Shown here: piece after piece, positions 1-64,000 of the stretch
Layout: every line of letters starts with the position of its first letter
Numbering within the stretch: position 1 is the stretch's first letter
Assembly (NCBI GenBank): GCA_017470325.1
Contig: JAFUES010000007.1
Span: 1-64,000 of the forward strand
Reading direction: 5' to 3'
Source of the DNA: Oscillospiraceae bacterium
GTDB taxonomy: Bacteria > Bacillota_A > Clostridia > Oscillospirales > Oscillospiraceae
Length of the DNA: 64,000 nucleotides
Translations under genes and position numbers: made by a program
The notes under the pieces: model-generated
Database searches by the model: none
Seen by the model: only the letters and a program-made list of their open reading frames with translations
What the model was told of the DNA's origin: nothing

Positions 1-40
1 TAGTCGAGTAGACTAAGGGCTCGCACCCTTAGCCCCTCAC

Positions 41-74
41 AGATCCGGACGTGCGGCTTTCCCGCATCCGGCTC
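41..74 (-). ncRNA. group II intron domain V (catalytic hairpin)
   Basis: The minus strand reads GAGCCGGATGCGG, a GAAA-type loop, then CCGCACGTCCGG, the classic 34-nt domain V. The domain VI stem (AAGGG...CCCTTAG) follows at 1-40 and ends in CTACTCGAC, as expected at a group II 3' end. Intact pairing suggests a splicing-competent RNA. Confidence 0.88.
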
Positions 75-92
75 CTCACAGTAACATTCGCT

Positions 93-1391
93 TTAATACA
101 GCGGATAGTAGACTTTGGGCTTGGCAAGTGGATAGCACTTCAGCATGTCAACAAATCCGTTCCATGTGTATGTGCGTCTGCATCCTCGTCTATTCATCGC
201 TTTGAAAAGAAACTGCTGTACCCGATGTAGGAATGCACTAAGCTTGTAGACGTTGAATGTCACCCCATAATACCGGTAGTAACCAACCAGTTTCACATTT
301 AGTTGTTTCACTATGTCTTTCGCAGGCTGGTTCTTGTTATCGTAGAGCCACTCCTTGAATTCTTTCAGCTTCTTCTCAAATTTCTTCCGCGATGTTTTGA
401 CTTTGGGCCACGGGTAGCCTTTCCTGCTCTTACCGTAGTAGAAGGTAAACCCAAGAAAGTCAAATGTCTCCGGCTTTCCCAAACCTCTCGCCTTGCGGTT
501 TTGCTCCGCATATCGCCCGAATTCAATCAGCCTGCTCTTACTATCTTCCAGTTCGAGGTTGAACTTCGCCATGCGTTCTTTGAGCGCCGCATAGTAGTGT
601 TCTGCGTCTGATTTATATTGGAATCCCGCCACAAAATCATCCGCATAATTTACAAGAAAGCATTCGCCTCCTGCCTCTTTCTGAATTACCAGCTTGAACC
701 AAAGTGTCAGTACGTTGTGCATGTATATGTTTGCCAGCGTTGGGCTGATATTTCCACCCTGTATGGTTCCTTCTTCCGAATCTTCATATTTCCCATCGAC
801 CATCACTCCTGCTTTCAGATACTTTCGCACCAGCCACAGGATGTTTGGGTCTTTGATATGCCACTCCAGGAATTTCATCATCCATTCATGATCGATATGG
901 TCGAAGAAGCCTTTTATATCGGCATCCACAATAAAGTTTATCTTGCCGTGTGATACTCGCTGATAAACTTCTTTGACTGCTTCATGGCATCCTCGCTTAG
1001 GCCTGAAACCATACATACAGTTCAGAAACCTTGGCTCATAAATCGCTTCCAGTATCTTCTTTAGTGCCGACTGCACAATTTTATCCTCATAGGCAACAAT
1101 GCCCAGCGGCCGCAGCTTCCCGTTTGCCTTGGGTATATATACCCGCCGTGTCGGGAGTGGCTTGTACGATTTATTCTTCAGACGTTTCACAAGGTCAGCT
1201 ATGTTGCTGTCAAGTTGCTTCCCGTATTCCTCTTTGGTCACCTTATCTATTCCGACTGCCTTCTTTCCGTCCAGTTCCCTGTGACATTCTTTCAGCAGGT
1301 CTTCATTTATAAGATGGTACAGACTTGTGAATATAGGTCTTCTTGTTGCTACTGAAATCTCTGCTATTCTCCCTAATTTCGTTCCCATCAT
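93..1391 (-). CDS. ltrA: group II intron reverse transcriptase/maturase
   Basis: This 432-residue protein binds the intron RNA, helps it splice and copies it into DNA during retrohoming. RT blocks are in order: a PKANGKLRPLGI block near residues 88-99, the YGFRPKRGC block near 127, the QGG block near 213 and the catalytic YADD near 249. The X/thumb domain, including an FDFLGFTFYYGKSRKG stretch, follows. There is no C-terminal H-N-H endonuclease domain, so target entry probably relies on replication forks or single-stranded DNA, as in class C/D-type introns. A GGAGG lies 2 bases before the first ATG and 5 before the second (1388), so the second Met may be the real start. It lies in intron domain IV. 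Confidence 0.93.
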   Translation of the reverse strand: MMGTKLGRIAEISVATRRPIFTSLYHLINEDLLKECHRELDGKKAVGIDKVTKEEYGKQLDSNIADLVKRLKNKSYKPLPTRRVYIPKANGKLRPLGIVAYEDKIVQSALKKILEAIYEPRFLNCMYGFRPKRGCHEAVKEVYQRVSHGKINFIVDADIKGFFDHIDHEWMMKFLEWHIKDPNILWLVRKYLKAGVMVDGKYEDSEEGTIQGGNISPTLANIYMHNVLTLWFKLVIQKEAGGECFLVNYADDFVAGFQYKSDAEHYYAALKERMAKFNLELEDSKSRLIEFGRYAEQNRKARGLGKPETFDFLGFTFYYGKSRKGYPWPKVKTSRKKFEKKLKEFKEWLYDNKNQPAKDIVKQLNVKLVGYYRYYGVTFNVYKLSAFLHRVQQFLFKAMNRRGCRRTYTWNGFVDMLKCYPLAKPKVYYPLY

Positions 1392-1873
1392 TTCCTCCGT
1401 CCCTGAGTACGGATGATGTGTCCTCAGAGAGATTGTTACTGCGTAACCTCCTTCCCTCTGTCGGCATTACCCGACTTCAATGGTACTATGAAGTTATCCG
1501 ACTGCCTGCCGCCCGTTTGACATCCTTCCTTTTCAGTTGGTATATCATACTCTTTTGCGAGAGGCGTCAGGCTCTCCCCAGTTGATGTGTGTCCTCGTTG
1601 TCAAGCATGATCGGCTCTCTGACCCCGCAGTGCCGTACAGTTCTCACCATAACGAGCTGCACAATATTGCCTTCCGCACCAGTTAAGACGTCGGCCAGCT
1701 GGAATAACTAACTTTTCGAGGCTCAATCGCTTTAACGACCCTACTTGCTTGCTGTCTACGCTTGTCAGGTGTCATTACTGGCACCATCCCAAGACTCGCT
1801 AATATCTGGCTGGTTAGGCCTTGGATATACCGGACTTCCACCGGTTAGGCTACACACCCTTGGCTGGGCGCAC
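1392..1873 (-). ncRNA. group II intron 5' part (domains I-III)
   Basis: This stretch without a credible protein gene between the intron 5' end and the maturase start is where domains I-III and the start of domain IV must lie. The 5' GTGCG boundary is visible at 1869-1873. I did not fold the exon-binding loops by hand, so the IBS/EBS pairings are unassigned. Confidence 0.75.
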
Positions 1874-1886
1874 AACTGGAATTTGT

Positions 1887-2492
1887 TTACTTCAAGCTTG
1901 TCGCCTTAATCGCGCCTAAACAGTGAATCCTTACTACACGATTATTATCAGTTTCGGCTATCTTTTGTAACTGTTCTAAAAATGGTCTGACAAGCTCCGG
2001 CCTGCGTTTACCGAGAACACGGAATATTTCTGGTGCTTCCATCCTGACTTTTTCATCTGTATCATGAAGAAGCCCTTCAAATATCGACATATAATCCTCG
2101 TAAACGTCTGGGGTATTTGTAGCGATATTCTCTGATGCCCAGATAAAACTCAGTCTGACCTTTGGATCTTCATCAGAAGAAAAGCGGAAAAGGTTCATCC
2201 AATATGGTTCTACCAGATGATAACTGCCACGCCCTATCCTGCCGAGAGCGTTAACTGCTCGCTCTCTCAAAAGCGGATTTGAACTATCGCAGAAGGAGGC
2301 TATTGTCGGAACCGTATCCTGTACTGACTGTGGATACATAAGCCCCATCTCACCAAGTAGCCAGAGTGTTTTCGCCTGTATTTTCCTCGATTCATGAGCA
2401 AGCAGAGAAGAAACGTACGGTATGCTTTCTTTCCATTTATGCTTGTCCTTTGTCAGGACGCCAAGTTCTTTATATAGTTCTGATTCATTCAA
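1887..2492 (-). CDS. HEAT-repeat protein
   Basis: The 201-residue all-helical protein contains tandem helix pairs of HEAT type: KIQAKTLWLLGEMG, RERAVNALGRIG, KVRLSFIWASENIA, KVRMEAPEIFRVLG and RVVRIHCLGAIKA. The repeats form a curved scaffold used for protein or nucleic-acid binding, and no enzyme motif is visible. The start is TTG at 2492, supported by AAGGTG 8 bases upstream. It lies between the last recognisable tail gene and the group II intron, so it may be cargo of the element or a piece of a second inserted segment. The cellular role is unknown. Confidence 0.7.
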   Translation of the reverse strand: MNESELYKELGVLTKDKHKWKESIPYVSSLLAHESRKIQAKTLWLLGEMGLMYPQSVQDTVPTIASFCDSSNPLLRERAVNALGRIGRGSYHLVEPYWMNLFRFSSDEDPKVRLSFIWASENIATNTPDVYEDYMSIFEGLLHDTDEKVRMEAPEIFRVLGKRRPELVRPFLEQLQKIAETDNNRVVRIHCLGAIKATSLK

Positions 2493-2563
2493 TACGCCAT
2501 CACCTTAAATCTCGAGTTGTCGAGATGGAGTATATCACAATTTTCTGACTTTCGGAAGATGCT

Positions 2564-3214
2564 TTATAGCCGCCCTTCCCGGTAAGTAAAGGTCACAACG
2601 CCTTCTCCCGTAACGGATACCGTGTTGTTTCCATGCCGTAGCTCCAGCTCCGGGATCTCCCATGTTCCCGCGCTGATAGTCTTGATGAAGGATTCTCCAT
2701 CGATCGCCCAGCGGAGAGTTGTTTCCGCAGTTGCCATTACCGCAGGGACCAACGGCATATAATCGTTAGCTAAAACGATGGTGCCTCCGCCAGTGATGCT
2801 CACAATGGTCTCCTCTGTATGGTACAGAAATGAGTCCCCATCATCGCAAGAGAGGATAAGCTCTCCCCTGCCTGTTAACGGACTATAGGAAGGAGCCGCC
2901 TCCAGCGTTCCGACTGCAAAAATGGTCGGGTCCTCTGTCAGAACAACTTGACACAGCCGTCCGGCAAACCGATTCACAACGTTACTGACCAGATCATCGA
3001 AGTAGGCGCGACGACCCAGCATGGTAAAGGTCATTTCAAAGGAGCGCGGCTCGTAGGCTACACGGCCCAGTGCCTCCGTATAACGGATCGGAGAATTTCT
3101 TCCCGGCACCACGATCGTATTGCTCTGCGATTGAGGTGTCGGGAAGTCTACTGCCTCCCGCAGCCAGCCAAGGCTCCTCATGGATACGCCGTTGATAATC
3201 ACATCCGGTTTCAT
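2564..3214 (-). CDS. phage distal tail protein (Dit-like)
   Basis: The 216-residue protein is inferred to form the hub joining the tail tube to the adsorption apparatus. It opens with MKPDVIINGVSMRSLGW, the usual Dit/SPP1 gp19.1-type beginning. Its middle region resembles tail-component proteins, and it sits directly downstream of the tape measure gene with a 4-base ATGA overlap, the standard siphovirus order. The following gene should be the tail-associated lysin/fibre, but it is not present: the HEAT gene and intron follow instead. Family assignment rests on order and N-terminal pattern. Confidence 0.75.
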   Translation of the reverse strand: MKPDVIINGVSMRSLGWLREAVDFPTPQSQSNTIVVPGRNSPIRYTEALGRVAYEPRSFEMTFTMLGRRAYFDDLVSNVVNRFAGRLCQVVLTEDPTIFAVGTLEAAPSYSPLTGRGELILSCDDGDSFLYHTEETIVSITGGGTIVLANDYMPLVPAVMATAETTLRWAIDGESFIKTISAGTWEIPELELRHGNNTVSVTGEGVVTFTYREGRL

Positions 3215-6054
3215 ATACTCAACCTCGCATTCAGCTTTTGCGTCTGGCCAAGGCCGCTGTCGATCGCAGGCAGCAGTTTTCCGACAAGCGTACCGTCATC
3301 CAGATAGATGCCCTTACCGCTGTTGGCAGCAATAATGGACAGGTATTTTTCCATAGCGCTGGTATTCAGCTTCTCCGTCAGCATGGCTTCGAGCTGCTTA
3401 TAGAAACTGCTCAGAGGCAGGATCGCTTCCGCGCCTGCTTCCCCGCCAGCCATCAGAGCACTTCCGTTCATACCGAAGATCGTCGGGCTGGTCATGATAC
3501 CGCCCTGTTTATACCAATCGATAGACAGATGCGGTACGCTGGGAGGCGAGATCGACAACGTTCCGGACACCCGGAAATGCGGAAGCTTGATATGTGGCAG
3601 CTCCAGCTTCAGGCCAGAGAAAAAGCCTTTGATCGTATCGACGACGGCACGCACCTTGTCCCGCGCGGCCTCAATCGGAGTGATGATCGCGGTCTTTATC
3701 CCGTTCCATACGCTGGTCGCTGTGTTCTTGATAGCATTGAAGACGCTGCTGACCGTGTTCTTCACGGTATTGAAAACAGAAGTGACCTTGCTTTTGATCC
3801 CGTCCACAACGGTACTGATCGTTGTCTTGATCCCATTCCAGATTGTGGAGACAGCGGTTTTGATAGCATTGAACACAGTGCTTGCCGTCGTTTTGATGCT
3901 TTCGAGCCGATTGGAAAACAGCTTGACGATCGCATTCCAGATGCCGGAGAAGATCTCTTTGATGCCTTCCCACATCTGCGACCAGTTTCCAGTGAACAGT
4001 CCGATAAATACATCCAGCAGGCCGGTGATCACATCAAGGACCGCGCCGAGCACTGTGGAGACCACATTGAACGCAGCCTCGAAAACAGGAGCGAGATACT
4101 GGCACAGGCCGTCCCATAGGGCCTTCAGCACATCAATAATGGAGCCAAAATCAAAACCGAGCGCGTTCAGCCGATCTGTGATCCCCTGACAAAATGCCTG
4201 GATCTTGGAGACAATTCCCTCCCAGATCGCTGTGATTGCGTTCCGGAATTCTTCATTGGTATCCCAGAGATGCTTAAAGGCAGCCACAAGGACTGCTATC
4301 ACAGCCACCACAGCCAGCACCGGTCCGGAGATGCCGCCGAGCGCAGCGCCGAGCTTTCCGAAGAAACCGGACCCTGCCTTGACCGCGACTCCGAGCTTTC
4401 TCACACCGGTCGCCAGCTTAACAAAGCCCTGCATAGCGGCACCGGCCTTGGATATAACCGTACCGAGGATCACTAGCAGCGGGCCGAGCGCCGCTACGAT
4501 CAGGCCGATCGTCAGAACGGCTTTCCGCTGGCTCTCGCTCATGCCGTTCAGTTTATCTATAAATGCCTGCACCTTCGATACAATCTTTCGGATCGCAGGC
4601 ATCAGCATTTCACCGAAAGAGATCGCCAGCTCCTGCAGCTGTGATTTCAGGATGGTCAGCTGGCCGGACAGGTTATCCTGCATGACAGCAGCCATCTGCT
4701 CTGAAACGCCGTTGTATTCCTCAATCCAATCAATGCCCTCTTCCAGTGCCTGCGACATGGGAATGATCGCACCATCCACAGTCTTCACGAAGGTATCCGA
4801 ACAGTGATCGATCGCGCTGGACAGTTTGGTAATGTCCCCCTCGCCTGCATTCATCAGAGCGAGGAACCCGGACATGGCATTTTTGCCCACCAGCGCCTCC
4901 GCAGCGGCTGCCTGCTCAGACTCGGAAAGCTGAGAAAAGGCCCCGCGGCAATCCGCCAGAATATCTGACAGATCACGCATGGAGCCATCCGCATTGGTAG
5001 TCTGGATCGTTACATCACCGAGCGCCTTGCCGGAGAGCTTGATCTCACCGGTCAGGTTGTTCATGATGGTACGCAGCGCAGTACCGGCCTGCGTGCTCTT
5101 GATACCGGCATTGGCCATCAGACCGATCGCTTCTGCCGTATCCTCTGCACTGAATCCAAGCGCACCGGCGATAGGCGCACAGTATTTGAAGGTCTCGCCC
5201 ATCATGGAGACATTGGTATTGGCATTGGAGCTGGCGGCAGCAAGGATATCTGCGAAGTGACCGGAATCCTGCGCAGACAGGCCAAACGCCGTCAGCGCAT
5301 CTGTCACGATATCCGATGTAGTAGCCAAGTCCTCGCCGGAAGCGGCAGCAAGGTTCATGATACCCTCGATGCCTTCCAGCATGTCGCCGGTCTTCCAACC
5401 GGCCATCGCCATGTAGTTCATGGCTTCTGCTGCTTCCGATGCGGAGAACTTGGTCTTCGCACCCATCTCACGGGCCTTGTCCCGAAGGGCATCCAGATCC
5501 TCGCCGGTCGCACCGGAAACAGCAGCAACCTTGCTCATGGAGGTATCGAAATCCGATGCGGTCTTTACCGCGGCAGCGCCGAGACCGGCCACAGCCATGG
5601 ATGCAGGCATGATCGCCTGCCCCGCGCTCGTAACCGAATCACCGAAAGCCTCGATCTTCTTCCCTGCTTCATCGATTTTCGCCAGAGCCGTGCTGGTGGC
5701 CGCGGCCTCTTCCTGCAGGCGACGGAGCTCCTGCTCGGTCTCAATGATCTCCCTCTGCAGAGCATCATATTTATCCTGACCGAGATCCCCGTTCTCAAGC
5801 TGCTGCTTTGCCTGCTCCTGCGCATCCTTCAGGGCATCGAGCTTTTCTTTTGTGGAGCCGATCGCATCCTTCAGCAGACGCTGTTTATGAGAGAGCAGCT
5901 CCGTGTTGGAAGGGTCCAGCTTCAGCAGCCGATTCACATCTTTCAGGCCGGACTGCGTGGTTTTGATCGTACTGTTAACCGTTTTTAATGCTTTTTCCAG
6001 ACCTGTGGTATCGCCGCCAATTTCTACGGTTATGCCTTTAATACGGCTTGACAA
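3211..6054 (-). CDS. phage tail tape measure protein, TP901 type
   Basis: The 947-residue protein sets tail length and is expelled during DNA injection. Residues 1-125 are strongly coiled-coil (LKDAQEQAKQQLENG, ETEQELRRLQEE). Then comes the TP901 core (FDTSMSKVAAVSGATGEDL, MAMAGWKTGDMLEGI), hydrophobic segments near 510-590, and a run of 11-residue repeats rich in F/W and IK near 725-790. The start is TTG at 6054, with GGGAGG seven bases upstream, just after the stop of the frameshifted chaperone at 6073. Length is in the normal siphovirus range. Confidence 0.95.
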   Translation of the reverse strand: MSSRIKGITVEIGGDTTGLEKALKTVNSTIKTTQSGLKDVNRLLKLDPSNTELLSHKQRLLKDAIGSTKEKLDALKDAQEQAKQQLENGDLGQDKYDALQREIIETEQELRRLQEEAAATSTALAKIDEAGKKIEAFGDSVTSAGQAIMPASMAVAGLGAAAVKTASDFDTSMSKVAAVSGATGEDLDALRDKAREMGAKTKFSASEAAEAMNYMAMAGWKTGDMLEGIEGIMNLAAASGEDLATTSDIVTDALTAFGLSAQDSGHFADILAAASSNANTNVSMMGETFKYCAPIAGALGFSAEDTAEAIGLMANAGIKSTQAGTALRTIMNNLTGEIKLSGKALGDVTIQTTNADGSMRDLSDILADCRGAFSQLSESEQAAAAEALVGKNAMSGFLALMNAGEGDITKLSSAIDHCSDTFVKTVDGAIIPMSQALEEGIDWIEEYNGVSEQMAAVMQDNLSGQLTILKSQLQELAISFGEMLMPAIRKIVSKVQAFIDKLNGMSESQRKAVLTIGLIVAALGPLLVILGTVISKAGAAMQGFVKLATGVRKLGVAVKAGSGFFGKLGAALGGISGPVLAVVAVIAVLVAAFKHLWDTNEEFRNAITAIWEGIVSKIQAFCQGITDRLNALGFDFGSIIDVLKALWDGLCQYLAPVFEAAFNVVSTVLGAVLDVITGLLDVFIGLFTGNWSQMWEGIKEIFSGIWNAIVKLFSNRLESIKTTASTVFNAIKTAVSTIWNGIKTTISTVVDGIKSKVTSVFNTVKNTVSSVFNAIKNTATSVWNGIKTAIITPIEAARDKVRAVVDTIKGFFSGLKLELPHIKLPHFRVSGTLSISPPSVPHLSIDWYKQGGIMTSPTIFGMNGSALMAGGEAGAEAILPLSSFYKQLEAMLTEKLNTSAMEKYLSIIAANSGKGIYLDDGTLVGKLLPAIDSGLGQTQKLNARLSI
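3685..3882 (-). repeat. six tandem 33-bp (11-residue) repeats in the tape measure gene
   Basis: Six contiguous 11-residue units are seen: STVFNAIKTAV, STIWNGIKTTI, STVVDGIKSKV, TSVFNTVKNTV, SSVFNAIKNTA and TSVWNGIKTAI. Bulky aromatics recur every 11 residues, the pattern known from tape measure proteins where repeat number scales with tail length. The DNA is diverged enough that it should not be mistaken for a recent tandem duplication. Confidence 0.85.
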
Positions 6055-6072
6055 AGCTGTCGCCTCCCTTCA

Positions 6073-6623
6073 TCAGAAATTATTGAAGTCCTCCTGATTT
6101 GCCTGACGCACAGAGGACTTCTCAGCATATTTGTAATCGTCATTCCCCTTCTCCGTCCATATATCCAAAACCATGCCTATTGTCAGCAGGTCCAGATCCG
6201 GCAGAGAAAGGCCGATCTCCAGACAGCGGAGCAGAAATAACGGTGTGGTTATTTCCCGGCTGCTGGGATTCCGTTTTTTTTAGACTGGATGTCCGTTACC
6301 AGATTGGAGCCCCACAGCTCCAGAATCTCCGGCAGGATCTCATAGATGGAGAACATTTCAAATTCATCCAGCCAGTCGTCGATGCTGCCGGGAATACTGT
6401 GATCCGCGTGAAGGGCCATGATATAGGCGACGTTTTCAAAGATCTCCAGATCCTCAATCTGAATATCCTCACCGTCTTCCGTCTTGCCCTTATACGACGC
6501 CTCCAGCTTGGACAGGTCTTTAAAAATGTCCCGCTTGAATTTGATCCGATACAGACGCGGGATCGCGGCAGAGGCACGGAACCGTACCTCTTTGCCGCAG
6601 ACAAGAACAGTTTTCTCCAGCAT
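6073..6623 (-). CDS. tail assembly chaperone, -1 frameshift product (gpGT-like)
   Basis: This is the inferred 183-residue fusion made when ribosomes slip back one base on A_AAA_AAC at 6273-6279. The 0 frame supplies 117 residues. The -1 frame then runs 66 codons, starting RNPSSREITT, passing GMVLDIWTEKGNDDY and ending QEDFNNF, before a stop at 6073-6075 just ahead of the tape measure start. That tail (M.LD...EKGNDDY) is typical of the second tail chaperone of HK97-like siphophages. Such G/GT pairs coat the tape measure before tube assembly in lambda-like phages. The frameshift is inferred from sequence, not measured. Confidence 0.82.
6249..6623 (-). CDS. tail assembly chaperone, short form (gpG-like)
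   Basis: The 124-residue product of normal reading starts MLEKTVLVCGKEVRF, a common beginning of phage tail chaperones. It has an acidic C-terminal half, and the slippery A-run lies 7 codons before its end. It lies between the major tail protein and the tape measure, the canonical place for gpG. It should act in the cytoplasm and be absent from mature virions. Only the ratio of the short to the frameshifted form needs experimental measurement. Confidence 0.85.
   Translation of the reverse strand: MLEKTVLVCGKEVRFRASAAIPRLYRIKFKRDIFKDLSKLEASYKGKTEDGEDIQIEDLEIFENVAYIMALHADHSIPGSIDDWLDEFEMFSIYEILPEILELWGSNLVTDIQSKKNGIPAAGK
6273..6279 (-). promoter_or_regulatory. -1 programmed frameshift site A_AAA_AAC
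   Basis: On the minus strand the codons are TCT AAA AAA AAC GGA. The heptamer fits X_XXY_YYZ in the reading frame of the chaperone, and the -1 frame is open for a further 66 codons with chaperone-like residues. Eight consecutive A's make slippage likely. I did not establish a downstream pseudoknot. Confidence 0.8.
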
Positions 6624-6626
6624 GGC

Positions 6627-7235
6627 TTATTCCTCCGGCTCCGGCTCCTGCTCCGGCTCAGCAGCCGCGACCACGGGCACATACACAGACTGATACCAGT
6701 TGGCATAGGTGGCCGCAGCCGTATTGTCGCCGGTCCGGGATTTGACCAGACCGTCCTCACGGGGATCAGCCGTCAGGGACAGGGTCTCCGTACCTGGCTC
6801 GATCGTCTCCTCCTTGGTGGATGACTCGATGCTCGGACGCGAGGCGGAGCAGTTATACATGACATGCCGAATTGCACGTTCATCGCCGTCAAACTCAAAG
6901 AGCAGCGCAAACTTCACGTTCGCGGAGCTGTCAGACTTCTCCACCAGCACGCCGTTGTCGTCAAGGGTCTCCTTCAGGATCTCCGTCCGGAACCACTCCG
7001 GGATCAGCGCGATCTCCAGATCGCCGCTGTAGCCGTTGTTGGCGTAACTGCGGAAATACACAATGCCGTCAGCATAGAACGGAGAACTGTCGCCCTCTGC
7101 GTCGAGGGTGATGCTGACCGCGCCGGGGATGGCTCTTGGAGCCGCATAGGTGTACTGCGTGACGCCTTCCACTACCTCTTCGGTCAGCTTGGCGGCATGC
7201 ACGTTTTTCAGGTTGTATTTGACTTTATTGCTCAT
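6627..7235 (-). CDS. phage major tail (tube) protein, phi13-type
   Basis: The 202-residue protein polymerises into the flexible tail tube. It begins MSNKVKYNLKNVHAAKLTEE and contains the block PRAIPGAVSITLDAEGDSSPFYADG, typical of the phi13 family of major tail proteins. An acidic Glu/Pro tail (EPEQEPEPEE) closes the protein. The start codon lies inside the 3' end of the preceding connector gene (11-base overlap). It is followed by the tail chaperone gene, as in other HK97-class siphophages. The N- and C-terminal halves show no frameshift or truncation. Confidence 0.88.
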   Translation of the reverse strand: MSNKVKYNLKNVHAAKLTEEVVEGVTQYTYAAPRAIPGAVSITLDAEGDSSPFYADGIVYFRSYANNGYSGDLEIALIPEWFRTEILKETLDDNGVLVEKSDSSANVKFALLFEFDGDERAIRHVMYNCSASRPSIESSTKEETIEPGTETLSLTADPREDGLVKSRTGDNTAAATYANWYQSVYVPVVAAAEPEQEPEPEE

Positions 7236-7557
7236 GGGGATTTACCTCCAGCTCGAAAGAATACAGGACCTCATAGAGCTGTTCGCTCTCGATCCATACT
7301 TCAGATTTGTCATAAAAAATGCCGCGCTCATCCAGCACGGCTTCGATACGGTCCTCGGTCTCCGGGTTCTTCTCATCGGTATAGAGCTCAATATGGACCT
7401 CATTGATCTTGTAATAGACCCGGCCATCCGCGGCAAAGTTGTCGCTGGCCGGACAGAGGAAACAGAGAAAAGGCGGAGCTGGGGATTCTCCCTCTGCAAA
7501 GTGATCGTAGGCAAACGGAAGCCCGATTGCCTCCATAATGCTTATCAGATTATCCAT
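7225..7557 (-). CDS. phage tail terminator/completion-type protein
   Basis: The 110-residue protein probably caps the tail tube and docks it to the head connector. It has alternating strand-rich segments (VYYKINEVHIELYTDEKN, VLYSFELEVN) and a PETEDRIEAVLDERGI stretch seen in tail-terminator-like proteins of Gram-positive phages. Placement between the HK97 gp10-like gene and the major tail gene is the main support. Both ends overlap neighbouring genes, showing tight translational coupling. It could equally be annotated as a conserved phage protein of unknown function. Confidence 0.65.
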   Translation of the reverse strand: MDNLISIMEAIGLPFAYDHFAEGESPAPPFLCFLCPASDNFAADGRVYYKINEVHIELYTDEKNPETEDRIEAVLDERGIFYDKSEVWIESEQLYEVLYSFELEVNPHEQ

Positions 7558-7933
7558 TGCGCAGCGTCCTCCCTATTTCTGTTTCAAGCTCCTCAATGCC
7601 GTCCTGTTCTGCAGGCGCGATGTGGACCCGGGCTGCTACCCGACCGCCGTTGCGCTTGGCATGGCCATGTTCCAGCAGATGCGCGATCATATACCGTGTC
7701 GGAGAATATACCGTAATCTCCAGCGCCGATGAGCTCTCCTTTGTGGTCTTGGTCCGCCAGCTTTTTGCATAGCGTCCGGTCCGTTCCGGAGCCCCCGCCG
7801 TGATCTCCTTCTTCACGGTATTGGCAGCTTTTTTCACAGCGGCTTTTACACCTTCTGTGGTGGTATCCGCATAATTGTCCAGCTCCTGCATAACCGCATC
7901 GGCAAGGCCGTCTATGCTCACTCGTCTGGCCAC
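7550..7933 (-). CDS. HK97 gp10-family head-tail joining protein
   Basis: The 127-residue protein of the HK97 gp10/neck family has an N-terminal helix (ISIDGLADAV-like) followed by KKAANTVKKEITAGAPERTGRYAKSW. The APxRTGxYxxSW core is the family signature. An EHGHAKRNGGRVAARVHIAPA segment follows, matching the usual H.k..GG.v...pHi.pA ending. It acts at the head-tail interface during virion assembly. Gene order (head closure, gp10, terminator, major tail) agrees with this role. Confidence 0.86.
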   Translation of the reverse strand: MARRVSIDGLADAVMQELDNYADTTTEGVKAAVKKAANTVKKEITAGAPERTGRYAKSWRTKTTKESSSALEITVYSPTRYMIAHLLEHGHAKRNGGRVAARVHIAPAEQDGIEELETEIGRTLRNG

Positions 7934-7937
7934 AGGA

Positions 7938-8273
7938 TCACCTCTCTGTCAGATTGCAGTGGAGCTTTCGGCTGTTTCGCTTGAAGCCCATATCGTCCAC
8001 ATGCACGATATCGTAGATGCGGTCGCCCAGCAGGATTCTGTAGTTCTTCGCCGTGACCGCCTCGGTCTCTGTGGAAAACCGGACCGTGAAATCCATGCGG
8101 TCCTCCTCCACAGTATGCGCCGCGTTCTCTGCCTCATCGCCGGTTTGTGTGGACGGTGTCGCCCAGCAGGAGAAATAATCCTGCCAGACTGATTTGTGAT
8201 TCCCGTACTTGTCGGTCACCGTCTCATTTTTCTGGATGGTGATCCGGACGCGGAGCCCTGCAATATTCATCAC
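7938..8273 (-). CDS. phage head closure / head-tail adaptor protein (SPP1 gp16-like)
   Basis: The 111-residue beta-rich protein starts MMNIAGLRVRITIQKNETV and contains DKYGNHKSVW and GDRIYDIVHVDDMG. These are the standard landmarks of the phage_H_T_join family that plugs the portal after DNA packaging. Its start overlaps the stop of the upstream connector gene, so they are translated together. No anomalies are seen. Confidence 0.86.
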   Translation of the reverse strand: MMNIAGLRVRITIQKNETVTDKYGNHKSVWQDYFSCWATPSTQTGDEAENAAHTVEEDRMDFTVRFSTETEAVTAKNYRILLGDRIYDIVHVDDMGFKRNSRKLHCNLTER

Positions 8274-8584
8274 ACGACTCCTTCCCGGATACCAAAAAGC
8301 AGAGACCGCAGCGTCAGCTGCAGTGCGTGGTGATCCGCATCCTCACGGTGTTCAAACATATAGCCGATGGAATACAGGATTGCAACGCGCATCGTTTCCC
8401 GGATGGAGGTGAGCTCTGGCCGGTCAACATCATCGTTGACTGCTTCCCACTGCTCGTCCGAAAGCCGCGCCACGTCCGCACAGAGCCTGCCCGCGGAGGC
8501 TAAGAGGATACCGACCATGGCATCCTCATCCGCTGTATCCACCCGGAGATACTCCTTGGCTTCCTCAAGAGAAATCAGAGCCAT
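8270..8584 (-). CDS. phage head-tail connector protein (HK97 gp6-like)
   Basis: The 104-residue alpha-helical protein starts MALISLEEAKEYLRVDTADED. The LxEAKxxLRVD...ED opening is the family hallmark of gp6-like DNA packaging/connector proteins that ring the portal. Later helices include ETMRVAILYSIGYMFEHRED, also characteristic. It sits directly downstream of the major capsid gene, as in HK97-like phages. Length fits the family. Confidence 0.9.
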   Translation of the reverse strand: MALISLEEAKEYLRVDTADEDAMVGILLASAGRLCADVARLSDEQWEAVNDDVDRPELTSIRETMRVAILYSIGYMFEHREDADHHALQLTLRSLLFGIREGVV

Positions 8585-8603
8585 GGCCGGTCACCTCCGT
8601 TCC

Positions 8604-9857
8604 TTATGCGCTGGCAGTGCCGGTGCCGAGAGCCATGACCTGCATGGCCTCCGGCAGGATCAGCTTGCCGTCGACGCGCTGCGTGCCGATGAAGCCTACC
8701 TGATCGGTGACGGCATAGAGCTCGTTCAGACGGCGCAGGGTACGGTTGGTGCGATCGGCAATCCAGTAGTAGCTAAAGTCACCGAAGAGCAGGACCTTCT
8801 TGTTTTTATCTTGCGCAGCAACACCGGTGATCGCGGGCATATAGCTGCTGGTGTAGATCGGCCTGCCGAGGATGGTGTCAGGCTTGGCAATATCCAGAGA
8901 GGGTTTCCAGATATAATTGTCATTCTTGTCCTTGATCAGCATGAGCTGCAGGAGCAGGGTCTCGTTGCACAGGAAGGATGCCTTTCTGCGGTACGGAGCC
9001 TTCAGACTGTAATAGAGCTTATAGATGTTGTCGAAGTGGACGGTCTGGGCATTCGCCGTGGTGTTTCCCGCCGTGGCCGTGACGCTGGTGAGAATGCCGG
9101 TGGGCTGGCTGGGAGTAGTCTGCGGATTGGCGGACGGACCGGTGCCGTTGATGAAGGCATCCTCCTCCGCATTGCCGAAACGGACGCCGAAGCGCTGTGC
9201 GATATACGCGGCGATGTCGAAAGCGGAGTCGTTCAGGAGCTCGTTGCTGACCTTGACCATGCAGCCCAGTTTGTACGCGGAAAGCGTCTCCTGCGCGAAG
9301 GTCATGTCGGATTCCTGAATAGCCGCGCCTTCTTCGATCCAGGAGGCGGAGCCGGTGTCGGTCGCCAGCGGGATGATGCGGGAGCCGGAATTGGTCCTCA
9401 TGACATGAGCCAGGGTGCGGAAGATGTTGTTCTCCTCAAGGCCCTGAATCAGCTGGCGCTCAAACTCGTCAGGAACGGTATAGCCGCCGTTCTGATCGAC
9501 GCCCACGGACAGCGCATCACGGACCTCCGGAGAACTGTGGCCGCGCATCATGTTCCAGAAGGCTTCACCGTACTCGGCAGTGGCAGTCGGGCGGAGATTG
9601 GCCTTGCGCTTTTCCGCCTTAGGATCGGCATGCACGGGCGCGGAGGTCGCCTCAGCGAGCTTAGCGTCCATCGCCATCTGGTCCTCCAGACGCTTGATCT
9701 CCTCGCCCAGCGCCTTGACGTCGTTGGCCATCTTTTCATACTGCTCGACGGCATTGGCCTCGACGAGACCGTTGGCATCACGGTGTTCCTCCAGAAACGT
9801 CTTCGTCTGCTCCCAGAGGGTATTGCGCTTGTTGCGCAGTTCAAGAATTTTACTCAT
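8604..9857 (-). CDS. HK97-fold major capsid protein
   Basis: The protein builds the icosahedral head. About 110 N-terminal residues form a coiled-coil scaffolding (delta) region (ELRNKRNTLWEQTKTFLEE, KALGEEIKRLEDQM). The HK97 fold follows, with VDQNGGYTVPDEFERQLI at the probable protease cleavage boundary and GRPIYTSSYMP and LLFGDFSYYWIADR later. I place the start at ATG 9857, not the TTG at 9872, because GGAGG lies 8 bases before it and overlaps the longer version. Length is then 417 residues, normal for the family. It follows the protease gene, which should remove the delta domain. Confidence 0.95.
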   Translation of the reverse strand: MSKILELRNKRNTLWEQTKTFLEEHRDANGLVEANAVEQYEKMANDVKALGEEIKRLEDQMAMDAKLAEATSAPVHADPKAEKRKANLRPTATAEYGEAFWNMMRGHSSPEVRDALSVGVDQNGGYTVPDEFERQLIQGLEENNIFRTLAHVMRTNSGSRIIPLATDTGSASWIEEGAAIQESDMTFAQETLSAYKLGCMVKVSNELLNDSAFDIAAYIAQRFGVRFGNAEEDAFINGTGPSANPQTTPSQPTGILTSVTATAGNTTANAQTVHFDNIYKLYYSLKAPYRRKASFLCNETLLLQLMLIKDKNDNYIWKPSLDIAKPDTILGRPIYTSSYMPAITGVAAQDKNKKVLLFGDFSYYWIADRTNRTLRRLNELYAVTDQVGFIGTQRVDGKLILPEAMQVMALGTGTASA

Positions 9858-9903
9858 TATCTTTTCCTCCAAAAATGAAAATGGTCATGAAAAAACCGGG
9901 CTC

Positions 9904-10686
9904 TCATTTCAGAAAGTCCAGTTGATTCATCAGAATCTGATAGGGCACGGCCCCATCCGCGGTCTTGCCGTCCATGCCGATCGTCGGCACAGCCGGTTCA
10001 GGTGCCGGAGGTTCTTCTCCGGCATCGTCGCTTACACGGAGTCTGTTCAGGATCGCCTGATCCATCAGCCTGCCGGAATATATCTGCGCTGACACAGCCA
10101 CAGGCTCAGCATCTTCTTCCGGCTCGGTTTCCGGCTCGGGCTCCTTCCCGTCATAGAGCACCTCATCGGCAAAGCCCAGCTCCACAGCCTTCTTTGCGTT
10201 CATCCAGGTCTCGTTGCTCATAAGCTCCGCGATCTTGTTATGGCGCAGGCCGGTCTTGGCGCTGTAAGCGTTGATAATGCTCTCCTTCACTTCATTCAGC
10301 GTTTCGATCGCCTTTTCCATGTCCTTCGTATTTCCCATCGCGATGGTGGAAGGATCATGGATCATCAGAAGCGCCGTGGGAGACATCAGGACCCTGCTGC
10401 CCGCCATCGCGATCACCGACGCCGCGGACGCTGCAATAGAGGCGATCTTCACCGTGACCGCGCCAGCGTACTCCTTCAGCATGGTATAGATCTCGGCGGC
10501 AGCAAACACATTGCCTCCGGGCGAGTTGATCCAGACAGTGACGTCGCCTTCCTCGGCCTCTAGCTCGTCCCGGAAATCTTGAGGCGTGATCTCCGTGCCC
10601 CAGAAGCTCTCGTTATCGATCGGGCCTTCCAGCCGGAGCACGCGGCCCCCGCCGTCGTCACGAATCCAGTTCCAGAATTTGTTCAT
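9904..10686 (-). CDS. ClpP-like prohead (head maturation) protease
   Basis: The 260-residue serine protease trims the capsid scaffold. The ClpP fold is visible in the segment VTVWINSPGGNVFAAAEIY, the nucleophile region ASIAASAASVIAMAG (Ser in AAS), the His motif LLMIHDPS near residue 109 and the helix LNEVKESIINAYSAKTG with the catalytic-acid neighbourhood. A Glu/Pro-rich linker (EPEPETEPEEDAEPV) precedes a C-terminal extension. Normally the portal gene would lie directly upstream. Here a homing endonuclease gene separates the two. Confidence 0.92.
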   Translation of the reverse strand: MNKFWNWIRDDGGGRVLRLEGPIDNESFWGTEITPQDFRDELEAEEGDVTVWINSPGGNVFAAAEIYTMLKEYAGAVTVKIASIAASAASVIAMAGSRVLMSPTALLMIHDPSTIAMGNTKDMEKAIETLNEVKESIINAYSAKTGLRHNKIAELMSNETWMNAKKAVELGFADEVLYDGKEPEPETEPEEDAEPVAVSAQIYSGRLMDQAILNRLRVSDDAGEEPPAPEPAVPTIGMDGKTADGAVPYQILMNQLDFLK

Positions 10687-10695
10687 ACCGTTCTC

Positions 10696-11394
10696 CTATC
10701 CGGTAAGAGCACAAGGCGTGATCTTACCCATCATTTCATTTGTTTTTGCAAACTCCCCAAAATAAGAAAGAGCATACTTGTCGTATGCCCTCGCCGCGTC
10801 CTCTCTGGTGTCAAAGGAGCCGATGTGGATGTGCCTGCCGTCAGCCGTGATCTCGGCACGCCACTTGTTTCGGTCGCTGGCCCAATACACACCTTTGAGT
10901 CCGCACTTGTTGTTCTTTTGGGTATGGATGTTCCGCGCGTTCCCAGCATAATCCGTGAGACGCATGTTCCGTCTGCGGCAGTTGTTCTTGTCCCCGTCGA
11001 TATGATCGACCAGCATGCCCGCAGGCGGATTCATGATCAGCCGATGCAGCGTGATATGGCTGTTCCTCTTCCCGCAGGAGGCGGAGTAATAGCCTTCGCT
11101 GGTCCGCGCCCAGCGGTATCTGCTGACCACAGGGTAGTCCTGAATGTCGATCACAAAAGAATTCCCATTCGGCAGCAGGCACTCGGCATAACCGGGGTAA
11201 AAGCAGTAGTGGCCGTAGTTGCACGCGCCGCAGGTCAGCCGCCCTCTCAGCAGTTCCGAGGCGGGCAGATCGATCTCCCTCCCGCAGGAGCAGCGGCAGT
11301 GCCATGTGGAGCCGCCGTTGGCGCATTTCCTGTACAGCCGCATAACGGTCAGCTCCCCGAACTGACAGCCGGTCAGATCCTTAAACTCGCCCAT
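10696..11394 (-). CDS. AP2/HNH homing endonuclease
   Basis: This is a free-standing DNA endonuclease of the H-N-H superfamily with an AP2 DNA-binding domain, of the kind that spreads into uncut copies of its locus. A Cys4 zinc-like module comes first (CRCSCGRE...LTCGAC, residues 30-60). An HNH core follows (LHRLIMNPPAG, LVDHIDGDKNNCRRRNMR, about 118-150), then AP2 (GLKGVYWASDRNKWRAEI, FDTREDAARAYDKYAL). ATG 11394 has AGGTG six bases upstream, while a GTG at 11403 would extend it by three codons. It overlaps the portal gene's last codons, so it was inserted without breaking either virion gene. Confidence 0.9.
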   Translation of the reverse strand: MGEFKDLTGCQFGELTVMRLYRKCANGGSTWHCRCSCGREIDLPASELLRGRLTCGACNYGHYCFYPGYAECLLPNGNSFVIDIQDYPVVSRYRWARTSEGYYSASCGKRNSHITLHRLIMNPPAGMLVDHIDGDKNNCRRRNMRLTDYAGNARNIHTQKNNKCGLKGVYWASDRNKWRAEITADGRHIHIGSFDTREDAARAYDKYALSYFGEFAKTNEMMGKITPCALTG

Positions 11395-12694
11395 TGCTGT
11401 CACCTCGCTTCTTCGGCTGTTCCGTTGGAATCCGGTCCTTCCCTGCGTCCTGCAGCTTCACATAGCCGCCGTTCAGGTAATAATCATCGCCGCCCTTTTC
11501 AGGCGGGATCAGGTCCAGATTCTCCAGACGCCTGCAGTCATTGGGAGAAAGAAAACCGTTGCTGATGCCAGTCGCGTAACCCTGCATGCGGGAGGCGTAA
11601 TCGCCGCGGAGCAGGCCGTCCACATTGAACTTCGGGAAGTAGGTATCCTGCTCTGTCTCCAGCAGCAGGTCTTTCATGATCGCCTGCTCAAACCGGACCA
11701 GCCATGGCGTCAGCGTATGGACCACGAAGTCGATGCTCTGATGCTCAATGTTCGAAAAAGTGGCGTGCTCCAGATCCTGTACCATATGGGGAGGCACCCG
11801 GAAGATCCTGCAGATCTCGTTCACTCCGAATTGCCGGGTGGAGAGGAACTGGCTGTCTTCCGGAGGCAGGGAGATTGCTTTGTACTGCATGCCCTCCTCC
11901 AGAACCGCCACCTTATGCGCATTGCCAGCGCCGCCGTAGACCTGCGACCAGTTTTCCCGGATACGCTCCGGGTTCTTCAGCACACCCGGATGCTCCAGCA
12001 CGCCGGACGGCTGAGCACCGTTTTTGAAGAAGGCGCTGCCATATTTCTCGACGGCGATCGTGGTGCCGAGCGCGTTTTTCATCATGGCGATTGGAGAGAA
12101 GCCCACCAGTCCGTTGAAGCCGAGCCCTGGTACGTGGAAGATCTCGTCGCGCCGGAACAGGATGTCCTTGTTCTGATCGCCGGGGACCTCGTCGGTGTAG
12201 GCATGGTAGATGTAATAGATCTCGCCCTTCTCGTTCCGGTCCACTTCCACATTCTCCGGCAGCAGCGGATACAGGCCGAGGATCGTGTTTTTCCCGTCCC
12301 GGATGATCTGCGCATAAGCATTTCCGTACAGCAGCAGATGCGTCATCAGCGTCTCCCGGAAGGAAAAGCTCGTCATCTCCGGATTCGGCTGCCGGTACAG
12401 GAGCTTATACAGCGGATGGTCCGTCGCACGCTCTTTGCCGTTGCCCGTCTTATCTGAGTATCTGAACAGATGCAGCGGAAGCCCTGCAATCGTCTCCGCG
12501 AGGAGCCGCACACAGGCATAGACTGTAGCGATCTGCATGGCGGATTTCTCATCCACGCGCTCCCCTGCGTCGGATTTGCCGAAGATGAAGGTCTGCCCAG
12601 AATCACGGACGTTATCTTTGATCTCAGGAACCTCGGGAGCATCCCGCGGCTTGGGATGTGGCGTTGTCGCCATGAAGCTGTCGAAGAATCCCAC
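11381..12694 (-). CDS. HK97-family portal protein
   Basis: The portal forms the dodecameric DNA gateway of the capsid. Recognisable blocks are MQIATVYACVRLLAETIAGL, NPEMTSFSFRETLMTHLLLY (GNAYA follows), the GLVGFSPIAMMKNAL stretch, and QFGVNEICRIFRVPPHMV with EHATFSNIEHQS. All are typical of the HK97 portal family. GTG 12694, giving MGFFDSF, has AGGGGG six to seven bases upstream and matches usual portal beginnings. The longer reading from 12718 would start inside the terminase gene. Length of about 437 residues is normal. Confidence 0.94.
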   Translation of the reverse strand: MGFFDSFMATTPHPKPRDAPEVPEIKDNVRDSGQTFIFGKSDAGERVDEKSAMQIATVYACVRLLAETIAGLPLHLFRYSDKTGNGKERATDHPLYKLLYRQPNPEMTSFSFRETLMTHLLLYGNAYAQIIRDGKNTILGLYPLLPENVEVDRNEKGEIYYIYHAYTDEVPGDQNKDILFRRDEIFHVPGLGFNGLVGFSPIAMMKNALGTTIAVEKYGSAFFKNGAQPSGVLEHPGVLKNPERIRENWSQVYGGAGNAHKVAVLEEGMQYKAISLPPEDSQFLSTRQFGVNEICRIFRVPPHMVQDLEHATFSNIEHQSIDFVVHTLTPWLVRFEQAIMKDLLLETEQDTYFPKFNVDGLLRGDYASRMQGYATGISNGFLSPNDCRRLENLDLIPPEKGGDDYYLNGGYVKLQDAGKDRIPTEQPKKRGDSNGRV

Positions 12695-12705
12695 TGTCTT
12701 CCCCC

Positions 12706-14295
12706 TTAAAAAACACACAGGCCGCGTTCGTCATAAACGCTGCCCGGATTCTGATTGAGGATCGCGCGGCCCATCGCCATGATCAGGGCAACGATGCCGT
12801 CGATCTTCTCTATGGATTTCGCCTTTGTCGGCTTGATATTCCCTGCCGGATCGGTATCCACCACGACATTCGACGCCATCCAGCGCAGGACCGGATTGCC
12901 GCCGTGAACCAGCTTCCCTTCCAGCATGATCTTGTAAAACTCCTTGCTGGCCGGAGACATGTCTTTATACCCCTGCCCGAAAGGAACCATCGTCAGGCCC
13001 TCGTCGATCAGGTTCTGCACCAGCATGGTCGCGTTCCAGCGGTCATAGGCGATCTCCAGCACATGATACTTTTCACAGGTCTCCTCGATAAACGCCTGCA
13101 GGAACCGGTAATCCACCACATTCCCTTCCGTCGTGATCAGGTGTCCGTTGGCAACCCAGGTATCGTAAAGCACATGGTCCCGTGCCACTCGCTGCGGGAG
13201 GGTGTCCTCCGGCAGGAAAAAGTACGGGACCACGATGTATTTTTCTGTATCATCCCGCGGAGGAAACAGCAGCACAAACGCTGTCAGGTCCGAGGTGCTG
13301 GACAGGTCCAGTCCTGCATAACAGTCTCTGCCCTTCAGCGCCTCCAGGTCGATCGGCTCGTTGCCTTTATCGAAAACATGCTCCGGTATCCACGCGACTG
13401 CCGATGACACCCACATGTTCAGGCGGAGTTGTTTAAAAACATTCAGCTCTGCCGGATTCTCCAGTGCGTTCTGATAATCTTCCCGAAAGCGCTCCAGCGA
13501 GATGGTCGCGCCGAGGGACGGATTGGCCTTATACCAGTTCTTTTCATCATGCCAGTCATCTTCATCGGTGAGACCGTAGATCGCCGGATAAAACGACGGA
13601 TCATGCCGGGTGCCCTTCATGATATCGATGGCCTTGGTATGCAGCTCATAGCAGATGGAGTCCTTGTTGTTCCCCGCCGTCGTGATGCTGATAAACAGCG
13701 GCTGGGTCCGCGCGGAGCCGGAGTACTTCGTCAGGACGTCGTATAGCTTCCGGTCCTTCTGAGCATGGATCTCGTCAAAGATCAGGCCGGAGATATTCAG
13801 ACCGTGCTTGCTGCCGGTCTCCGCCGACAGCACCTGATAAAACCCCTCCGGGTTATATGACACGATGCGCTTGATGGAGGCGTTCACCTTTGACCGCCGC
13901 ATCAGCTCCGGGCTGGCGCGGACCATCTTCTCCGCTTCTTTGTACACGATGCTTGCCTGGTTACGATCACAGGCAGCGGAGTATACCTCCGGGGACGCCT
14001 CTCCGTCTGCATACAGCAGATACAGGGCCAGCGCCGAGCTCAGGGTGCTCTTGCCGTTTTTCTTCGCGATCTCGATGTACGCATTCCGAAACTGTCGGAA
14101 GCCGTCCTCCCCGATGATGCCGAAGATGTCCCGGACGATCTGCTCTTCCCATGGAAGCAGCATGATCCGCTGCCCCTGCCACTTGCCTGTCGTATGCTTC
14201 AGGCACTGGATGAAGTTGACCGCATGATCCGCTTTCCGCTTATCATAATGGGACGTCGGCAGCATCAGAGGAGTCGGCTTGTATTTATATGCCAT
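12706..14295 (-). CDS. terL: terminase large subunit
   Basis: The 529-residue packaging motor and DNA-cutting enzyme shows a Walker A-like element (EIAKKNGKST, residues 73-82), a Walker B (GLIFDEIHAQ, about 168) and the coupling region SITTAGNNKDS. The C-terminal RNase H-like nuclease has DLSSTSDLTAF as the first acidic site and AYDRWNAT, then EKIDGIVALIMAMGRA at the end. It is translationally coupled to the small subunit (shared base at 14295). The sequence class (Terminase_1/HK97-like) agrees with cos-type packaging with an HNH partner, which is present at 20.7 kb. Confidence 0.95.
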   Translation of the reverse strand: MAYKYKPTPLMLPTSHYDKRKADHAVNFIQCLKHTTGKWQGQRIMLLPWEEQIVRDIFGIIGEDGFRQFRNAYIEIAKKNGKSTLSSALALYLLYADGEASPEVYSAACDRNQASIVYKEAEKMVRASPELMRRSKVNASIKRIVSYNPEGFYQVLSAETGSKHGLNISGLIFDEIHAQKDRKLYDVLTKYSGSARTQPLFISITTAGNNKDSICYELHTKAIDIMKGTRHDPSFYPAIYGLTDEDDWHDEKNWYKANPSLGATISLERFREDYQNALENPAELNVFKQLRLNMWVSSAVAWIPEHVFDKGNEPIDLEALKGRDCYAGLDLSSTSDLTAFVLLFPPRDDTEKYIVVPYFFLPEDTLPQRVARDHVLYDTWVANGHLITTEGNVVDYRFLQAFIEETCEKYHVLEIAYDRWNATMLVQNLIDEGLTMVPFGQGYKDMSPASKEFYKIMLEGKLVHGGNPVLRWMASNVVVDTDPAGNIKPTKAKSIEKIDGIVALIMAMGRAILNQNPGSVYDERGLCVF

Positions 14296-14768
14296 CAGAT
14301 CACACCCGCCAGAATCATGTCCATCTCAGACGCCTGATCCTGCGCGGCATTCCCCGCTATAATCCTGCTGCGGGCAGACGGCGTCAGACCAAACTCGGAA
14401 GCCGCCTGCAGCATGACTTTCTGGTTGGCATGCGAGATGGTCACCTGCGGCACCTGCTGCCAGAAGCCATTCTTGGTTTTGACGATGCTGCCGTGCTGGG
14501 AGATAAACTCCTCAGCCTCCTTCCAGCGGGCATACGCCTGACAGTACACAGCAAAGGCCGCCATATCCAACTCTGTCAGCAGGCCGAGGTTATGCATGGG
14601 GACTGCCAGACGCTCCCACTCGGCTTTTGCTTCTTCCTCCAGCCATTCCGGGCACTCCGGCAGTTTCCCCTCGGGGACCGGCTCATACAGGTTCAATGGC
14701 CGCTTGCCGGGGTTGCCTTCCAGCACCTTCAGTGCGGTTGGCTTTGGTTTTCTTCCTCTTTGTGCCAT
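14295..14768 (-). CDS. terS: terminase small subunit, P27 family
   Basis: The 157-residue protein recognises the packaging site and loads the large subunit. It begins MAQRGRKPKPTALKVLEGN, followed by GKRPLN and EAKAEWERL, the standard P27 opening. The C-terminal half carries the YCQAYARWKEAEEFI helix pair. The ATG at 14768 has GGGAGGTG positioned correctly, so longer upstream readings are discarded. It is the first gene of the virion operon, immediately downstream of a terminator that closes the small-gene array. Confidence 0.92.
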   Translation of the reverse strand: MAQRGRKPKPTALKVLEGNPGKRPLNLYEPVPEGKLPECPEWLEEEAKAEWERLAVPMHNLGLLTELDMAAFAVYCQAYARWKEAEEFISQHGSIVKTKNGFWQQVPQVTISHANQKVMLQAASEFGLTPSARSRIIAGNAAQDQASEMDMILAGVI

Positions 14769-14792
14769 TGGTATCACCTCCCGTCTGAGCAC

Positions 14793-14815
14793 AAAAAATG
14801 CAGCCCTTCGGGTGC
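14793..14815 (-). terminator. rho-independent terminator after cassette A
   Basis: On the minus strand a GCACCC/GGG(C)TGC hairpin with a GAA loop is followed by ATTTTTT. It lies between the end of the 107-residue gene and the terminase ribosome binding site. Confidence 0.55.
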
Positions 14816-14881
14816 TCACAAATCTATCTTTATAACGAGGAACACGGCCTGCTGGCCGCCTCCCCGGTTGTATGCTGTTTT

Positions 14882-15205
14882 TTATCCTCTCTTGACCTCG
14901 ACCAGCCATTCGGCTTCCGGATGGCTCTCGCCGGTTGCCTTCTCAAGGACCAGGTGTTCTTCGTCGATGTAGCAAAGGTGGTTCCCGACCTTAATGAAGC
15001 GGACCTCTTCGTAGCCTGCGAAGTCGGTGCGGTAAACGCTGGCCCTGCGGCTCTCACCGTCGTAGCTCTTGCCGTCCCAGCCGTTGAAGGTGAAGGTCAC
15101 CTTCTCGCGGGTCTTAGTGAAGTGGGCTTCGAAATCCTCGCGGGTGATCGCCGTGTTGTACTCGATCAGGTTGAGGCTGTTTCTGAGTGTGTAAATGTTC
15201 TTCAT
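14882..15205 (-). CDS. small phage accessory protein (cassette A), unknown function
   Basis: I do not recognise this 107-residue protein. It starts MKNIYTLRNSLNLIEYN, is mixed helix/strand, has many acidic and aromatic residues (FTFNGWDGKSYDGESR, VGNHLCYIDEEHLVLE), and has no signal peptide or membrane segment. The start follows GGGAGA about 8 bases upstream. Longer in-frame readings run into the promoter module and are rejected. It has its own promoter copy (module 1) and its own terminator, so it is a stand-alone transcription unit. Position and size suggest an early-expressed host-interaction gene, which is inference only. Confidence 0.72.
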   Translation of the reverse strand: MKNIYTLRNSLNLIEYNTAITREDFEAHFTKTREKVTFTFNGWDGKSYDGESRRASVYRTDFAGYEEVRFIKVGNHLCYIDEEHLVLEKATGESHPEAEWLVEVKRG

Positions 15206-15231
15206 GGTGGTGTTCTCCCTTCGTTTTGTTG

Positions 15232-15312
15232 TCCTATATATCCCTCTAAAAGTGATAAATAGCAAGTTATTTCTGCGGTTTTTCGAGGAATAATATACAC
15301 AAATAGTTCTGG
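15232..15312 (-). promoter_or_regulatory. repeated promoter module, copy 1 (drives cassette A)
   Basis: On the minus strand, a -35 TTGCTA (15261-15266) and -10 GATATA (15238-15243) are separated by 17 bases. TTTAGAGG lies inside the spacer and a distal TTTGTGT box lies at 15298-15304. The same arrangement recurs three more times in the next 2.5 kb. This copy has exactly 10 extra bases between the distal box and the -35. Confidence 0.8.
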
Positions 15313-15334
15313 GAGAAGCTGTTTAGAATGTACA

Positions 15335-15358
15335 AGAGAAAGGCCCCTTTCGGAGCCT
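15335..15358 (-). terminator. possible terminator after cassette B
   Basis: On the minus strand GGCTCC-GAAA-GGGGCC is followed by TTTCTCTT. The stem has one imperfect pair and the T-run is interrupted, so efficiency is uncertain. Confidence 0.42.
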
Positions 15359-15374
15359 GCCGGTTTTGTCCGGC

Positions 15375-15848
15375 TTAAAGGCTGAAGCGGATGCCCTGCA
15401 CTTCGTAGGGCTCTTCCTCGCCCCAGCGGGTTTCCTTCCGGGTGATGGTGCACAGCCCTTCCAGCCTGCAGCCTTCTGCGGCAAACTGGTGAAGGTTCTC
15501 CATGACCGCAGTGCTCTGGTTGGTGTACACAAAGCTGCTGAAGCCCGCCTCCTTCAGGGCCGCAAGGAAATCGTGGACCTCTTTTTCCCAAAGGAAATCG
15601 TCCATCTCGATCTCGTCCTCGCTGCGGAGGATGCTGGATTTCCAGGCGCGGTACGCCTTGCTGGTGCCCTGGCTGAAGGGAAACTTTGCAGCCTCGTCCT
15701 CTGCGTACCATGCCTTGAGCTCGGCGCTTTCCCAGCCAAGGGTATCGATGATCCGCTGCTTGCGGGCCTGACGCTCGGCTCTGGCAGCCTCGTACTCGCA
15801 GCCGATGCGGTAAAGGTTATCGAAGTAGGTGTTGGTGGTGTTCATCAT
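15375..15848 (-). CDS. small phage/plasmid accessory protein (cassette B), unknown function
   Basis: The 157-residue soluble acidic protein is not assigned to a function. The N-terminal half is helical (YRIGCEYEAARAERQARKQ), the middle carries DTLGWESAELKAWYAEDEAA, and the C-terminal part looks like a small alpha/beta domain (EAGFSSFVYTNQSTAVMENL, GCRLEGLCTITRKETRWG). Two adjacent Met codons begin the gene, and an AGG-rich site precedes it. It is monocistronic between promoter module 2 and a weak terminator. Its pattern (one small protein per promoter) resembles phage and plasmid early anti-host gene arrays. Confidence 0.72.
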   Translation of the reverse strand: MMNTTNTYFDNLYRIGCEYEAARAERQARKQRIIDTLGWESAELKAWYAEDEAAKFPFSQGTSKAYRAWKSSILRSEDEIEMDDFLWEKEVHDFLAALKEAGFSSFVYTNQSTAVMENLHQFAAEGCRLEGLCTITRKETRWGEEEPYEVQGIRFSL

Positions 15849-15884
15849 GGTGATGGCCTCCTAAAAAAGTGTAGTTTACCTTTC

Positions 15885-15955
15885 GGCATGTACATATATT
15901 GCTCTAAAGGGCCATAATAGCAAGTTATTTCGACACCATAATATGCACAAATATG
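15885..15955 (-). promoter_or_regulatory. repeated promoter module, copy 2 (drives cassette B)
   Basis: Minus strand: -35 TTGCTA at 15918-15923, 17-base spacer containing TTTAGAGC, -10 AATATA at 15895-15900, distal TTTGTGC box at 15945-15951. Its 5' leader shares TTTCGGCATGT with copy 4, defining a subfamily. Confidence 0.8.
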
Positions 15956-15983
15956 AGCACCGGAAGCTGGTATAAATAGACAA

Positions 15984-16006
15984 CAAAAAAGCAGGCCGCT
16001 GCCTGC
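15984..16006 (-). terminator. rho-independent terminator after cassette C
   Basis: The minus strand has a perfect GCAGGC-AGCG-GCCTGC hairpin followed by TTTTTT, downstream of the 68-residue gene. Confidence 0.75.
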
Positions 16007-16047
16007 CGCACAACGAGGAACACAGCCTCCCGGCTGCATCCCTTTTC

Positions 16048-16254
16048 TTATCCCCTGCCGGTATTCGCCCGGACCGTCTTCGCCCGATCCAGCGCCTGCT
16101 TGAGCAGCCCGCGGATCTCCTTCATACGCTCGATGTCATCTGGCATGGCCCCGGCCGGATCGTAGCGGATGGTCTCAAGGGCACCGTAGATGTCTGCTGC
16201 GTAGGAAAGCGCGTCGTCGGTCAGTGTGTAGACCTTCTCTTCAATCGCGTTCAT
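16048..16254 (-). CDS. small helical protein (cassette C, second gene)
   Basis: The 68-residue soluble protein MNAIEEKVYTLTDDALSYAA... consists of two or three amphipathic helices (DIYGALETIRYDPAGAM, ERMKEIRGLLKQALDRAK). No known motif is visible. The ATG at 16254 has GGAGG 7 bases upstream and lies two bases after the stop of the preceding gene, so the two are coupled. A longer reading in this frame exists but overlaps the upstream gene in a different frame and is rejected. The downstream sequence GTGTTCCTCGTT is shared with the 3' region of cassette A. Confidence 0.72.
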   Translation of the reverse strand: MNAIEEKVYTLTDDALSYAADIYGALETIRYDPAGAMPDDIERMKEIRGLLKQALDRAKTVRANTGRG

Positions 16255-16256
16255 GC

Positions 16257-16541
16257 TCAGTCCTCCGTGTGCGCCATCGCCCATGCGATCGCGTGGCCGT
16301 CGTCGGTGAACTCGACCTCGCTGGCGCTTCTCAGGCCGATCGTTCCTTCGCAGGAAAGGTCGTCGTCCAGATGTTCGTACACCGCGCCGAAGTAGCAGGG
16401 CTTGTTCTGTCCGTTGTAGTAATACCCGGCGAGGAGCACCTTGTCTCCAAAGTTCAGGACCTTGCTCCACCGGCACTCCAGATCCTCCGGGGTGGTGGGA
16501 TTCGGAAGTCTGTAGGTTCTCATCGCGTTGTTGATCGTCAT
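16257..16541 (-). CDS. small accessory protein (cassette C, first gene), unknown function
   Basis: The 94-residue beta-rich acidic protein starts MTINNAMRTYRLPNPTTPED, followed by SKVLNFGDKVLLAGYYYNGQ and EVEFTDDGHAIAWAMAHTED. It is not recognised. The layout (short strand pairs with FGDKVLLAG) suggests a small SH3-like or OB-like barrel, but this is only a guess. It is the first gene behind promoter module 3, about 25 bases from the -10, and is coupled to the 68-residue gene. Confidence 0.72.
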   Translation of the reverse strand: MTINNAMRTYRLPNPTTPEDLECRWSKVLNFGDKVLLAGYYYNGQNKPCYFGAVYEHLDDDLSCEGTIGLRSASEVEFTDDGHAIAWAMAHTED

Positions 16542-16564
16542 GGCGTTTGCCTCCTTTGTTTTTG

Positions 16565-16633
16565 TGACCTATATATCCCTCTAAACCGGGATAATATCAA
16601 GTCAATTCGAAGGCATAATGTACACAAAGATTC
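16565..16633 (-). promoter_or_regulatory. repeated promoter module, copy 3 (drives cassette C)
   Basis: Minus strand: -35 TTGATA at 16595-16600, 17-base spacer with TTTAGAGG, -10 GATATA at 16572-16577, distal TTTGTGT at 16622-16628. It shares CCTATATATCCCTCTAAA (plus-strand reading) with copy 1. Confidence 0.8.
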
Positions 16634-16701
16634 GCGCCGAAACCTGTGTATAATGTACGACCAAGAGAGCCATCCGGCCCTCTGGTACTTTGTTTTCTGT
16701 T

Positions 16702-16920
16702 TTACAGCTTCCGGACCGTGTCCACCCGCCAGAGCACGTTCAGGCCGGAGCCGTTGTCCCAAGCCATCAGCAGGCTGCCGGTGTCGTCCACACCGAGGAC
16801 CGTGCCGCCGGTGCCGGGAGGCGGAGCCTGCTCATCGTCCATGCTGACAAGCTCCACGCGGGTGCCGCGCGGGTAGGCTGCCCGGAGCTGCTGCAGCTCT
16901 GCCTTCGTAATCCCCCTCAT
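16702..16920 (-). CDS. DUF4314-type small protein (cassette D, second gene)
   Basis: The 72-residue protein starts MRGITKAELQQLRAAYPRGT, then RVELVSMDDEQAPPPGTGGT and VLGVDDTGSLLMAWDNGSGL. The PRGTRVELVSMDDxxAPPxGTxGTVxGVDDxGSLxVxWDNGSxL pattern is that of DUF4314 proteins, common in Firmicutes conjugative elements and phages and of unknown biochemical role; an SH3-like barrel is likely. The ATG at 16920 has GGAGG 7 bases upstream and overlaps the stop of the preceding gene by 4 bases. Confidence 0.85.
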   Translation of the reverse strand: MRGITKAELQQLRAAYPRGTRVELVSMDDEQAPPPGTGGTVLGVDDTGSLLMAWDNGSGLNVLWRVDTVRKL

Positions 16921-17696
16921 GCGTTTTCCTCCTGCGATGCCGCCGCAGCCTTGGCTGCATCGCGCTTGGCCTTCTGCGCCGCGCTGAAGGCGTCTGCCGC
17001 GGCTTTGTTGGGGAAGGCCGCATTGCCGGAGAGCCGTTTCAGGAGGATCGCACGCTGGGCCTTGCTTTCGTTGCCTTTGAAGCCCATGCGGAGGAGCCAG
17101 ACGCGGAAGGAAAACTTCTCGCTCTCGACGTCCTTCTCGTAGCTGGTCACGCGCTTGGCCTGCTTCGCCATCGAGCATAGCGCTGCGATGAAAGCCATGT
17201 AAGCCTGAATCTCCTCCGGGCTAGGCATGGTGTCCCACCAAGGGAAGCACACTCTGTCACCCTTCACCTGAATGGTCAGGCGATCCGCGGCCAGTGCCTT
17301 CTGCGTCAGGCGGGCCTTGCTGTCCACCAGCTTCTGCAGCCTGTCAAGGCTGTCCGGGTTGAAGCCGTCCAGCGGCAGGCTGATCTCCAGCCCTTCCTTC
17401 TCCGCAGCCTCGGTGCTCTCCTCAGTGGCAGGCGCGGCTTCCGGGGTGTTCCGGAGATCCGGTTCCTCTTCCGGCTCAAAGCCCGCGGCCTTGATCTCGT
17501 CGTAAACCTTGAGGATGGTGCCATTGTCGACCGTGTCGTCCCAGCTCAGGATGCCGGTCTTGTCGACCGTAAAGCCGCCGATGCGGTAGGCCATGGTCGG
17601 GACGCCTTCGTAGGTGCCCTTCTCGCCGGTGGCGTGGGTGATGATGCTGACCAGTCTCTTGCGGTCGCTGCCGGTAACGTTGAAATTGATGCTCAT
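16917..17696 (-). CDS. conserved mobile-element protein (cassette D, first gene)
   Basis: The 259-residue protein starts MSINFNVTGSDRKRLVSIIT and is often found beside DUF4314 genes in clostridial elements, sometimes labelled virulence-related; no function is established. The N-terminal domain (1-75) has an IGGFTVDKTGILSWDD strand region. An acidic linker (EPEEEPDLRNTPEAAPATEE) follows. The C-terminal domain (about 105-245) begins LEISLPLDGFNPDSLDRLQK and ends in an Ala/Lys-rich helix. The first gene of the unit lies behind promoter module 4. Confidence 0.75.
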   Translation of the reverse strand: MSINFNVTGSDRKRLVSIITHATGEKGTYEGVPTMAYRIGGFTVDKTGILSWDDTVDNGTILKVYDEIKAAGFEPEEEPDLRNTPEAAPATEESTEAAEKEGLEISLPLDGFNPDSLDRLQKLVDSKARLTQKALAADRLTIQVKGDRVCFPWWDTMPSPEEIQAYMAFIAALCSMAKQAKRVTSYEKDVESEKFSFRVWLLRMGFKGNESKAQRAILLKRLSGNAAFPNKAAADAFSAAQKAKRDAAKAAAASQEENA

Positions 17697-17739
17697 GGGG
17701 TGCCTCCTAAAAATGTAAATGTCCGCGGGGTTCTCCCTT

Positions 17740-17812
17740 TCGGCATGTTCATATTCGCTCTACTCCGCAGATATAGCAAGTTAATTCGGAGGCATATTGT
17801 ACACAAAGATTT
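17740..17812 (-). promoter_or_regulatory. repeated promoter module, copy 4 (drives cassette D)
   Basis: Minus strand: -35 TTGCTA at 17774-17779, 17-base spacer ending TAGAGC, -10 GAATAT at 17751-17756, distal TTTGTGT at 17801-17807. The spacing from distal box to -35 is identical to copies 2 and 3. Confidence 0.78.
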
Positions 17813-17841
17813 GCAGCTGGAATTGTTCATAATACAGCACA

Positions 17842-19074
17842 TTATGCTGCATTTTTGACCGCTTCCGCATATGGAATCTTCTGCCCGTCCCGGACCAGAA
17901 AGATCTGATCGGCGCTGCCGACCTGGGCCAGATACCGGTTGACGATCACATCGGCATACTTCGGGTCCAATTCAACCGTATAGCAGATCCGCTTCAGCTG
18001 ATCCGCCGCGATAAGCGTGCTGCCCGAGCCGCCGAAGGGGTCCAGCACAATGCAGTTGCTCATGGAGCTGTTTTTGATCGGGTAGGCGATCAGGTTGACC
18101 GGCTTCATCGTCGGGTGCAGATCATTCTTCTTGGGTTTATCATATTCCCATACCGTGGTCTGCTTCCGGTCTGCATACCACTGATGCCGCCCGCCCTTCT
18201 TCCAACCGAAGAGCACAGGTTCGTGTAACCATTGATATGGGCTCCGGCCCAGCACCAGACTGTTCTTTTTCCAGATGCAGCAGCCGGAAAGATAAAAGCC
18301 AGCCTCCTCGAATGCTCTCCGAAAGGCCAGCCCGTGCGAATCACTGTGGAAAACATAAATGGACGCGTCGTCCATCATGTTCTGTTCCATATTGACATAT
18401 GCGGCAAAGAGGAACTTTTCAAACTGCTCCTCTGCCATTTTATCGTTTTTGATCTTCCCAGCGGAACCTTCATAGTCCACGTTGTACGGAGGATCGGTCA
18501 CCACGAGATTGGCCTTCCGGCCTGCCATCAGCAGATCGTAGGTCTCCGGCAGCGTACTGTCGCCGCAGACGAGCCGGTGCTCACCGAGCAGCCACAGGTC
18601 CCCTTCCCGGGTGACGGTCGGCTGCTGAAGCTGGGCATCGATATCAAACTCATCCTCCACGATCTCCTTGTCGTGGACAGAATTCATGAGCTGCTCGATC
18701 TCCGGAGGATCGAAGCCGGTGAAGGTTACATCGAAATCCGAATCTTGCAGCTCTGCGATCAGATCGGCCAGAAGCTCCTTGTTCCATTCGCCGGTGATCT
18801 TGTTCAGCGCGATGTTCAGAGCACGCTCTTTGGTCTTGTCGATATCGATCACAATGCAGTCGATTTCGGTATAGCCCAGGTCCTTCAGGACCGTCACGCG
18901 CTGGTGGCCGCCGATGATGGTCATGTCGCTGTTCACGATGATCGGCTCACAGTATCCGAATTCCTCGATGCTGCGCTTGATCTTCTCATATTCTTTATCC
19001 CCCGGCTTCAGCGCTTTCCGGGGATTATATGACGCGGGCACAAGGTCCGCGATCTTGATTTTTCTCAGGTTCAT
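17842..19074 (-). CDS. ParB-domain / DNA methyltransferase fusion (beta class)
   Basis: A 410-residue adenine-N6 or cytosine-N4 methyltransferase is fused to a ParB/Srx-like domain. Residues 1-100 carry SYNPRKALK and TIIGGHQRV, the ParB nuclease-like core. The catalytic TDPPYNVDY is at 193-201 and the SAM-binding DPFGGSGST is at 345-353. DPPY before FGG identifies the beta group. The target is not predictable. Such phage enzymes protect DNA from host restriction or regulate packaging. It has AAGGAG 6 bases before ATG. A SAM synthetase gene is carried 2 kb upstream. Confidence 0.93.
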   Translation of the reverse strand: MNLRKIKIADLVPASYNPRKALKPGDKEYEKIKRSIEEFGYCEPIIVNSDMTIIGGHQRVTVLKDLGYTEIDCIVIDIDKTKERALNIALNKITGEWNKELLADLIAELQDSDFDVTFTGFDPPEIEQLMNSVHDKEIVEDEFDIDAQLQQPTVTREGDLWLLGEHRLVCGDSTLPETYDLLMAGRKANLVVTDPPYNVDYEGSAGKIKNDKMAEEQFEKFLFAAYVNMEQNMMDDASIYVFHSDSHGLAFRRAFEEAGFYLSGCCIWKKNSLVLGRSPYQWLHEPVLFGWKKGGRHQWYADRKQTTVWEYDKPKKNDLHPTMKPVNLIAYPIKNSSMSNCIVLDPFGGSGSTLIAADQLKRICYTVELDPKYADVIVNRYLAQVGSADQIFLVRDGQKIPYAEAVKNAA

Positions 19075-19124
19075 GGATTTACTCCTTTGGGTATAAAAAT
19101 AGCGTCTCTTTTTGAGTCGCAGTA

Positions 19125-19153
19125 TTGTATATAGCAGATATGTGTGGTAGTAT
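19125..19153 (+). promoter_or_regulatory. promoter of the YwaF-like gene
   Basis: TTGTAT (19125-19130), 17 bases, then TAGTAT (19148-19153), about 40 bases before the ATG. It is the only plus-strand promoter candidate in this part of the prophage. Confidence 0.6.
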
Positions 19154-19192
19154 AAATTTAGTTCAGTAACGCGTTAGTTTGGAGATGATCAG

Positions 19193-19978
19193 ATGCAATC
19201 AAATTTCTGGATCATGAGCCCATTCAACACGGTCTTTTTGTGCGTTTCCGCATGTTTCCTATGCCTTCTCATAGTTGCAAGCATACTCTTGCACAAAAAG
19301 AGTGAGAGAACAAAATCTCTGGTATTGATCATATCCTGTATCATTACGCAAATTGGCTTTATTCTGTACAAGATTTTTCTGTCGCTTGACAGCGATTTCA
19401 ATATTATCACTGCCAGCATGGGTGGCTTCAACTGGTGGGGAGAACTTCCCCTACAGCTTTGCAACATCAATATGATCATAATTCCGATCGCCGTATGGAA
19501 GAAAAACCGTTCCCTTGCCTGCTTTGGTTTTTTCCTTGGGCCGCTTGGCGCGTTGATGGCGCTGATCATGCCGGGAAACGGTTTTGACGGATACAGCCTG
19601 CTCCTGCCGCGGATGCTCGGATATTATGGGACTCATTTCATGGTCGTGATAGAAGGGCTTGCACTTGTAACCTTCGACCTGTTTCGGCCTAGACTTCGTG
19701 ACCTTCCGAAAGCAATCCTCACTGCATTTCTAATCACCTTTGCCGTTTTCTGTTTCAATATGCTGCTTCGATGGAGCGGCCTTCATCCCAAAGCGAACTA
19801 TTTCTTCTCTGTCGAAACAGAAGGTAATTTCCTGCTGGAAATCTTCCACAGTTGGATTCCAATCCCATTTCTCTATTTATCCCCGGGTATTGTTATTCTC
19901 GCTGTATACATGCTGCTGATAACAATCCCGATGGAACTGATCGAAAAGAAAAAGGAGAAGCTGAATAAAATCAATTGA
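19193..19978 (+). CDS. YwaF / TIGR02206-family integral membrane protein
   Basis: The 261-residue protein has about seven membrane segments. The motif GELPLQLCNINMIIIPIAVW (residues 83-102) matches the LPLHLC signature of the YwaF/TIGR02206 family, whose role is unknown, and GPLGALMALIMPG follows. The last segment ends in a basic tail (IEKKKEKLNKIN) that should face the cytoplasm. It is transcribed against all surrounding phage genes, has its own promoter and GGAG site, and looks more AT-rich than its neighbours. These are features of a moron expressed from the prophage. Its stop overlaps that of the convergent zinc-finger gene. Confidence 0.82.
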   Translation: MQSNFWIMSPFNTVFLCVSACFLCLLIVASILLHKKSERTKSLVLIISCIITQIGFILYKIFLSLDSDFNIITASMGGFNWWGELPLQLCNINMIIIPIAVWKKNRSLACFGFFLGPLGALMALIMPGNGFDGYSLLLPRMLGYYGTHFMVVIEGLALVTFDLFRPRLRDLPKAILTAFLITFAVFCFNMLLRWSGLHPKANYFFSVETEGNFLLEIFHSWIPIPFLYLSPGIVILAVYMLLITIPMELIEKKKEKLNKIN

Positions 19979-20462
19979 GGAATGAGATAGTCGGCTTCTT
20001 CGACAGATCGATCTCCATCGGCTTCACCGGCTCTTCGCCTTCCCAGAACCGATCGCTGACATAACATTCATGACTGCAATACTGCCTATGGGGATTCCCG
20101 TAGGCAGTAAACTCTTTTCCGCATCGTTTGCAGGTAAAACCGTAGATGGAACCGGACCCCTGCCGGATCTTATCACGGTTCTCATTCCACCATTTTCTGC
20201 GGCAGGTCTCGTTGCAGTAATGGCGCTTCCGACCTGTCTTCGGCTGTTTCAGGAAAGCGCCGCAGTACCTGCAGAAGCAGCCATTCTCCTGCATCATTTG
20301 CAGGTTGGCCTTGACCGCGTCTTTGTATCCGTTGATGTTATTTTTTTTGCAGTAGTTCCGGACATCATCACGGCTCAGGTTGAGCTCCTTCGCGATATTG
20401 CGATATCCGATCCCTTGGGACCGGAGCTGCCGGATCTGCTCCTGCTGCAGTACAGTAACCAC
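19971..20462 (-). CDS. HTH / zinc-finger phage DNA-binding protein
   Basis: The 163-residue protein has an N-terminal sigma-region-4-like helix-turn-helix, QLRSQGIGYRNIAKELNLSR (about residues 12-31). Two Cys-rich zinc modules follow: CRYCGAFLKQ...HYCNETCRRKWW (about 64-91) and CKRCGKEFTAYGN...QYCSHECY (about 111-133). The architecture is that of phage transcription factors or recombinase-like regulators. It starts at GTG 20462, with GAAGGAG about 5 bases upstream. It is convergent with the YwaF-like gene. A role in controlling the repeated promoter modules downstream is possible but unproven. Confidence 0.75.
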   Translation of the reverse strand: MVTVLQQEQIRQLRSQGIGYRNIAKELNLSRDDVRNYCKKNNINGYKDAVKANLQMMQENGCFCRYCGAFLKQPKTGRKRHYCNETCRRKWWNENRDKIRQGSGSIYGFTCKRCGKEFTAYGNPHRQYCSHECYVSDRFWEGEEPVKPMEIDLSKKPTISFLN

Positions 20463-20691
20463 GTATTCTCCTTCCTGACCGTAATAATTGCGCGAAATGG
20501 GGTATGCCCAAACCGCGAAAATATGCTGTAAGGCCCGCTAACAACCGGCCTTCTATGCAGGTGTCAAGTAATACCCCTTTACAATTTCGCGAAAATCAAC
20601 GCGAGAGGGGGCGCCGGTCCCCCGCATAAACACTGGGGATTTTGGACCCCGGCCCCCCTCGGAGGCTTACCCCACCCAGAGCCCGTTTTTA
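20463..20691. other. GC-rich non-coding gap next to HNH nuclease; candidate cos region
   Basis: No gene is seen in these 229 bases. The right half is unusually C/G-rich and contains short dyads: GGGGGCGCC next to GGTCCCCC (hairpin) and GGGGATTTTGGACCCC. In HK97-class phages the cohesive-end site lies beside the HNH nuclease and small terminase genes. Here the HNH gene begins this side of the gap while the terminase is 6 kb away, so the assignment is tentative. Confidence 0.3.
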
Positions 20692-21051
20692 TCAAAAATG
20701 GTACTCGGGATGCATGTCCTGCTTGCCTGTTTTGATACTGTGGTGGCTATGGCAGAGCGCCTGCCAGTTACCCCTCTCCCAGAACAAAACAGGGTCACCG
20801 CGATGCGGCACGATGTGATCGACGTCGGTCGCGCGGACGTACTTCCCTTCTTTCAGGCACTCCACACAGAGCGGGTGCGCTTCGAGGTACTGCTTGCGGG
20901 CTCGTCGCCATGCTGCTCCATAACCACGGGAGGCAGCGCTGGGACGGTCGCCACTGTGAGCACGCGCGTGCTCTTCACAGTATTGTTTCCCATACGGCAC
21001 CAGCCGCGGGCAGCCGGGATGCTTGCAGGGTGTGTCTGGTCTACGCGGCAT
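20692..21051 (-). CDS. phage HNH endonuclease
   Basis: The 119-residue nuclease has Cys pairs in CKHPGCPRLVPYGKQYC and CVECLKEGK, then ATDVDHIVPHRG (first His of HNH), RGNWQALCHSHHSIKT (Asn and last His). RPSAASRGYGAAWRRARKQY is the linker typical of packaging HNH proteins that cooperate with terminase to nick cos. The start MPRRPDTPCKHPG at ATG 21051 overlaps the end of the SAM synthetase gene slightly in another frame; longer readings are rejected. It is separated from terminase by the accessory array. Confidence 0.9.
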   Translation of the reverse strand: MPRRPDTPCKHPGCPRLVPYGKQYCEEHARAHSGDRPSAASRGYGAAWRRARKQYLEAHPLCVECLKEGKYVRATDVDHIVPHRGDPVLFWERGNWQALCHSHHSIKTGKQDMHPEYHF

Positions 21052-21055
21052 AGCG

Positions 21056-21838
21056 TTACACCAGTCCCCATTCGGCAAACTTCTCAAATCCGCCTACGTC
21101 CACGATATACCTCCGAGCCGTCTCTACGATCTCCGTAAAGGGGATGCCGCCGACAGTCTCATCACCGATGGCACAGCAGTACTTTACTGGTTTTCCAGTT
21201 TTCTGAGCCTGCAGCCAAGCATAGATGTTTACGCTGACATCAGCCTTGGAGAGGTCCTTCCCATGCAGGCCGCCGCCAGTGACGCTATCGGCCATATCGC
21301 TGCCCAGCTTCCGATTGGTAGCACCAGCGTCCACGTCTGGGCCACCGGTCCAGTCCCCAATGGGATTGATCTCAGCGTCCGGAAACATGCCCAGCAGCTT
21401 ATGACGACTTGCATTGCTCTGGCAGATGATCAGGCGATTGCCGTCCAGGATATATTTCCCGTCACATTGGTATTTATCGTACAGCAGCCGCGCATACTGG
21501 GACAGACACTTCTGCTCATACGTGACCGGCATCCCTTTGAAAATACCGTTGTCGCCGCAGCGGAATCCAGCCTTCTGGTTTTCAGCCAGATGCGGGTCCT
21601 GCGCGACCTCATGATACAGGGGTGCAATGTCCCCAGCAATCCTCCGGACTGTCGCAGCGACATCCGGCACCGGCAGGTGAACAGAGGTCTCCGCAATGAT
21701 ATTGCAGAAGCCATGACCGAGCAGTACTTCCACAGCGATCTTCGGATTCTCCTGCAGCCTATACGCCATATCCACCAGAGCACCGGCAATTCGGTCCGCC
21801 ACCTTATCCGGATGTGCAGGGTTGACCTTTTCAAACAT
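21056..21838 (-). CDS. metK: shortened S-adenosylmethionine synthetase
   Basis: The enzyme is inferred to make S-adenosylmethionine from ATP and methionine. It has 260 residues, against about 380-400 in cellular MetK. Kept motifs are NPAHPDKVADRI (HPDK, residues 9-12), GFRCGDNGIFKGMP (about 91-104), GGPDVDAGATNRKLG (about 165-179), and GGGLHGKDLSKADVS (about 188-202, the equivalent of the GAFSGKD phosphate loop). The lost residues are mostly between motifs. Phage-carried MetK beside a methyltransferase would supply methyl donor. Activity of such a compact form is uncertain. It starts at ATG 21838. Confidence 0.88.
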   Translation of the reverse strand: MFEKVNPAHPDKVADRIAGALVDMAYRLQENPKIAVEVLLGHGFCNIIAETSVHLPVPDVAATVRRIAGDIAPLYHEVAQDPHLAENQKAGFRCGDNGIFKGMPVTYEQKCLSQYARLLYDKYQCDGKYILDGNRLIICQSNASRHKLLGMFPDAEINPIGDWTGGPDVDAGATNRKLGSDMADSVTGGGLHGKDLSKADVSVNIYAWLQAQKTGKPVKYCCAIGDETVGGIPFTEIVETARRYIVDVGGFEKFAEWGLV

Positions 21839-21962
21839 TTTTCTTTCCTCCCAGACCGAGAATTGTCATGAAAAATGCCCCACAGGGATTTTGGTCCCCG
21901 TGAGGCGTTTCGATTTTCGCAGTTTAATACTATCACAATCCAGAGGTGCAAAATAGTGAAAT

Positions 21963-22382
21963 TTACTGCAATTTATCAAGATCCTTCTGAATTTCCTCAA
22001 GCGCCAGATCGTGGAGCTGGAACAAGCGTCGATTAGAATAGTTCAGTTCCACAGCGATCTCTGGCCATGGTGCCCAGCAGAGGTACCGGCGCTCAAGAAT
22101 CAGCCTGTAATCCGTATTCTTCACAGAGTTGATCCTTGCCGTGATCTCCGCCTTCAGGTCGACCAGAGCGTCGATGTCGCTGTTGATCTCATTCTGCAGA
22201 TCCACTATTTTTACAATGATGTTCTCAAAGGACGCCGCGCCTTTATTCGGATTGTGCGGCATGCCGGAGAGCACCGATGTGGCTTTGGTGGCCAGATCGT
22301 TCAATGTGGAAAGCTGCTCAATTTTGCTGTTGATCCGCTGGTTCAGCAGATAAGCCTGACTCAAATACTCTCTTGCTGTCAT
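21963..22382 (-). CDS. DUF1492 / ArpU-like phage regulator
   Basis: The 139-residue protein resembles DUF1492, a family with a sigma-70-like C-terminal helix-turn-helix often acting as late-gene activators in Firmicutes phages. The N-terminus is a long helix (MTAREYLSQAYLLNQRINSKIE). The C-terminal region LERRYLCWAPWPEIAVELNY and NRRLFQLHDLALEEIQ is the HTH. It sits at the end of the early region, where an activator of the late operon would be expected. It overlaps the upstream small gene by 4 bases, so is coupled to it. Confidence 0.85.
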   Translation of the reverse strand: MTAREYLSQAYLLNQRINSKIEQLSTLNDLATKATSVLSGMPHNPNKGAASFENIIVKIVDLQNEINSDIDALVDLKAEITARINSVKNTDYRLILERRYLCWAPWPEIAVELNYSNRRLFQLHDLALEEIQKDLDKLQ

Positions 22383-22618
22383 ATTCCCAGTTCCTCCTTC
22401 TGGATTCGCATCATGATTGTTTTACCGTCCACTTTGGTCAAAACCTCAAACCACTCGGATTGAAAGAAGCGCTCACAGTCCTCTTTCACCTGCCGGTATT
22501 CCCGGCTCATCCGGTTCAGCTTGAGCCGCCGCAGCGCAACTCGGTAATCGTCCGCCGCCTGTATGATGATGGCGTTGGCCAGCATCTGCTCCGGCGGGAT
22601 ATTCGTTTCACGGGCCAT
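22379..22618 (-). CDS. small phage protein, unknown
   Basis: The 79-residue soluble protein starts MARETNIPPEQMLANAIIIQ and contains DDYRVALRRLKLNRMSREYR, mostly helical and basic in the middle. It is not recognised by motif, although proteins of this size commonly sit directly upstream of DUF1492 regulators. The ATG at 22618 has GAGG 8 bases upstream. Two earlier Met codons (22663, 22648) lack as good a site. Confidence 0.6.
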   Translation of the reverse strand: MARETNIPPEQMLANAIIIQAADDYRVALRRLKLNRMSREYRQVKEDCERFFQSEWFEVLTKVDGKTIMMRIQKEELGI

Positions 22619-22720
22619 ACCCTGATCCTCACTTTCACAGGTATTCATTTTCCCGCTTCGCATCTATATTTCTCAGAGTCCTGGACTCGTTGTGTTCTTC
22701 GTTATCTTAGCAGGGTGCCC

Positions 22721-23011
22721 TCAGCCGCGCTGGGCTTCAATCAGGGCACGCACCTCGTCGACGGAGCGGACCACAGCAGCGGTCCCGCCTGCCGCGAGGA
22801 TTTTCCGGATCGTCACAGTCTGTAAGGCTGTCGGCTTTCCTTTATCGGTCTTCACTTCAAATCCGAAGAAGTGACCGTCGATGCAGGCGATGATGTCCGG
22901 GATGCCTGCGGTCCCGTACTGCCCGCCGTGCTCCTTCCAGAAGAAGCAGTTGGGCACAGTTTTCAGGTAATTCCTGATCTTTGCAACAATGTCTTTCTCC
23001 AGCATTTCCAT
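22721..23011 (-). CDS. VRR-NUC domain nuclease
   Basis: The 96-residue nuclease of the PD-(D/E)XK superfamily has the VRR-NUC pattern: WKEHGGQYGTAGIPDIIACI (catalytic Asp in GIPD), then FFGFEVKTDKGKPTALQ (E.K catalytic pair) and a final helix region. These small stand-alone phage enzymes probably resolve branched DNA in replication or packaging. The ATG at 23011 has GAGGAGC just upstream. It lies between the candidate origin and the early/late regulator. Confidence 0.93.
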   Translation of the reverse strand: MEMLEKDIVAKIRNYLKTVPNCFFWKEHGGQYGTAGIPDIIACIDGHFFGFEVKTDKGKPTALQTVTIRKILAAGGTAAVVRSVDEVRALIEAQRG

Positions 23012-23197
23012 GCTCCTCGTACCATCACGGTAACGCTTTTAACGCCGGTAACCGCCATTTCACAGGGGTATGCGTATTTTTATTTTTTTACGCACGCGCA
23101 CGCACACGAGAAAAAACTTTTTCCGTGTACCCCTCTATAATTTAAGTTACACATGATATTTTAGTTACCAGATACCACCCACCGTGTGTTTTTTATA
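23012..23197. other. non-coding gap in replication module; candidate phage origin
   Basis: The gap lies between the primase-helicase and VRR-NUC genes. It contains two CGGTAAC repeats 18 bases apart (23028-23034, 23046-23052), further GTTAC elements near 23146 and 23164, T-rich runs, and a 19-base perfectly alternating purine-pyrimidine tract at 23090-23108 (ACGCACGCGCACGCACACG). Repeats plus easily melted DNA next to the primase gene suit an origin, but no function is shown. Confidence 0.4.
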
Positions 23198-25750
23198 TCA
23201 GGTGAGCGGTTTTGCATCATCGGGCAATTCGAACTCCGACACGTCGCATCTTTCCTTCAGCAGGGCGAAGTCTATGATGAAGCACCGTGAGTTGACGCCG
23301 TTGAACTTCTTCTGGACGTTGCCCTGAATCAGGAGATCCGAATGCATGAGCTGCTTCCGAAACTGTGCGTATGGGAGGACTTCGCCCATGACGGCATATT
23401 CCCGGCGATACCGGGTGTACTGGTCATAGAGCTGTGCCAGCCTTATATACATGGTGCCGCCGTCTTCTGAGATGATGTAATCTGTGTTGGGCAGCAGCTT
23501 CATGCGGCTCATGACCTCAAAGGTCTGCTCCACGATGGATTTGTTATTAAAGCCGCCGTCCAGCAGGTATTCATTGGTGCCGTACTCCAGGTATCTCAGG
23601 CACGCCTCCAGATGGATCGAGAAAACATCGTCCCAGTGGAGCCGGTGCTCAGCGCATAGCTTTTCGAGCAGCTTTAGCCCTGCATAGCAGCAGGCGATGT
23701 TGTTGATCACCCTGCTTGGCAGATTGCTCTGCACCATGCCCATGGCCTCGTCGTACCATGCTGCCGCCTCTTTCGGTGTTGTCTTCAGCGCTGTGGTAAG
23801 CAGCGCACGGCCCAGATCGCCCAGCAGATTCTTATTCATGCCCAGCCGATTGAAGCAGAGCCGGTGCTCCGGCTTCTTCAGGTCCTTCTTGGAAAACAGA
23901 AGCTCGATGCTGCGTTCTCGGATCGCCGCCTCGTCAGCGGACTCTTCCCCTGCTACCACGAGCGGAGCCAGCAGCTTGTACGTCACCATCATCTGATCCG
24001 CCCTACCGCGCAGGCCGTCGTGCCCGTCATAGGAATCCCGGAAATGATTGTACAGGGCATGGATCTTCTGCTTATCGATCTTGGACGGCTTAAACTCGTC
24101 CAGCGCCATGGGCACCATATTGGAGGACGCGCTCTCCTTCATCAGCGTGAACTGTGTCACCTGCGTAGCCGCGGTCACGCGGTCCGTCGAGAACACCGGC
24201 AGAATCACACGCTCCAGTGTGGTGCTCTTGCCGCTGCCCGCCTCACCGATCAGGAACAGGTGCGGGTACTTTATATCTTCCTTTTTCAGCAGCGGCTTCA
24301 AAAAGCAGCCTGCGGTCCACGCGAGGATCGCCACTGTTTTCGCTGGCTCGTTGTATCCAAGCAGCCAATTGCCGAGGTTCTTCAGCCCTTCCGGTTTTAG
24401 GGAATCCGTGTTCAGGATGCCGGTCTGGATGCTCTGGAACTTCTCAAGCTGGACAATACCGTCGACAGGCTCCGTAGCAGCATCGATGCTGCCCTCACAG
24501 GACACGAACACATTTCTGCCCTCAAACTCATAGATTCCCAGCGCCTTGACGCCGGTCTTCGTCGTCCAGTCCAGCGTAGCAATAAAGGTCTTGAACAATT
24601 CGAGATCGCCTTCGCCGCCAAACCAGCCCAGCGCAATGGTCCTGCTGGTGAGCAGATTCTTAAACCGCTGCTGATTGGCCAGATCGGTGGTCATGAAGGT
24701 CATATTGAACGTGTCGCCGCGGGTAGTAACAAAGTCCGCCGTCATCTGCACGTCGCCGTCAGCCACAATCATCTCACCGGGCTGCAGGACAAAATTGGTG
24801 AGCGGATACATGGCGTCGCCCTTCGATCTGAAGTAGCGGCCCTCATACTCAAAGACCGGGCTGTCGGCAGCAGAGCTGTACACGGTCTCCGTCGCCTCGA
24901 TCGCGCGGTTCAGGGTCTCCTCGCCGTAGGTAGCGCCGTCAGCATGGTGCCGTGTATCCCACTTCTCCCTGTAAAGCCCAGAGGCGCGGAACATACGGTC
25001 CATCTGTGCTCTGTCTTTTCCGGTCCAGAACGCCAGCTTCATCGCCAGCGCCATATCCGCCTCAGACTGTGACGGGTAGTGCGCCTGCCAGTTACCGGCC
25101 CACAGGTCGTTGAAGATCTCGGCATTGCCGGTGCTGCTGGCCTTTTCCAGAATCTCCTCGTCCGTGAGCTTCTCGGAAGCGCTGTGCCTTTTCTTGCGCT
25201 TCTTCTCGGCCTTTTTTGGAGTGATATACGTCTCCTGAATCCAGGTCAGCGTATCCGGCAGCGCCTCGGCCACAGTATCCATGCAGCCGGGGATCGGCTT
25301 CTCCGTCACCGTGAAATACCGGGTCCTGTCATACATCTCAACGCCGGTCTTGGTATTCTTGGCAGGGCCCTTCGGCTTGGTCCCTTTGAACCACAGGTGA
25401 ATCCCGTCGCCGGATGGAGAGAACTCCATGTACGTAGGCTGCCGCGCCATGATCGCCTGCGCGGTCTCATTAAAGGTCCCGGTCGCCGGATCATAGCAGT
25501 GGTCCACATCGACGCCGACATAGCCATCCTCGGGGAGGAACATGAAACCGATCCCGTTGTAGCCGTACTGCTCGGCAGCAGCGCGGGCTGTCTCATAATC
25601 GCACCATGATGCCGGATTGTTGGACTGCGCGTTTTTACCGGTTACAGCGTTGATGGGGACCTTTTTCGGCTTGCTTCCGTCCGGGTGGGGTATCAAACGA
25701 TACCCCACCCAGCGCCGGAGTTTTTTCAGTTCTTCTGGGAATCCTTTCAT
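23198..25750 (-). CDS. phage primase-helicase (AEP-type primase plus helicase)
   Basis: The 850-residue replication protein has an archaeo-eukaryotic-type primase at the N-terminus. GYVGVDVDHCYDP carries the metal-binding D.D near residue 75, and SPSGDGIHLWFKG the s.H motif near 115. A basic linker (KKAEKKRKKRHSASEK) follows. The C-terminal P-loop helicase has FLIGEAGSGKSTTLERV near residue 500 and VPMALDEFKPS as the Walker B-like segment. It would unwind and prime the phage genome. It overlaps the downstream end of the DUF7768 gene by 4 bases. Length is normal for such fusions. Confidence 0.9.
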   Translation of the reverse strand: MKGFPEELKKLRRWVGYRLIPHPDGSKPKKVPINAVTGKNAQSNNPASWCDYETARAAAEQYGYNGIGFMFLPEDGYVGVDVDHCYDPATGTFNETAQAIMARQPTYMEFSPSGDGIHLWFKGTKPKGPAKNTKTGVEMYDRTRYFTVTEKPIPGCMDTVAEALPDTLTWIQETYITPKKAEKKRKKRHSASEKLTDEEILEKASSTGNAEIFNDLWAGNWQAHYPSQSEADMALAMKLAFWTGKDRAQMDRMFRASGLYREKWDTRHHADGATYGEETLNRAIEATETVYSSAADSPVFEYEGRYFRSKGDAMYPLTNFVLQPGEMIVADGDVQMTADFVTTRGDTFNMTFMTTDLANQQRFKNLLTSRTIALGWFGGEGDLELFKTFIATLDWTTKTGVKALGIYEFEGRNVFVSCEGSIDAATEPVDGIVQLEKFQSIQTGILNTDSLKPEGLKNLGNWLLGYNEPAKTVAILAWTAGCFLKPLLKKEDIKYPHLFLIGEAGSGKSTTLERVILPVFSTDRVTAATQVTQFTLMKESASSNMVPMALDEFKPSKIDKQKIHALYNHFRDSYDGHDGLRGRADQMMVTYKLLAPLVVAGEESADEAAIRERSIELLFSKKDLKKPEHRLCFNRLGMNKNLLGDLGRALLTTALKTTPKEAAAWYDEAMGMVQSNLPSRVINNIACCYAGLKLLEKLCAEHRLHWDDVFSIHLEACLRYLEYGTNEYLLDGGFNNKSIVEQTFEVMSRMKLLPNTDYIISEDGGTMYIRLAQLYDQYTRYRREYAVMGEVLPYAQFRKQLMHSDLLIQGNVQKKFNGVNSRCFIIDFALLKERCDVSEFELPDDAKPLT

Positions 25751-26181
25751 ATAGCGACCTCCTGCATCTGCTGATCAAAGCGCCGGATCTTTTTCCGGAG
25801 CCGCTTTGCCTCCTGCATCTCCTGTTCCATCCCCGGCGAGAGCTCACCGAAGAACCAGCACTCCTGACAGGTCGCCAGCAGCGCCAAGCCGAAGAGCAGC
25901 CCCAGCTCACGCTCCGCGGGCACGCTGTCCGAGAGCACCTGCGGGTACAGGAGGTGGCTGGCGATCGGCAGGTAGCCCTTGTCGATAGCGTAGCGGCAGT
26001 ACTGGATCGCGCGGGCTGTGTTGCCCTCGGTGTCCCCGGCATAGGCCGACGCCACATAGACCTTGCTGCGGTTCTTCTCTCGATACTTCTGGCGCTGAGC
26101 CTGCCGGTATGCTTTCAGCTCATTGGCCAGCACAGCGCCGACGGTCGGGTCCTTATATCCTTCTGCGTTTTTGTAACTCAT
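25747..26181 (-). CDS. DUF7768/DUF4406-type nucleoside-deoxyribosyltransferase-like protein
   Basis: The 144-residue protein has a Rossmann-like core: KVYVASAYAGDTEGNTARAI (glycine/asparagine loop), GYLPIASHLLYPQVL and CQECWFFGELSPGMEQEM. It resembles small phage proteins distantly related to nucleoside 2-deoxyribosyltransferases. Substrate is unknown; nucleotide salvage or modification for phage replication is a guess from context. The ATG follows AAGGAG by 7 bases. It sits between the primase and the DNA polymerase. Confidence 0.78.
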   Translation of the reverse strand: MSYKNAEGYKDPTVGAVLANELKAYRQAQRQKYREKNRSKVYVASAYAGDTEGNTARAIQYCRYAIDKGYLPIASHLLYPQVLSDSVPAERELGLLFGLALLATCQECWFFGELSPGMEQEMQEAKRLRKKIRRFDQQMQEVAI

Positions 26182-26192
26182 GTCTTTTCTCC

Positions 26193-28118
26193 TTAGTCCA
26201 TCTCACCATAGCGCCTGCCGACCGACACCTCCGCCACCAGCGGCATGAAATTCGGCAGCGCTGGCGGAGCCTCCATACACGCCTTCACCAGCTTGCTGGC
26301 CTCATCGACCTTGTCTTCGCGCACCAGAAAAACGATGCTGTCGTGGACGGTGAGGATCGGCTGGATATACGGCTTGTCCTTCAACGTGATGATCAGGTAG
26401 GCCATTGCATTTTTCAGGCAGTCTGCTCCGAGCCCCTGCACCGGGGTATTCATGGCCATGCGCTGCGCGGTCGCTTTCACCCGGCGATCCTCCGACCGGA
26501 TACCGGGCAGGTAGCGCCTGCGGCCCAGCGCGGTCTCGATATAGCACGCGTTCTCCGCCGCGGCTTTCATTTGCTTCTGCCATGCCGCCATGCCGGTGTA
26601 GCGCTTGAGGATGCCGTCGATATAGCTGTCGCACTCTTCCCTGCTGAGCGTCACCCCGGCATTGGTATAGAGATTCCGGGACAGGCCCGGGCCGCCGATG
26701 CCGTACATGATTCCAAACAGGGTCGCCTTCGCCACAGTGCGCCGGTGCTTGTACTGCGGGTCGGCATGATCCGTCGCCTGCTCCATCGGTATATGGAAAA
26801 CAGCGGACGTCGTGATCGCATGGATGTCCGCGCCTTGGCGGTAAGCTTCCAGCAGGACCTGATCCTGCGACAGATAGGCACACAGCCTGATCTCGGCCTG
26901 CGAGTAATCCGCCTCCAGCAGGGTCCAGCCCTCCGGTGCCGTGATAAAGTTCCTGATCCCCACAGGGTCCTGCCCCTTCTGCGGCATATTCTGCAGATTG
27001 GGTTTCCGGCAGGCAAAGCGTCCTGTCTCCGTCGCCAGCGGCATCAGATCCGGATGAATACGCTTGGTGGCCGTATTGACGAACTCCAGATAACCGTCGA
27101 GATAGGTGCTTTTCAGCTTCTGCCATTTGCGGTATTCGAGGACTTTATCAAAGAGGGGTGCCAGATCCGGCTTGTGCTCGGCACAATGGTCCTTCAAAAG
27201 CAGCATGGCTTCATCGTCCACGGACGGCGAGAATTTCTCTGTCGTTTTCAGGACCGGGAGCTGGAGCACGTTGTACAGGTAGTTCTTGAACGCGCCGGTG
27301 CTGCAGTTATCCCCGATCTCCACGCCGCCGATCATCTCCGCGATCTCAGAGCGCAGGCGATCGATATTGCTGTCGGCATTGGTCTTTGCCGCCTGCATCG
27401 CCGGGATGTCCACGGGGATGCCGTTGCATTTCATGATACCGACGAAGACCGCGGTCGGGGACTCAAGGTTCTCTACGATCCAGCGGTGCCGGGGAAGATA
27501 GCGATCAAACCACTGATTGAAACGGTGATACAGCCGCAGGGCAAAATCGCTGTCTGCGCAGGAGTAGCGGATCGTCTCCGGGTCCTCTGGGTCCAGCTCG
27601 TCGAAGTGCCTGCCCGCGGTCACAGCCATAAAGGACGGCAGCGGCTCATGGCAGAGATTCAGCGCCAGTGTCTTCAGGCCCGAGTCGGACAAGGACCGGA
27701 ACTCCATCGGCGCTTTCAGGGTGAGCTGGCTGGCCGCGATCGTGTCATATACCGGCGGCTGCACAACGATCCCCTGCTTATAGCTGAACATTGCCTCAAA
27801 AGCCAGGTTGTGCGCGATCTTGGTAATAAACGGATACGACAGGAACCAGCGGAGGAACCTATCAAACTCGTCTTTCGGCATGTTCTCCCCGACCAGATGC
27901 TGGACCGGGATCATGATACCGGTGTAGGGCTCGACCGAAAGGGACATGGTGCAGATATGGGATTTCGCCGGATCAAGGGCCGCGCGATCCTCATTGCGGA
28001 AGTCCAGGTCAGGCGCGGTCTCGTAGTCGAAAGCGACCACATCATGGTCCCCGATATACTTCCGGGCCTCCGCAAAACTCCTCACCACCCGATAATCTGT
28101 ATTAGCAGTATTATTCAT
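26193..28118 (-). CDS. polA: family A phage DNA polymerase
   Basis: The 641-residue DNA polymerase I-type enzyme has an N-terminal 3'-5' exonuclease domain beginning VVAFDYETAPDLDF (DxE metal site). The polymerase motifs are motif A LEADYSQAEIRLCAYLSQD, motif B RRTVAKATLFGIMYGIGG and motif C LTVHDSIVF. All three carry intact catalytic residues. There is no 5'-3' exonuclease domain. Start ATG 28118 (MNNTANTD) has an AAAGGA site; an upstream Met at 28172 lacks one. It is the replicative enzyme of the element. Confidence 0.96.
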   Translation of the reverse strand: MNNTANTDYRVVRSFAEARKYIGDHDVVAFDYETAPDLDFRNEDRAALDPAKSHICTMSLSVEPYTGIMIPVQHLVGENMPKDEFDRFLRWFLSYPFITKIAHNLAFEAMFSYKQGIVVQPPVYDTIAASQLTLKAPMEFRSLSDSGLKTLALNLCHEPLPSFMAVTAGRHFDELDPEDPETIRYSCADSDFALRLYHRFNQWFDRYLPRHRWIVENLESPTAVFVGIMKCNGIPVDIPAMQAAKTNADSNIDRLRSEIAEMIGGVEIGDNCSTGAFKNYLYNVLQLPVLKTTEKFSPSVDDEAMLLLKDHCAEHKPDLAPLFDKVLEYRKWQKLKSTYLDGYLEFVNTATKRIHPDLMPLATETGRFACRKPNLQNMPQKGQDPVGIRNFITAPEGWTLLEADYSQAEIRLCAYLSQDQVLLEAYRQGADIHAITTSAVFHIPMEQATDHADPQYKHRRTVAKATLFGIMYGIGGPGLSRNLYTNAGVTLSREECDSYIDGILKRYTGMAAWQKQMKAAAENACYIETALGRRRYLPGIRSEDRRVKATAQRMAMNTPVQGLGADCLKNAMAYLIITLKDKPYIQPILTVHDSIVFLVREDKVDEASKLVKACMEAPPALPNFMPLVAEVSVGRRYGEMD

Positions 28119-28187
28119 ATTGATGTCCTTTTCCGGCGCTGCCGGAGGACGGGATGAACCCGCCCTCGGCATTGCCTTTGTCTTAAA

Positions 28188-28934
28188 TCAGTTAAGGGCT
28201 TCGATCACTTCGCCGGTCGCAGGATCGGCAATCGGGAGATCGTCGTACTGCTGCATCTGTGCAACCGTCAGGCCGGATGCGTAGGTCTTGGCCTGGTCGA
28301 TCACCGGTGCGATCGCGGCCTGCTCTGCCGGGTCCAGCGTGCGCTCACAGGAGAACACGCACTGGCTGTAGCCGATGCCGCCCGCATTGGTGGCCTTCTT
28401 CAGGGTGATCTTCGTCACCACGCTGGAGAGCCTGCGGCCCTTGGAAAGGTTCCTCTTCAGGTAGTCCGTGAAGGGCTTCAGACTGCCGGTCGGCAGGGCA
28501 AAGAGCTGCGGGAGCAGTTCCCCTTCGGGCAGGATGTAAAGCAGGCGCTTGTTTTTGCAAGCCTTCGCCTGTCCGCCGCCCGAGCCAAACTGGTTATACG
28601 GGCAGGTGGCACACTCCTGACCGGTGCTGCCGGTGACACCGTCGTAGCTGCCGCAATCGGGAGGATTCTGGCCTCCGACATAGGCGTCCTTGTAGTAGCT
28701 GTTTGCCGGATGCTGCAGGACGATCACGCCGCGCAGCTCCTTCACCATCTCGCTCTCACCGTTCTCGCCGGGGACCTCGAACACCGGGCTTGCCGCAGAC
28801 GGGATCTTAACGCGGTCATACCGCAGAGTCAGGCCGGTCAGGTCCTCCGCCAGCTCCGCCATCAGATCATTGTTCGCCAGAGCCGCATAGCCGCTCTGCA
28901 CCATCGCAGTGTTTTCCATTTCATTCTTCGCCAT
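28188..28934 (-). CDS. conserved phage replication-module protein, Cys-cluster
   Basis: The 248-residue protein is not identified by motif. It has an N-terminal beta-rich part (GLTLRYDRVKIPSAASPVF) and a Cys cluster in GSTGQECATCPYNQFGSGGG with KACKNKRLLYIL (possible metal site). The later region is KFxDYLKRNLSKGRR-like and rich in basic residues. Its place between the DNA polymerase and the helicase suits a single-stranded DNA-binding protein, which many phages of this type encode here, but this is inference. The start MAKNEMENTAM at 28934 follows a GGAG about 8 bases upstream. Confidence 0.65.
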   Translation of the reverse strand: MAKNEMENTAMVQSGYAALANNDLMAELAEDLTGLTLRYDRVKIPSAASPVFEVPGENGESEMVKELRGVIVLQHPANSYYKDAYVGGQNPPDCGSYDGVTGSTGQECATCPYNQFGSGGGQAKACKNKRLLYILPEGELLPQLFALPTGSLKPFTDYLKRNLSKGRRLSSVVTKITLKKATNAGGIGYSQCVFSCERTLDPAEQAAIAPVIDQAKTYASGLTVAQMQQYDDLPIADPATGEVIEALN

Positions 28935-29029
28935 TGTAAAAATTCTCCTTATAGTAAGATTTTGTATGATCGGCACCGTGCCGGGTCACCTTGTATCGTT
29001 GAATCCTTGTATCTTTGAAGCGCCGCTGC

Positions 29030-29446
29030 TCAGGATTTCCTGACGCCGACGCTGGTTCGCTCATAGGTGGAGACGACCTCCGACAACCATTCCGGCAGCG
29101 CTTCTGCCTCCCCGCTCTGCGCGATCTGTTCTTTGCAGAAGGAGCTGAGTGTATTGGCGTTCACGTTTTCGGTGATCAGGTCGCCGTAGCCATGCGCACG
29201 AAGCGCGGCAAACAGGTCCTCTTTCCGACCGGCCTGCGGCGAGGCGAAAAGCCTGTTCTTCAGGTAGAACGTCATGCCGCTGTGACTGAACTTCGGCACT
29301 TCGGCCTCCGCCATCTGATCGGAGAGCGCCTTGTCCGTCGCATCGATCTCTGCGGTCAGCGCCTTCAGCTCTTCCTCTAGATCGGCCTTGCGGTCCCGGA
29401 GTTGGCGCAGCTTGTCTGCCAGACTGAAAATCTGATCATTGCCCAT
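29030..29446 (-). CDS. coiled-coil phage protein
   Basis: The 138-residue protein has an N-terminal coiled coil (LADKLRQLRDRKADLEEELK through about residue 50). A small domain follows (FSHSGMTFYLKNRLFASPQA, FAALRAHGYGDLITENVNAN) resembling phage Gp33-type proteins of unknown role. No catalytic motif is seen. It lies 15 bases downstream of the SNF2 helicase gene and is probably co-transcribed with it. Confidence 0.65.
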   Translation of the reverse strand: MGNDQIFSLADKLRQLRDRKADLEEELKALTAEIDATDKALSDQMAEAEVPKFSHSGMTFYLKNRLFASPQAGRKEDLFAALRAHGYGDLITENVNANTLSSFCKEQIAQSGEAEALPEWLSEVVSTYERTSVGVRKS

Positions 29447-29461
29447 CTTGTTTCCCTCCCC

Positions 29462-30904
29462 TCATTCGAACGGATTGATTCCCGCTCGGTAATCGTCAAT
29501 CAGGGCCTTGGCCAGATCCTGCTTGTTCTGCAGGGCCTGTATCACCTTGGCGTCGACCGTGTTACGCGCACACAGATAGATGTAAGTGCATGCGTTCCGC
29601 TGCCCAACGCGATGGATGCGTGCCATGGCCTGTGTGTGATTTGCCATGCTGTAGTCGAGGGAGAAGAAAACCATAGTGGACGCAGCGGTCAGGGTAATGC
29701 CGACACCAGCGGCCTGGATCTGGCCGACAAACACCATGCAGTCGGGATCGTTCTGGAAGCGCCGGATCTCCTCGTCGCGGTTCTTCACGCCGCCGCGGAT
29801 CACACCGTAGCCGATCTTCTTTCTGGCCAGCAGGTCCTCAATAGCGTCGAGCTCGGCAGTAAACCGGGCCATGACCACAATCTTCTGCCCGCCCGCCTGA
29901 GCGGAATCCAAGAGGTCTGCCAGTGCATCCAGCTTTGCCGTTGAGACACAGCGCGTCCTGCCGTCATCGTCTGTGATAAACCCGCCGCAGATCTGCGAGA
30001 GCCGGAGCAGCCGGGTCAGGATATTTGCCGCGGTCACTTCGCTGTTCAGGATTTCTGCATAGCTGTCGTTGCGGAGCTGGCTGTAAAGCTTCATGGCCTC
30101 GGGCTCCAGATCGATCGTGCGGATCTCCTCGGTGGTCTCCGGCAGGTCCAGCGCCTCGGCCTTGGTGATGCGATAGGTAATGCTGTGCATCAGGCTGAGG
30201 AACTCGCCGCCCGTCTCCTTGCGGAAGAAGGGCACGTGCTGTTCATAGCCGCCCATCCAGAAATACCGGTTTCGGAAGCGATAGAAGCTCTTACCGAAGA
30301 TGTCCGCATTCATGAAACGGAACTGGGACCAGACGTCGATCTCGGAGCCGGTGATCAGGGTGCCGGTCAGCCCGAGCTTATACCGGGTATGGTCGCCCAG
30401 CTCATGCATGCCCTTGCTCTGTGCGGTCTGGCCGTCCTTCACCTTGTGCAGCTCGTCCCCGATAATCATGTCCGCGTCATAGGCCAGAAGCTCGGGTTTC
30501 AGTCGCCATGCCGATTCGTAATTCACGACCTTGACGTCCAGCCGGTCGGCGGCCACGGTCCGCAGGAGCTGCTTCTTTTTCTGCGCCGGTCCCGACAGGA
30601 CCGTCAGGGAAAACGGGAAGGCCGCAAACCGGGCGAATTCCTCTTGCCACACCGACAGCACCGACAGCGGAGCCACGATCAGGAGCCGCTTGACCAGACC
30701 CATCTGATACATGAAGCCCGCGATGGCGATCGACGTGATCGTCTTGCCGCAGCCCATCTCAAACAGCAGACCCGCTCCCCTGCTTTCACGTGGGGTGTCG
30801 GACAGTGCGCCGTAGAGCTGGGTCACGAACAGGAAGGCTTCTGCCTGATGCTTATAAAGGTTTGCTCTGACCGGAGCCAGAAGCTGTGCATCATTTTCGT
30901 ACAT
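29462..30904 (-). CDS. SNF2-family DEAD/DEAH-box helicase
   Basis: The 480-residue superfamily 2 ATPase has motif I LLFEMGCGKTITS (about residues 47-59), motif Ia LIVAPLSVL, motif II IIGDELHKVKDG (DELH variant), motif III LGLTGTLI, and motif VI QAMARIHRVGQRNA near residue 440. No extra domains are seen. It remodels DNA or protein-DNA complexes, probably in phage replication or recombination. The ATG at 30904 has GAGG 8 bases upstream. It is the first gene of the early operon, directly behind twin palindromic operators. Confidence 0.94.
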   Translation of the reverse strand: MYENDAQLLAPVRANLYKHQAEAFLFVTQLYGALSDTPRESRGAGLLFEMGCGKTITSIAIAGFMYQMGLVKRLLIVAPLSVLSVWQEEFARFAAFPFSLTVLSGPAQKKKQLLRTVAADRLDVKVVNYESAWRLKPELLAYDADMIIGDELHKVKDGQTAQSKGMHELGDHTRYKLGLTGTLITGSEIDVWSQFRFMNADIFGKSFYRFRNRYFWMGGYEQHVPFFRKETGGEFLSLMHSITYRITKAEALDLPETTEEIRTIDLEPEAMKLYSQLRNDSYAEILNSEVTAANILTRLLRLSQICGGFITDDDGRTRCVSTAKLDALADLLDSAQAGGQKIVVMARFTAELDAIEDLLARKKIGYGVIRGGVKNRDEEIRRFQNDPDCMVFVGQIQAAGVGITLTAASTMVFFSLDYSMANHTQAMARIHRVGQRNACTYIYLCARNTVDAKVIQALQNKQDLAKALIDDYRAGINPFE

Positions 30905-31027
30905 TCTTAAAACCTCAAATCTTTGTAGTAAGACGCGTCTCCGTCGCCCTCGGAGCTGCCTGCCCTGCAGCGGCATGATGGCTTGTCCTCGGGACGCTTT
31001 CATTTTCCCATGGATTTGAAAAATGTT

Positions 31028-31077
31028 TACCCAGTATACTGGTTCAAAACAGGGCACTCGAACCAGTAAACTAGTTC
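31028..31077. promoter_or_regulatory. twin palindromic operators of the early promoter
   Basis: Two copies of an 18-bp dyad of the form GAACCAGTA/WACTGGTTC occur. One is at 31028-31045, with perfect core CCAGTATACTGG; the other at 31060-31077 reads GAACCAGTAAACTAGTTC. Their centres are 32 bp apart, close to three helical turns. On the minus strand TATACT in the first dyad can serve as -10 for the helicase operon, so binding would block it. Either nearby repressor could be the ligand. Confidence 0.7.
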
Positions 31078-31088
31078 ATTTGCATTTT

Positions 31089-31445
31089 TCAGCCCAGCAT
31101 ATTGGTCACGCCGTCGACCACGGCAGTAATCATCGCCATGCACTGCGCACGCTGGTACGGCGACAGCTTGGCCAGCCGGTCCTGTAGCTTCTGCATGTCG
31201 GCGCTCAGGGTATCACCCCGGCTCAGCCGGTCCGGAAGGAGGTCATTGGGCGACGCCTGCAGCGCCTCACACACAGAGATGAGCCTGCTGATGCCGAAGT
31301 CGGACTCACCGCGCTCCATCGCGCCGATCGTATTCTTGTTCACGCCGATGTCGGCAGCCAGGTCGATCTGGGACATGCCCTGCTGCTCACGCAGCTTCGA
31401 TATTTCCAGACCTACAGTCTGATGATCCTTTGAGATCGCGCTCAT
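31089..31445 (-). CDS. XRE-family transcriptional regulator
   Basis: The 118-residue protein has an N-terminal Cro/CI helix-turn-helix (LREQQGMSQIDLAADIGVNK, NTIGAMERGES) in about residues 17-70 and a C-terminal oligomerisation helix (LQDRLAKLSPYQRAQCMAMI). The ATG at 31445 has AAGGAGG 8 bases upstream, better than a GTG at 31454. It lies immediately upstream of the early operators and downstream of a strong terminator. It could be the Cro-like antirepressor or the regulator of the helicase operon. Confidence 0.88.
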   Translation of the reverse strand: MSAISKDHQTVGLEISKLREQQGMSQIDLAADIGVNKNTIGAMERGESDFGISRLISVCEALQASPNDLLPDRLSRGDTLSADMQKLQDRLAKLSPYQRAQCMAMITAVVDGVTNMLG

Positions 31446-31470
31446 CTCCGTCACCTCCTTCGCGCAGAAA

Positions 31471-31527
31471 TAAAAAAAGCCGGTACAAACACTCCCGATA
31501 TGCTTATCGGGTAGTGCTCGTACCGGC
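31471..31527 (-). terminator. strong rho-independent terminator with extended hairpin
   Basis: The outer stem GCCGGTAC/GTACCGGC (31479-31486 with 31520-31527) and inner stem CACTCCCGATA/TATCGGGTAGTG (31490-31500 with 31505-31516) are followed on the minus strand by TTTTTTT. It ends the transcript of the 65-residue gene. Confidence 0.85.
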
Positions 31528-31606
31528 CAAACTCATCTTAGGTTCAGCTCGCCTTGAGCGAGACTATATTCGGTTTGGGAGTGCGTTCCTCACACGGGAT
31601 CGCTAC

Positions 31607-31804
31607 TCACTCTTTCGGTTGGACCGCTGTGGCTACCATGCCGATCAGCTGATCCAGCCAGACATTTTCGTAGGCGTTTTCCTTGGGCTTCTTGATTTTC
31701 AGCCCGTAGTGGTAACCGTCGTCTGAGACGATCGGCTCACCGAGCGGTATGTCAAGAACAGGGGTTTTCACAAGCTGGGGTCGGGGACGCGCATTGTTTT
31801 CCAT
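31607..31804 (-). CDS. small protein of unknown function
   Basis: The 65-residue soluble protein starts MENNARPRPQLVKTPVLDIP and contains GLKIKKPKENAYENVWLDQL. No motif is recognised. It lies between the DUF6076-type gene and the terminator, and is probably in that gene's transcript; a GGAGG site sits 8 bases upstream of the start. A role in the same process as the neighbouring zinc-finger protein is possible. Confidence 0.55.
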   Translation of the reverse strand: MENNARPRPQLVKTPVLDIPLGEPIVSDDGYHYGLKIKKPKENAYENVWLDQLIGMVATAVQPKE

Positions 31805-31824
31805 TCATTTTCCTCCGTTGTATC

Positions 31825-32892
31825 TCAAAACTCACTGAGCCAAGCCAGAAATTCGTCTGTTGTGGCGGTCCCATCCGCGAGTTTTTTCCGCCAAGCTGTA
31901 ATATTATCTGTCAGGATATCAAACTTCTTTGCGGCATCTCGATTTTCCGGATGCCTCCTTGTCAGCATTTTATATCGCATATAGATCTTACGGTATTCAC
32001 GGGTTGTAATATCATTCTTTTCCTTATTGGCACGCCTGATTTGAGCCCCGATCTCCCGGCAGGTCTTTTCCGGATTCTGCTTAGTCGGGTAATTACAGTA
32101 GATTGTGTCGCTGCGTCCCTCTGGAATGAAGTAATGTCCGCAATTGGCACACTTCACGAACGATACTCCCTTGCCCATCCAGTGCGCCATTTCAAATGTA
32201 AGCAGCGACATGGAGGTTTGAATTGTATACAGCGACTGAAATCCCTTGCCGTCAATGTTGAGAATGCGGAAGTCGATGTGCTGCATAGAGCCCATATCCG
32301 TAAAGAGAGCTGCCAGTGTATGCATCGCGTTTTCATCCGCTTCTTCTTGATCAGCCCATTTAATAACCTGATCAAAGGTATATACTGTGTTCACAAAGCT
32401 GGTAACAAAAGTTGCGTATGCCGTCAGCATCATCTGGCATACAGTTTTTTTCCCGAGCTCACCATAGGCTGTGTCAGCAAAGATATAGTCGATTACATCT
32501 TCATAATTTGCTATTTGTTTCAGCGCCTCAAGATATTCATCGTCTCTTCCCGTCATTTCAGCTTTGATCCATTCTTCGACGACACTGAAAATCTCAACCA
32601 GCGCCATAGTGCCTGCAACAGGAGCAAGACGTTTTTGCATCAGATCTTGAAAATCATCCATAAACGCTGCAAGGTTTTCGTCTGTCGGCTCATCATCTAA
32701 GTGCGAGCACTCCATGATGATTCCCTTAATCTCTTTCGCATCCAGTCGGGCATACTCTGCGATCATCCCGCCTACTGGATAGTCAAGTAGCTGATCGTAA
32801 AACATGACCTGATTTACGTCCCCATCATAAAAGACGGGAAGACCCACGTTGACATTAGGGTTATATGCTCTTTCGTTATTCTCGGTTATCAT
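31825..32892 (-). CDS. DUF6076-type protein with C-terminal zinc finger
   Basis: The 355-residue protein belongs to a poorly studied family. The bulk is helical (residues 30-240, for example EEADENAMHTLAALFTDMG). A CGHC-like zinc module VKCANCGHYFIPEGRSDTIYC...KTCREIGAQ near residues 248-290 and a basic C-terminal helix region complete it. The ATG at 32892 has GGGAGG 10 bases upstream. It has a consensus promoter and a 26-bp dyad. Function is unknown. Expression from the lysogeny region makes a defence or lysogenic-conversion role possible. Confidence 0.68.
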   Translation of the reverse strand: MITENNERAYNPNVNVGLPVFYDGDVNQVMFYDQLLDYPVGGMIAEYARLDAKEIKGIIMECSHLDDEPTDENLAAFMDDFQDLMQKRLAPVAGTMALVEIFSVVEEWIKAEMTGRDDEYLEALKQIANYEDVIDYIFADTAYGELGKKTVCQMMLTAYATFVTSFVNTVYTFDQVIKWADQEEADENAMHTLAALFTDMGSMQHIDFRILNIDGKGFQSLYTIQTSMSLLTFEMAHWMGKGVSFVKCANCGHYFIPEGRSDTIYCNYPTKQNPEKTCREIGAQIRRANKEKNDITTREYRKIYMRYKMLTRRHPENRDAAKKFDILTDNITAWRKKLADGTATTDEFLAWLSEF

Positions 32893-32926
32893 TAGAGGTT
32901 TTCCTCCCGTTATTATTACTTGTAAA

Positions 32927-32952
32927 CAATCGCTATTCGCGACTAACGATTG
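32927..32952. promoter_or_regulatory. 26-bp operator-like dyad of the DUF6076-type gene
   Basis: Outer arms CAATCGCTA and TAACGATTG surround the palindromic centre TCGCGA (one mismatch between arms). It lies just downstream of the -10 element, where a repressor would block transcription. Flanking copies TTGTAAACAAT and ATTGCAAACAAAT are similar to each other and may be extra half-sites. Confidence 0.6.
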
Positions 32953-32959
32953 CAAACAA

Positions 32960-32988
32960 ATAATAGCCCATAACCTGTAACTTGTCAA
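32960..32988 (-). promoter_or_regulatory. consensus sigma-70 promoter of the DUF6076-type gene
   Basis: Minus strand: TTGACA (32983-32988), 17-base spacer, TATTAT (32960-32965). It is one of the strongest promoters in the window by match to consensus. Confidence 0.8.
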
Positions 32989-33021
32989 CAAGTGTTAAAA
33001 GACTTTATTTATTGATAACAA

Positions 33022-34260
33022 CTAGCTATACATCAGCCCCGGCATCTTCACGCTGTCCCTTCCGTCGTCCGGCATTTTTAGATCATGCAGCAGTGTCGCA
33101 TAGGTCAGCGCTCTTTTTCCATATCGGCTGCGGACGTCCTCTATGGCATCCTGCAGGCGCTCCATCTTGGCCCGCCGCTCCGCATCATCAAAGAGCGTCA
33201 ACTGATCCGGCAGGGCCTTGGGAGCCAGATCAATCGCGCGGACACAGACAGCGCGGACATGATTGTTCCACTTATATCGCTCCTGAAACAGCTTGAAGCC
33301 CGCAGCCGCGATCTCAGACGGAAGCTGCGTCCGGACCGGCAGCTTGCACTGGAATTGAGCCCCATATAGGTCGTTAGTCCGCACGTAGATCTGCACTCCC
33401 CTTGCGGTCAGCTCATGCACGCGGAGGCGATGGCCGACGTCTTGTGATAGCTCCAGCATGACGCGGAAGACCTCTTCTTCATTTTCCAAATCGGCCACAC
33501 AGGTAATGCCGTGCCCGACAGATTTGATTGGAGAAACATAGTCTTTATGGGCCACCCGGCTCATGTCCTGCCCGGAGGCATACTGCCACAGCGCCACACC
33601 GTTGATCCCCAGCAGCCTTTTCAGGAACGCCGGGTCCGCGTGCGCAACGTCACCGATCGTGTGATACCCGTAGCTCTCCAGCTTTCGCGTGGTCGCAGGG
33701 CCACAGTAGATCATCTCGGAGCAGTGCAGCGGCCAGACCTTGTCCCGGAAGTTCTCCCGGGTGATCTCCGTGATGGCGTCCGGCTTTTTCATATCGCTGC
33801 CCAGCTTGGCAAAGATCTTATTAAAGGACACCCCGACGCTGACGGTCATACCGAGCTCATCCCGGACGCTCTGGCGGATCTCCTCGGCAATCTCCATCGG
33901 GGAGCCATACACGGAGCTCTGGGTGACGTCCACCCAGCACTCGTCCATGCCGAAGGGCTCAACCATGTCTGTATAGCGATTATAGATCGCACGGGTCAGC
34001 TTACTGTATTTCAGATATTGATCATATTGCGGAGGCACCAGAATTAAATCCTTGCACTTCTGCTTTGCCTCCCAGTTGACCATGCCGGTTTTGACACCGG
34101 CCTTCTTCGCCAGCTCCGACTTGGCCAGCACGATCCCGTGCCGATCCTCGGTCGCTCCGCACACAGCCACGGCCTTCCCTTTCAGCCGCGGATCAAGCAT
34201 CATCTCCACACTGGCGTAAAAGCTGTTCAGGTCACTGTGCAGGATCGCTCTGCTGTTCAT
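33022..34260 (-). CDS. Y-family DNA polymerase (Pol IV/UmuC-like)
   Basis: The 412-residue translesion polymerase has metal sites in HSDLNSFYASVE (D10) and FGMDECWVDV (D106, E107), and GVSFNKIFAKLGSD as the fingers/palm motif. A helix-hairpin-helix region (SYGYHTIGDVAHADPAFLKR) and a C-terminal little-finger domain follow, with PDQLTLFDDAE at 351-361; QLTLF is the beta-clamp-binding motif. It would allow mutagenic bypass in lysogens. It is divergent from the S24 repressor, with overlapping control, so SOS induction is likely. Confidence 0.93.
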   Translation of the reverse strand: MNSRAILHSDLNSFYASVEMMLDPRLKGKAVAVCGATEDRHGIVLAKSELAKKAGVKTGMVNWEAKQKCKDLILVPPQYDQYLKYSKLTRAIYNRYTDMVEPFGMDECWVDVTQSSVYGSPMEIAEEIRQSVRDELGMTVSVGVSFNKIFAKLGSDMKKPDAITEITRENFRDKVWPLHCSEMIYCGPATTRKLESYGYHTIGDVAHADPAFLKRLLGINGVALWQYASGQDMSRVAHKDYVSPIKSVGHGITCVADLENEEEVFRVMLELSQDVGHRLRVHELTARGVQIYVRTNDLYGAQFQCKLPVRTQLPSEIAAAGFKLFQERYKWNNHVRAVCVRAIDLAPKALPDQLTLFDDAERRAKMERLQDAIEDVRSRYGKRALTYATLLHDLKMPDDGRDSVKMPGLMYS

Positions 34261-34300
34261 CGAACCACCTCCGGGTGTCTCTTTTCCCTATGTGGCCCAA

Positions 34301-34330
34301 ATAATAGCATCTCGTAATTCTACACGTCAA
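34301..34330 (-). promoter_or_regulatory. promoter of the Y-family polymerase gene
   Basis: Minus strand: TTGACG (34325-34330), 18 bases, TATTAT (34301-34306). It points away from the repressor promoter. Confidence 0.7.
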
Positions 34331-34345
34331 GTTTGCAGTTGTAGA
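34319..34345. promoter_or_regulatory. inverted repeat between divergent promoters (candidate operator)
   Basis: TCTACA (34319-34324) and TGTAGA (34340-34345) are separated by 15 bases and overlap the -35 of the polymerase promoter. The two divergent -35 regions also mirror each other (TACACGTCAAG and CTTGACAGGTGTA), suggesting one repressor acts on both. Confidence 0.55.
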
Positions 34346-34364
34346 GTAAAACTATAAATTTTTC

Positions 34365-34393
34365 TTGACAGGTGTATTTTCCCGGTGTATAAT
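34365..34393 (+). promoter_or_regulatory. perfect consensus promoter of the S24 repressor
   Basis: TTGACA (34365-34370), a 17-base spacer and TATAAT (34388-34393), about 80 bases before the ATG at 34473. Both hexamers match consensus exactly. Confidence 0.85.
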
Positions 34394-34472
34394 CCGAATC
34401 ACAAAGGAAAACACGAGATTATCATCGCGCCAGAGGACATATTCAAATGACAAGCGAAAGGACGGTATCCTC

Positions 34473-35288
34473 ATGAAGGCGAAGGACGGAAAGGTCGTAT
34501 CGATCGGAAACAAGTATAATGCAAGCACTGAACGCTCGGAAAACGTGATCGGCGCTAAGATCGCCGCCGCGCGGAAAACACGCGGATGGAACCTTACCGC
34601 TTTTACGGAATCCCTGCGGGAGCATGGTGTTGAGCTAACCAAGGGAGCGATCAGCAAATGGGAAACTGGCGAGACGGTACCCAATGCTTATCAGTTCCTG
34701 GCTGTCTGCTCCGCGCTGGGCATGGATGAAGACCTTTCCTTTTATAGAAAGAACTATGTACCGGAGCTGAATGAAGAAGGCCGCCGGAAAGTGGATCAGT
34801 ATCGGCAGGACCTGATCAGCAGCGGGAACTACAAACCGGTGCAGAAGGTCAGGAAGATTATCCGGCTTATCGAGATGCCCATCGCCAACATGCCAGCCGC
34901 TGCCGGTACCGGCAACCTGCTCGACGATAACGAGCATTACGATATGGTCTCCTTTCCCGAGGACCAGGTCAACCCCCGCGCCGACGTCGGCATCCGGGTA
35001 TCCGGTGATTCTATGGAGCCTGAGTTCCATGACGGCCAGACTGTGTGGGTTGAAAAGTGCGACACCCTGAAGGAAGGCGAAGTCGGCATCTTCATCTATG
35101 ATGGAAATGCCTATATCAAGGTCTATGGTGAGCAGGACCCCGACGAGCAGTTCTTGGATGAATACAGCGATCACTACGGCACGGTCCATCAGCAGCCGGT
35201 CCTGATCTCCTACAACAGCGACAAGTACGATCCCATTGAGGTCAACCCCTACAACACGTTTAGGATCTTCGGGCGCGTCCTGAAGTAA
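34473..35288 (+). CDS. LexA-like phage repressor (XRE HTH + S24 peptidase)
   Basis: The 271-residue repressor is of the CI/LexA type. Residues 20-90 are an XRE HTH (LTAFTESLREHGVELTKGAI, SKWETGETVP). The S24 autoprotease domain has a probable cleavage site at AAAG (144-145), nucleophile Ser180 in VSGDSMEPEF and Lys216 in AYIKV, spaced like LexA. RecA* would trigger self-cleavage and induce the prophage. The ATG at 34473 follows AAAGGA by 10 bases; earlier Met codons lie inside the promoter. It is divergent from the Y-family polymerase. Confidence 0.93.
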   Translation: MKAKDGKVVSIGNKYNASTERSENVIGAKIAAARKTRGWNLTAFTESLREHGVELTKGAISKWETGETVPNAYQFLAVCSALGMDEDLSFYRKNYVPELNEEGRRKVDQYRQDLISSGNYKPVQKVRKIIRLIEMPIANMPAAAGTGNLLDDNEHYDMVSFPEDQVNPRADVGIRVSGDSMEPEFHDGQTVWVEKCDTLKEGEVGIFIYDGNAYIKVYGEQDPDEQFLDEYSDHYGTVHQQPVLISYNSDKYDPIEVNPYNTFRIFGRVLK

Positions 35289-35411
35289 GCTCAAGCCCAT
35301 AACAATTGAACATCTTTTATGATGCACCGGCCTATCAATCGGTGGGTCGGTATTGTTATACCCTTTTTCCCTGCGCATCTACATTTTGCCGGTTAAGGAG
35401 GTACATGAGAA

Positions 35412-35627
35412 TTGGATACAATGGCGGTAGTGAAGGTTTTAGCCGATGAGCGTGACTTGACGCTGTTTCAGTTGGCCCAGCTTTGCCGGGTGAATTACAG
35501 CACATTGAAGAACGCGGAAGATCGGCACGGCCAGCTGAATGTTGATACGATTGAGAGGATCTGCAATGGCCTGCACATGCCCATGAGCGCTTTCTTTGCA
35601 GTTTCGGAGAGGAGGAACATGCGATGA
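35412..35627 (+). CDS. small XRE-family HTH protein
   Basis: The 71-residue Cro-like protein contains LTLFQLAQLCRVNYSTLKNA (HTH), followed by IERICNGLHMPMSAFFAVSE. The protein is almost all DNA-binding domain. AAGGAGG is about 10 bases before TTG 35412, whereas the ATG at 35421 is too distant, so TTG is favoured. It overlaps the start of the next gene by 4 bases (ATGA), forming an operon with the 93-residue protein. It may set lysis/lysogeny together with the S24 repressor. Confidence 0.82.
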   Translation: MDTMAVVKVLADERDLTLFQLAQLCRVNYSTLKNAEDRHGQLNVDTIERICNGLHMPMSAFFAVSERRNMR

Positions 35628-35905
35628 ATAAGGACGGCACAGTGCTGCCGAAAGTATATGTCCCGGTCAAGGCCAGCTTCGACGCAGAAGGAAATATTCT
35701 CCCGACAGAGATCCTGTGGGAGGACGGCAGGCGGTATCCGATAGATAAGGTATTAAAAGTCCGCCAAGCCGCGGCGATGCGGTCTGGCGGTCAGGGCGAC
35801 AGATATACAATCATGATTGGAGGACGGGAAAGCTACCTGTACTTTGAACGGAGCACCAACCTAACGGGCCGGAATCTCGGCCGATGGTTTGTGGAAAGAA
35901 AATAG
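35624..35905 (+). CDS. conserved small protein linked to XRE/Pol IV cassettes
   Basis: The 93-residue protein starts MNKDGTVLPKVYVPVKASFD and contains ILWEDGRRYPIDKVLKVRQA and GGRESYLYFERS. Proteins of this type occur beside XRE and Y-family polymerase genes in Firmicutes mobile elements; the function is unknown. It looks beta-rich and soluble. It is translationally coupled to the XRE gene. Confidence 0.6.
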   Translation: MNKDGTVLPKVYVPVKASFDAEGNILPTEILWEDGRRYPIDKVLKVRQAAAMRSGGQGDRYTIMIGGRESYLYFERSTNLTGRNLGRWFVERK

Positions 35906-35926
35906 CACTGGGAGTTTTATTGGACA

Positions 35927-35957
35927 CCTCTTATGGTAGACTTGTAACCGTAAGAGG
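35927..35957 (+). promoter_or_regulatory. hairpin in recA leader region
   Basis: CCTCTTATGGT pairs with ACCGTAAGAGG around a 9-base loop (one mismatch in 11). It lies about 35 bases before the recA start with no T-run, so it is either a leader structure or a dyad operator, not a terminator. No canonical Firmicutes LexA box is visible here. Confidence 0.45.
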
Positions 35958-35990
35958 AGAAATCCGCCCTGATACACATGAGAGGAGAAG

Positions 35991-37124
35991 ATGAAAATGG
36001 CTGCTGCAAAAGAAAAGAAGAACACGAAGGTTGTCCCTATCTCTGCGGCAAAGGGTACGCCGGAAGATAAAAAGAAGGCCCTGGAAGAGGCGCTCAAGCG
36101 TATCGAGCGCGACTATGGCAAGGGCACCATCATGCGTCTGGGTGACGATATTCCTGTGAACGTTGAGGCTCTGTCTACCGGTTCCCTTTCGCTGGACCTG
36201 GCGCTCGGCATTGGTGGCGTACCGAAGGGCCGCATCGTGGAGATCTACGGTCCGGAAGCTTCCGGCAAGACTACCCTGGCTCTGCACGTCGTCGCATCAG
36301 CACAGAAGGCCAACGGGACCGCCGCCTATATCGATGTGGAGCACGCGCTGGAACCTGCATACGCGCATGCACTCGGCGTCAACATTGACGAGCTCCTGAT
36401 TTCCCAACCGGATACCGGTGAGCAGGCGCTGGATATCTGTGAGTCCCTCGTCCGCTCCGGCGCTGTGGATATTGTTGTCGTGGACTCCGTCGCCGCCCTT
36501 ATCCCCCGATCTGAACTGGAGGGAGAAATTGGAGACTCCGTCGTTGGCGTACTTGCCCGCCTGATGTCACAGGCTATGCGCCGCCTCGCCGGTGCGATTT
36601 CCAAGAACAACTGCACGGTGATCTTTATAAACCAGCTACGCCAGAAGATCGGCAACCCTTACGGCAATCCGGAAACCACCTCTGGCGGTCTTGCACTGAA
36701 GTACTATGCCAGCGTTCGTATTGATGTCCGTCGCATAGAAACGCTCAAGGTTAACAATGAATATGTTGGTGCCAAAACTAGAGCCAAAATTGTGAAGAAC
36801 AAGGTGGCTCCCCCGTTCAAAGAGGCCGAGTTTGATATCTTGTACGGTGAAGGTATCTCCCGCATCGGCGAGATCGTCGACCTGGCTGTAAAGCTGGAGA
36901 TCATCGAAAAGGCTGGTGCCTGGTTTACCGTTGAGGATAATCGAATTCAGGGCCGTGATGGCGTGAAGCAGTTCCTTATTGATAACCCCGATGTAGCCGA
37001 TCGCGTAGAAGCACAGATCCGGAGGAACGCCGCTCAGCTCTCCCCTGTTCAGCGCAGACAGGCAACCGGCACAGATGATGTTGCACCCGTCAATGTGAGC
37101 GCTGACGATTTTGATGAAGGTTAA
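35991..37124 (+). CDS. recA: RecA recombinase carried in or next to the prophage
   Basis: The 377-residue RecA carries the Walker A motif GPEASGKTT (87-95), [10 protein letters not shown] (Walker B), the L2 region and [20 protein letters not shown]. The core is intact and typical. The N-terminus ([20 protein letters not shown]) is slightly long. The second Met (35997) fits the AGGAG site better (9 bases) than the first (3 bases). Downstream C-terminal tail is acidic (ADDFDEG), as usual. It lies in the phage control region, facing away from the Y-family polymerase. It may be the host copy if the element picked it up, or a phage-borne copy; the window cannot decide. Confidence 0.93.
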
Positions 37125-37135
37125 GGAGGGAAATC

Positions 37136-37432
37136 ATGAGCAGTGAATACAGTTGCGGCTTCGCCGCCGGTCGCATGGCAGGTCAGCCGGAATGGATCAG
37201 CGTTGCTGACCGGCTCCCGGACCATGACGGCAATTACTACACCATTACAGAGGCCCAGAAGGACTTCCCTGCTTATCCCAAGGGAACCATCTCTATCGAC
37301 ACCACGGAACGCTGGCTCGATGGTGAATGGTGGCAGGATGACGAGAATTGGAAGGTCCTGTATTGGGCTGAGCCCATCCAGCTTTTGGTCCCGCAAGAGC
37401 TTATGCAAAGACCGCGGGCCGGATCGTTATAA
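37136..37432 (+). CDS. DUF551-type protein
   Basis: The 98-residue protein contains PEWISVADRLPDHDGNYYTI and DGEWWQDDENWKVLYWAEPI, the W.s..erlP...g.Y...W.p pattern of DUF551, a small beta protein common in phages and plasmids and of unknown function. It begins 11 bases after recA with GGAGG before the ATG, so it is probably co-transcribed. It is the last gene of the plus-strand block. Confidence 0.78.
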   Translation: MSSEYSCGFAAGRMAGQPEWISVADRLPDHDGNYYTITEAQKDFPAYPKGTISIDTTERWLDGEWWQDDENWKVLYWAEPIQLLVPQELMQRPRAGSL

Positions 37433-37435
37433 ATG

Positions 37436-37474
37436 AAAAAAGCGGCATCAGGATATAAAAGTCCCGATGCCGCT
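37436..37474 (-). terminator. rho-independent terminator closing the restriction operon
   Basis: Hairpin AGCGGCATC...GATGCCGCT (37441-37449 with 37466-37474, loosely paired loop) has TTTTTT on the minus-strand side. It serves the 88-residue gene; on the plus strand it may also slow the DUF551 transcript. Confidence 0.78.
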
Positions 37475-37484
37475 GATTATAATT

Positions 37485-37751
37485 TCAGTGTACTTTAAGT
37501 GGACAGTCTGGCTCATAACCTCTTGCGGGGCAAGGCGCTTCATCCCTGCCTGGCCAGATAAAACACAAGTCATTTACGCAGCCGCTACAGAAGTGCCTCA
37601 GTTTTTCTGACGCGGTCTTTTGATCACAAAAAGCAGTAACTGCATAGAGCTCCGTATGGTCAATCCCATAAAGCTCCATGATCTCTTCCTCCGGTTTCCC
37701 GACGTTCAGTAAAGCGGCATATTCGTATCCGCGCTTAAAGTTATAATCCAT
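37485..37751 (-). CDS. small Cys-rich protein at end of restriction operon
   Basis: The 88-residue protein starts MDYNFKRGYEYAALLNVGKP and has a C-terminal cluster of cysteines (FCSGCVNDLCFIW, APCPARGYEPDCPL), which looks like a metal-binding site. Between them is PEEEIMELYGIDHTEL. It is not recognised. It lies six bases downstream of the Mrr-type gene on the same strand, which suggests a partner in restriction or its control, but there is no direct evidence. Confidence 0.6.
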   Translation of the reverse strand: MDYNFKRGYEYAALLNVGKPEEEIMELYGIDHTELYAVTAFCDQKTASEKLRHFCSGCVNDLCFIWPGRDEAPCPARGYEPDCPLKVH

Positions 37752-37757
37752 AATTCT

Positions 37758-38684
37758 TTACAAATCTTCACTGAAGAAATCCGAATCGACTCGCTTAACT
37801 TCATACGTCTGTTCTACAGCTACTCCGAGATTATACTTGATCATGAGCTTTGTAAGCTGGTTTCCATCGATTAATACTATGTTAGAGCCGAGCAGATTGG
37901 CCGCAAAATCCTGTGCATCTTTGGTAAATTCCGTAGTAGTGATAAAAAGCCCCTTTGTTGCTTTCTCTCCCTGAAGAGCACCAGCAAATTTCTGGACTTC
38001 CGGTCGGCTCACTTTGTGGTCAGCTGACCATTTTTTTGCTTGAATATAAATGTTGTTGAAGCCTAGCTGATCCTCTTTTATGATCCCGTCTATACCACCG
38101 TCACCTGTTGCCCTGGTAACCTTCCCTGCATCCTCAATACCGTAGCCATAACCCATCTTCAAGAGAAGTTTCACTACTAAGGTTTCGAATTCTGTCGGCT
38201 CCAGCCCCATCACCATATCCATGAGTTCTCCGCCGAGAGAAGCATTCATCTTATCAAAAGCAGCGCTCATGATCTCAGTAGGAGTTTTCTCTTCCTCTTC
38301 CTGCTGGGCCGTTACTGTTTGCGGCTGCTTTCCACCGCTGGGATTAACTGTATGAAACTGTCGGAAGGAATCATAACGATCGAGGTATTTTAGATCAATT
38401 GTTTCCCCTGAATGTAACGCCTTATGTCCTTCGTTTGTAATTTGATAGTGTCCGCGTGAAGGTGTTGTAATTAGACCGGCTTTATCAAGATATGTACGTG
38501 CCCAGTTTATCCTATTGACATATGTAGCCTGGCGCTGACTAGGCAACTGCTCAGCCATGTCTTCTTCACTCAGGTTCATGTCTGCAGCAATTAACTTCTG
38601 TACATCCTTTGACTTATGTACCTCGCCATCATCCACAGCACGAAGGAAAGATCCAAAAAACTCGTAGAATTTAGGTACCGCCAT
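37758..38684 (-). CDS. mrr: Mrr-type restriction endonuclease
   Basis: The 308-residue protein has an N-terminal winged-helix (Mrr_N: FYEFFGSFLRAVDDGEVHKS, residues 5-95) and a C-terminal Mrr catalytic domain with PTEFETLVVKLLLKMGYGYG, ATGDGGIDGIIKEDQLG (metal-binding Asp) and YIQAKKWS (QxK), the PD-(D/E)XK core. Mrr enzymes cut methylated DNA or act on DNA in the type IV manner. It shares the operon direction of the type I genes upstream. The middle linker (QQEEEEKTPTEIMSA) is acidic. Confidence 0.92.
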   Translation of the reverse strand: MAVPKFYEFFGSFLRAVDDGEVHKSKDVQKLIAADMNLSEEDMAEQLPSQRQATYVNRINWARTYLDKAGLITTPSRGHYQITNEGHKALHSGETIDLKYLDRYDSFRQFHTVNPSGGKQPQTVTAQQEEEEKTPTEIMSAAFDKMNASLGGELMDMVMGLEPTEFETLVVKLLLKMGYGYGIEDAGKVTRATGDGGIDGIIKEDQLGFNNIYIQAKKWSADHKVSRPEVQKFAGALQGEKATKGLFITTTEFTKDAQDFAANLLGSNIVLIDGNQLTKLMIKYNLGVAVEQTYEVKRVDSDFFSEDL

Positions 38685-38759
38685 GTTAACACCTCATTTA
38701 CGCAGTATGTGTTTGCTTATTCCCGATTACAGGTCACTCCAGCGATGAGACGCAATAGC

Positions 38760-39980
38760 TCACACAAACATCTGCTGCAGCAGACCTTTCTTCAGTTTCT
38801 TCCATAGTTCCAGTTCCTTCTTTGCTGCCGCAATCGCTTCGTCGAAATCGGAAAGGAAATCTGCGATAAGACGCTGCTCTTCGAGGCAAGGAATACCAAC
38901 TGTCATTTGAAGCAAGTCTGCTGGACTAACTGCCATACGCTCATATACAGTCCCTTGTTGATACTTTAAAGCACGTTGTATAAAAGCCTCATTCGTCACA
39001 ACCATTTCAATAAACTCTGGTGCATATTTTTCATTAACCGTGAATGTTACATAAATAGGAGAAAAGATAGCATCTTTATATTTATTCCTGCAAATAACAC
39101 CAAATTTCAAATTCGCTGGATTATAGCAAATGTCATTTAAGTGTGTCACTCTATACTTTTTATCTTCCGTAGTAACCAGGAAGTCGCGCTCATAACGCTC
39201 TGTCTTAGGAACTACGCCTTCTTTTGTCAGAGATACATGTTCGTATGTTCCATCTTTTTCACACATCTCTTTATATTCTGACAAAATATCAGCCAGTAAT
39301 ATTTCTTCCCAGTCAGGAAAAACACTTCCATCTTTCTTCTTAAAACGCACATCCTGTGAGAAAACCTTCTTCATTGCCGCTTTCTTTTGCGTCTCCAGAT
39401 TTACAACTTCATGTTCGCCATTAGAAATTACTTCATCGATAGAATAGAGGAAATCTGCGATTTTCTGCTGTTCTTCCTTACTAGACGGAACAGAAAGTTG
39501 AATCTTGAAGAAATCATTAGGTGAGACGTTCAACAGCCCATGATTTCTTGCCCCTTCAGCACAAATCTGCGGCATCTGATTGTACCAACTTAAACCGTTG
39601 AAATAACAATCATAAAAATCAGAATTCTGATCTTCATTTATTGCAAAACAAATATACAGGGTAGACAATGCACCCATATCATATTTATCCAGACGTTTAA
39701 TAGAACCATAATCGTAGCCCGCCGAATAACTCTTATTATAGGCAAACTCTCCATTCTTCAAAAGAAAGTACCCAGACATATCCTTACTAGCGATGGTTTT
39801 GTTAAAATATGTCCTCTGGTCTACAAGCCCTTCAATAGAAGCAATCGTCAATGGCCTATCAGTCTCACCATTTGTGTTTTTTCGTGTAATTCTTGTAGCA
39901 ATATCTCCAAGAACAACATTATTCCACGAAGGATAACTACTACCGTCATCCTTCCTAAATCTTACTTTCGGTTCTGCCAT
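38760..39980 (-). CDS. hsdS: type I restriction-modification specificity subunit
   Basis: The 406-residue target recognition protein has two DNA-recognition halves of about 150 residues, each starting with a similar PEWKxx element (SSYPSWNNVVLGDIATRI, SVFPDWEEILLADILSEY). Each ends in a conserved helix with SSKEEQQKIADFLYSIDEVI or CLEEQRLIADFLSDFDEAI. The helices separate the two recognition domains, so the target is bipartite. It lies 11 bases downstream of hsdM. No repeats that would suggest phase variation are seen. Confidence 0.95.
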   Translation of the reverse strand: MAEPKVRFRKDDGSSYPSWNNVVLGDIATRITRKNTNGETDRPLTIASIEGLVDQRTYFNKTIASKDMSGYFLLKNGEFAYNKSYSAGYDYGSIKRLDKYDMGALSTLYICFAINEDQNSDFYDCYFNGLSWYNQMPQICAEGARNHGLLNVSPNDFFKIQLSVPSSKEEQQKIADFLYSIDEVISNGEHEVVNLETQKKAAMKKVFSQDVRFKKKDGSVFPDWEEILLADILSEYKEMCEKDGTYEHVSLTKEGVVPKTERYERDFLVTTEDKKYRVTHLNDICYNPANLKFGVICRNKYKDAIFSPIYVTFTVNEKYAPEFIEMVVTNEAFIQRALKYQQGTVYERMAVSPADLLQMTVGIPCLEEQRLIADFLSDFDEAIAAAKKELELWKKLKKGLLQQMFV

Positions 39981-39991
39981 AATGCGTCACC

Positions 39992-41572
39992 TCACAATCC
40001 CAGCAACTTCATAGTGCTGTTTACCTTATCGATAGCAGCCTGCTTTTTGGCTGTAATATCAGCCAATTCAGACTTCACCGCCGCAATATCAATTTCTTCT
40101 TCCTTTTCAGATATATCCACATACCTTGGGATGTTGAGATTCCAGTCATTTTCAATGATTTCATCAATGGTGACTACACGCGCATAACGCTCCACATCTA
40201 CACGATTAACATAGGTCTCAACGATTTTCTGAATGTTCTCATCCGTCAGTTCATTCTGCACTTTACCTGGCTTGAATTCCTTACTGGCATCGATGAACAG
40301 GATATTCCCAGAATTACCATTTCTCTTGCTCTTCAGAACAAGAACAACAACAGGAATGCTTGCACCATGGAACAGGTTTGCAGGCAGACCAATGACCGCA
40401 TCCAGCCTGTTCAAATCCTTAATCAGATACTTTCTAATGTCTTCCTCAGCACCGCCACGGAACAGAACACCGTGGGGGAGAAGAACTGCTACTCGTCCGT
40501 CTGTCTCGTCCATGTGATAAACCATGTGCTGAAGGAAAGCAAAGTCAGCATGGCTCTTCGGAGCCAACTTACCTACACCAGAATAACGCGGATCATCCAG
40601 ATACTTGCTGTCCGCTGACCACTTCAGGGAGTACGGAGGATTGCAGACCTGTACGGTCAGCTTCAGATCATCCCCGTACATGTCGTTTACAAGGGTATCG
40701 CCCTTATAGATATCAAAGTTCTGATAGTCTACGCCATGCATCAGCATGTTCATACGGGCAAGGTTGTACGTTGTCGGATTGTTTTCCTGTCCATAGAAGT
40801 GACCGACTTTCTGCTTGGTAAGATGCTTCTGCGTCTCAAGCAACATAGAGCCAGAACCGCAGGTGCAGTCACCGACTGTCTTGGCTTCGTCCAGGCCAAG
40901 TGTCGCCAGAGTCGCACACAGCTTGGACGGGCCTGTCGGTGTAAAGAACTCGCCGCCTTTCTTGCCAGCACCAGACTGGAAGAGACCGATCAGAATCATG
41001 TACGCCGTGCCCAACACGTCAAACTGCTGATCCTGCAGGTTCATGTCGATCTCACCGATCTTGGCAATGACCTTGCCAATCTTCTCGGTACGTTCAGAAA
41101 CCGTATCTCCAAGCCTTGTATCCTGAAGACGCATGTCATTGAACAAGCCCTCGAAAGCCTTCTCAGACTTGTGACCAAGGGTAGAGCCTGTCAGTTCGTT
41201 CACAGCACGCTCGTAATCTTCCACAGAGAACTTGTCGGCATCCCCATTTGGCTTGATAATCCGCCTGTTCAGTTCACGGAACAGGTTCTCAGGACGGATA
41301 ATATATCCCAGATGCTCAAGCGACCACTGTTCGACGATGGGCTTGAAATCCTCATCAGTGAAAGCCTGCTCGTAGGTCAGACCGTCTTCCTTCAGTATAT
41401 CTTCCATGTACATCTCGGTACGCTCAGACAGATACCTATAAAAGATCGTCCCTAAGATATAGTTCCTAAACTCGTTAGCGTCCATGCCGCCACGAAGATC
41501 ATTTGCTATCGCCCACAGTTGCGATGATAAATCAGCCGCCTGCTTTTGAAGTTTATTGGTATCAATTGCCAT
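39992..41572 (-). CDS. hsdM: type I restriction-modification methyltransferase subunit
   Basis: The 526-residue adenine-N6 methyltransferase has a helical N-terminal domain (QLWAIANDLRGGMDANEFRN), GGEFFTPTGPSKLCATLATL, SAM motif GDCTCGSGSMLLET (usually DPTCGSGS, here D-C-T), and the catalytic CNPPYSLKW. It works with HsdS to modify and with HsdR to cut. The proline missing in motif I should be tolerated but is unusual. The overlap-free 2-base gap to hsdR indicates one operon. Confidence 0.95.
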   Translation of the reverse strand: MAIDTNKLQKQAADLSSQLWAIANDLRGGMDANEFRNYILGTIFYRYLSERTEMYMEDILKEDGLTYEQAFTDEDFKPIVEQWSLEHLGYIIRPENLFRELNRRIIKPNGDADKFSVEDYERAVNELTGSTLGHKSEKAFEGLFNDMRLQDTRLGDTVSERTEKIGKVIAKIGEIDMNLQDQQFDVLGTAYMILIGLFQSGAGKKGGEFFTPTGPSKLCATLATLGLDEAKTVGDCTCGSGSMLLETQKHLTKQKVGHFYGQENNPTTYNLARMNMLMHGVDYQNFDIYKGDTLVNDMYGDDLKLTVQVCNPPYSLKWSADSKYLDDPRYSGVGKLAPKSHADFAFLQHMVYHMDETDGRVAVLLPHGVLFRGGAEEDIRKYLIKDLNRLDAVIGLPANLFHGASIPVVVLVLKSKRNGNSGNILFIDASKEFKPGKVQNELTDENIQKIVETYVNRVDVERYARVVTIDEIIENDWNLNIPRYVDISEKEEEIDIAAVKSELADITAKKQAAIDKVNSTMKLLGL

Positions 41573-41574
41573 AA

Positions 41575-44499
41575 TTAGTTTTCCTCCGCTTTATACTTCA
41601 TGTAAGTCTGACCGACGAAATCTTTGATTTCCTTCGTCAGTTTCGTAATCTTCAAGAGTCCAAGATGATAAGCCATCAGACGCTTACGGATAGATTCATC
41701 CGAAATGCCGCCGTTGAAGATATACTCAACCATAATATCATTCACAGTCGCATAGTCTATCCCATGGCTGAACGCGAATTCTTCCATCTCTGCTTTCTCA
41801 TGTTCCTGAGCAAACTCCTCAAAAGCAGCCATAATGTCAGCATCTTCGGAGAGATCATAGAAACGCGTTCTTACGAACTCGGACATGATATCCTTCTTCG
41901 CACGCAGGGACTCGTTATCGGAACGCTCAATCTCACGAAGAATGAGATCCAGATCCGCTTCACGGTCTTCAGTCTTCCGGTTCTTCTGAACACTTTTCAA
42001 AAGATTCAGAATGTAGACCACGTTGATACGGTCTGTACGCACCAGTTCAATATCGAAGTCGATATCGACAGGGACAGGCACTTTGGGATTATCCTTACCG
42101 CCCTGATCCTTGTAGTACAGATACCAGGACTTATAGCCCTCGTATTCTTCCTCGTCCATCACGACCGCAAGATCGGCCCAATCGAACTTAGAGAAGGTCT
42201 TCAGCGTTGCCAGAATGCCTACCATTGTACGGAAAGCAATGATAAACATACGGATTTCATCTTCACTCTGAAGCTGGCCAGCATCATCAACCGTAGGTGT
42301 AACCTTACGGATGATCGGCTCCTGATTGATCCACTTCTGTACGTAGTACTCGTAGTTCTCAAGCAGATATTCATTCGGATCGCCGTCACCAGAGAACAAG
42401 CGTAGCGCGTCATCCTGCCACTGCTTGATGTTTCTGTATGTAATAATCTGCCCGAACTGTTTTGTTACCTTATCAACACGGTTTGTACGGCTATATGCCT
42501 GCACCAGTGTATGCCAGATAAGGTTCTTGTCCAGGTACAGCGTGTTCAGCGGTTTCGCATCAAAGCCAGTCAGCATCATGTTAACTACCAGAAGGATGTC
42601 TACCTGTGGAAGATCCTTCTGCTTCATACGCTTTGTGATATCCTTCCTGTATGCATCAAAATTCTCAATGCTGTAGGAAGTGCCGAACATCCCGTTATAA
42701 TCGTCCATGATACGGGAAAGCAATTCTGCCGAATGCTCGTCGCCCTTACCATCCATGTCCTCATTCGCACCGTAACTGAAGATGGCAGCGATCTTATAAC
42801 GATCCTCTTCAGCTCTTGCCGCGTTCAGTTCCTTAAACACATCATAATACTGTCCAAGGGTTTTGATAGAATCCACGGCAAACAAAGCCGTATAGATGTC
42901 CTTGCCCTGCGGATGCACATGTTGTTCATGATGCTCAAGGATATGTTCCGCAATCTTACGGATACGCTCATCGTCATGATACAGGTTATCAATGTCGATA
43001 TTATGCCGCTTGCAGTACTCAGGGTCGTCCAGCTGCTCAGGGTCAATCCCTTTCATAGCGATGCCACGGGCGAACAGAGTGCGCTGATACTCAACCGAGA
43101 AGCGGAGCACGTTACCATCCGCAATTGCATCCTTAATCATGTAGCGGTGCAGACAGGCATCACGCTTGGAACCATCAGGCATCAAGCCTGCATTGAATAC
43201 ATCAGCTGTGGTCCTGCCGTCAGCACCTTTGTTGGCTTCGAAGATCGGCGTTCCTGTGAAGCCGATATAATTGGCTCTCTGGAAGTGGCGTTCAATATCT
43301 CCATGCATCTTACCGAATTGGGAGCGGTGACACTCATCGATAATGAAGACCACCTTCTTATCCCGGTAAGAGTCCATTAAGGCTTCATAGCGCTTCGATT
43401 TGACCGCATTCGCCATTTTCTGGATGGTCGTTACAATCAGTTTACGGTCAGAGTCCTGCAACTGCTTAACCAACACATAGGTGCTGTCAGAGTTATCGAC
43501 ACAATCCTTTTCAAAAGAATTGTATTCATCAACAGTCTGGTCATCGAGATCCTTACGGTCGATGAGGAAGATAACCTTATCAACTCTCGGCTCATCTCTA
43601 AGGAGCTGTGCCAGTTTGAAGGACGTCAGCGTTTTGCCAGACCCGGTACATGCAAAGACATAGCCGTTCTGATTTGCTTCCAGCACACGGCGTCTTGCTG
43701 CCTTCACAGCGTAAATCTGATACGGGCGCATCACCATCAGGATCGGTTCAGTGGACTTGATTACCATGAACTTGTCAATCATCTCGGTGATAGCGGCCTT
43801 GCGGAAAAACTCGGAAGTAAACTCTTCAAGCGTATTGATACGCTTGTTCTTGTCATCCGTCCAGAAAAAGACAAGGCTCTTCAGGATTGGATTGTACATG
43901 CCGTCCTGCATCTCGTTCTCATTGCAGAAATACTTCGTCTGCACAGAGTTGGAGACTACGAACAGCTGCAGATAGCGAAAGAGGCCCTTGAACGAGAATT
44001 TCCTATAACGGTTGATCTGATTTATGGCTTCGTTGATCTCGACACCCGGGCGCTTCAACTCAACCTGAATAAGCGGCAGACCGTTGATCAGGATCGTCAC
44101 ATCATATCTATTTTTGTAGGAGACATCGTCCTTATGGGCAGGGTCCATCGTGATCTGATGGGCAACCTGGTAGATGTTTCTGCCAGTATCATACGAGAAG
44201 AAATCCAGATAAACTGTCTTCCCGTTATCGAGCGTCAAAACGTACTTATCACGGAGCAGCTTCGCAGACTCATACACAGAATGGTTGTCCAGATGAATCA
44301 AGACACGGTTCCATTCAGCATCGCTGAAGGAAGCGGAGCCCTTGGCTTCCTTTAACTTCACAGCATTGAACGCGGCAAGTTGCTCACGGCAGTTCGCAAG
44401 TACGTCATCATAATTGCCCAGTTCAGCATAATGATAGCCGATGGACTCAAGGCGATCTATAAACTTCATCTCGACTTCATATTCTGAAATACGAGGCAT
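41575..44499 (-). CDS. hsdR: type I restriction endonuclease subunit
   Basis: The 974-residue motor and nuclease has an N-terminal PD-(D/E)XK domain with the ILINGLPLIQVELKRPG catalytic element (about residues 135-151). The helicase has ATP site FACTGSGKTLTSF (about 279-291), FIIDECHRSQFG (DEAH-like) and FTGTPIF. RecA-like domain 2 includes AYSRTNRVDK. The C-terminal helical region docks on the methylase. First gene of the operon. All motifs are intact, so restriction is probably active. Confidence 0.95.
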   Translation of the reverse strand: MPRISEYEVEMKFIDRLESIGYHYAELGNYDDVLANCREQLAAFNAVKLKEAKGSASFSDAEWNRVLIHLDNHSVYESAKLLRDKYVLTLDNGKTVYLDFFSYDTGRNIYQVAHQITMDPAHKDDVSYKNRYDVTILINGLPLIQVELKRPGVEINEAINQINRYRKFSFKGLFRYLQLFVVSNSVQTKYFCNENEMQDGMYNPILKSLVFFWTDDKNKRINTLEEFTSEFFRKAAITEMIDKFMVIKSTEPILMVMRPYQIYAVKAARRRVLEANQNGYVFACTGSGKTLTSFKLAQLLRDEPRVDKVIFLIDRKDLDDQTVDEYNSFEKDCVDNSDSTYVLVKQLQDSDRKLIVTTIQKMANAVKSKRYEALMDSYRDKKVVFIIDECHRSQFGKMHGDIERHFQRANYIGFTGTPIFEANKGADGRTTADVFNAGLMPDGSKRDACLHRYMIKDAIADGNVLRFSVEYQRTLFARGIAMKGIDPEQLDDPEYCKRHNIDIDNLYHDDERIRKIAEHILEHHEQHVHPQGKDIYTALFAVDSIKTLGQYYDVFKELNAARAEEDRYKIAAIFSYGANEDMDGKGDEHSAELLSRIMDDYNGMFGTSYSIENFDAYRKDITKRMKQKDLPQVDILLVVNMMLTGFDAKPLNTLYLDKNLIWHTLVQAYSRTNRVDKVTKQFGQIITYRNIKQWQDDALRLFSGDGDPNEYLLENYEYYVQKWINQEPIIRKVTPTVDDAGQLQSEDEIRMFIIAFRTMVGILATLKTFSKFDWADLAVVMDEEEYEGYKSWYLYYKDQGGKDNPKVPVPVDIDFDIELVRTDRINVVYILNLLKSVQKNRKTEDREADLDLILREIERSDNESLRAKKDIMSEFVRTRFYDLSEDADIMAAFEEFAQEHEKAEMEEFAFSHGIDYATVNDIMVEYIFNGGISDESIRKRLMAYHLGLLKITKLTKEIKDFVGQTYMKYKAEEN

Positions 44500-44570
44500 A
44501 TTGCTTCCTCCCGTCGATTTTTCTATACCAAGACTATTTTATAATACCACAAAAGCGATCTGAGCTCAAT

Positions 44571-44618
44571 AAAAAAGCGGCAGACCAGACAGGCTTTTTA
44601 GCCGATCCGATCTGCCGC
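44571..44618 (-). terminator. terminator between comEC fragment and hsdR
   Basis: Minus strand: GCGGCAGA (44611-44618 side) pairs with TCTGCCGC, with an inner GGCT/AGCC stem, followed by TTTTTT. It starts with the same AAAAAAGCGGCA (plus reading) as the terminator at 37436, so similar terminators bracket the restriction island. Confidence 0.75.
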
Positions 44619-44631
44619 TCTTACAATGTTT

Positions 44632-44665
44632 ACCCCACCCTCTGGCAAAGCCTGAAAAGTTTACC
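44632..44665. repeat. TTTACCCC repeats and palindrome near the element end
   Basis: TTTACCCC occurs twice, about 30 bases apart, and the second copy is the left arm of the palindrome TTTACCCC-C-GGGGTAAA. It lies about 160 bases inside the comEC junction. It could be a recombinase or partition protein site. No function can be assigned from sequence. Confidence 0.35.
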
Positions 44666-44714
44666 CCCGGGGTAAAAAAACATGCTGTTTTTGCAATTTC
44701 AAATAAAACTTTAG

Positions 44715-45545
44715 TCAGGTGAAGCGCAATTTTTCTCTACATTCGGAGAGTCGAGTGCCAAAAAGTGCCCAATTTACGGGCTTTCTGGCGATTCTGTAAA
44801 AGCCGAAGATTAGATATTGAACGCCCGATACCGCCACCACATGCATGAATCCGGCCCGGGTCAAAGCCAGCTTCAACCCCGGATCCTCATACAGCCCGGA
44901 CTTGTCGCCCAGCATCAGCGCCTTCATATAGGCGGACACATCCTGTGGGAAAACGCGCCCCGCCAGCTGTGCGAGAAAATGGTGCAGCCGTACGGGGATC
45001 GTGCGCAGATCAAAGCCCCGATCCACCACGGCGACAGCCGATTTGGCGTTGATGGTCAGATAGATATCCCGGGAATTGTAGTAATCATAATCTTCACCGT
45101 ATTTGGTATCGGCTGCTTTCAGGCTGCCGGTAAAGCGCAGGATCTGGCCCGGCTCCGCGCCGGTGATCCACATATCGTTATCGTACAGCAGGGCGTTGAG
45201 CCGGGGCAGGCCCTCCCCTTCCATGCGGACGCTTGCCCGGCAATAGCTGTCGTATACCTGGGGATAGTCCAAAAGCCGCACAGTCAGCTCGCAGCTTGTT
45301 CCGTCCAGTTCCCGGGCTTTCACCGTGGTGCGCTGGGCATGGATGTAAAACAGCCCAAGGCCCACCGCCGCCGCGATCGCTGCGATGACAAAGCCGCGCA
45401 GCCACTTCCTGTGAAAGGCGGCGAGCGCCGCCCCGCCTATGGCAAGGGTGATCGCGAAAACCGGCAGCCAGACCGCAGGCAATATGTAGTTTGCCGCAAA
45501 GACCGCCGCCGAAAAGGCCAGCGCAGCCGTTGCCAGTTTCCGCAT
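44715..45545 (-). pseudogene. comEC: comEC, truncated after VAVSG; probable integration site
   Basis: The first 241 residues are the N-terminal part of the DNA-uptake channel ComEC. They comprise two or three membrane segments (LAFSAAVFAANYILP, FVIAAIAAAVGLGLFYI), the DUF4131 region with SCELTVRLLDYPQVYDSYC, and the start of the competence domain (AFLMLGDKSGL-like, TRAGFMHVVAVSG). A full-length ComEC is about 700-800 residues. Coding homology ends at 44,823; the next 35 codons (VQYLIFGFYRIARKPVNWAL...) are foreign. The rest of comEC is not in the window, so the element probably inserted here. The ATG at 45545 follows AGGTGAGG. Confidence 0.82.
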
Positions 45546-45615
45546 CCCCCTCACCTGCCGATCCAAACAGAATGACAGCCGCAGAGGTCTTAGGCCCCTG
45601 CGGCTGTGCGCATGA

Positions 45616-45963
45616 TCAAACGATCTTCTCGGAGAGCTTCACGCCGCCGATCAGATGGAAGTGCAGGTGCATGACGGTCTGGCCGCCATCTTCCCCGCAG
45701 TTGTTGATGACCCGGTAACCGGTATCCAGGCCCTCGGCCTTGGCGATCTTGGCGACGGCTTCAAAGCTCTTTGCCACATAGACGGAGTTTTCCCCGTCGA
45801 TCGCATCGGCACAGGCGATATGCGCCTTGGGCACGACCAGGACATGGGTCGGCGCCTGGGGATTGATATCCCGGAAGGCAAACACATAGTCGTCCTCATA
45901 GACCTTGGTGCTGGGGATCTCGCCGCTGATGATCTTACAAAACAGGCAATTGTCGTCTCTCAT
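45616..45963 (-). CDS. hinT: HIT-family nucleotide hydrolase (HinT-like)
   Basis: The 115-residue protein has the catalytic HIT triad in TVMHLHFHLIGG (near residues 99-110) and the FCKIISGEIPSTKVYEDDYV opening that defines the family. It hydrolyses adenosine 5'-phosphoramidates or related nucleotides. It lies 12 bases downstream of alaS in the same operon, a frequent clostridial pairing with the gene for alanyl-tRNA synthetase. No anomaly is seen. Confidence 0.94.
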   Translation of the reverse strand: MRDDNCLFCKIISGEIPSTKVYEDDYVFAFRDINPQAPTHVLVVPKAHIACADAIDGENSVYVAKSFEAVAKIAKAEGLDTGYRVINNCGEDGGQTVMHLHFHLIGGVKLSEKIV

Positions 45964-45974
45964 GGGTTTCCTCC

Positions 45975-48608
<2,634 letters not shown>

Positions 48609-48619
48609 AGTTGTCCTCC

Positions 48620-48850
48620 AAAAAAATAGACCTCCGCCCCGGCAGGGGCGAAGGTGAATTCGCGGTACCACCCTGATTTGCCGCAGTGCGGCCTCTCAGC
48701 GCCTTTAACGCAGGCATACGCCCCGGTCTCCCGGGAAGGCTCGGAAGTGGCTGTCAACTCCGGACACGGGGCCTCGCACCATCCGGCCCCTCTCTGTGCT
48801 GTCCTCAAGCTGACTCGTTTCGTCACAGCCCTGTATGTTTTAACTTTGCA
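48620..48850 (-). promoter_or_regulatory. T-box riboswitch upstream of alaS
   Basis: The minus-strand leader contains the T-box sequence AGGGTGGTACCGCG (48661-48674) and a stable terminator CGCCCC-GGCA-GGGGCG (48635-48650) followed by a T-run (48620-48626). Stem I lies upstream; a candidate specifier codon GCC (Ala) is at 48749-48751, followed by A. Uncharged tRNA(Ala) should stabilise antitermination and raise alaS expression. Confidence 0.9.
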
Positions 48851-48851
48851 T

Positions 48852-48879
48852 ATTTTACCACATCAGCGCCGTTTGTCAA
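48852..48879 (-). promoter_or_regulatory. promoter of the alaS T-box transcript
   Basis: Minus strand: TTGACA (48874-48879), 16-base spacer, TAAAAT (48852-48857), directly after the U32 gene and just ahead of the leader. Confidence 0.7.
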
Positions 48880-48892
48880 GCGCTGAGCGGTC

Positions 48893-50095
48893 TCATTTGC
48901 GCTTTCTGACAATGGAAAACGGCGGCGCTGCACAGGGCAGCTTCATATGGATCTCCATCATGGCGCGGCGCGTATCCTCGATCTCCATACCATCGGCGTC
49001 AAACATCTGCCGCACCGCAAAGGGCACGGGCTTTTCACCGGGCCGCACCAGTTCCAGGGTATCACCCTTATAGAACTTGTTGCGCTGGGTCAGGATCGCG
49101 TCCCCTTCCCCATTGCAGGACTGGACCACCGCCATCACTTCGGCGGTGCTGTCATACATGGAGTCCGGGTAGTATTGCCCGGGATCGCCAAAATAGAAGC
49201 CCGTGGAATAAGGCCGGTGGCTTACCGTATCCGTCTCCGCCACCCAGACCGGGTCCAGAGCTTCGCCCGCCACAGCGGCGTCGATGGCCTGCCGGTAGGC
49301 ATTGGTGACGATAGCCGTATAGTAGGCGGATTTCATCCGCCCCTCGATCTTGAAGCTGCTGACGCCCGCCTCCAGCAATTCGGGGATGTGCTCGATCATG
49401 CGCATATCCCGGGAATTGAGGATATGGGTGCCACCGTCCTCGGTGATCTCAAAATACTCTCCCTGCCGTGTCTCTTCCACCAGGTGGTACTTCCAGCGGC
49501 AGGGCTGGGCGCACTGGCCCCGGTTGGCGTCGCGTCCGGTCATATAGTTGGACAGCAGGCAGCGCCCGGAGAAGGACACGCACATGGCTCCGTGCACGAA
49601 AGCCTCCAGCCGCAGCTCCGGCGCCGTATTGGCGCGGATCTTTCGGATATCCTCCAGCCTGGTCTCCCGGGCCAGGACCACCGTATCGGCCCCCAGCTCG
49701 TACAGAGCATTGGCCGTGGCGCTGTTGATCACCCCCAGCTGGGTGCTCACATGCCGGGCGACCCGGGGCGCATAGCGCTTGGCAAGCTCCAACACGCCCA
49801 GGTCGGCTATAATCAGAGCGTCCACGCCGGCGTCCTGCAGAAAGCTCAGATATTCCGGCAGCTGTTTGAGTTCATCCTCGATGGGCAGGGTATTGCAGGT
49901 CACATAGATCCGCCTGCCCATCCCATGGGCCAAACACACCGCCTCGCGCAGCTCATCGTCCGCGAAGTTGACCGCGGCGGCACGCATGCCGAATTGACGT
50001 CCGGCCAGATAGACCGCGTCCGCCCCATACTGGAGCGCCATAAGCAGGCGCTCTCTGTCCCCCGCCGGGGAGAGCAGTTCGGGTTTCTCAGCCAT
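48893..50095 (-). CDS. peptidase U32 family protein (tRNA hydroxylation type)
   Basis: The 400-residue U32 protein begins MAEKPELLSPAGDRERLLMA. The internal ELLSPAG-like signature and the cysteine pattern CVSFSGRCLLSN...GQCAQPCRW indicate an iron-sulfur-linked family, including TrhP, which makes 5-hydroxyuridine in tRNA, rather than a protease in the strict sense. Its start overlaps the end of mltG by 8 bases, the arrangement seen in the B. subtilis yrrL-yrrN-yrrO region, so this is probably a TrhP homologue. The substrate is inferred from context. Confidence 0.88.
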   Translation of the reverse strand: MAEKPELLSPAGDRERLLMALQYGADAVYLAGRQFGMRAAAVNFADDELREAVCLAHGMGRRIYVTCNTLPIEDELKQLPEYLSFLQDAGVDALIIADLGVLELAKRYAPRVARHVSTQLGVINSATANALYELGADTVVLARETRLEDIRKIRANTAPELRLEAFVHGAMCVSFSGRCLLSNYMTGRDANRGQCAQPCRWKYHLVEETRQGEYFEITEDGGTHILNSRDMRMIEHIPELLEAGVSSFKIEGRMKSAYYTAIVTNAYRQAIDAAVAGEALDPVWVAETDTVSHRPYSTGFYFGDPGQYYPDSMYDSTAEVMAVVQSCNGEGDAILTQRNKFYKGDTLELVRPGEKPVPFAVRQMFDADGMEIEDTRRAMMEIHMKLPCAAPPFSIVRKRK

Positions 50096-51410
50096 AGTTC
50101 TGGGTGGCCACAAAGGCCTCGAACTCGGCATAGTTGGTGAAGAAGCGGTGCATGCCGGTATCCGTATCCAGCGTGAAGTAATAGTAGTTGGTGGTTTCCG
50201 GACTCAGCGCCGCCATGATGGACGCGCGGCCCGGGTTGCAGATGGGCGTGGGCGGCAGCCCGGTGTGGTTCAGGGTGTTGTAGGGGCTGTCCTCGGCGAT
50301 CATCTCTGCGGTAGGCGCACCCTCGTGCTCCGGATGGGCGTAGAGGATAGTGGATTCCAGACCCAGCGGCATATTGGCCGCCAGACGGTTATAGATGACC
50401 GACGCGATCCTGGCACGTTCGGAATCGTTGGCTGCCTCGCGCTCGATCATGGAAGCCACCGTGACGACCTCGTCGATGCTCAAGCCGCGGTTCTCCGCCA
50501 TCTGCAGCATATCCGTTGACAGCACATAGTGGAAGTTCTCAAGGAACTTGTTGATGGCGCTGGAGGCCTGCATCCCCACATAGAACTGGTAGGTATCCGG
50601 GAACAGATAGCCCTCCAGGCGGGAGGCTTCGCCGGTCTCCTTGTTCTCCAGGAAGCTGTAATTGAACTTGTACTCCGCTGCGGCCTCCATCAGATCGTCG
50701 AAGCTGCTTACGCCCTTCTCTTCCAGGCGCATGAAGATCTGCCGCATGTTAAAGCCTTCGGGGAAGGTCACGTCGATGGTCAGCGCCGCGCTGGAGCCGG
50801 GCCGCATATTCTGTACCAACGCGCGGTAGTCGAAGCTGGACTGCAGCTCATATTCGCCCGGGCGGACCTTTTCATCCGCGTGGGAGAAGCGGCAGAAGGA
50901 TTCGAACAGCCACTTATACTGGATGAGTCCCGCGTCCTTCAGCGTATCCGCCACATATCCGATATCCGCCTTGGTCACCCGCTCGGTGCCGGTCTTATTG
51001 CCTTTATCGTCAAAGGTATCCACCGTTTCGGAGGTGAAGATGCTCATGGGCAGCGTCACCTTGGCGGTGAAATCGTCCTTATTCAGGGCCAGCATATCGC
51101 TGGCAGCCATCCAAGCCAGGCAGGCCAGGATCACGCTGACGCAGAGGATGAACACGAAATACATGATCCCGCCCAGACACCCGGACTTGTATTCGTGGCT
51201 CTGCCGGACCGGACGGTAATCCCGCTCAGACTCCTCGTCACCTGTATAGTTATGGGCCTGCTCGCCGCTCTCGTCGATCAGCAGCTTGTCCATCGCCCGG
51301 ATGGGAGCTGCTTTTTCTTTCTTTTCCACAGCGGCAAGACGACCGGTCTCCGCGACCTTTTCGTCATGCAGGCGAAATACTTCATTTATCTTATCAAGAT
51401 CTTCAGCCAT
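50088..51410 (-). CDS. mltG: endolytic transglycosylase MltG
   Basis: The 440-residue lytic transglycosylase cuts nascent peptidoglycan. It has a cytoplasmic N-terminus, a membrane segment (IMYFVFILCVSVILACLAWM, about residues 80-100) and an extracellular YceG domain. Family landmarks are EGYLFPDTYQFYVG, the VASMIEREA catalytic region and YNTLNHTGLPPTPICNPG. The start at ATG 51410 has GGGAGGTC 6 bases upstream. It is coupled to the U32 gene. Confidence 0.95.
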   Translation of the reverse strand: MAEDLDKINEVFRLHDEKVAETGRLAAVEKKEKAAPIRAMDKLLIDESGEQAHNYTGDEESERDYRPVRQSHEYKSGCLGGIMYFVFILCVSVILACLAWMAASDMLALNKDDFTAKVTLPMSIFTSETVDTFDDKGNKTGTERVTKADIGYVADTLKDAGLIQYKWLFESFCRFSHADEKVRPGEYELQSSFDYRALVQNMRPGSSAALTIDVTFPEGFNMRQIFMRLEEKGVSSFDDLMEAAAEYKFNYSFLENKETGEASRLEGYLFPDTYQFYVGMQASSAINKFLENFHYVLSTDMLQMAENRGLSIDEVVTVASMIEREAANDSERARIASVIYNRLAANMPLGLESTILYAHPEHEGAPTAEMIAEDSPYNTLNHTGLPPTPICNPGRASIMAALSPETTNYYYFTLDTDTGMHRFFTNYAEFEAFVATQNYG

Positions 51411-51578
51411 ATTTGACCTCCCTGATCTTCGTTTTATCCTCTGTAACCCCAGGCTCCGACGCCGCATAAAATGGCTCGAGCGTGGGATGCCGCGCTCTGT
51501 TCCCGACAGCGAACCTCGCCGTCCTCCGCGCAGGGCGGAAGAGGAACAAATTCCATAGCGCGGAGAAAGGGTAGCAAC
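51411..51578. other. GC-rich region between mltG and a small gene; possible structured RNA
   Basis: No gene is seen. The minus strand would be the mltG leader; its ends CCTCT (51540s) and AGAGG (51430s) are complementary and the middle contains several short GC stems. It could be a structured 5' UTR or a small RNA. I could not match it to a named RNA family. Confidence 0.3.
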
Positions 51579-51710
51579 ATGTTCTGCAACAATAACAATG
51601 GTCTCTGGATCCTGATCCTCATCATCATTCTCTTCGGCTGGAACGGCAACGGCTTTGGCTGCGGCTGTGGCTGCGACAATAACAACAACGGCTGCGGCTG
51701 CGGCTGCTGA
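51579..51710 (+). CDS. 43-residue membrane peptide with Gly/Cys tail
   Basis: The peptide has an Asn-rich start (MFCNNNNG), one membrane segment (LWILILIIILFGW, residues 9-21), then NGNGFGCGCGCDNNNNGCGCGC. Such Gly/Cys-rich small proteins (YjcZ-like in broad sense) are known around Firmicutes spores and envelopes; this one may bind metal or crosslink. The start at 51579 has AAAGG 8 bases upstream; a longer in-frame reading from 51471 has no site. It has its own terminator. Confidence 0.62.
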   Translation: MFCNNNNGLWILILIIILFGWNGNGFGCGCGCDNNNNGCGCGC

Positions 51711-51722
51711 GGCACAAGACCC

Positions 51723-51748
51723 GGGGCTTCTTCGGAAGCCCCATTTTT
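51723..51748 (+). terminator. rho-independent terminator after the 43-residue gene
   Basis: Perfect 8-bp stem GGGGCTTC-TTCG-GAAGCCCC (51723-51742) is followed by ATTTTTATTT. The UUCG tetraloop makes it very stable. Confidence 0.93.
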
Positions 51749-51750
51749 AT

Positions 51751-52422
51751 TTATTTTATATGGTCGCGGAGGATCCGATAGATCTCGTCATTCTTCTCCG
51801 TCAGCTCCCGCTCTTTCCCGTCCTTCAAAAACGGGATCCGCGTCCAGCCGTAGTACTCCGCGGCCAGCTGTGCCGTACGAAGGCAGCGCTCCAGATAAGA
51901 GGTATCCTTCTCATGGATATCCGCCTTGGTGTGGTGCCTGGCCTCCCGGCGGCGCATCCGGGCCAGGGAGGTCTGGATATCCACATCCAGATAGATCACC
52001 AGATCCGGCCTGGGCAGGCCCATCTTGCCGTATTCCAGATCGGACAGCCAGGCGAAGAAGTCCGGCAGTTCATCCTCCGGCAGCTTGGCCCCCTGGTGGA
52101 CAGCGTTGGAGGTCGTGTACCGGTCAGACAGGATCAGGGCGCCGTTTTCGTAAAGCTTCCCCCAGTCCGTCTTATAGGCCGCATAGCGGTCCACCGCGTA
52201 GAAGGTGGATGCGGCGTAGGCGTTCACATCATTGGGATGAGTCCCGAACTCTCCGGCCAGGTACATGCGTATCAGAGCGCTGCTCTCCTGCTCATACCGG
52301 GGAAACACAATATGATTATAGGCGATTTGGTCCTGTTCCATTCGTGTGCAAAGGCGTCGATACTGCGAAGATTTTCCGCTGCCGTCGATGCCTTCCAACA
52401 CGATCAGCTTACCCTGGGCCAT
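51751..52422 (-). CDS. tmk: thymidylate kinase family protein
   Basis: The 223-residue nucleoside monophosphate kinase has the P-loop GKLIVLEGIDGSGKSSQ (about 4-20), DRYTTSNAVHQGAKLPE (DR. motif, acceptor site) and the LID region RMRRREARHHTKADIHEKD. It would phosphorylate dTMP. The extra segment FPRYEQESSALIRMYLAGEF is common in Firmicutes variants. It is the last gene of a short operon with the sirtuin gene. Confidence 0.93.
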   Translation of the reverse strand: MAQGKLIVLEGIDGSGKSSQYRRLCTRMEQDQIAYNHIVFPRYEQESSALIRMYLAGEFGTHPNDVNAYAASTFYAVDRYAAYKTDWGKLYENGALILSDRYTTSNAVHQGAKLPEDELPDFFAWLSDLEYGKMGLPRPDLVIYLDVDIQTSLARMRRREARHHTKADIHEKDTSYLERCLRTAQLAAEYYGWTRIPFLKDGKERELTEKNDEIYRILRDHIK

Positions 52423-52463
52423 TTCTCTCTCCGTTCCGCCGCGCTTTCCCCGCGGCTCATTTA

Positions 52464-53180
52464 TTAAATCTGGCTGAACACTTCGCCGATCTTCTCATGG
52501 ATGATCAGATCCGCATAGTGGTCATAGGGGGTCTCGCTCAGGTTCACCAGAGCCAGCTTATTTCCCCGGTAATAATTGATCAGTCCCGCGGCGGGATAGA
52601 CGTTCAGCGAGGTCCCGCCGATGATGAGTACATCCGCGTTGCGGATATAATGGACCGCGGAGGACATGATGTCCTGATCCAGCGGTTCCTCATACAGCAC
52701 GATATCCGGGCGGATGATACCGCCGCAGCTGCATCGCGGCAGGCCGGTCCCCTTGTTCATCTCCTCCTGGGGATAGGGGCGGCGGCAGCGGGAGCAATAG
52801 GCCCGCAGGATGCTGCCGTGCAGCTCCAGCACATTCTTGCTTCCGGCGGCCTGGTGCAGACCGTCAATATTCTGGGTGATCACCGCCCGCAGCTTCCCCT
52901 CCTGCTCCAGCTCCGCAAGCCGCAGATGGGCCCGGTTGGGCTGCACGCCGTCGATGACCAGCTTTTCCCGATGGAAGCGGTAATACTCCTCCGGGTAGCG
53001 TTCAAAGAAGCTGTGGCTCAGAATGGTTTCCGGCGGGTATTTCCACTTCTGGTTGTACAGACCGTCCACACTGCGGAAATCGGGGATCCCGCTCTCCGTG
53101 CTGACGCCGGCGCCGCCGAAGAAAACCACGTTGTCACTGTTGGCGATCCACTCTTTCAGTTTCAAAATATTCTCGTTCAT
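52464..53180 (-). CDS. cobB: NAD-dependent protein deacylase (Sir2)
   Basis: The 238-residue sirtuin has NAD motif [17 protein letters not shown] (residues 20-36), catalytic [20 protein letters not shown] with the active His, and a zinc site CSRCRRPY...[11 protein letters not shown]. It removes acyl groups from lysines in the cytoplasm. The start ATG 53180 has GGGAGG 7 bases upstream. It is followed by tmk. A terminator at 53290-53326 separates it from fchA. Confidence 0.94.
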
Positions 53181-53289
53181 GGCTGTACCTCCCGTCAGCA
53201 ATCCAATTCTTTACAACTATTCGGATTATACACTACCGGCACCGAAATGGCAAGCAAAGCGGGCCGCCGGAGCGGAATTTATGAATTCT

Positions 53290-53326
53290 TAAGAAAAAGC
53301 GCCGCGGCAGCTTCCACTGCCGCGGC
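53290..53326 (-). terminator. terminator after the cyclodeaminase-family gene
   Basis: The minus strand has GCCGCGGCAG (53317-53326) paired with CTGCCGCGGC (53301-53310), then GCTTTTTC. The 10-bp GC stem is perfect. Confidence 0.88.
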
Positions 53327-53333
53327 CTTGCAT

Positions 53334-53939
53334 TCACTTGGACAGCTTGGAGCAGATCGCCTCATATACCGGGATCGCCTGTTCCAGGGTGATCTGATTC
53401 TCCCGTTTCGTGACGAAGCGGTAGGTCTCGTCCATGCTTTTGGAACTCAGGTCCAGGATATAACGCATGGCCGTCCTCATGGCCGCCATGGTCAACTCCG
53501 CACTTTCCAGGACATAAGCCTGCGCATCCTCACAGCAGAGTTCAGCCAGATCCCGCTGCATCTCCAGTGCCTTCACGGACATGTTGACGATCTCCTCGCA
53601 CACGCTCACAGCGGACTCACTGGCGGCGTCGATGCGCACCGGATCGCCCTCCTGCTTCGCCTTGCGCAGCGGACCGCGGCAGCGCACATCCTCGTCGATC
53701 AGGTGGACCATATACTTGCGCAGAGTATCTGCATTGCGGACAATGTAATCCAGCGCCTCACCCGTGTTCCCCGCAGCCGCCGTCAGATTGGCCGCCCGGC
53801 ACAGGAGCGAGGCGGAGAGCGCCGCGCACATGGCCGCGCCGCCGCCTGCGTCCAGACGGCTTTCCGGGTCTGCCAGGCAGGCAGTGAAGTCCTCGGCTTC
53901 CTTCTTCTTGAAAATCTCGATCTTAATGGTTCCGGCCAT
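53334..53939 (-). CDS. cyclodeaminase/cyclohydrolase family protein (FchA-like)
   Basis: The 201-residue all-helical protein has DFTACLADPESRLDAGGGAAMCAALSASLL, the GGGA.aA..aalgaaL signature. Related enzymes act on formimino- or methenyl-tetrahydrofolate. Formimino-THF cyclodeaminase or methenyl-THF cyclohydrolase cannot be distinguished here. The gene is 15 bases downstream of prfC, and a strong terminator follows. Confidence 0.88.
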   Translation of the reverse strand: MAGTIKIEIFKKKEAEDFTACLADPESRLDAGGGAAMCAALSASLLCRAANLTAAAGNTGEALDYIVRNADTLRKYMVHLIDEDVRCRGPLRKAKQEGDPVRIDAASESAVSVCEEIVNMSVKALEMQRDLAELCCEDAQAYVLESAELTMAAMRTAMRYILDLSSKSMDETYRFVTKRENQITLEQAIPVYEAICSKLSK

Positions 53940-53954
53940 GTGTTTCCCTCCGTA

Positions 53955-55547
53955 TCAGTCCCGGTTGAATTCTCTCAGCTGCAGGCCCTCGTTCTTCTGG
54001 AGCGCCCAGTTGACACACCAGGGCGAGGTGAAAAGCAGTAGATTGTTGCCTTTGAAATCCTGCACCCATTTGGTATCGCTGGTCAGGTTCAGCGAACGGA
54101 TATCCACATCCTCGTTCTCCACCCAGCGGACCAACTCAAAGGGCATGGAGCGGCGGCGGATATCCACGCCGTATTCCGTTTTCAGACGGTACTCCAGCAC
54201 CTCAAACTGCAGCACGCCCACAACGCCCACGATCACTTCCTCCACACCGGTGTGCGGCTCATGGAAGATCTGGATGGCGCCCTCCTGGGCGATCTGCATG
54301 ATCCCTTTTTCAAACTGCTTGCGCTTCATGGTGTCCACACGCTCCACCGCCGCGAAATGCTCCGGCGCGAAGGTGGGGATCCCCTCAAAGCAGAGACTCA
54401 TACCTTTTTCGCAGATGGTGTCTCCAATGGAAAAGAGCCCGGGATCGAACACACCGATGATATCCCCGGCATAGGCCTCGTCGATGATGGCGCGCTCCTG
54501 GGCCATCAGCTGTTGGGGCTGGGCCAGACGCAGGGCCTTTCCGCCCTGAACGTGGAAATACTCCTTGTCCCGCTCGAAGCGCCCGGAGCAGATACGCATA
54601 AAGGCGATCCTGTCCCGATGGGCCTTATTCATATTCGCCTGGATCTTGAAAACGAAGGCTGAGAAATGGGGATCGAAGGGATCCACGATCTCCTCCCCGG
54701 AGATGCGGGGCAGTGGCGGCATGGTCATTTTCAGGAAACTCTCCAGAAAGGGTTCCACGCCGAAATTGTTCAAAGCCGAGCCGAAGAAGACGGGGCTCAG
54801 TTTTCCCTGCCGCACTTGCTCGATATCGAACTCATAGCCCGCGCCGTCCAAAAGCTCAATGTCGTCCGCCAGCACCTGGCGCAGATGGGAGCCGATCAGT
54901 TCGTCCAGTTTCTCCGTCTCTTCCATGCGGCAGGCGATGGCCTGGATCCGGCTCTGGCCCCGGTGGAATTCGTTGAAGGCCAGGATCTCCTGCTTTTCCC
55001 GGTCGTACACGCCCTTGAAGTCCTGGCCGCAGCCGATGGGCCAGTTCATGGGATAGGTGCCGATACCGAACTCGTTTTCCAGTTCCTCCATCAGGTCATA
55101 GGGGCTGCGAGCCTCCCGGTCCAGCTTATTGATGAAGGTGAAGATCGGGATGTGCCGCATGGCACAGATCTTGAAGAGCTTGCGGGTCTGGGGCTCGATG
55201 CCCTTGGCCGCGTCGATCACCATCACCGCGGAGTCCGCCGCCATCAGCGTGCGGTAGGTATCCTCGGAGAAGTCCTGGTGTCCCGGCGTATCCAGGATGT
55301 TGATGCAGTAGCCCTCATACTCAAACTGCATGACAGAGGACGTGATCGAGATACCGCGCTGCTTCTCCAGCTCCATCCAGTCGGACACGGCATGGCGGGC
55401 CGTGGCTTTTCCTTTGACCGAGCCCGCCAGCTGTATGGCTCCGCCGTAAAGCAGCAGCTTTTCGGTCAATGTGGTTTTGCCGGCGTCCGGATGGGAGATG
55501 ATCGCGAAGGTCCGTCGCCGTTGGATCTCATGTTTCATATCGGGCAT
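53955..55547 (-). CDS. prfC: peptide chain release factor 3
   Basis: The 530-residue translational GTPase recycles RF1/RF2. GTP motifs are SHPDAGKTTLTEKLL (G1), TPGHQDFSEDT (G3) and NKLD (G4). RF3-specific segments include ASRSPYDLMEEL-like sequence, YHVQGGKALRLAQPQQLMAQ and EYGVDIRRRSMPFELVRWVE at the end. The start MPDMKHEIQRRRTFAIISHP is well matched. No domain is missing. Confidence 0.96.
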   Translation of the reverse strand: MPDMKHEIQRRRTFAIISHPDAGKTTLTEKLLLYGGAIQLAGSVKGKATARHAVSDWMELEKQRGISITSSVMQFEYEGYCINILDTPGHQDFSEDTYRTLMAADSAVMVIDAAKGIEPQTRKLFKICAMRHIPIFTFINKLDREARSPYDLMEELENEFGIGTYPMNWPIGCGQDFKGVYDREKQEILAFNEFHRGQSRIQAIACRMEETEKLDELIGSHLRQVLADDIELLDGAGYEFDIEQVRQGKLSPVFFGSALNNFGVEPFLESFLKMTMPPLPRISGEEIVDPFDPHFSAFVFKIQANMNKAHRDRIAFMRICSGRFERDKEYFHVQGGKALRLAQPQQLMAQERAIIDEAYAGDIIGVFDPGLFSIGDTICEKGMSLCFEGIPTFAPEHFAAVERVDTMKRKQFEKGIMQIAQEGAIQIFHEPHTGVEEVIVGVVGVLQFEVLEYRLKTEYGVDIRRRSMPFELVRWVENEDVDIRSLNLTSDTKWVQDFKGNNLLLFTSPWCVNWALQKNEGLQLREFNRD

Positions 55548-55671
55548 CTTTTTACCATGGCAGCCCCATGCTGCCTCTCCTACTATAAATTGTAATCAGC
55601 AAGCCATGTTACCATATCCCGCCTGCAAAAGGCAAGTCCCGGGATCAAAAAGCTTGCGGTCGGGCGAAGGC

Positions 55672-57189
55672 TCAGAACATCACGTTCAGATCCACCCGCC
55701 CCGGAACGCCGGGCACGGTCCCCCGCTCGGTAAACTGCCAGATGTCATAGCGCTCCGGAAAGTCCGGCAGCTGACCGTAATAAGTGTAGTTGGCCATCCA
55801 GATGGTATAACCGGAGAGGGCCGGATAATAGAGCGTCCTCTGGTAGAAATACTGGCCGGAATAGATCCCGGCGGAGTACCCCGCGTGACGCACAGTCTCA
55901 CAGAAGGTCCGGATGATCTCCATGCGCTCCGCCGTGGTCAGCCGGTCCGCCCGCCCCCTGGGATTCTCCCCGGAAAATTCCATGTCGATGAAGATGGGCA
56001 GCTCCAACTGGATCCCATCCAGGGTCCGCAGGGCGGCCTGTGCCTCTTCCATGGCCTCCCGGGTGTTGATGGCGGCGGTATAAAAGTATACGCCTGTCTT
56101 CACGCCCGCCTCCTGGGCCTCCATCAGGTATTCATGGGTCCTCAGATCCCCGTAAGGCGCGCCGGAGGTCCAGCCCCGCCCGCCGATGCGTACGATGGCA
56201 AAATCAATGCCCGCGGCTTTTACGGTTTTCCAATCAATGTGCTCGTTATAATAGGAGGCGTCGATGCCCAGCGCTTTCGCCCGCGCCCCCTGGGGATCGA
56301 AGTAATAGAGCTTCCCCTCGATGCGCCGCAGGCCGGTCACGGGATAGCCGTTTTCGTAGTAATAGGTGACGCCGTCCAGTACCTGCCAGCCGTGCAGCGG
56401 CCCGGCGGGATTGGTCAGCGGAACAGCCTCGATGGCATAGTCCGCGACCGGGCGGTTGTCATCCTCATAGAGCCTTACGGCGCGGCGATAGGCTGCGGCC
56501 TCATAGGCCTCTCCGGCCTCATTCACGCCTGCCGGCAATTGAGCCAGCTCCACGCCGTAATCCGGCGTGCCGTCCCCATCTCTGTCCACGGGCAGGACCT
56601 GGCTCTCCTCATGGCTGACATTCGACAACAGATAGCCGTGAGGTCCCAGCAGCGCCCGGTAACGATACCTGGGATCGCCGTTTTCATCCAGCACAGGGAG
56701 TCCCTGCTCTGCGGAAGGGTCATCGTCTGTGCTCACGACCGTGCAGATGACCGGACCCGCGGAGGCATAAGCGCCGGAAGCCGGTACCTCCAGTGAATAC
56801 TCACCGCCCGGCAGCCCATACAGATAGCAGCTCCCGTCCTCCTCCGTATCGAAGCAGTAACTTTCGCCGCCGGGATACCGGACCCATATGGAAAAGCGCT
56901 GTCCTTCGATCACAGCGCCCTCTGTGTCGAGAACTTCAATGCTCAGGTCCGCCTGGGTGGAGTAAGCCGTCAGCATGACAGGCAGAAGATCCTGTTCCTC
57001 CATGCTCTCCGCAGCCATGGCCTGTGCCAGTTCCGCCTGCTTCTCCCGCCGCACCTGCAGCCCCGCCATGACGATCATGAAAGACAGCAGCACAGCCAGA
57101 ACGCAGATGATGATCAGCAGCGGCTTGATGTAGCGGGGATCCGTCATCGCCTTGCCTATTCTTTTGAAAAAACTGTTGTTTGTATCCAT
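55672..57189 (-). CDS. GH25 lysozyme-like protein with membrane anchor
   Basis: The 505-residue protein has a short cytoplasmic start (MDTNNSFFKRIGKAMTDPRY), one membrane segment (PLLIIICVLAVLLSFMIVMA, about 23-42), a beta-rich SpaA/prealbumin-like segment, a cell-wall-binding-like GWQVLDGVTYYYENGYPVTG, and a C-terminal GH25 domain. The GH25 domain begins LGIDASYYNEHIDWKTVKAA, has FIDMEFSGEN (catalytic D.E) and ends in the TVPGVPGRVDLNVMF motif. It likely cuts the glycan of peptidoglycan at the outer face. Start 57189 has only a weak GAGAG site. Confidence 0.88.
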   Translation of the reverse strand: MDTNNSFFKRIGKAMTDPRYIKPLLIIICVLAVLLSFMIVMAGLQVRREKQAELAQAMAAESMEEQDLLPVMLTAYSTQADLSIEVLDTEGAVIEGQRFSIWVRYPGGESYCFDTEEDGSCYLYGLPGGEYSLEVPASGAYASAGPVICTVVSTDDDPSAEQGLPVLDENGDPRYRYRALLGPHGYLLSNVSHEESQVLPVDRDGDGTPDYGVELAQLPAGVNEAGEAYEAAAYRRAVRLYEDDNRPVADYAIEAVPLTNPAGPLHGWQVLDGVTYYYENGYPVTGLRRIEGKLYYFDPQGARAKALGIDASYYNEHIDWKTVKAAGIDFAIVRIGGRGWTSGAPYGDLRTHEYLMEAQEAGVKTGVYFYTAAINTREAMEEAQAALRTLDGIQLELPIFIDMEFSGENPRGRADRLTTAERMEIIRTFCETVRHAGYSAGIYSGQYFYQRTLYYPALSGYTIWMANYTYYGQLPDFPERYDIWQFTERGTVPGVPGRVDLNVMF

Positions 57190-57322
57190 AGGTTTTCTCT
57201 CAGAAAAATCATTGGACTTATAATAACTGAAATCCCGCCCGATTGCAACAGCAATACTTCCCTTGTATACTTTGACAGACAAACCGGCCCTGCCCGCACC
57301 GAGACTCCGTTACTTTTTCGCC

Positions 57323-57351
57323 TTGTTAAAAGCGGCGCTTTATGATAAAAT
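57323..57351 (+). promoter_or_regulatory. pcrA promoter, possibly giving a leaderless transcript
   Basis: TTGTTA (57323-57328), 17 bases, TAAAAT (57346-57351). The first ATG is 7 bases after the -10, where transcription should begin, and no ribosome binding site is visible. Confidence 0.6.
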
Positions 57352-57358
57352 CGACGGC

Positions 57359-59731
57359 ATGATGACAGATTTTGAAAAACGATATATTGAAGCCCGGCGC
57401 GCCCTGATCCGCGCCGATTTTCCCGGGCTGAACGACATGCAGCTGGAAGCCGTCATGGCTACGGAGGGCCCCCTGCTGATTTTGGCGGGTGCAGGCAGCG
57501 GCAAGACCACGGTTTTGATCAACCGCATCGCCAATCTGCTCAAATACGGCTGTGCCGCGGACAGCGATGAGATCCCCGACGGGGCGGATGAAAAGCATCT
57601 GCAGCTGCTCCTGTCCGGCGGACCGGAGGCGGAAAAGCTGGCCGCTGTCGATCCGGTCGCTCCCTGGCGCATCCTGGCCATCACCTTTACCAACAAGGCC
57701 GCCGGCGAGCTGAAATCCCGGCTGGAAAGGATGTTGGGTCCTGAGGCCAACGACATCTGGGCCTGCACCTTCCACTCCGCCTGCGTGCGTATCCTGCGCC
57801 GGGATGCAGACAAGCTGGGTTTTGGAGACAATTTCAGCATTTACGACACCGCCGACAGTCAAAGCCTCATGAAGCGGATCCTGAAGGATATGGATCTGGA
57901 TGATAAGATCTTTCCTCCCCGGGCCGTACTGGCGGAGATCAGCCGGGCCAAGGACAGTTACATCGGTGCGGAGGAGTACCGGCAGCAGGCCAGGGCCTCC
58001 TCCGATATCCGGCGGGCCAGGATCGGCGATTTGTACGTGGAATACATGCGCCGGATGTTCGCCGCCAACGCCATGGACTTTGACGATCTGATCTTCTTCA
58101 CCGTGAAGCTGCTGCAGGAGCATGACGACGTGTGCGAATACTGGCAGCGCCGCTTCCGCTATGTGCTGATCGACGAGTACCAGGACACCAACCACCTGCA
58201 GTATCTGTTGGCCGCGACTCTGGCCGACGGCTGGGGCAACATTTGCGTGGTGGGCGACGATGACCAGAGCATTTACAAGTTCCGCGGCGCCACCATTGAA
58301 AATATTCTGTCCTTTGAGGAGCAATATAAAAACTGCCGCACCATCCGGCTGGAGCAAAATTACCGCAGCACCGCCCATATCCTGAACGCGGCCAACGCCG
58401 TCATCCGCAACAATATGGGCCGCAAGGGCAAAGAGCTCTGGACCAGCAAGGGCAACGGTACGCAGATCGAATTATACTGTGCCGACAATGAGCATGAGGA
58501 GGCGCAGTTCGTGGCCTCCACCATCATGAACGCCTACAGCCAGGGTGCCAACTGGCGGGATCACGCGATCCTGTACCGCATGAACGCCCAGTCCAGCCAG
58601 TTGGAATTTGCTTTCAAGCGGCAGGGCATCCCCTACCGGATCATCGGCGGCACCCGCTTCTTTGACCATGCGGAGATCAAGGATCTGCTGGCTTACCTGA
58701 ACGTGATCGCCGTTCCGGCGGACGATCTTCGCCTGAGCCGCATCATCAACAGCCCCGCCCGGGGCATCGGTGAGCGGAGCCTGGAGATCGCCCGGCAGCT
58801 TGCCACCGCTGAGCAGACCAGCATCTATGAGATCATCAGTCGGGCGGACAGTTATCCGGAGTTGTCCCGTGCGGGACTGCGCATGCGCCAGTTTGCCAAT
58901 TTGATCCGGGATCTGCAGAGCTTTGCGGAAAACAACACCCCGGACCTTCTCTATGACGAGTTGCTGGAAAAGACCGGATACCTGCGTATCCTGGAGGAAT
59001 CCACCGATCCCAAGGACGCCACCAGGGCGGAGAACGTCAAGGAGCTCAAGAGCAGCATCCTCTCCTATATGAAAGAGTCCGGCGACACCTCGCTGGAGGG
59101 CTATCTGGCCAATGTGGCTCTGTACACAGATCTGGACAATTACGATCAGGATTCGGACAGTGTTGTCATGATGACCATGCACAGCGCCAAAGGCCTGGAA
59201 TTCCCCACAGTCTTTCTGGTGGGCATGGAGGAGAGCATCTTCCCCGGCATGCGCGCCATCGGCGAGCAGGAGGAGATGGAGGAGGAGCGCCGCCTCTGCT
59301 ACGTGGCCATCACCCGGGCCAAGCGGCAGCTCTACATGGTCTGCGCCCGGCAGCGTATGCTATTCGGCCGGACCACGGCCAATCGGGTCTCCCGCTTCGT
59401 GGATGAGATCCCCCAGGAGCATATCCACAAAAACATTCCCAAGGGCTATGCCTACAGTGACCGCAGCCGAGACCTGGGATTTGCCTACAAGGCGCAGCCC
59501 TCCCGCTCCTACAAGGTCCCCGCTCCCGCGGCGCCGAGACCGGCTGCAGCCGCGGCCCTTCCCGCTTTTGCGCTGGGAGACAATGTGAAGCACAAGGCCT
59601 TCGGCAGCGGTGTGATCGTGAAGATGACGCCCATGGGCGGCGATTATCTGATCGAGATCAATTTTGAACAGATCGGCGTCAAAAAGCTGATGCTGCGCGC
59701 AGCAGCCCAACATATGACCAAAGAAGCATGA
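57359..59731 (+). CDS. pcrA: ATP-dependent DNA helicase PcrA/UvrD
   Basis: The superfamily 1 helicase of about 790 residues has Walker A LAGAGSGKTT (about 41-50 from the second Met), motif Ia ITFTNKAAGELKSRL, motif II VLIDEYQDTNHLQY, motif III VVGDDDQSIYKFRG, motif IV LEQNYRSTAHILN and motif VI ETYVAITRAKR-like sequence. A C-terminal Tudor-like patch (GDNVKHKAFGSGVIVKM) binds RNA polymerase in homologues. Tandem ATG codons at 57359 and 57362 are both plausible; upstream in-frame Met codons lie in the promoter. Confidence 0.95.
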   Translation: MMTDFEKRYIEARRALIRADFPGLNDMQLEAVMATEGPLLILAGAGSGKTTVLINRIANLLKYGCAADSDEIPDGADEKHLQLLLSGGPEAEKLAAVDPVAPWRILAITFTNKAAGELKSRLERMLGPEANDIWACTFHSACVRILRRDADKLGFGDNFSIYDTADSQSLMKRILKDMDLDDKIFPPRAVLAEISRAKDSYIGAEEYRQQARASSDIRRARIGDLYVEYMRRMFAANAMDFDDLIFFTVKLLQEHDDVCEYWQRRFRYVLIDEYQDTNHLQYLLAATLADGWGNICVVGDDDQSIYKFRGATIENILSFEEQYKNCRTIRLEQNYRSTAHILNAANAVIRNNMGRKGKELWTSKGNGTQIELYCADNEHEEAQFVASTIMNAYSQGANWRDHAILYRMNAQSSQLEFAFKRQGIPYRIIGGTRFFDHAEIKDLLAYLNVIAVPADDLRLSRIINSPARGIGERSLEIARQLATAEQTSIYEIISRADSYPELSRAGLRMRQFANLIRDLQSFAENNTPDLLYDELLEKTGYLRILEESTDPKDATRAENVKELKSSILSYMKESGDTSLEGYLANVALYTDLDNYDQDSDSVVMMTMHSAKGLEFPTVFLVGMEESIFPGMRAIGEQEEMEEERRLCYVAITRAKRQLYMVCARQRMLFGRTTANRVSRFVDEIPQEHIHKNIPKGYAYSDRSRDLGFAYKAQPSRSYKVPAPAAPRPAAAAALPAFALGDNVKHKAFGSGVIVKMTPMGGDYLIEINFEQIGVKKLMLRAAAQHMTKEA

Positions 59732-60612
59732 AAATAAACAAGACCGTTTTGGGCCGCCTGGCCCTTTTTACCGCGACCTTTTTCTGGGGCACCTCCTTCG
59801 TGGTGTTGAAAAACGCTCTGGATCAGGTCGACATCCTGTGGATCCTGGCAGTCCGCTTTTCCATCGCCGCGCTGCTGTTTGCCCTGTTTGCCAACAAAAA
59901 GCTCCTGCATATGACACGGGAAAATGTGCGGGGCAGCATCCTGATCGGCGCCTGTCTGGCCGCCGCTTATATCGTGCAGACCTATGGGCTCAAGTATACG
60001 ACCCCCGGGAAAAATGCCTTTCTCACCGCGGTCTACTGCGTGCTGGTCCCCTTCCTGGCCTGGGCGATCTACAGAAAAAAGCCCGCCGCCTACAACCTCG
60101 TGGCCGCATTTCTGTGCATCATCGGTATCGGCTTCGTCTCCCTGGGCGGTGAGACCGCGGGTCTGAACATCGGAGATATCCTCACGCTGCTGTGCGGGAT
60201 CTTCTACGCCCTGCTGATCATTATGATGGAGCGCTACGTTTCCAACTGTGAGGCGGTGTGCATCTCCGTCATCGAATTCGCCTCGGCGGCCGTCATCTGT
60301 TGGATCGGAACGCTCCTGTTCGAGCATCGGGCCCAGCAGGTCACGCCCGCCCTCTGGGGCAGCATCCTGTACATGGCTGTGGTATGCACGGGGCTGTGCT
60401 TCTTCCTGCAGGCCTGGGGCATCCGCTATACGCCCTCGTCCACAGCCGCCGTCATTCTGACCTTTGAGGCGGTCTTCGGGGCCCTCAGTTCGGTGATCTT
60501 TTATCATGAGGCGCTGACGCTCAAGCTTGTGGTCGGGTTTCTTCTGATCTTCCTCTCCGTGGTGATCTCTGAGACCGGAGCCTCTTTTCTGAAAGGGAGA
60601 AAACGCACATGA
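59728..60612 (+). CDS. EamA/DMT-family transporter
   Basis: The 294-residue inner-membrane protein has ten predicted helices in two homologous halves (first half FFWGTSFVVLKNALDQV, TTPGKNAFLTAVYCVLVPFL; second half FEAVFGALSSVIFYHEAL). This is the drug/metabolite transporter superfamily; substrate unknown. It begins in the last codon of pcrA (ATGA), so is co-transcribed with it, and overlaps fumarase alpha by 4 bases. The C-terminus is basic (LKGRKRT). Confidence 0.9.
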   Translation: MKINKTVLGRLALFTATFFWGTSFVVLKNALDQVDILWILAVRFSIAALLFALFANKKLLHMTRENVRGSILIGACLAAAYIVQTYGLKYTTPGKNAFLTAVYCVLVPFLAWAIYRKKPAAYNLVAAFLCIIGIGFVSLGGETAGLNIGDILTLLCGIFYALLIIMMERYVSNCEAVCISVIEFASAAVICWIGTLLFEHRAQQVTPALWGSILYMAVVCTGLCFFLQAWGIRYTPSSTAAVILTFEAVFGALSSVIFYHEALTLKLVVGFLLIFLSVVISETGASFLKGRKRT

Positions 60613-61448
60613 AAACCATCCTTGCCGATCAAATCCGCGACCTGGTCGCCGAGCTCTGTATCCGGGCCAACCGGGAGCTGCCGGAAGATATCGTCCGCGC
60701 CATGACCGAGGCCGCCGGGGCGGAGCCCTGGCCCTTGGCGAAGGAGACGCTGTCCGTGCTCTGCGCCAATCTGGACGCCGCCCGGGAGAAGGCGCTGCCC
60801 ATCTGCCAGGATACAGGCCTTGCCTGTGTCTTTGTGGAGCTGGGACAGGAAGTCCACATCGAAGGCAATTTCCAGGAGGCGATCCAGGAGGGCGTCCGCC
60901 GGGGCTATACGGAGGGCTATCTGCGAAAGAGCGTGGTGGGCGATCCCCTGCGCCGAGTCAATACTGAGGACAACACTCCCGCGGCCGTCACCGTGGAGCT
61001 TGTCCCGGGCGAGGTGCTGAAGCTCACCGTGGTCCCCAAGGGCTTCGGCAGTGAAAACATGAGCAGGCTCGCCATGCTGAAACCGGCAGATGGCGTGGAG
61101 GGCGTCAAGAAGTTCATCATCGATACGGTCGCCGCAGCCGGTGCCAACCCCTGCCCGCCTATCGTGGTCGGCGTGGGGATCGGCGGCACCTTCGACAAGG
61201 TGGCCGCCCTGGCAAAACATGCGCTGCTTCGCCCCATCGACCAGCCAAACCCGGATCCCTACTATGCCGCTTTGGAAGCGGAGCTGTTGGAGGAGATCAA
61301 CCGCCTGGGCATCGGCCCCCAAGGGTTCGGCGGCCGGACCACGGCGCTGGGGCTTTGTATCGAGACTATGCCCACCCATGTGGCCGGGCTGCCTGTGGCC
61401 GTGAACATCAGCTGTCATGTGACCCGCCGCGCCAGCGGTGAGCTGTGA
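60609..61448 (+). CDS. fumA: fumarate hydratase class I, alpha subunit
   Basis: The 279-residue iron-sulfur hydratase subunit catalyses fumarate to malate or a related hydroxyacid reaction. ALPICQDTGLACVFVELG holds the first cluster cysteine. GVGIGGTFDKVAALAKHALL is the family signature, and PTHVAGLPVAVNISCHVTRR near the end holds another cysteine. It is the partner of the beta subunit, whose gene overlaps its end. Tartrate dehydratase activity cannot be excluded. Confidence 0.93.
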   Translation: MKTILADQIRDLVAELCIRANRELPEDIVRAMTEAAGAEPWPLAKETLSVLCANLDAAREKALPICQDTGLACVFVELGQEVHIEGNFQEAIQEGVRRGYTEGYLRKSVVGDPLRRVNTEDNTPAAVTVELVPGEVLKLTVVPKGFGSENMSRLAMLKPADGVEGVKKFIIDTVAAAGANPCPPIVVGVGIGGTFDKVAALAKHALLRPIDQPNPDPYYAALEAELLEEINRLGIGPQGFGGRTTALGLCIETMPTHVAGLPVAVNISCHVTRRASGEL

Positions 61449-61456
61449 GGTGCCCT

Positions 61457-62020
61457 ATGGAATACAGACTGCAAACACCGATCACAAAAGAACAGCTCTC
61501 CGTGCTGCGCGCCGGGGACCGGGTGCTCCTTTCCGGCACGGTCTATACCGCCCGGGACGCCGCCCACAAGCGGCTCATGGAGCTGTTGGATGCGGGACAG
61601 CCTCTCCCCTTCCCGCTGGAGGGAAGCGTGATCTACTATGTGGGCCCCACGCCCGAAAGGCCCGGTCAGGTGATCGGCTCCGCCGGTCCCACCACCTCCG
61701 GAAGGATGGACGCCTACTCCCCCCGCCTGCTGGATCTTGGCCAGAGCGTCATGATCGGCAAGGGCGGGCGCAGCGCCGCCGTGGTGGACGCCATACGCCG
61801 CAACGGCGCCGTGTATCTGGCCGCGCTGGGCGGCGCCGGCGCGCTGATGGGCGCCTGCGTGGAAGACTTGGAGGTGCTATGCTGGGAGGATCTGGGCTGT
61901 GAGGCTGTGCGCAGACTGCAGGTCCGGGACATGCCCCTGACCGTGGCCATCGACAGCACGGGTGAGAGCATCTACGAAAGCGGTCCCGCCGCTTATCTGG
62001 ACAGTTTGAAAACCGAGTAA
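61457..62020 (+). CDS. fumB: fumarate hydratase class I, beta subunit
   Basis: The 187-residue beta subunit carries the substrate-binding part. GPTPERPGQVIGSAGPTTSG is the core motif, followed by GKGGRSAAVVDAIRRNGAVY and GGAGALMGACVEDLEV. The ATG at 61457 has GAGGTG 4 bases upstream. The alpha and beta genes together are equivalent to one longer class I enzyme. A bidirectional terminator follows. Confidence 0.92.
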   Translation: MEYRLQTPITKEQLSVLRAGDRVLLSGTVYTARDAAHKRLMELLDAGQPLPFPLEGSVIYYVGPTPERPGQVIGSAGPTTSGRMDAYSPRLLDLGQSVMIGKGGRSAAVVDAIRRNGAVYLAALGGAGALMGACVEDLEVLCWEDLGCEAVRRLQVRDMPLTVAIDSTGESIYESGPAAYLDSLKTE

Positions 62021-62031
62021 ACCATAAAAAA

Positions 62032-62071
62032 GCAAGTACGGCGCGTCTGTGATTCGACGCGCCGTACTTGC
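62032..62071. terminator. bidirectional rho-independent terminator
   Basis: A 16-bp perfect stem (62032-62047 with 62056-62071, 8-base loop) begins GCAAGTACGG, with A-run before and T-rich run after. It serves the converging fumarase and DUF554 genes. Confidence 0.95.
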
Positions 62072-62084
62072 TCTTTCTTCTTTT

Positions 62085-62795
62085 TCAGAACAGGCTGCCA
62101 AGCCAGTTTGCTATAGGGAAATAGGCGATGGGCAGGAAAATGGCCGGCAGCATATTGGCCACCTTGACCCGCTCCTTCAAAGCCCCCACCATGTTGAGGC
62201 CCATACCGATCAGTATGGTGCCGCCCACTGCGGACATCTCTGTGACCACGGCGGTACTCAGTGCCGGACCCACTAGCCCGGCCAGCAGGGTCAAACCGCC
62301 CTGGAACAGCAGGATGAACAGCACAGAGCAGGTCACCCCAAAGCCCATGGCCGCGCCAAAGGCCATGGAGGACACAAAGTCCAGGGTGCTCTTGGCGTAG
62401 ATGATGCTGTAGTTATGGTTGATGCCAGCCTCCAGAGAACCCACAATGGTCATGGAGCCGATGCAAAACAGGATACAAGCGGACACGAAGCCCTCGGTGA
62501 ACCGGTTTTCCTTTACCTTGCCTTTCAGCACCTTATCCTTGATGAAGTCCCCCGCGTTCTCGATGCCGTCGTCGATACGGATCCACTCCCCCAGCACTGT
62601 GCCCAGCACCAGGCAAATGATCACGCACAGCAGATCCTGGGTGGCAATGGCGCTGGAAATACCGATGACCAGGGTACACAGGGACAGCACACGCATGACA
62701 GCGTTCTGCAGCTCCACCTTCAAGCGGTTGCGAAACAGGATGCCCAGCATGCTGCCGATCAGCACCGTCGCCATATTCACAAAGACTGCGATCAT
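62085..62795 (-). CDS. DUF554 integral membrane protein
   Basis: The 236-residue protein has about six to seven hydrophobic helices. GTVLGEWIRIDDGIENAGDF and SMTIVGSLEAGINHNYSIIYAKSTLDF are hallmark segments of DUF554, which is described as a possible transport or small-molecule channel family in Firmicutes and proteobacteria; no function is known. It is co-directional with the aroQ-aroK genes and 6 bases downstream of aroQ. Confidence 0.9.
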   Translation of the reverse strand: MIAVFVNMATVLIGSMLGILFRNRLKVELQNAVMRVLSLCTLVIGISSAIATQDLLCVIICLVLGTVLGEWIRIDDGIENAGDFIKDKVLKGKVKENRFTEGFVSACILFCIGSMTIVGSLEAGINHNYSIIYAKSTLDFVSSMAFGAAMGFGVTCSVLFILLFQGGLTLLAGLVGPALSTAVVTEMSAVGGTILIGMGLNMVGALKERVKVANMLPAIFLPIAYFPIANWLGSLF

Positions 62796-62801
62796 ACTCT
62801 C

Positions 62802-63248
62802 TTACCCCACACCGCGTTCGTTCAGATATTGCTTTAAATATAATATCGCCTGCCGGTAGCCGTCAAGCCCCAGCCCCATATAAGTCTTGATGCAGGCCAT
62901 GCCCGCATAGGAAATCTGACGGAACTCTTCCCGGTTCTTCACATCGGAGATATGGACCTCCACAGCAGGGATGGCCACAGATTTCAGCGCGTCCAGGATG
63001 GCCACACTGGTATGGGTGTAGGCGGCCGGGTTGATGACGATCCCATCCATGACGCCGTAAGCGCTCTGGATCTTGTCCACGATGGCGCCCTCATGGTTGG
63101 ACTGGAACAGCTCCACCTCAATGCCCTCCTGGCTGCAGGTCTTTCGCACCAGCTCCTGCAGGGCATTGAAATCCTCCTTGCCATAGATGGACGGTTCCCG
63201 GATTCCCAGCATGTTGATGTTGGGTCCGTTGATCACCAGAAGTCTCAT
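62802..63248 (-). CDS. aroQ: type II 3-dehydroquinate dehydratase
   Basis: The 148-residue enzyme of the shikimate pathway converts 3-dehydroquinate to 3-dehydroshikimate. LLVINGPNINMLGIREPSIYG carries the start motif, FQSNHEGAIVDKIQ and VINPAAYTHTSVAILDAL hold substrate-contact and catalytic residues, and EVHISDVKNREEFRQ closes the site. Length is normal. It overlaps the aroE-aroK fusion gene by 4 bases (ATGA). Confidence 0.96.
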   Translation of the reverse strand: MRLLVINGPNINMLGIREPSIYGKEDFNALQELVRKTCSQEGIEVELFQSNHEGAIVDKIQSAYGVMDGIVINPAAYTHTSVAILDALKSVAIPAVEVHISDVKNREEFRQISYAGMACIKTYMGLGLDGYRQAILYLKQYLNERGVG

Positions 63249-64000
63249 GCCAGCACCTCCAGGATCTTCTCCACCGTCTCCTCCAGACTGCCGTTGTTGT
63301 CGATCACATAGTCGGCAAAGGCCTCATACTGGGGTCTGCGCTTTTCATAGAGCTCGTTCAAATCGCTGCGCAGGGAGATGGGGCGGCCGTCCTTGGGCAG
63401 CAGCGCCGTGTCCCGCTGGATCCAGAAGATCGTTCCGTTCTGATGCAGCAGCGGATAGTTCTCCGCCCGGGTCACACAGCCCCCGCCAGTGGACAAGATG
63501 GCGCCGGACTGTTTCCCCAGCTGCGCGAGGACCTCAGTTTCCAGCTTCCGGAAGCCCTCCTCCCCCTGGGCGGCAAAGATCTCCGGGATGCTGCAGCCGG
63601 CCTGCTCCGCGATCAGGGCGTCCGCCTCCTGGACCGGGCGGCCCAGCCTCTGCCCCAGAGCGGCGGAAACGGTACTCTTCCCGCTGCCGGGCATGCCGAT
63701 GATGACCACGTTCTGCATAGAGGAGGCCAGTATATGCTCGATACGGTCGATCTGGCTGTCGTCGATGCTCGTGCCGGTGAACAGCTCCGAACTGCGCTTG
63801 GCCTGGGCCACCAGCATATAAAGACCGCTGGCGCAGGGGATGTGCAGGGCTTCCGCCTGCAGCATCAGCGCCGTGCGAGCCGGATTATAGACCACATCCA
63901 GCACGCCCTCGCACCGGGGGAACCGCCGCAGATCCACCGCAGCCTTGCCTGTGTTGGGGTACATACCAAGGGGCGTGGTGTTGGCGATGATCTGAGTGTC
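63245..64000 (-). CDS. aroE-aroK: shikimate dehydrogenase - shikimate kinase fusion (5' truncated by window edge)
   Basis: The last part of shikimate dehydrogenase (NTTPLGMYPNTGKAAVDL, GVLDVVYNPARTALMLQAEA, GLYMLVAQAKRSSELFTG) continues in frame into shikimate kinase. The kinase has P-loop IIGMPGSGKSTVSAALGQRL, ADALIAEQ, LSTGGGCVTR and SLEETVEKILEVL near the end. One peptide would catalyse two pathway steps. The first part lies outside the window. It is followed by aroQ in an operon. Confidence 0.93.
   Translation of the reverse strand, partial: DTQIIANTTPLGMYPNTGKAAVDLRRFPRCEGVLDVVYNPARTALMLQAEALHIPCASGLYMLVAQAKRSSELFTGTSIDDSQIDRIEHILASSMQNVVIIGMPGSGKSTVSAALGQRLGRPVQEADALIAEQAGCSIPEIFAAQGEEGFRKLETEVLAQLGKQSGAILSTGGGCVTRAENYPLLHQNGTIFWIQRDTALLPKDGRPISLRSDLNELYEKRRPQYEAFADYVIDNNGSLEETVEKILEVLA

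Follow-up and report, generated by a model that had tools for sequence, protein, structure and literature searches.

Four gene cassettes between a DNA methylase gene and the terminase

The stretch of DNA analysed here (the window) is 64 kb long and comes from an Oscillospiraceae bacterium; within it, four minus-strand units lie between a DNA methylase gene and the terminase, each headed by a copy of one promoter-like module (below). The last gene before this array encodes a methylase with ParB_N and N6_N4_Mtase domains by Pfam (17842..19074, minus strand), and the first gene after it is that of the terminase small subunit, terS (14295..14768, minus strand; start codon picked by its ribosome-binding site). 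A SAM-synthetase-like gene is present near the array, and the window contains type I and Mrr restriction genes. The six open reading frames of the four units were confirmed; they encode proteins of 107 aa (cassette A), 157 aa (B), 94 and 68 aa (C) and 259 and 72 aa (D), which are named below by cassette letter and length. Comparison of the six genes with locus L137 gave dN/dS values of 0.11–0.27, i.e., purifying selection. The best explanation of the array is that it is the accessory-gene set, placed between methylase and terminase, of a prophage related to Ca. Heliusvirales.

The preliminary description recognised a single named family among the six proteins, DUF4314 (D72; 16702..16920, minus strand; Pfam, 2e-28). 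That count was too low, since Pfam also places above its cut-off Nmad4 (nucleotide modification associated domain 4) in C94 (16257..16541, minus strand; 9.9e-24) and DUF7698 in B157 (15375..15848, minus strand; 2.7e-11), and D259 (16917..17696, minus strand), the first cassette gene, which is kept in relatives, has a match to PHROG 2443, amidoligase. C68 (16048..16254, minus strand) has no family by Pfam, PHROGs or NCBIfam. A107 (14882..15205, minus strand) belongs to no named family; a protein search brought up 908 relatives of it at E 0.001, and a fold search yielded no confident match. D259 matched the amidoligase profile with a probability of 99.8 and E of 2.3e-29 (four control profiles were under 1), and its homology to the amidoligase PF12224 is full-length; Pfam itself reports no PF12224 in D259. 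In the alignment INFNVT stands near the place of the GVE(V/I)EM motif, which we take to be catalytic in PF12224, and about 50 residues are absent. Judged by its sequence, D259 is a shortened and probably inactive relative of phage amidoligase.

The small proteins in separate units, the nearby methylase, SAM-synthetase-like and Nmad4 genes, and the type I and Mrr genes in the window would all fit an early anti-restriction or host-takeover island, the role originally proposed for these products. However, none of the six belongs to a known anti-restriction or anti-CRISPR family by Pfam, PHROGs or NCBIfam, PADLOC (a library of defence rather than anti-defence proteins) gave no match to any of them at E 0.01, and the fold search with A107 (above) did not help this proposal; moreover, the terminase adjoins the array and there is no early-gene context, so that we consider such a role improbable. 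The most that can be read from the families present (the shortened amidoligase relative, Nmad4, DUF4314 and DUF7698) is a part in modifying proteins or nucleotides, and the cassette products are probably modification-related accessory proteins. The likeness to anti-defence loci of plasmids and phages that had been pointed out holds for the layout, but in the one plasmid record with a first cassette protein of the D259 type the neighbours are phage genes.

The module and its dyad

The module consensus is a dyad, TACACAA-N16-TTGTGTA, followed by AAWTNAC, TTGMTATTAT-N5-TTTAGAG and a −10 of GATATA or GAATAT. Scanning of the 64 kb for TTG[CA]TA followed by TAGAG gave hits at 17779, 16600, 15923 and 15265 on the minus strand and none on the plus strand, in agreement with the first reading that each of the four units has its own module. 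Copy D (17748..17836, minus strand) has half-sites at 17829–17823 and 17806–17800, TTGCTA at 17779 and a 12/14 dyad at offset −27; copy C (16569..16657, minus strand) has half-sites at 16650–16644 and 16627–16621, TTGATA at 16600 and a 13/14 dyad, also at −27; copy B (15892..15980, minus strand) has TTGCTA at 15923 and a weak dyad (8/14); and copy A (15234..15332, minus strand) has half-sites at 15325–15319 and 15302–15296, TTGCTA at 15265 and a 12/14 dyad at −37. Their scores (D, 38.7; C, 32.3; B, 33.6; A, 22.2 bits) were obtained with a position weight matrix trained on 86 nonredundant sites, the window's better copies among them, and the best score in 970 kb of Markov-shuffled sequence was 5.0. 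In three copies the distal TTTGTGT box (TTTGTGC in one copy) starts 28 bases upstream of the −35, which bears out the identical spacing claimed for them, and in the copy at 15265 it starts 38 bases upstream; copy A is thus the window's odd copy, with its dyad ten bases further out. Measured against the sigma-70 consensus the −10 is a poor one, which counts against a promoter, and a promoter scan of the window picked up none of the four modules.

Among 79 phage loci chosen by D259 homology alone the module is present at the orthologous place in 67 (59 of 68 nonredundant loci), and these 79 loci hold 103 modules, all on the gene strand, while shuffled sequences gave zero. The other 12 fall below threshold; each has a weaker or variant core 60–83 nt ahead of D259, and in six the core belongs to a second class. 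An 80th D259-homology row, L017, was left out because it is among the training loci, and at least two of the 79 share contigs with training loci (L146 with L025, L213 with L013). Pieces of records already in L070, L067, L068 and L069 (L001–L004), sites without 85 upstream bases and near-identical rows (80–85% limits) were dropped before counting. The module is therefore neither a chance product nor a peculiarity of the window, and the refuting condition named in the first reading, its absence from orthologous loci, was decided in the module's favour. In 142 loci with both a module and a large terminase (TerL) gene one to six modules lie upstream of TerL, the last of them 389–2727 bp before it; the distance from module to start codon is 48–148 nt (median 73), and the first genes behind the module fall into 36 clusters.

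A dyad of at least 11/14 was found in 115 of 214 nonredundant modules, and its offsets from the −35 hexamer were −26 (54), −27 (46), −37 (11), −16 (3) and −41 (1), compared with a total of 0.6 in shuffles. All but one of these clear dyads consequently sit at −26/−27 or one helical turn off. Both half-sites are present with at most one mismatch in 88 of the 214, at a spacing of exactly 23 in 76 of those 88, and no shuffle had both; half-site placements occur at other spacings too (31 at 28 bases against 99 at 23). Since the dyads stand at whole-turn offsets, the bound factor probably contacts RNA polymerase from a single face of the helix. Together with the constant strand and orthologous place, this makes the shared control predicted for the four units well supported. 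An inverted repeat so close to a promoter could also be the operator of a prophage repressor that holds the cassettes off in the lysogen, but the dyad is centred some 35 bp ahead of the −35 hexamer and shifts by whole turns as an activator site would, and diverse phages have the site in common; we give a repressor little credence.

The dyad varies little across phages whose hosts belong to several bacterial families, while the phage proteins diverge, as might be expected if the modules were ordinary host-RNA-polymerase promoters of morons, on in the lysogen, and the dyad the site of a conserved host regulator. In accord with this, the core occurs alone in Streptococcus and Erysipelothrix phages (eight core sites in Streptococcus, Erysipelothrix, Peptoclostridium and Syntrophomonadaceae loci lack the dyad, with 9/14 at most), and it also precedes serine recombinase genes (4 in one set, 10 in another), where none of the three and two nonredundant cases checked has a dyad; the recombinase cases hint that the promoter may be of more general use. 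A dyad accompanies just 11 of the 96 nonredundant GATATAT-type cores, so the core does not depend on it. The two core classes occur together in 11 of 190 multi-module loci (not freed of redundancy); as the loci of the second class were retrieved with a pattern of their own, these core-class counts are not a random sample. Against host control, 62 of the 64 genome-collection stretches found by the module pattern contain a TerL, portal, methylase or D259/amidoligase gene (the other two have a recombinase), no host regulon with the core emerged, and the −10 is far off consensus, and we regard host promoters as a rather unlikely explanation.

The factor might instead be the phage's own. A candidate, a DUF1492/PHROG 36 transcriptional regulator of Ltr/RinA/ArpU type by position, is encoded at 21963..22382 (minus strand), and among 33 long loci an HMM search put a PHROG 36-type gene ahead of the array in 28; of the remaining five, L071 and L072 also match PHROG 36. 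For the S. aureus phage Phi13, the repeats through which Ltr activates the promoter preceding the terminase genes are reported to span −107 to −42 (PMC13123087), roughly where the dyad lies here. If such a late activator were at work, the array would be a set of duplicated late promoters. The dyad does not covary with the PHROG 36 protein across 28 loci (Spearman 0.03, partial correlation about 0, permutation p 0.25 and 0.40), a test of low power because the dyad itself varies so little. By visual comparison, similar regulators are encoded in loci of the second core class; in L219 a DUF1492 gene and a core module are present and the dyad is absent; and most loci have a terminator between array and terminase (below); this identification is accordingly possible but doubtful.

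Hairpins and the end of the array

Each cassette had been described as ending in its own hairpin. Hairpins do follow cassettes D (16660..16686, minus strand), C (15990..16007, minus strand) and B (15341..15358, minus strand), and those after C and B are intrinsic terminator-like by terminator search and fold, but the one after D, known from its fold, has no U-run, and cassette A is followed by several hairpins in one element, immediately before terS, that the terminator search left unscored. This element comprises the pre-terminase hairpin (14829..14880, minus strand) and a last hairpin with a T-run (14793..14815, minus strand; from sequence and fold), which is separated from the terS start codon by about 25 nt; the terminator search of the window reported nothing before terS. 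The pre-terminase hairpin, with UGUUCCUCGUU, is the second copy in the window of a GNRA-type hairpin whose first copy, likewise with UGUUCCUCGUU, follows cassette C (16007..16058, minus strand); their E values, 1.1e-9 and 1.3e-8, respectively, are those of rows of the model's own alignment. The 3′ element noted earlier as common to cassettes A and C, GTGTTCCTCGTT, proved to be the 3′ side of this conserved hairpin. The alignment (A2) was built from 43 nonredundant candidates, of which 3 in coding sequence were dropped and 40 kept, plus one window copy, and it shows both-side changes in 6 of 8 pairs. Rfam gave no match across positions 14700–17900 at E up to 1, nor at gathering threshold in six loci, and our searches of an open-licence literature library turned up no description of module or hairpin.

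Of 103 nonredundant loci, 78 have a terminator ahead of the terminase. Between cassettes, terminators stand at two of the window's three junctions and at only 6 of 100 nonredundant junctions overall. In the relatives, then, the array ends in a covarying RNA hairpin (with the GTGTTCCTCGTT side) and a terminator just before the terminase, and internal cassettes are rarely terminated. Cos sites often lie by the terminase, where the hairpin element sits, and module copies recur at cassette borders, as they would if the module were a DNA-level recombination or packaging site that precedes genes only by accident; the fixed strand and start-codon distance of the module, and the compensatory changes in a hairpin that is present twice in the window, make this very improbable.

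Proposed control of the array and known systems

On balance we favour, with somewhat better than even confidence, an array of duplicated module-plus-gene cassettes governed by one dyad-binding activator and closed by a hairpin-terminator before the terminase. A dimeric or higher-order activator would bind the dyad at about −71.5 from the start site, or one turn away, and would recruit RNA polymerase from one face of the helix; because one activator would serve every module, we propose that all cassettes switch together. The first cassette is homologous to the amidoligase cassette of relatives, so that the cassettes were probably gained at least partly by duplication of module plus gene. Array transcripts would end at the hairpin-plus-terminator element directly before the terminase, and the terminase operon, whose start is too close to the terminator to leave it a promoter of its own, would need read-through. 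A bolder version, which we offer tentatively and think unlikely as a whole, is that Firmicute phages possess a dedicated promoter system, in which interchangeable core classes (TTTAGAG and TGACGG types) stand under one helix-phased dyad with its own undescribed factor, and in which the late genes have no late promoter as their gate but depend on regulated read-through from the accessory array past a structured RNA terminator immediately before the terminase start. To our knowledge little is known of gene regulation in such gut phages. The module marks a co-regulated accessory set from sequence alone and so provides a handle for finding accessory genes annotated without function, the helix-phased dyad is a clear prediction of an activator, and the hairpin, if there is no room for a promoter between the terminator and the start codon, poses the problem of what turns the late genes on.

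Rows of small genes with separate promoters also make up the anti-defence islands of plasmid leading regions, which the array resembles in layout; here the location is a phage, a dyad lies upstream and no known anti-defence family was found. Morons of temperate phages are additional genes that carry a promoter and, in many cases, a terminator for themselves. In the array a promoter-like module precedes each of the four units of extra genes, but one module is common to the cassettes and to related phages, and most internal cassettes have no terminator. In cluster K mycobacteriophages a conserved inverted-repeat element, SAS/ESAS, similarly recurs ahead of many genes of the phage; SAS is located where translation begins, whereas the module is promoter-like and lies upstream (median distance above). 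The Ltr/RinA late promoters of staphylococcal phages are likewise near the terminase genes and need repeats upstream of the −35 for activation, but there one promoter with direct repeats drives one late operon, while here one to six copies with inverted repeats precede accessory cassettes and a terminator usually intervenes before the terminase (PMC13123087). Amidoligase (PF12224) and gamma-glutamyl cyclotransferase genes have been reported among the accessory genes of C. clostridioforme prophages, in passages that describe no common promoter (PMC11318856). The window's array differs in having only the shortened amidoligase relative, with neither amidoligase nor cyclotransferase, but these gene families do occur in the arrays of its relatives, and the amidoligase there stands behind the same module.

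The module and its distribution

The prophage array consists of four cassettes of small genes on the minus strand, with transcription expected to proceed from 17.8 kb towards 14.9 kb, and each cassette stands behind one copy of a promoter-like module (starts 17779, 16600, 15923 and 15265, all minus strand); the repeated module of the preliminary description is confirmed. Shared control of the four cassettes is supported; the anti-restriction function also proposed there is unsupported, as is early timing. The cassettes (D, C, B and A, in order) encode D259 (a 259 aa shortened relative of phage amidoligase) and a DUF4314 protein; Nmad4 and a 68 aa protein; a DUF7698 protein; and a 107 aa protein. 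A ParB_N/N6_N4 methylase gene lies upstream of the array, and the small and large terminase genes (terS and TerL) lie downstream. Read 5' to 3', the module is a TACACAA-N16-TTGTGTA dyad with AT-rich outer arms, AAWTNAC, TTGMTATTAT, five variable bases, TTTAGAG, and CGAATATG or GATATAT, where the -35, TTTAGAG and -10 form the core. The best-matching annotated records include Ca. Heliusvirales phages from human faeces (about 69-75% DNA identity), which carry genes of the same kinds in the corresponding interval, in some cases together with an amidoligase and a gamma-glutamyl cyclotransferase. The window's minus strand also carries a group II intron with a reverse transcriptase ORF (3-1838, near the prophage late region), an ImpB/MucB/SamB-family DNA polymerase gene (33022-34260), and genes for an Mrr-type IV enzyme and type I specificity and restriction proteins (37758-44499).

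A 25-position consensus scan of eight sources (the window, six long phage stretches and the related locus L005) found 17 sites with six or fewer mismatches, against none in the control, and each of the 17 lies between methylase and terminase; seven mismatches added three sites (control 0.4), of which one (L071, 7773) precedes a recombinase gene outside that interval. More than seven mismatches separate the window copy at 15265 from the consensus. Exact module patterns occur in 61 stretches in IMG/VR and 64 in the genome collection, 62 of the latter with a TerL, portal, methylase or D259/amidoligase gene and the remaining two with a recombinase gene. Further modules lie downstream of the TerL start in 8 of 142 loci, including L071, where the module is far away. 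Such modules were noted in L031 (8235 and 8552), L106, L118, L053, L102, L116 and L091.

Loci were also selected by D259 protein alone (the best 80 of at least 583), and the 79 new ones were scored with a PWM at a threshold of 14 bits, where shuffled sequence tops out at 5.0 bits. At least one module is present in 67 of the 79 (103 modules, all on the gene strand), so that the absence from orthologous loci which, by the preliminary description, would refute the array is not seen. The remaining 12 have variant cores before D259, six of them TGGATATAT-N8-TGACGGTAATAT-like and 60-61 nt from that gene (68 in L167), and six of the first class at 7.1-11.2 bits.

Dyad, core and a candidate regulator

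Both half-sites are within one mismatch in 88 of 214 nonredundant modules, with a spacing of exactly 23 in 76 of these; half-sites are found at other spacings as well. With the 23-base geometry fixed, at least 11 of 14 dyad positions match in 115 of the 214 (shuffles, 0.6 in total), at offsets of -27 (46 modules), -26 (54), -37 (11), -16 (3) and -41 (1); one site excepted, dyad positions are therefore a whole number of helical turns apart. Window copy A, which has odd spacing, belongs to the -37 class, as does its L137 counterpart (10/14), and the dyad of copy B is poor (8/14). If the -35 and -10 are placed as usual, the dyad centre is near -71.5 or -81.5, positions typical of class I activators.

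It is possible, if rather doubtful, that the dyad is bound by a phage PHROG 36/DUF1492 protein, a putative Ltr/RinA-type activator. Such genes lie upstream of the array in 28 of 33 long loci, PHROG 36 is also matched in two of the remaining five, and gene position and size agree with the Ltr/RinA activators described in PMC13123087; however, the dyad shows no covariation with the protein (a low-powered test), and a DUF1492 gene is present without the dyad in L219.

The core also occurs before D259 or a neighbouring gene at eight sites (11.0-34.5 bits) in Streptococcus phages Javan630 and Javan105, Erysipelothrix phage phi1605, a Peptoclostridium record and a Syntrophomonadaceae phage, none of which has a dyad (at most 9/14). 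Among nonredundant cores, dyads of at least 11/14 accompany 86 of 123 GAATATG, 11 of 96 GATATAT and 13 of 29 second-class (TGACGG-type) cores, and none of three recombinase cores (none of two, from nine, in a separate check). Core and dyad can thus be separated. Serine recombinase genes preceded by a core lacking the dyad were noted in L047 (2066), L071 (7773) and L087 (3490).

Second-class cores (TGGATATAT-N8-TGACGGTAATAT) were seen in the same place, partly under the same dyad, in L166, L168, L204, L222, L264 and others. Of 190 loci with at least two modules, 158 have the first class alone, 21 have the second alone and 11 are mixed, whereas permutation yields on average 48 mixed loci (minimum 39); common descent, shared contigs and how the set was fetched could explain this deficit. 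The 11 mixed loci show that a single phage can use both classes. In L234, L247, L251 and L273 a 153 aa gene occupies the usual position of the PHROG 36 gene, and a second-class-like site at its end precedes a gene of about 153-156 aa that belongs to none of the gene clusters.

Terminators and the approach to terminase

The expectation of a separate terminator for every cassette fails in the relatives, where one is present at 6 of 100 nonredundant internal junctions (shuffled 1%). By the same criteria terminators occur at 3 of 81 junctions that precede the first module and at 78 of 103 before terminase (shuffled 1%). The pre-terminase terminator is preceded by a hairpin that has GTGTTCCTCGTT, the element already spotted in the preliminary description, as its 3' side. 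In 41 aligned copies both sides change in six of eight pairs; five measures are equalled by 0-4 of 500 shuffles, and slid versions score lower. A model made from these copies gives 60 matches (E < 0.01) in 58 of 87 sources, its own training rows included; the hairpin has no Rfam match.

Hairpins with UGUUCCUCGU lie on the window's minus strand at 16007-16058 (after cassette C) and 14829-14880 (before terS), and in relatives (L149, 11630-11681, and others) the same covarying hairpin is followed by a terminator directly before terminase. The sequence before the window terS folds into this hairpin, a weak AU stem and, about 25 nt ahead of the start codon, a final hairpin with a T-run; the terminator search did not score this as a terminator. 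The gap from T-run to terminase start is too small for a promoter in most of 21 loci examined, which suggests that the late operon would be expressed by read-through or from a start within the array. The array is probably a variant of co-regulated phage accessory cassettes.
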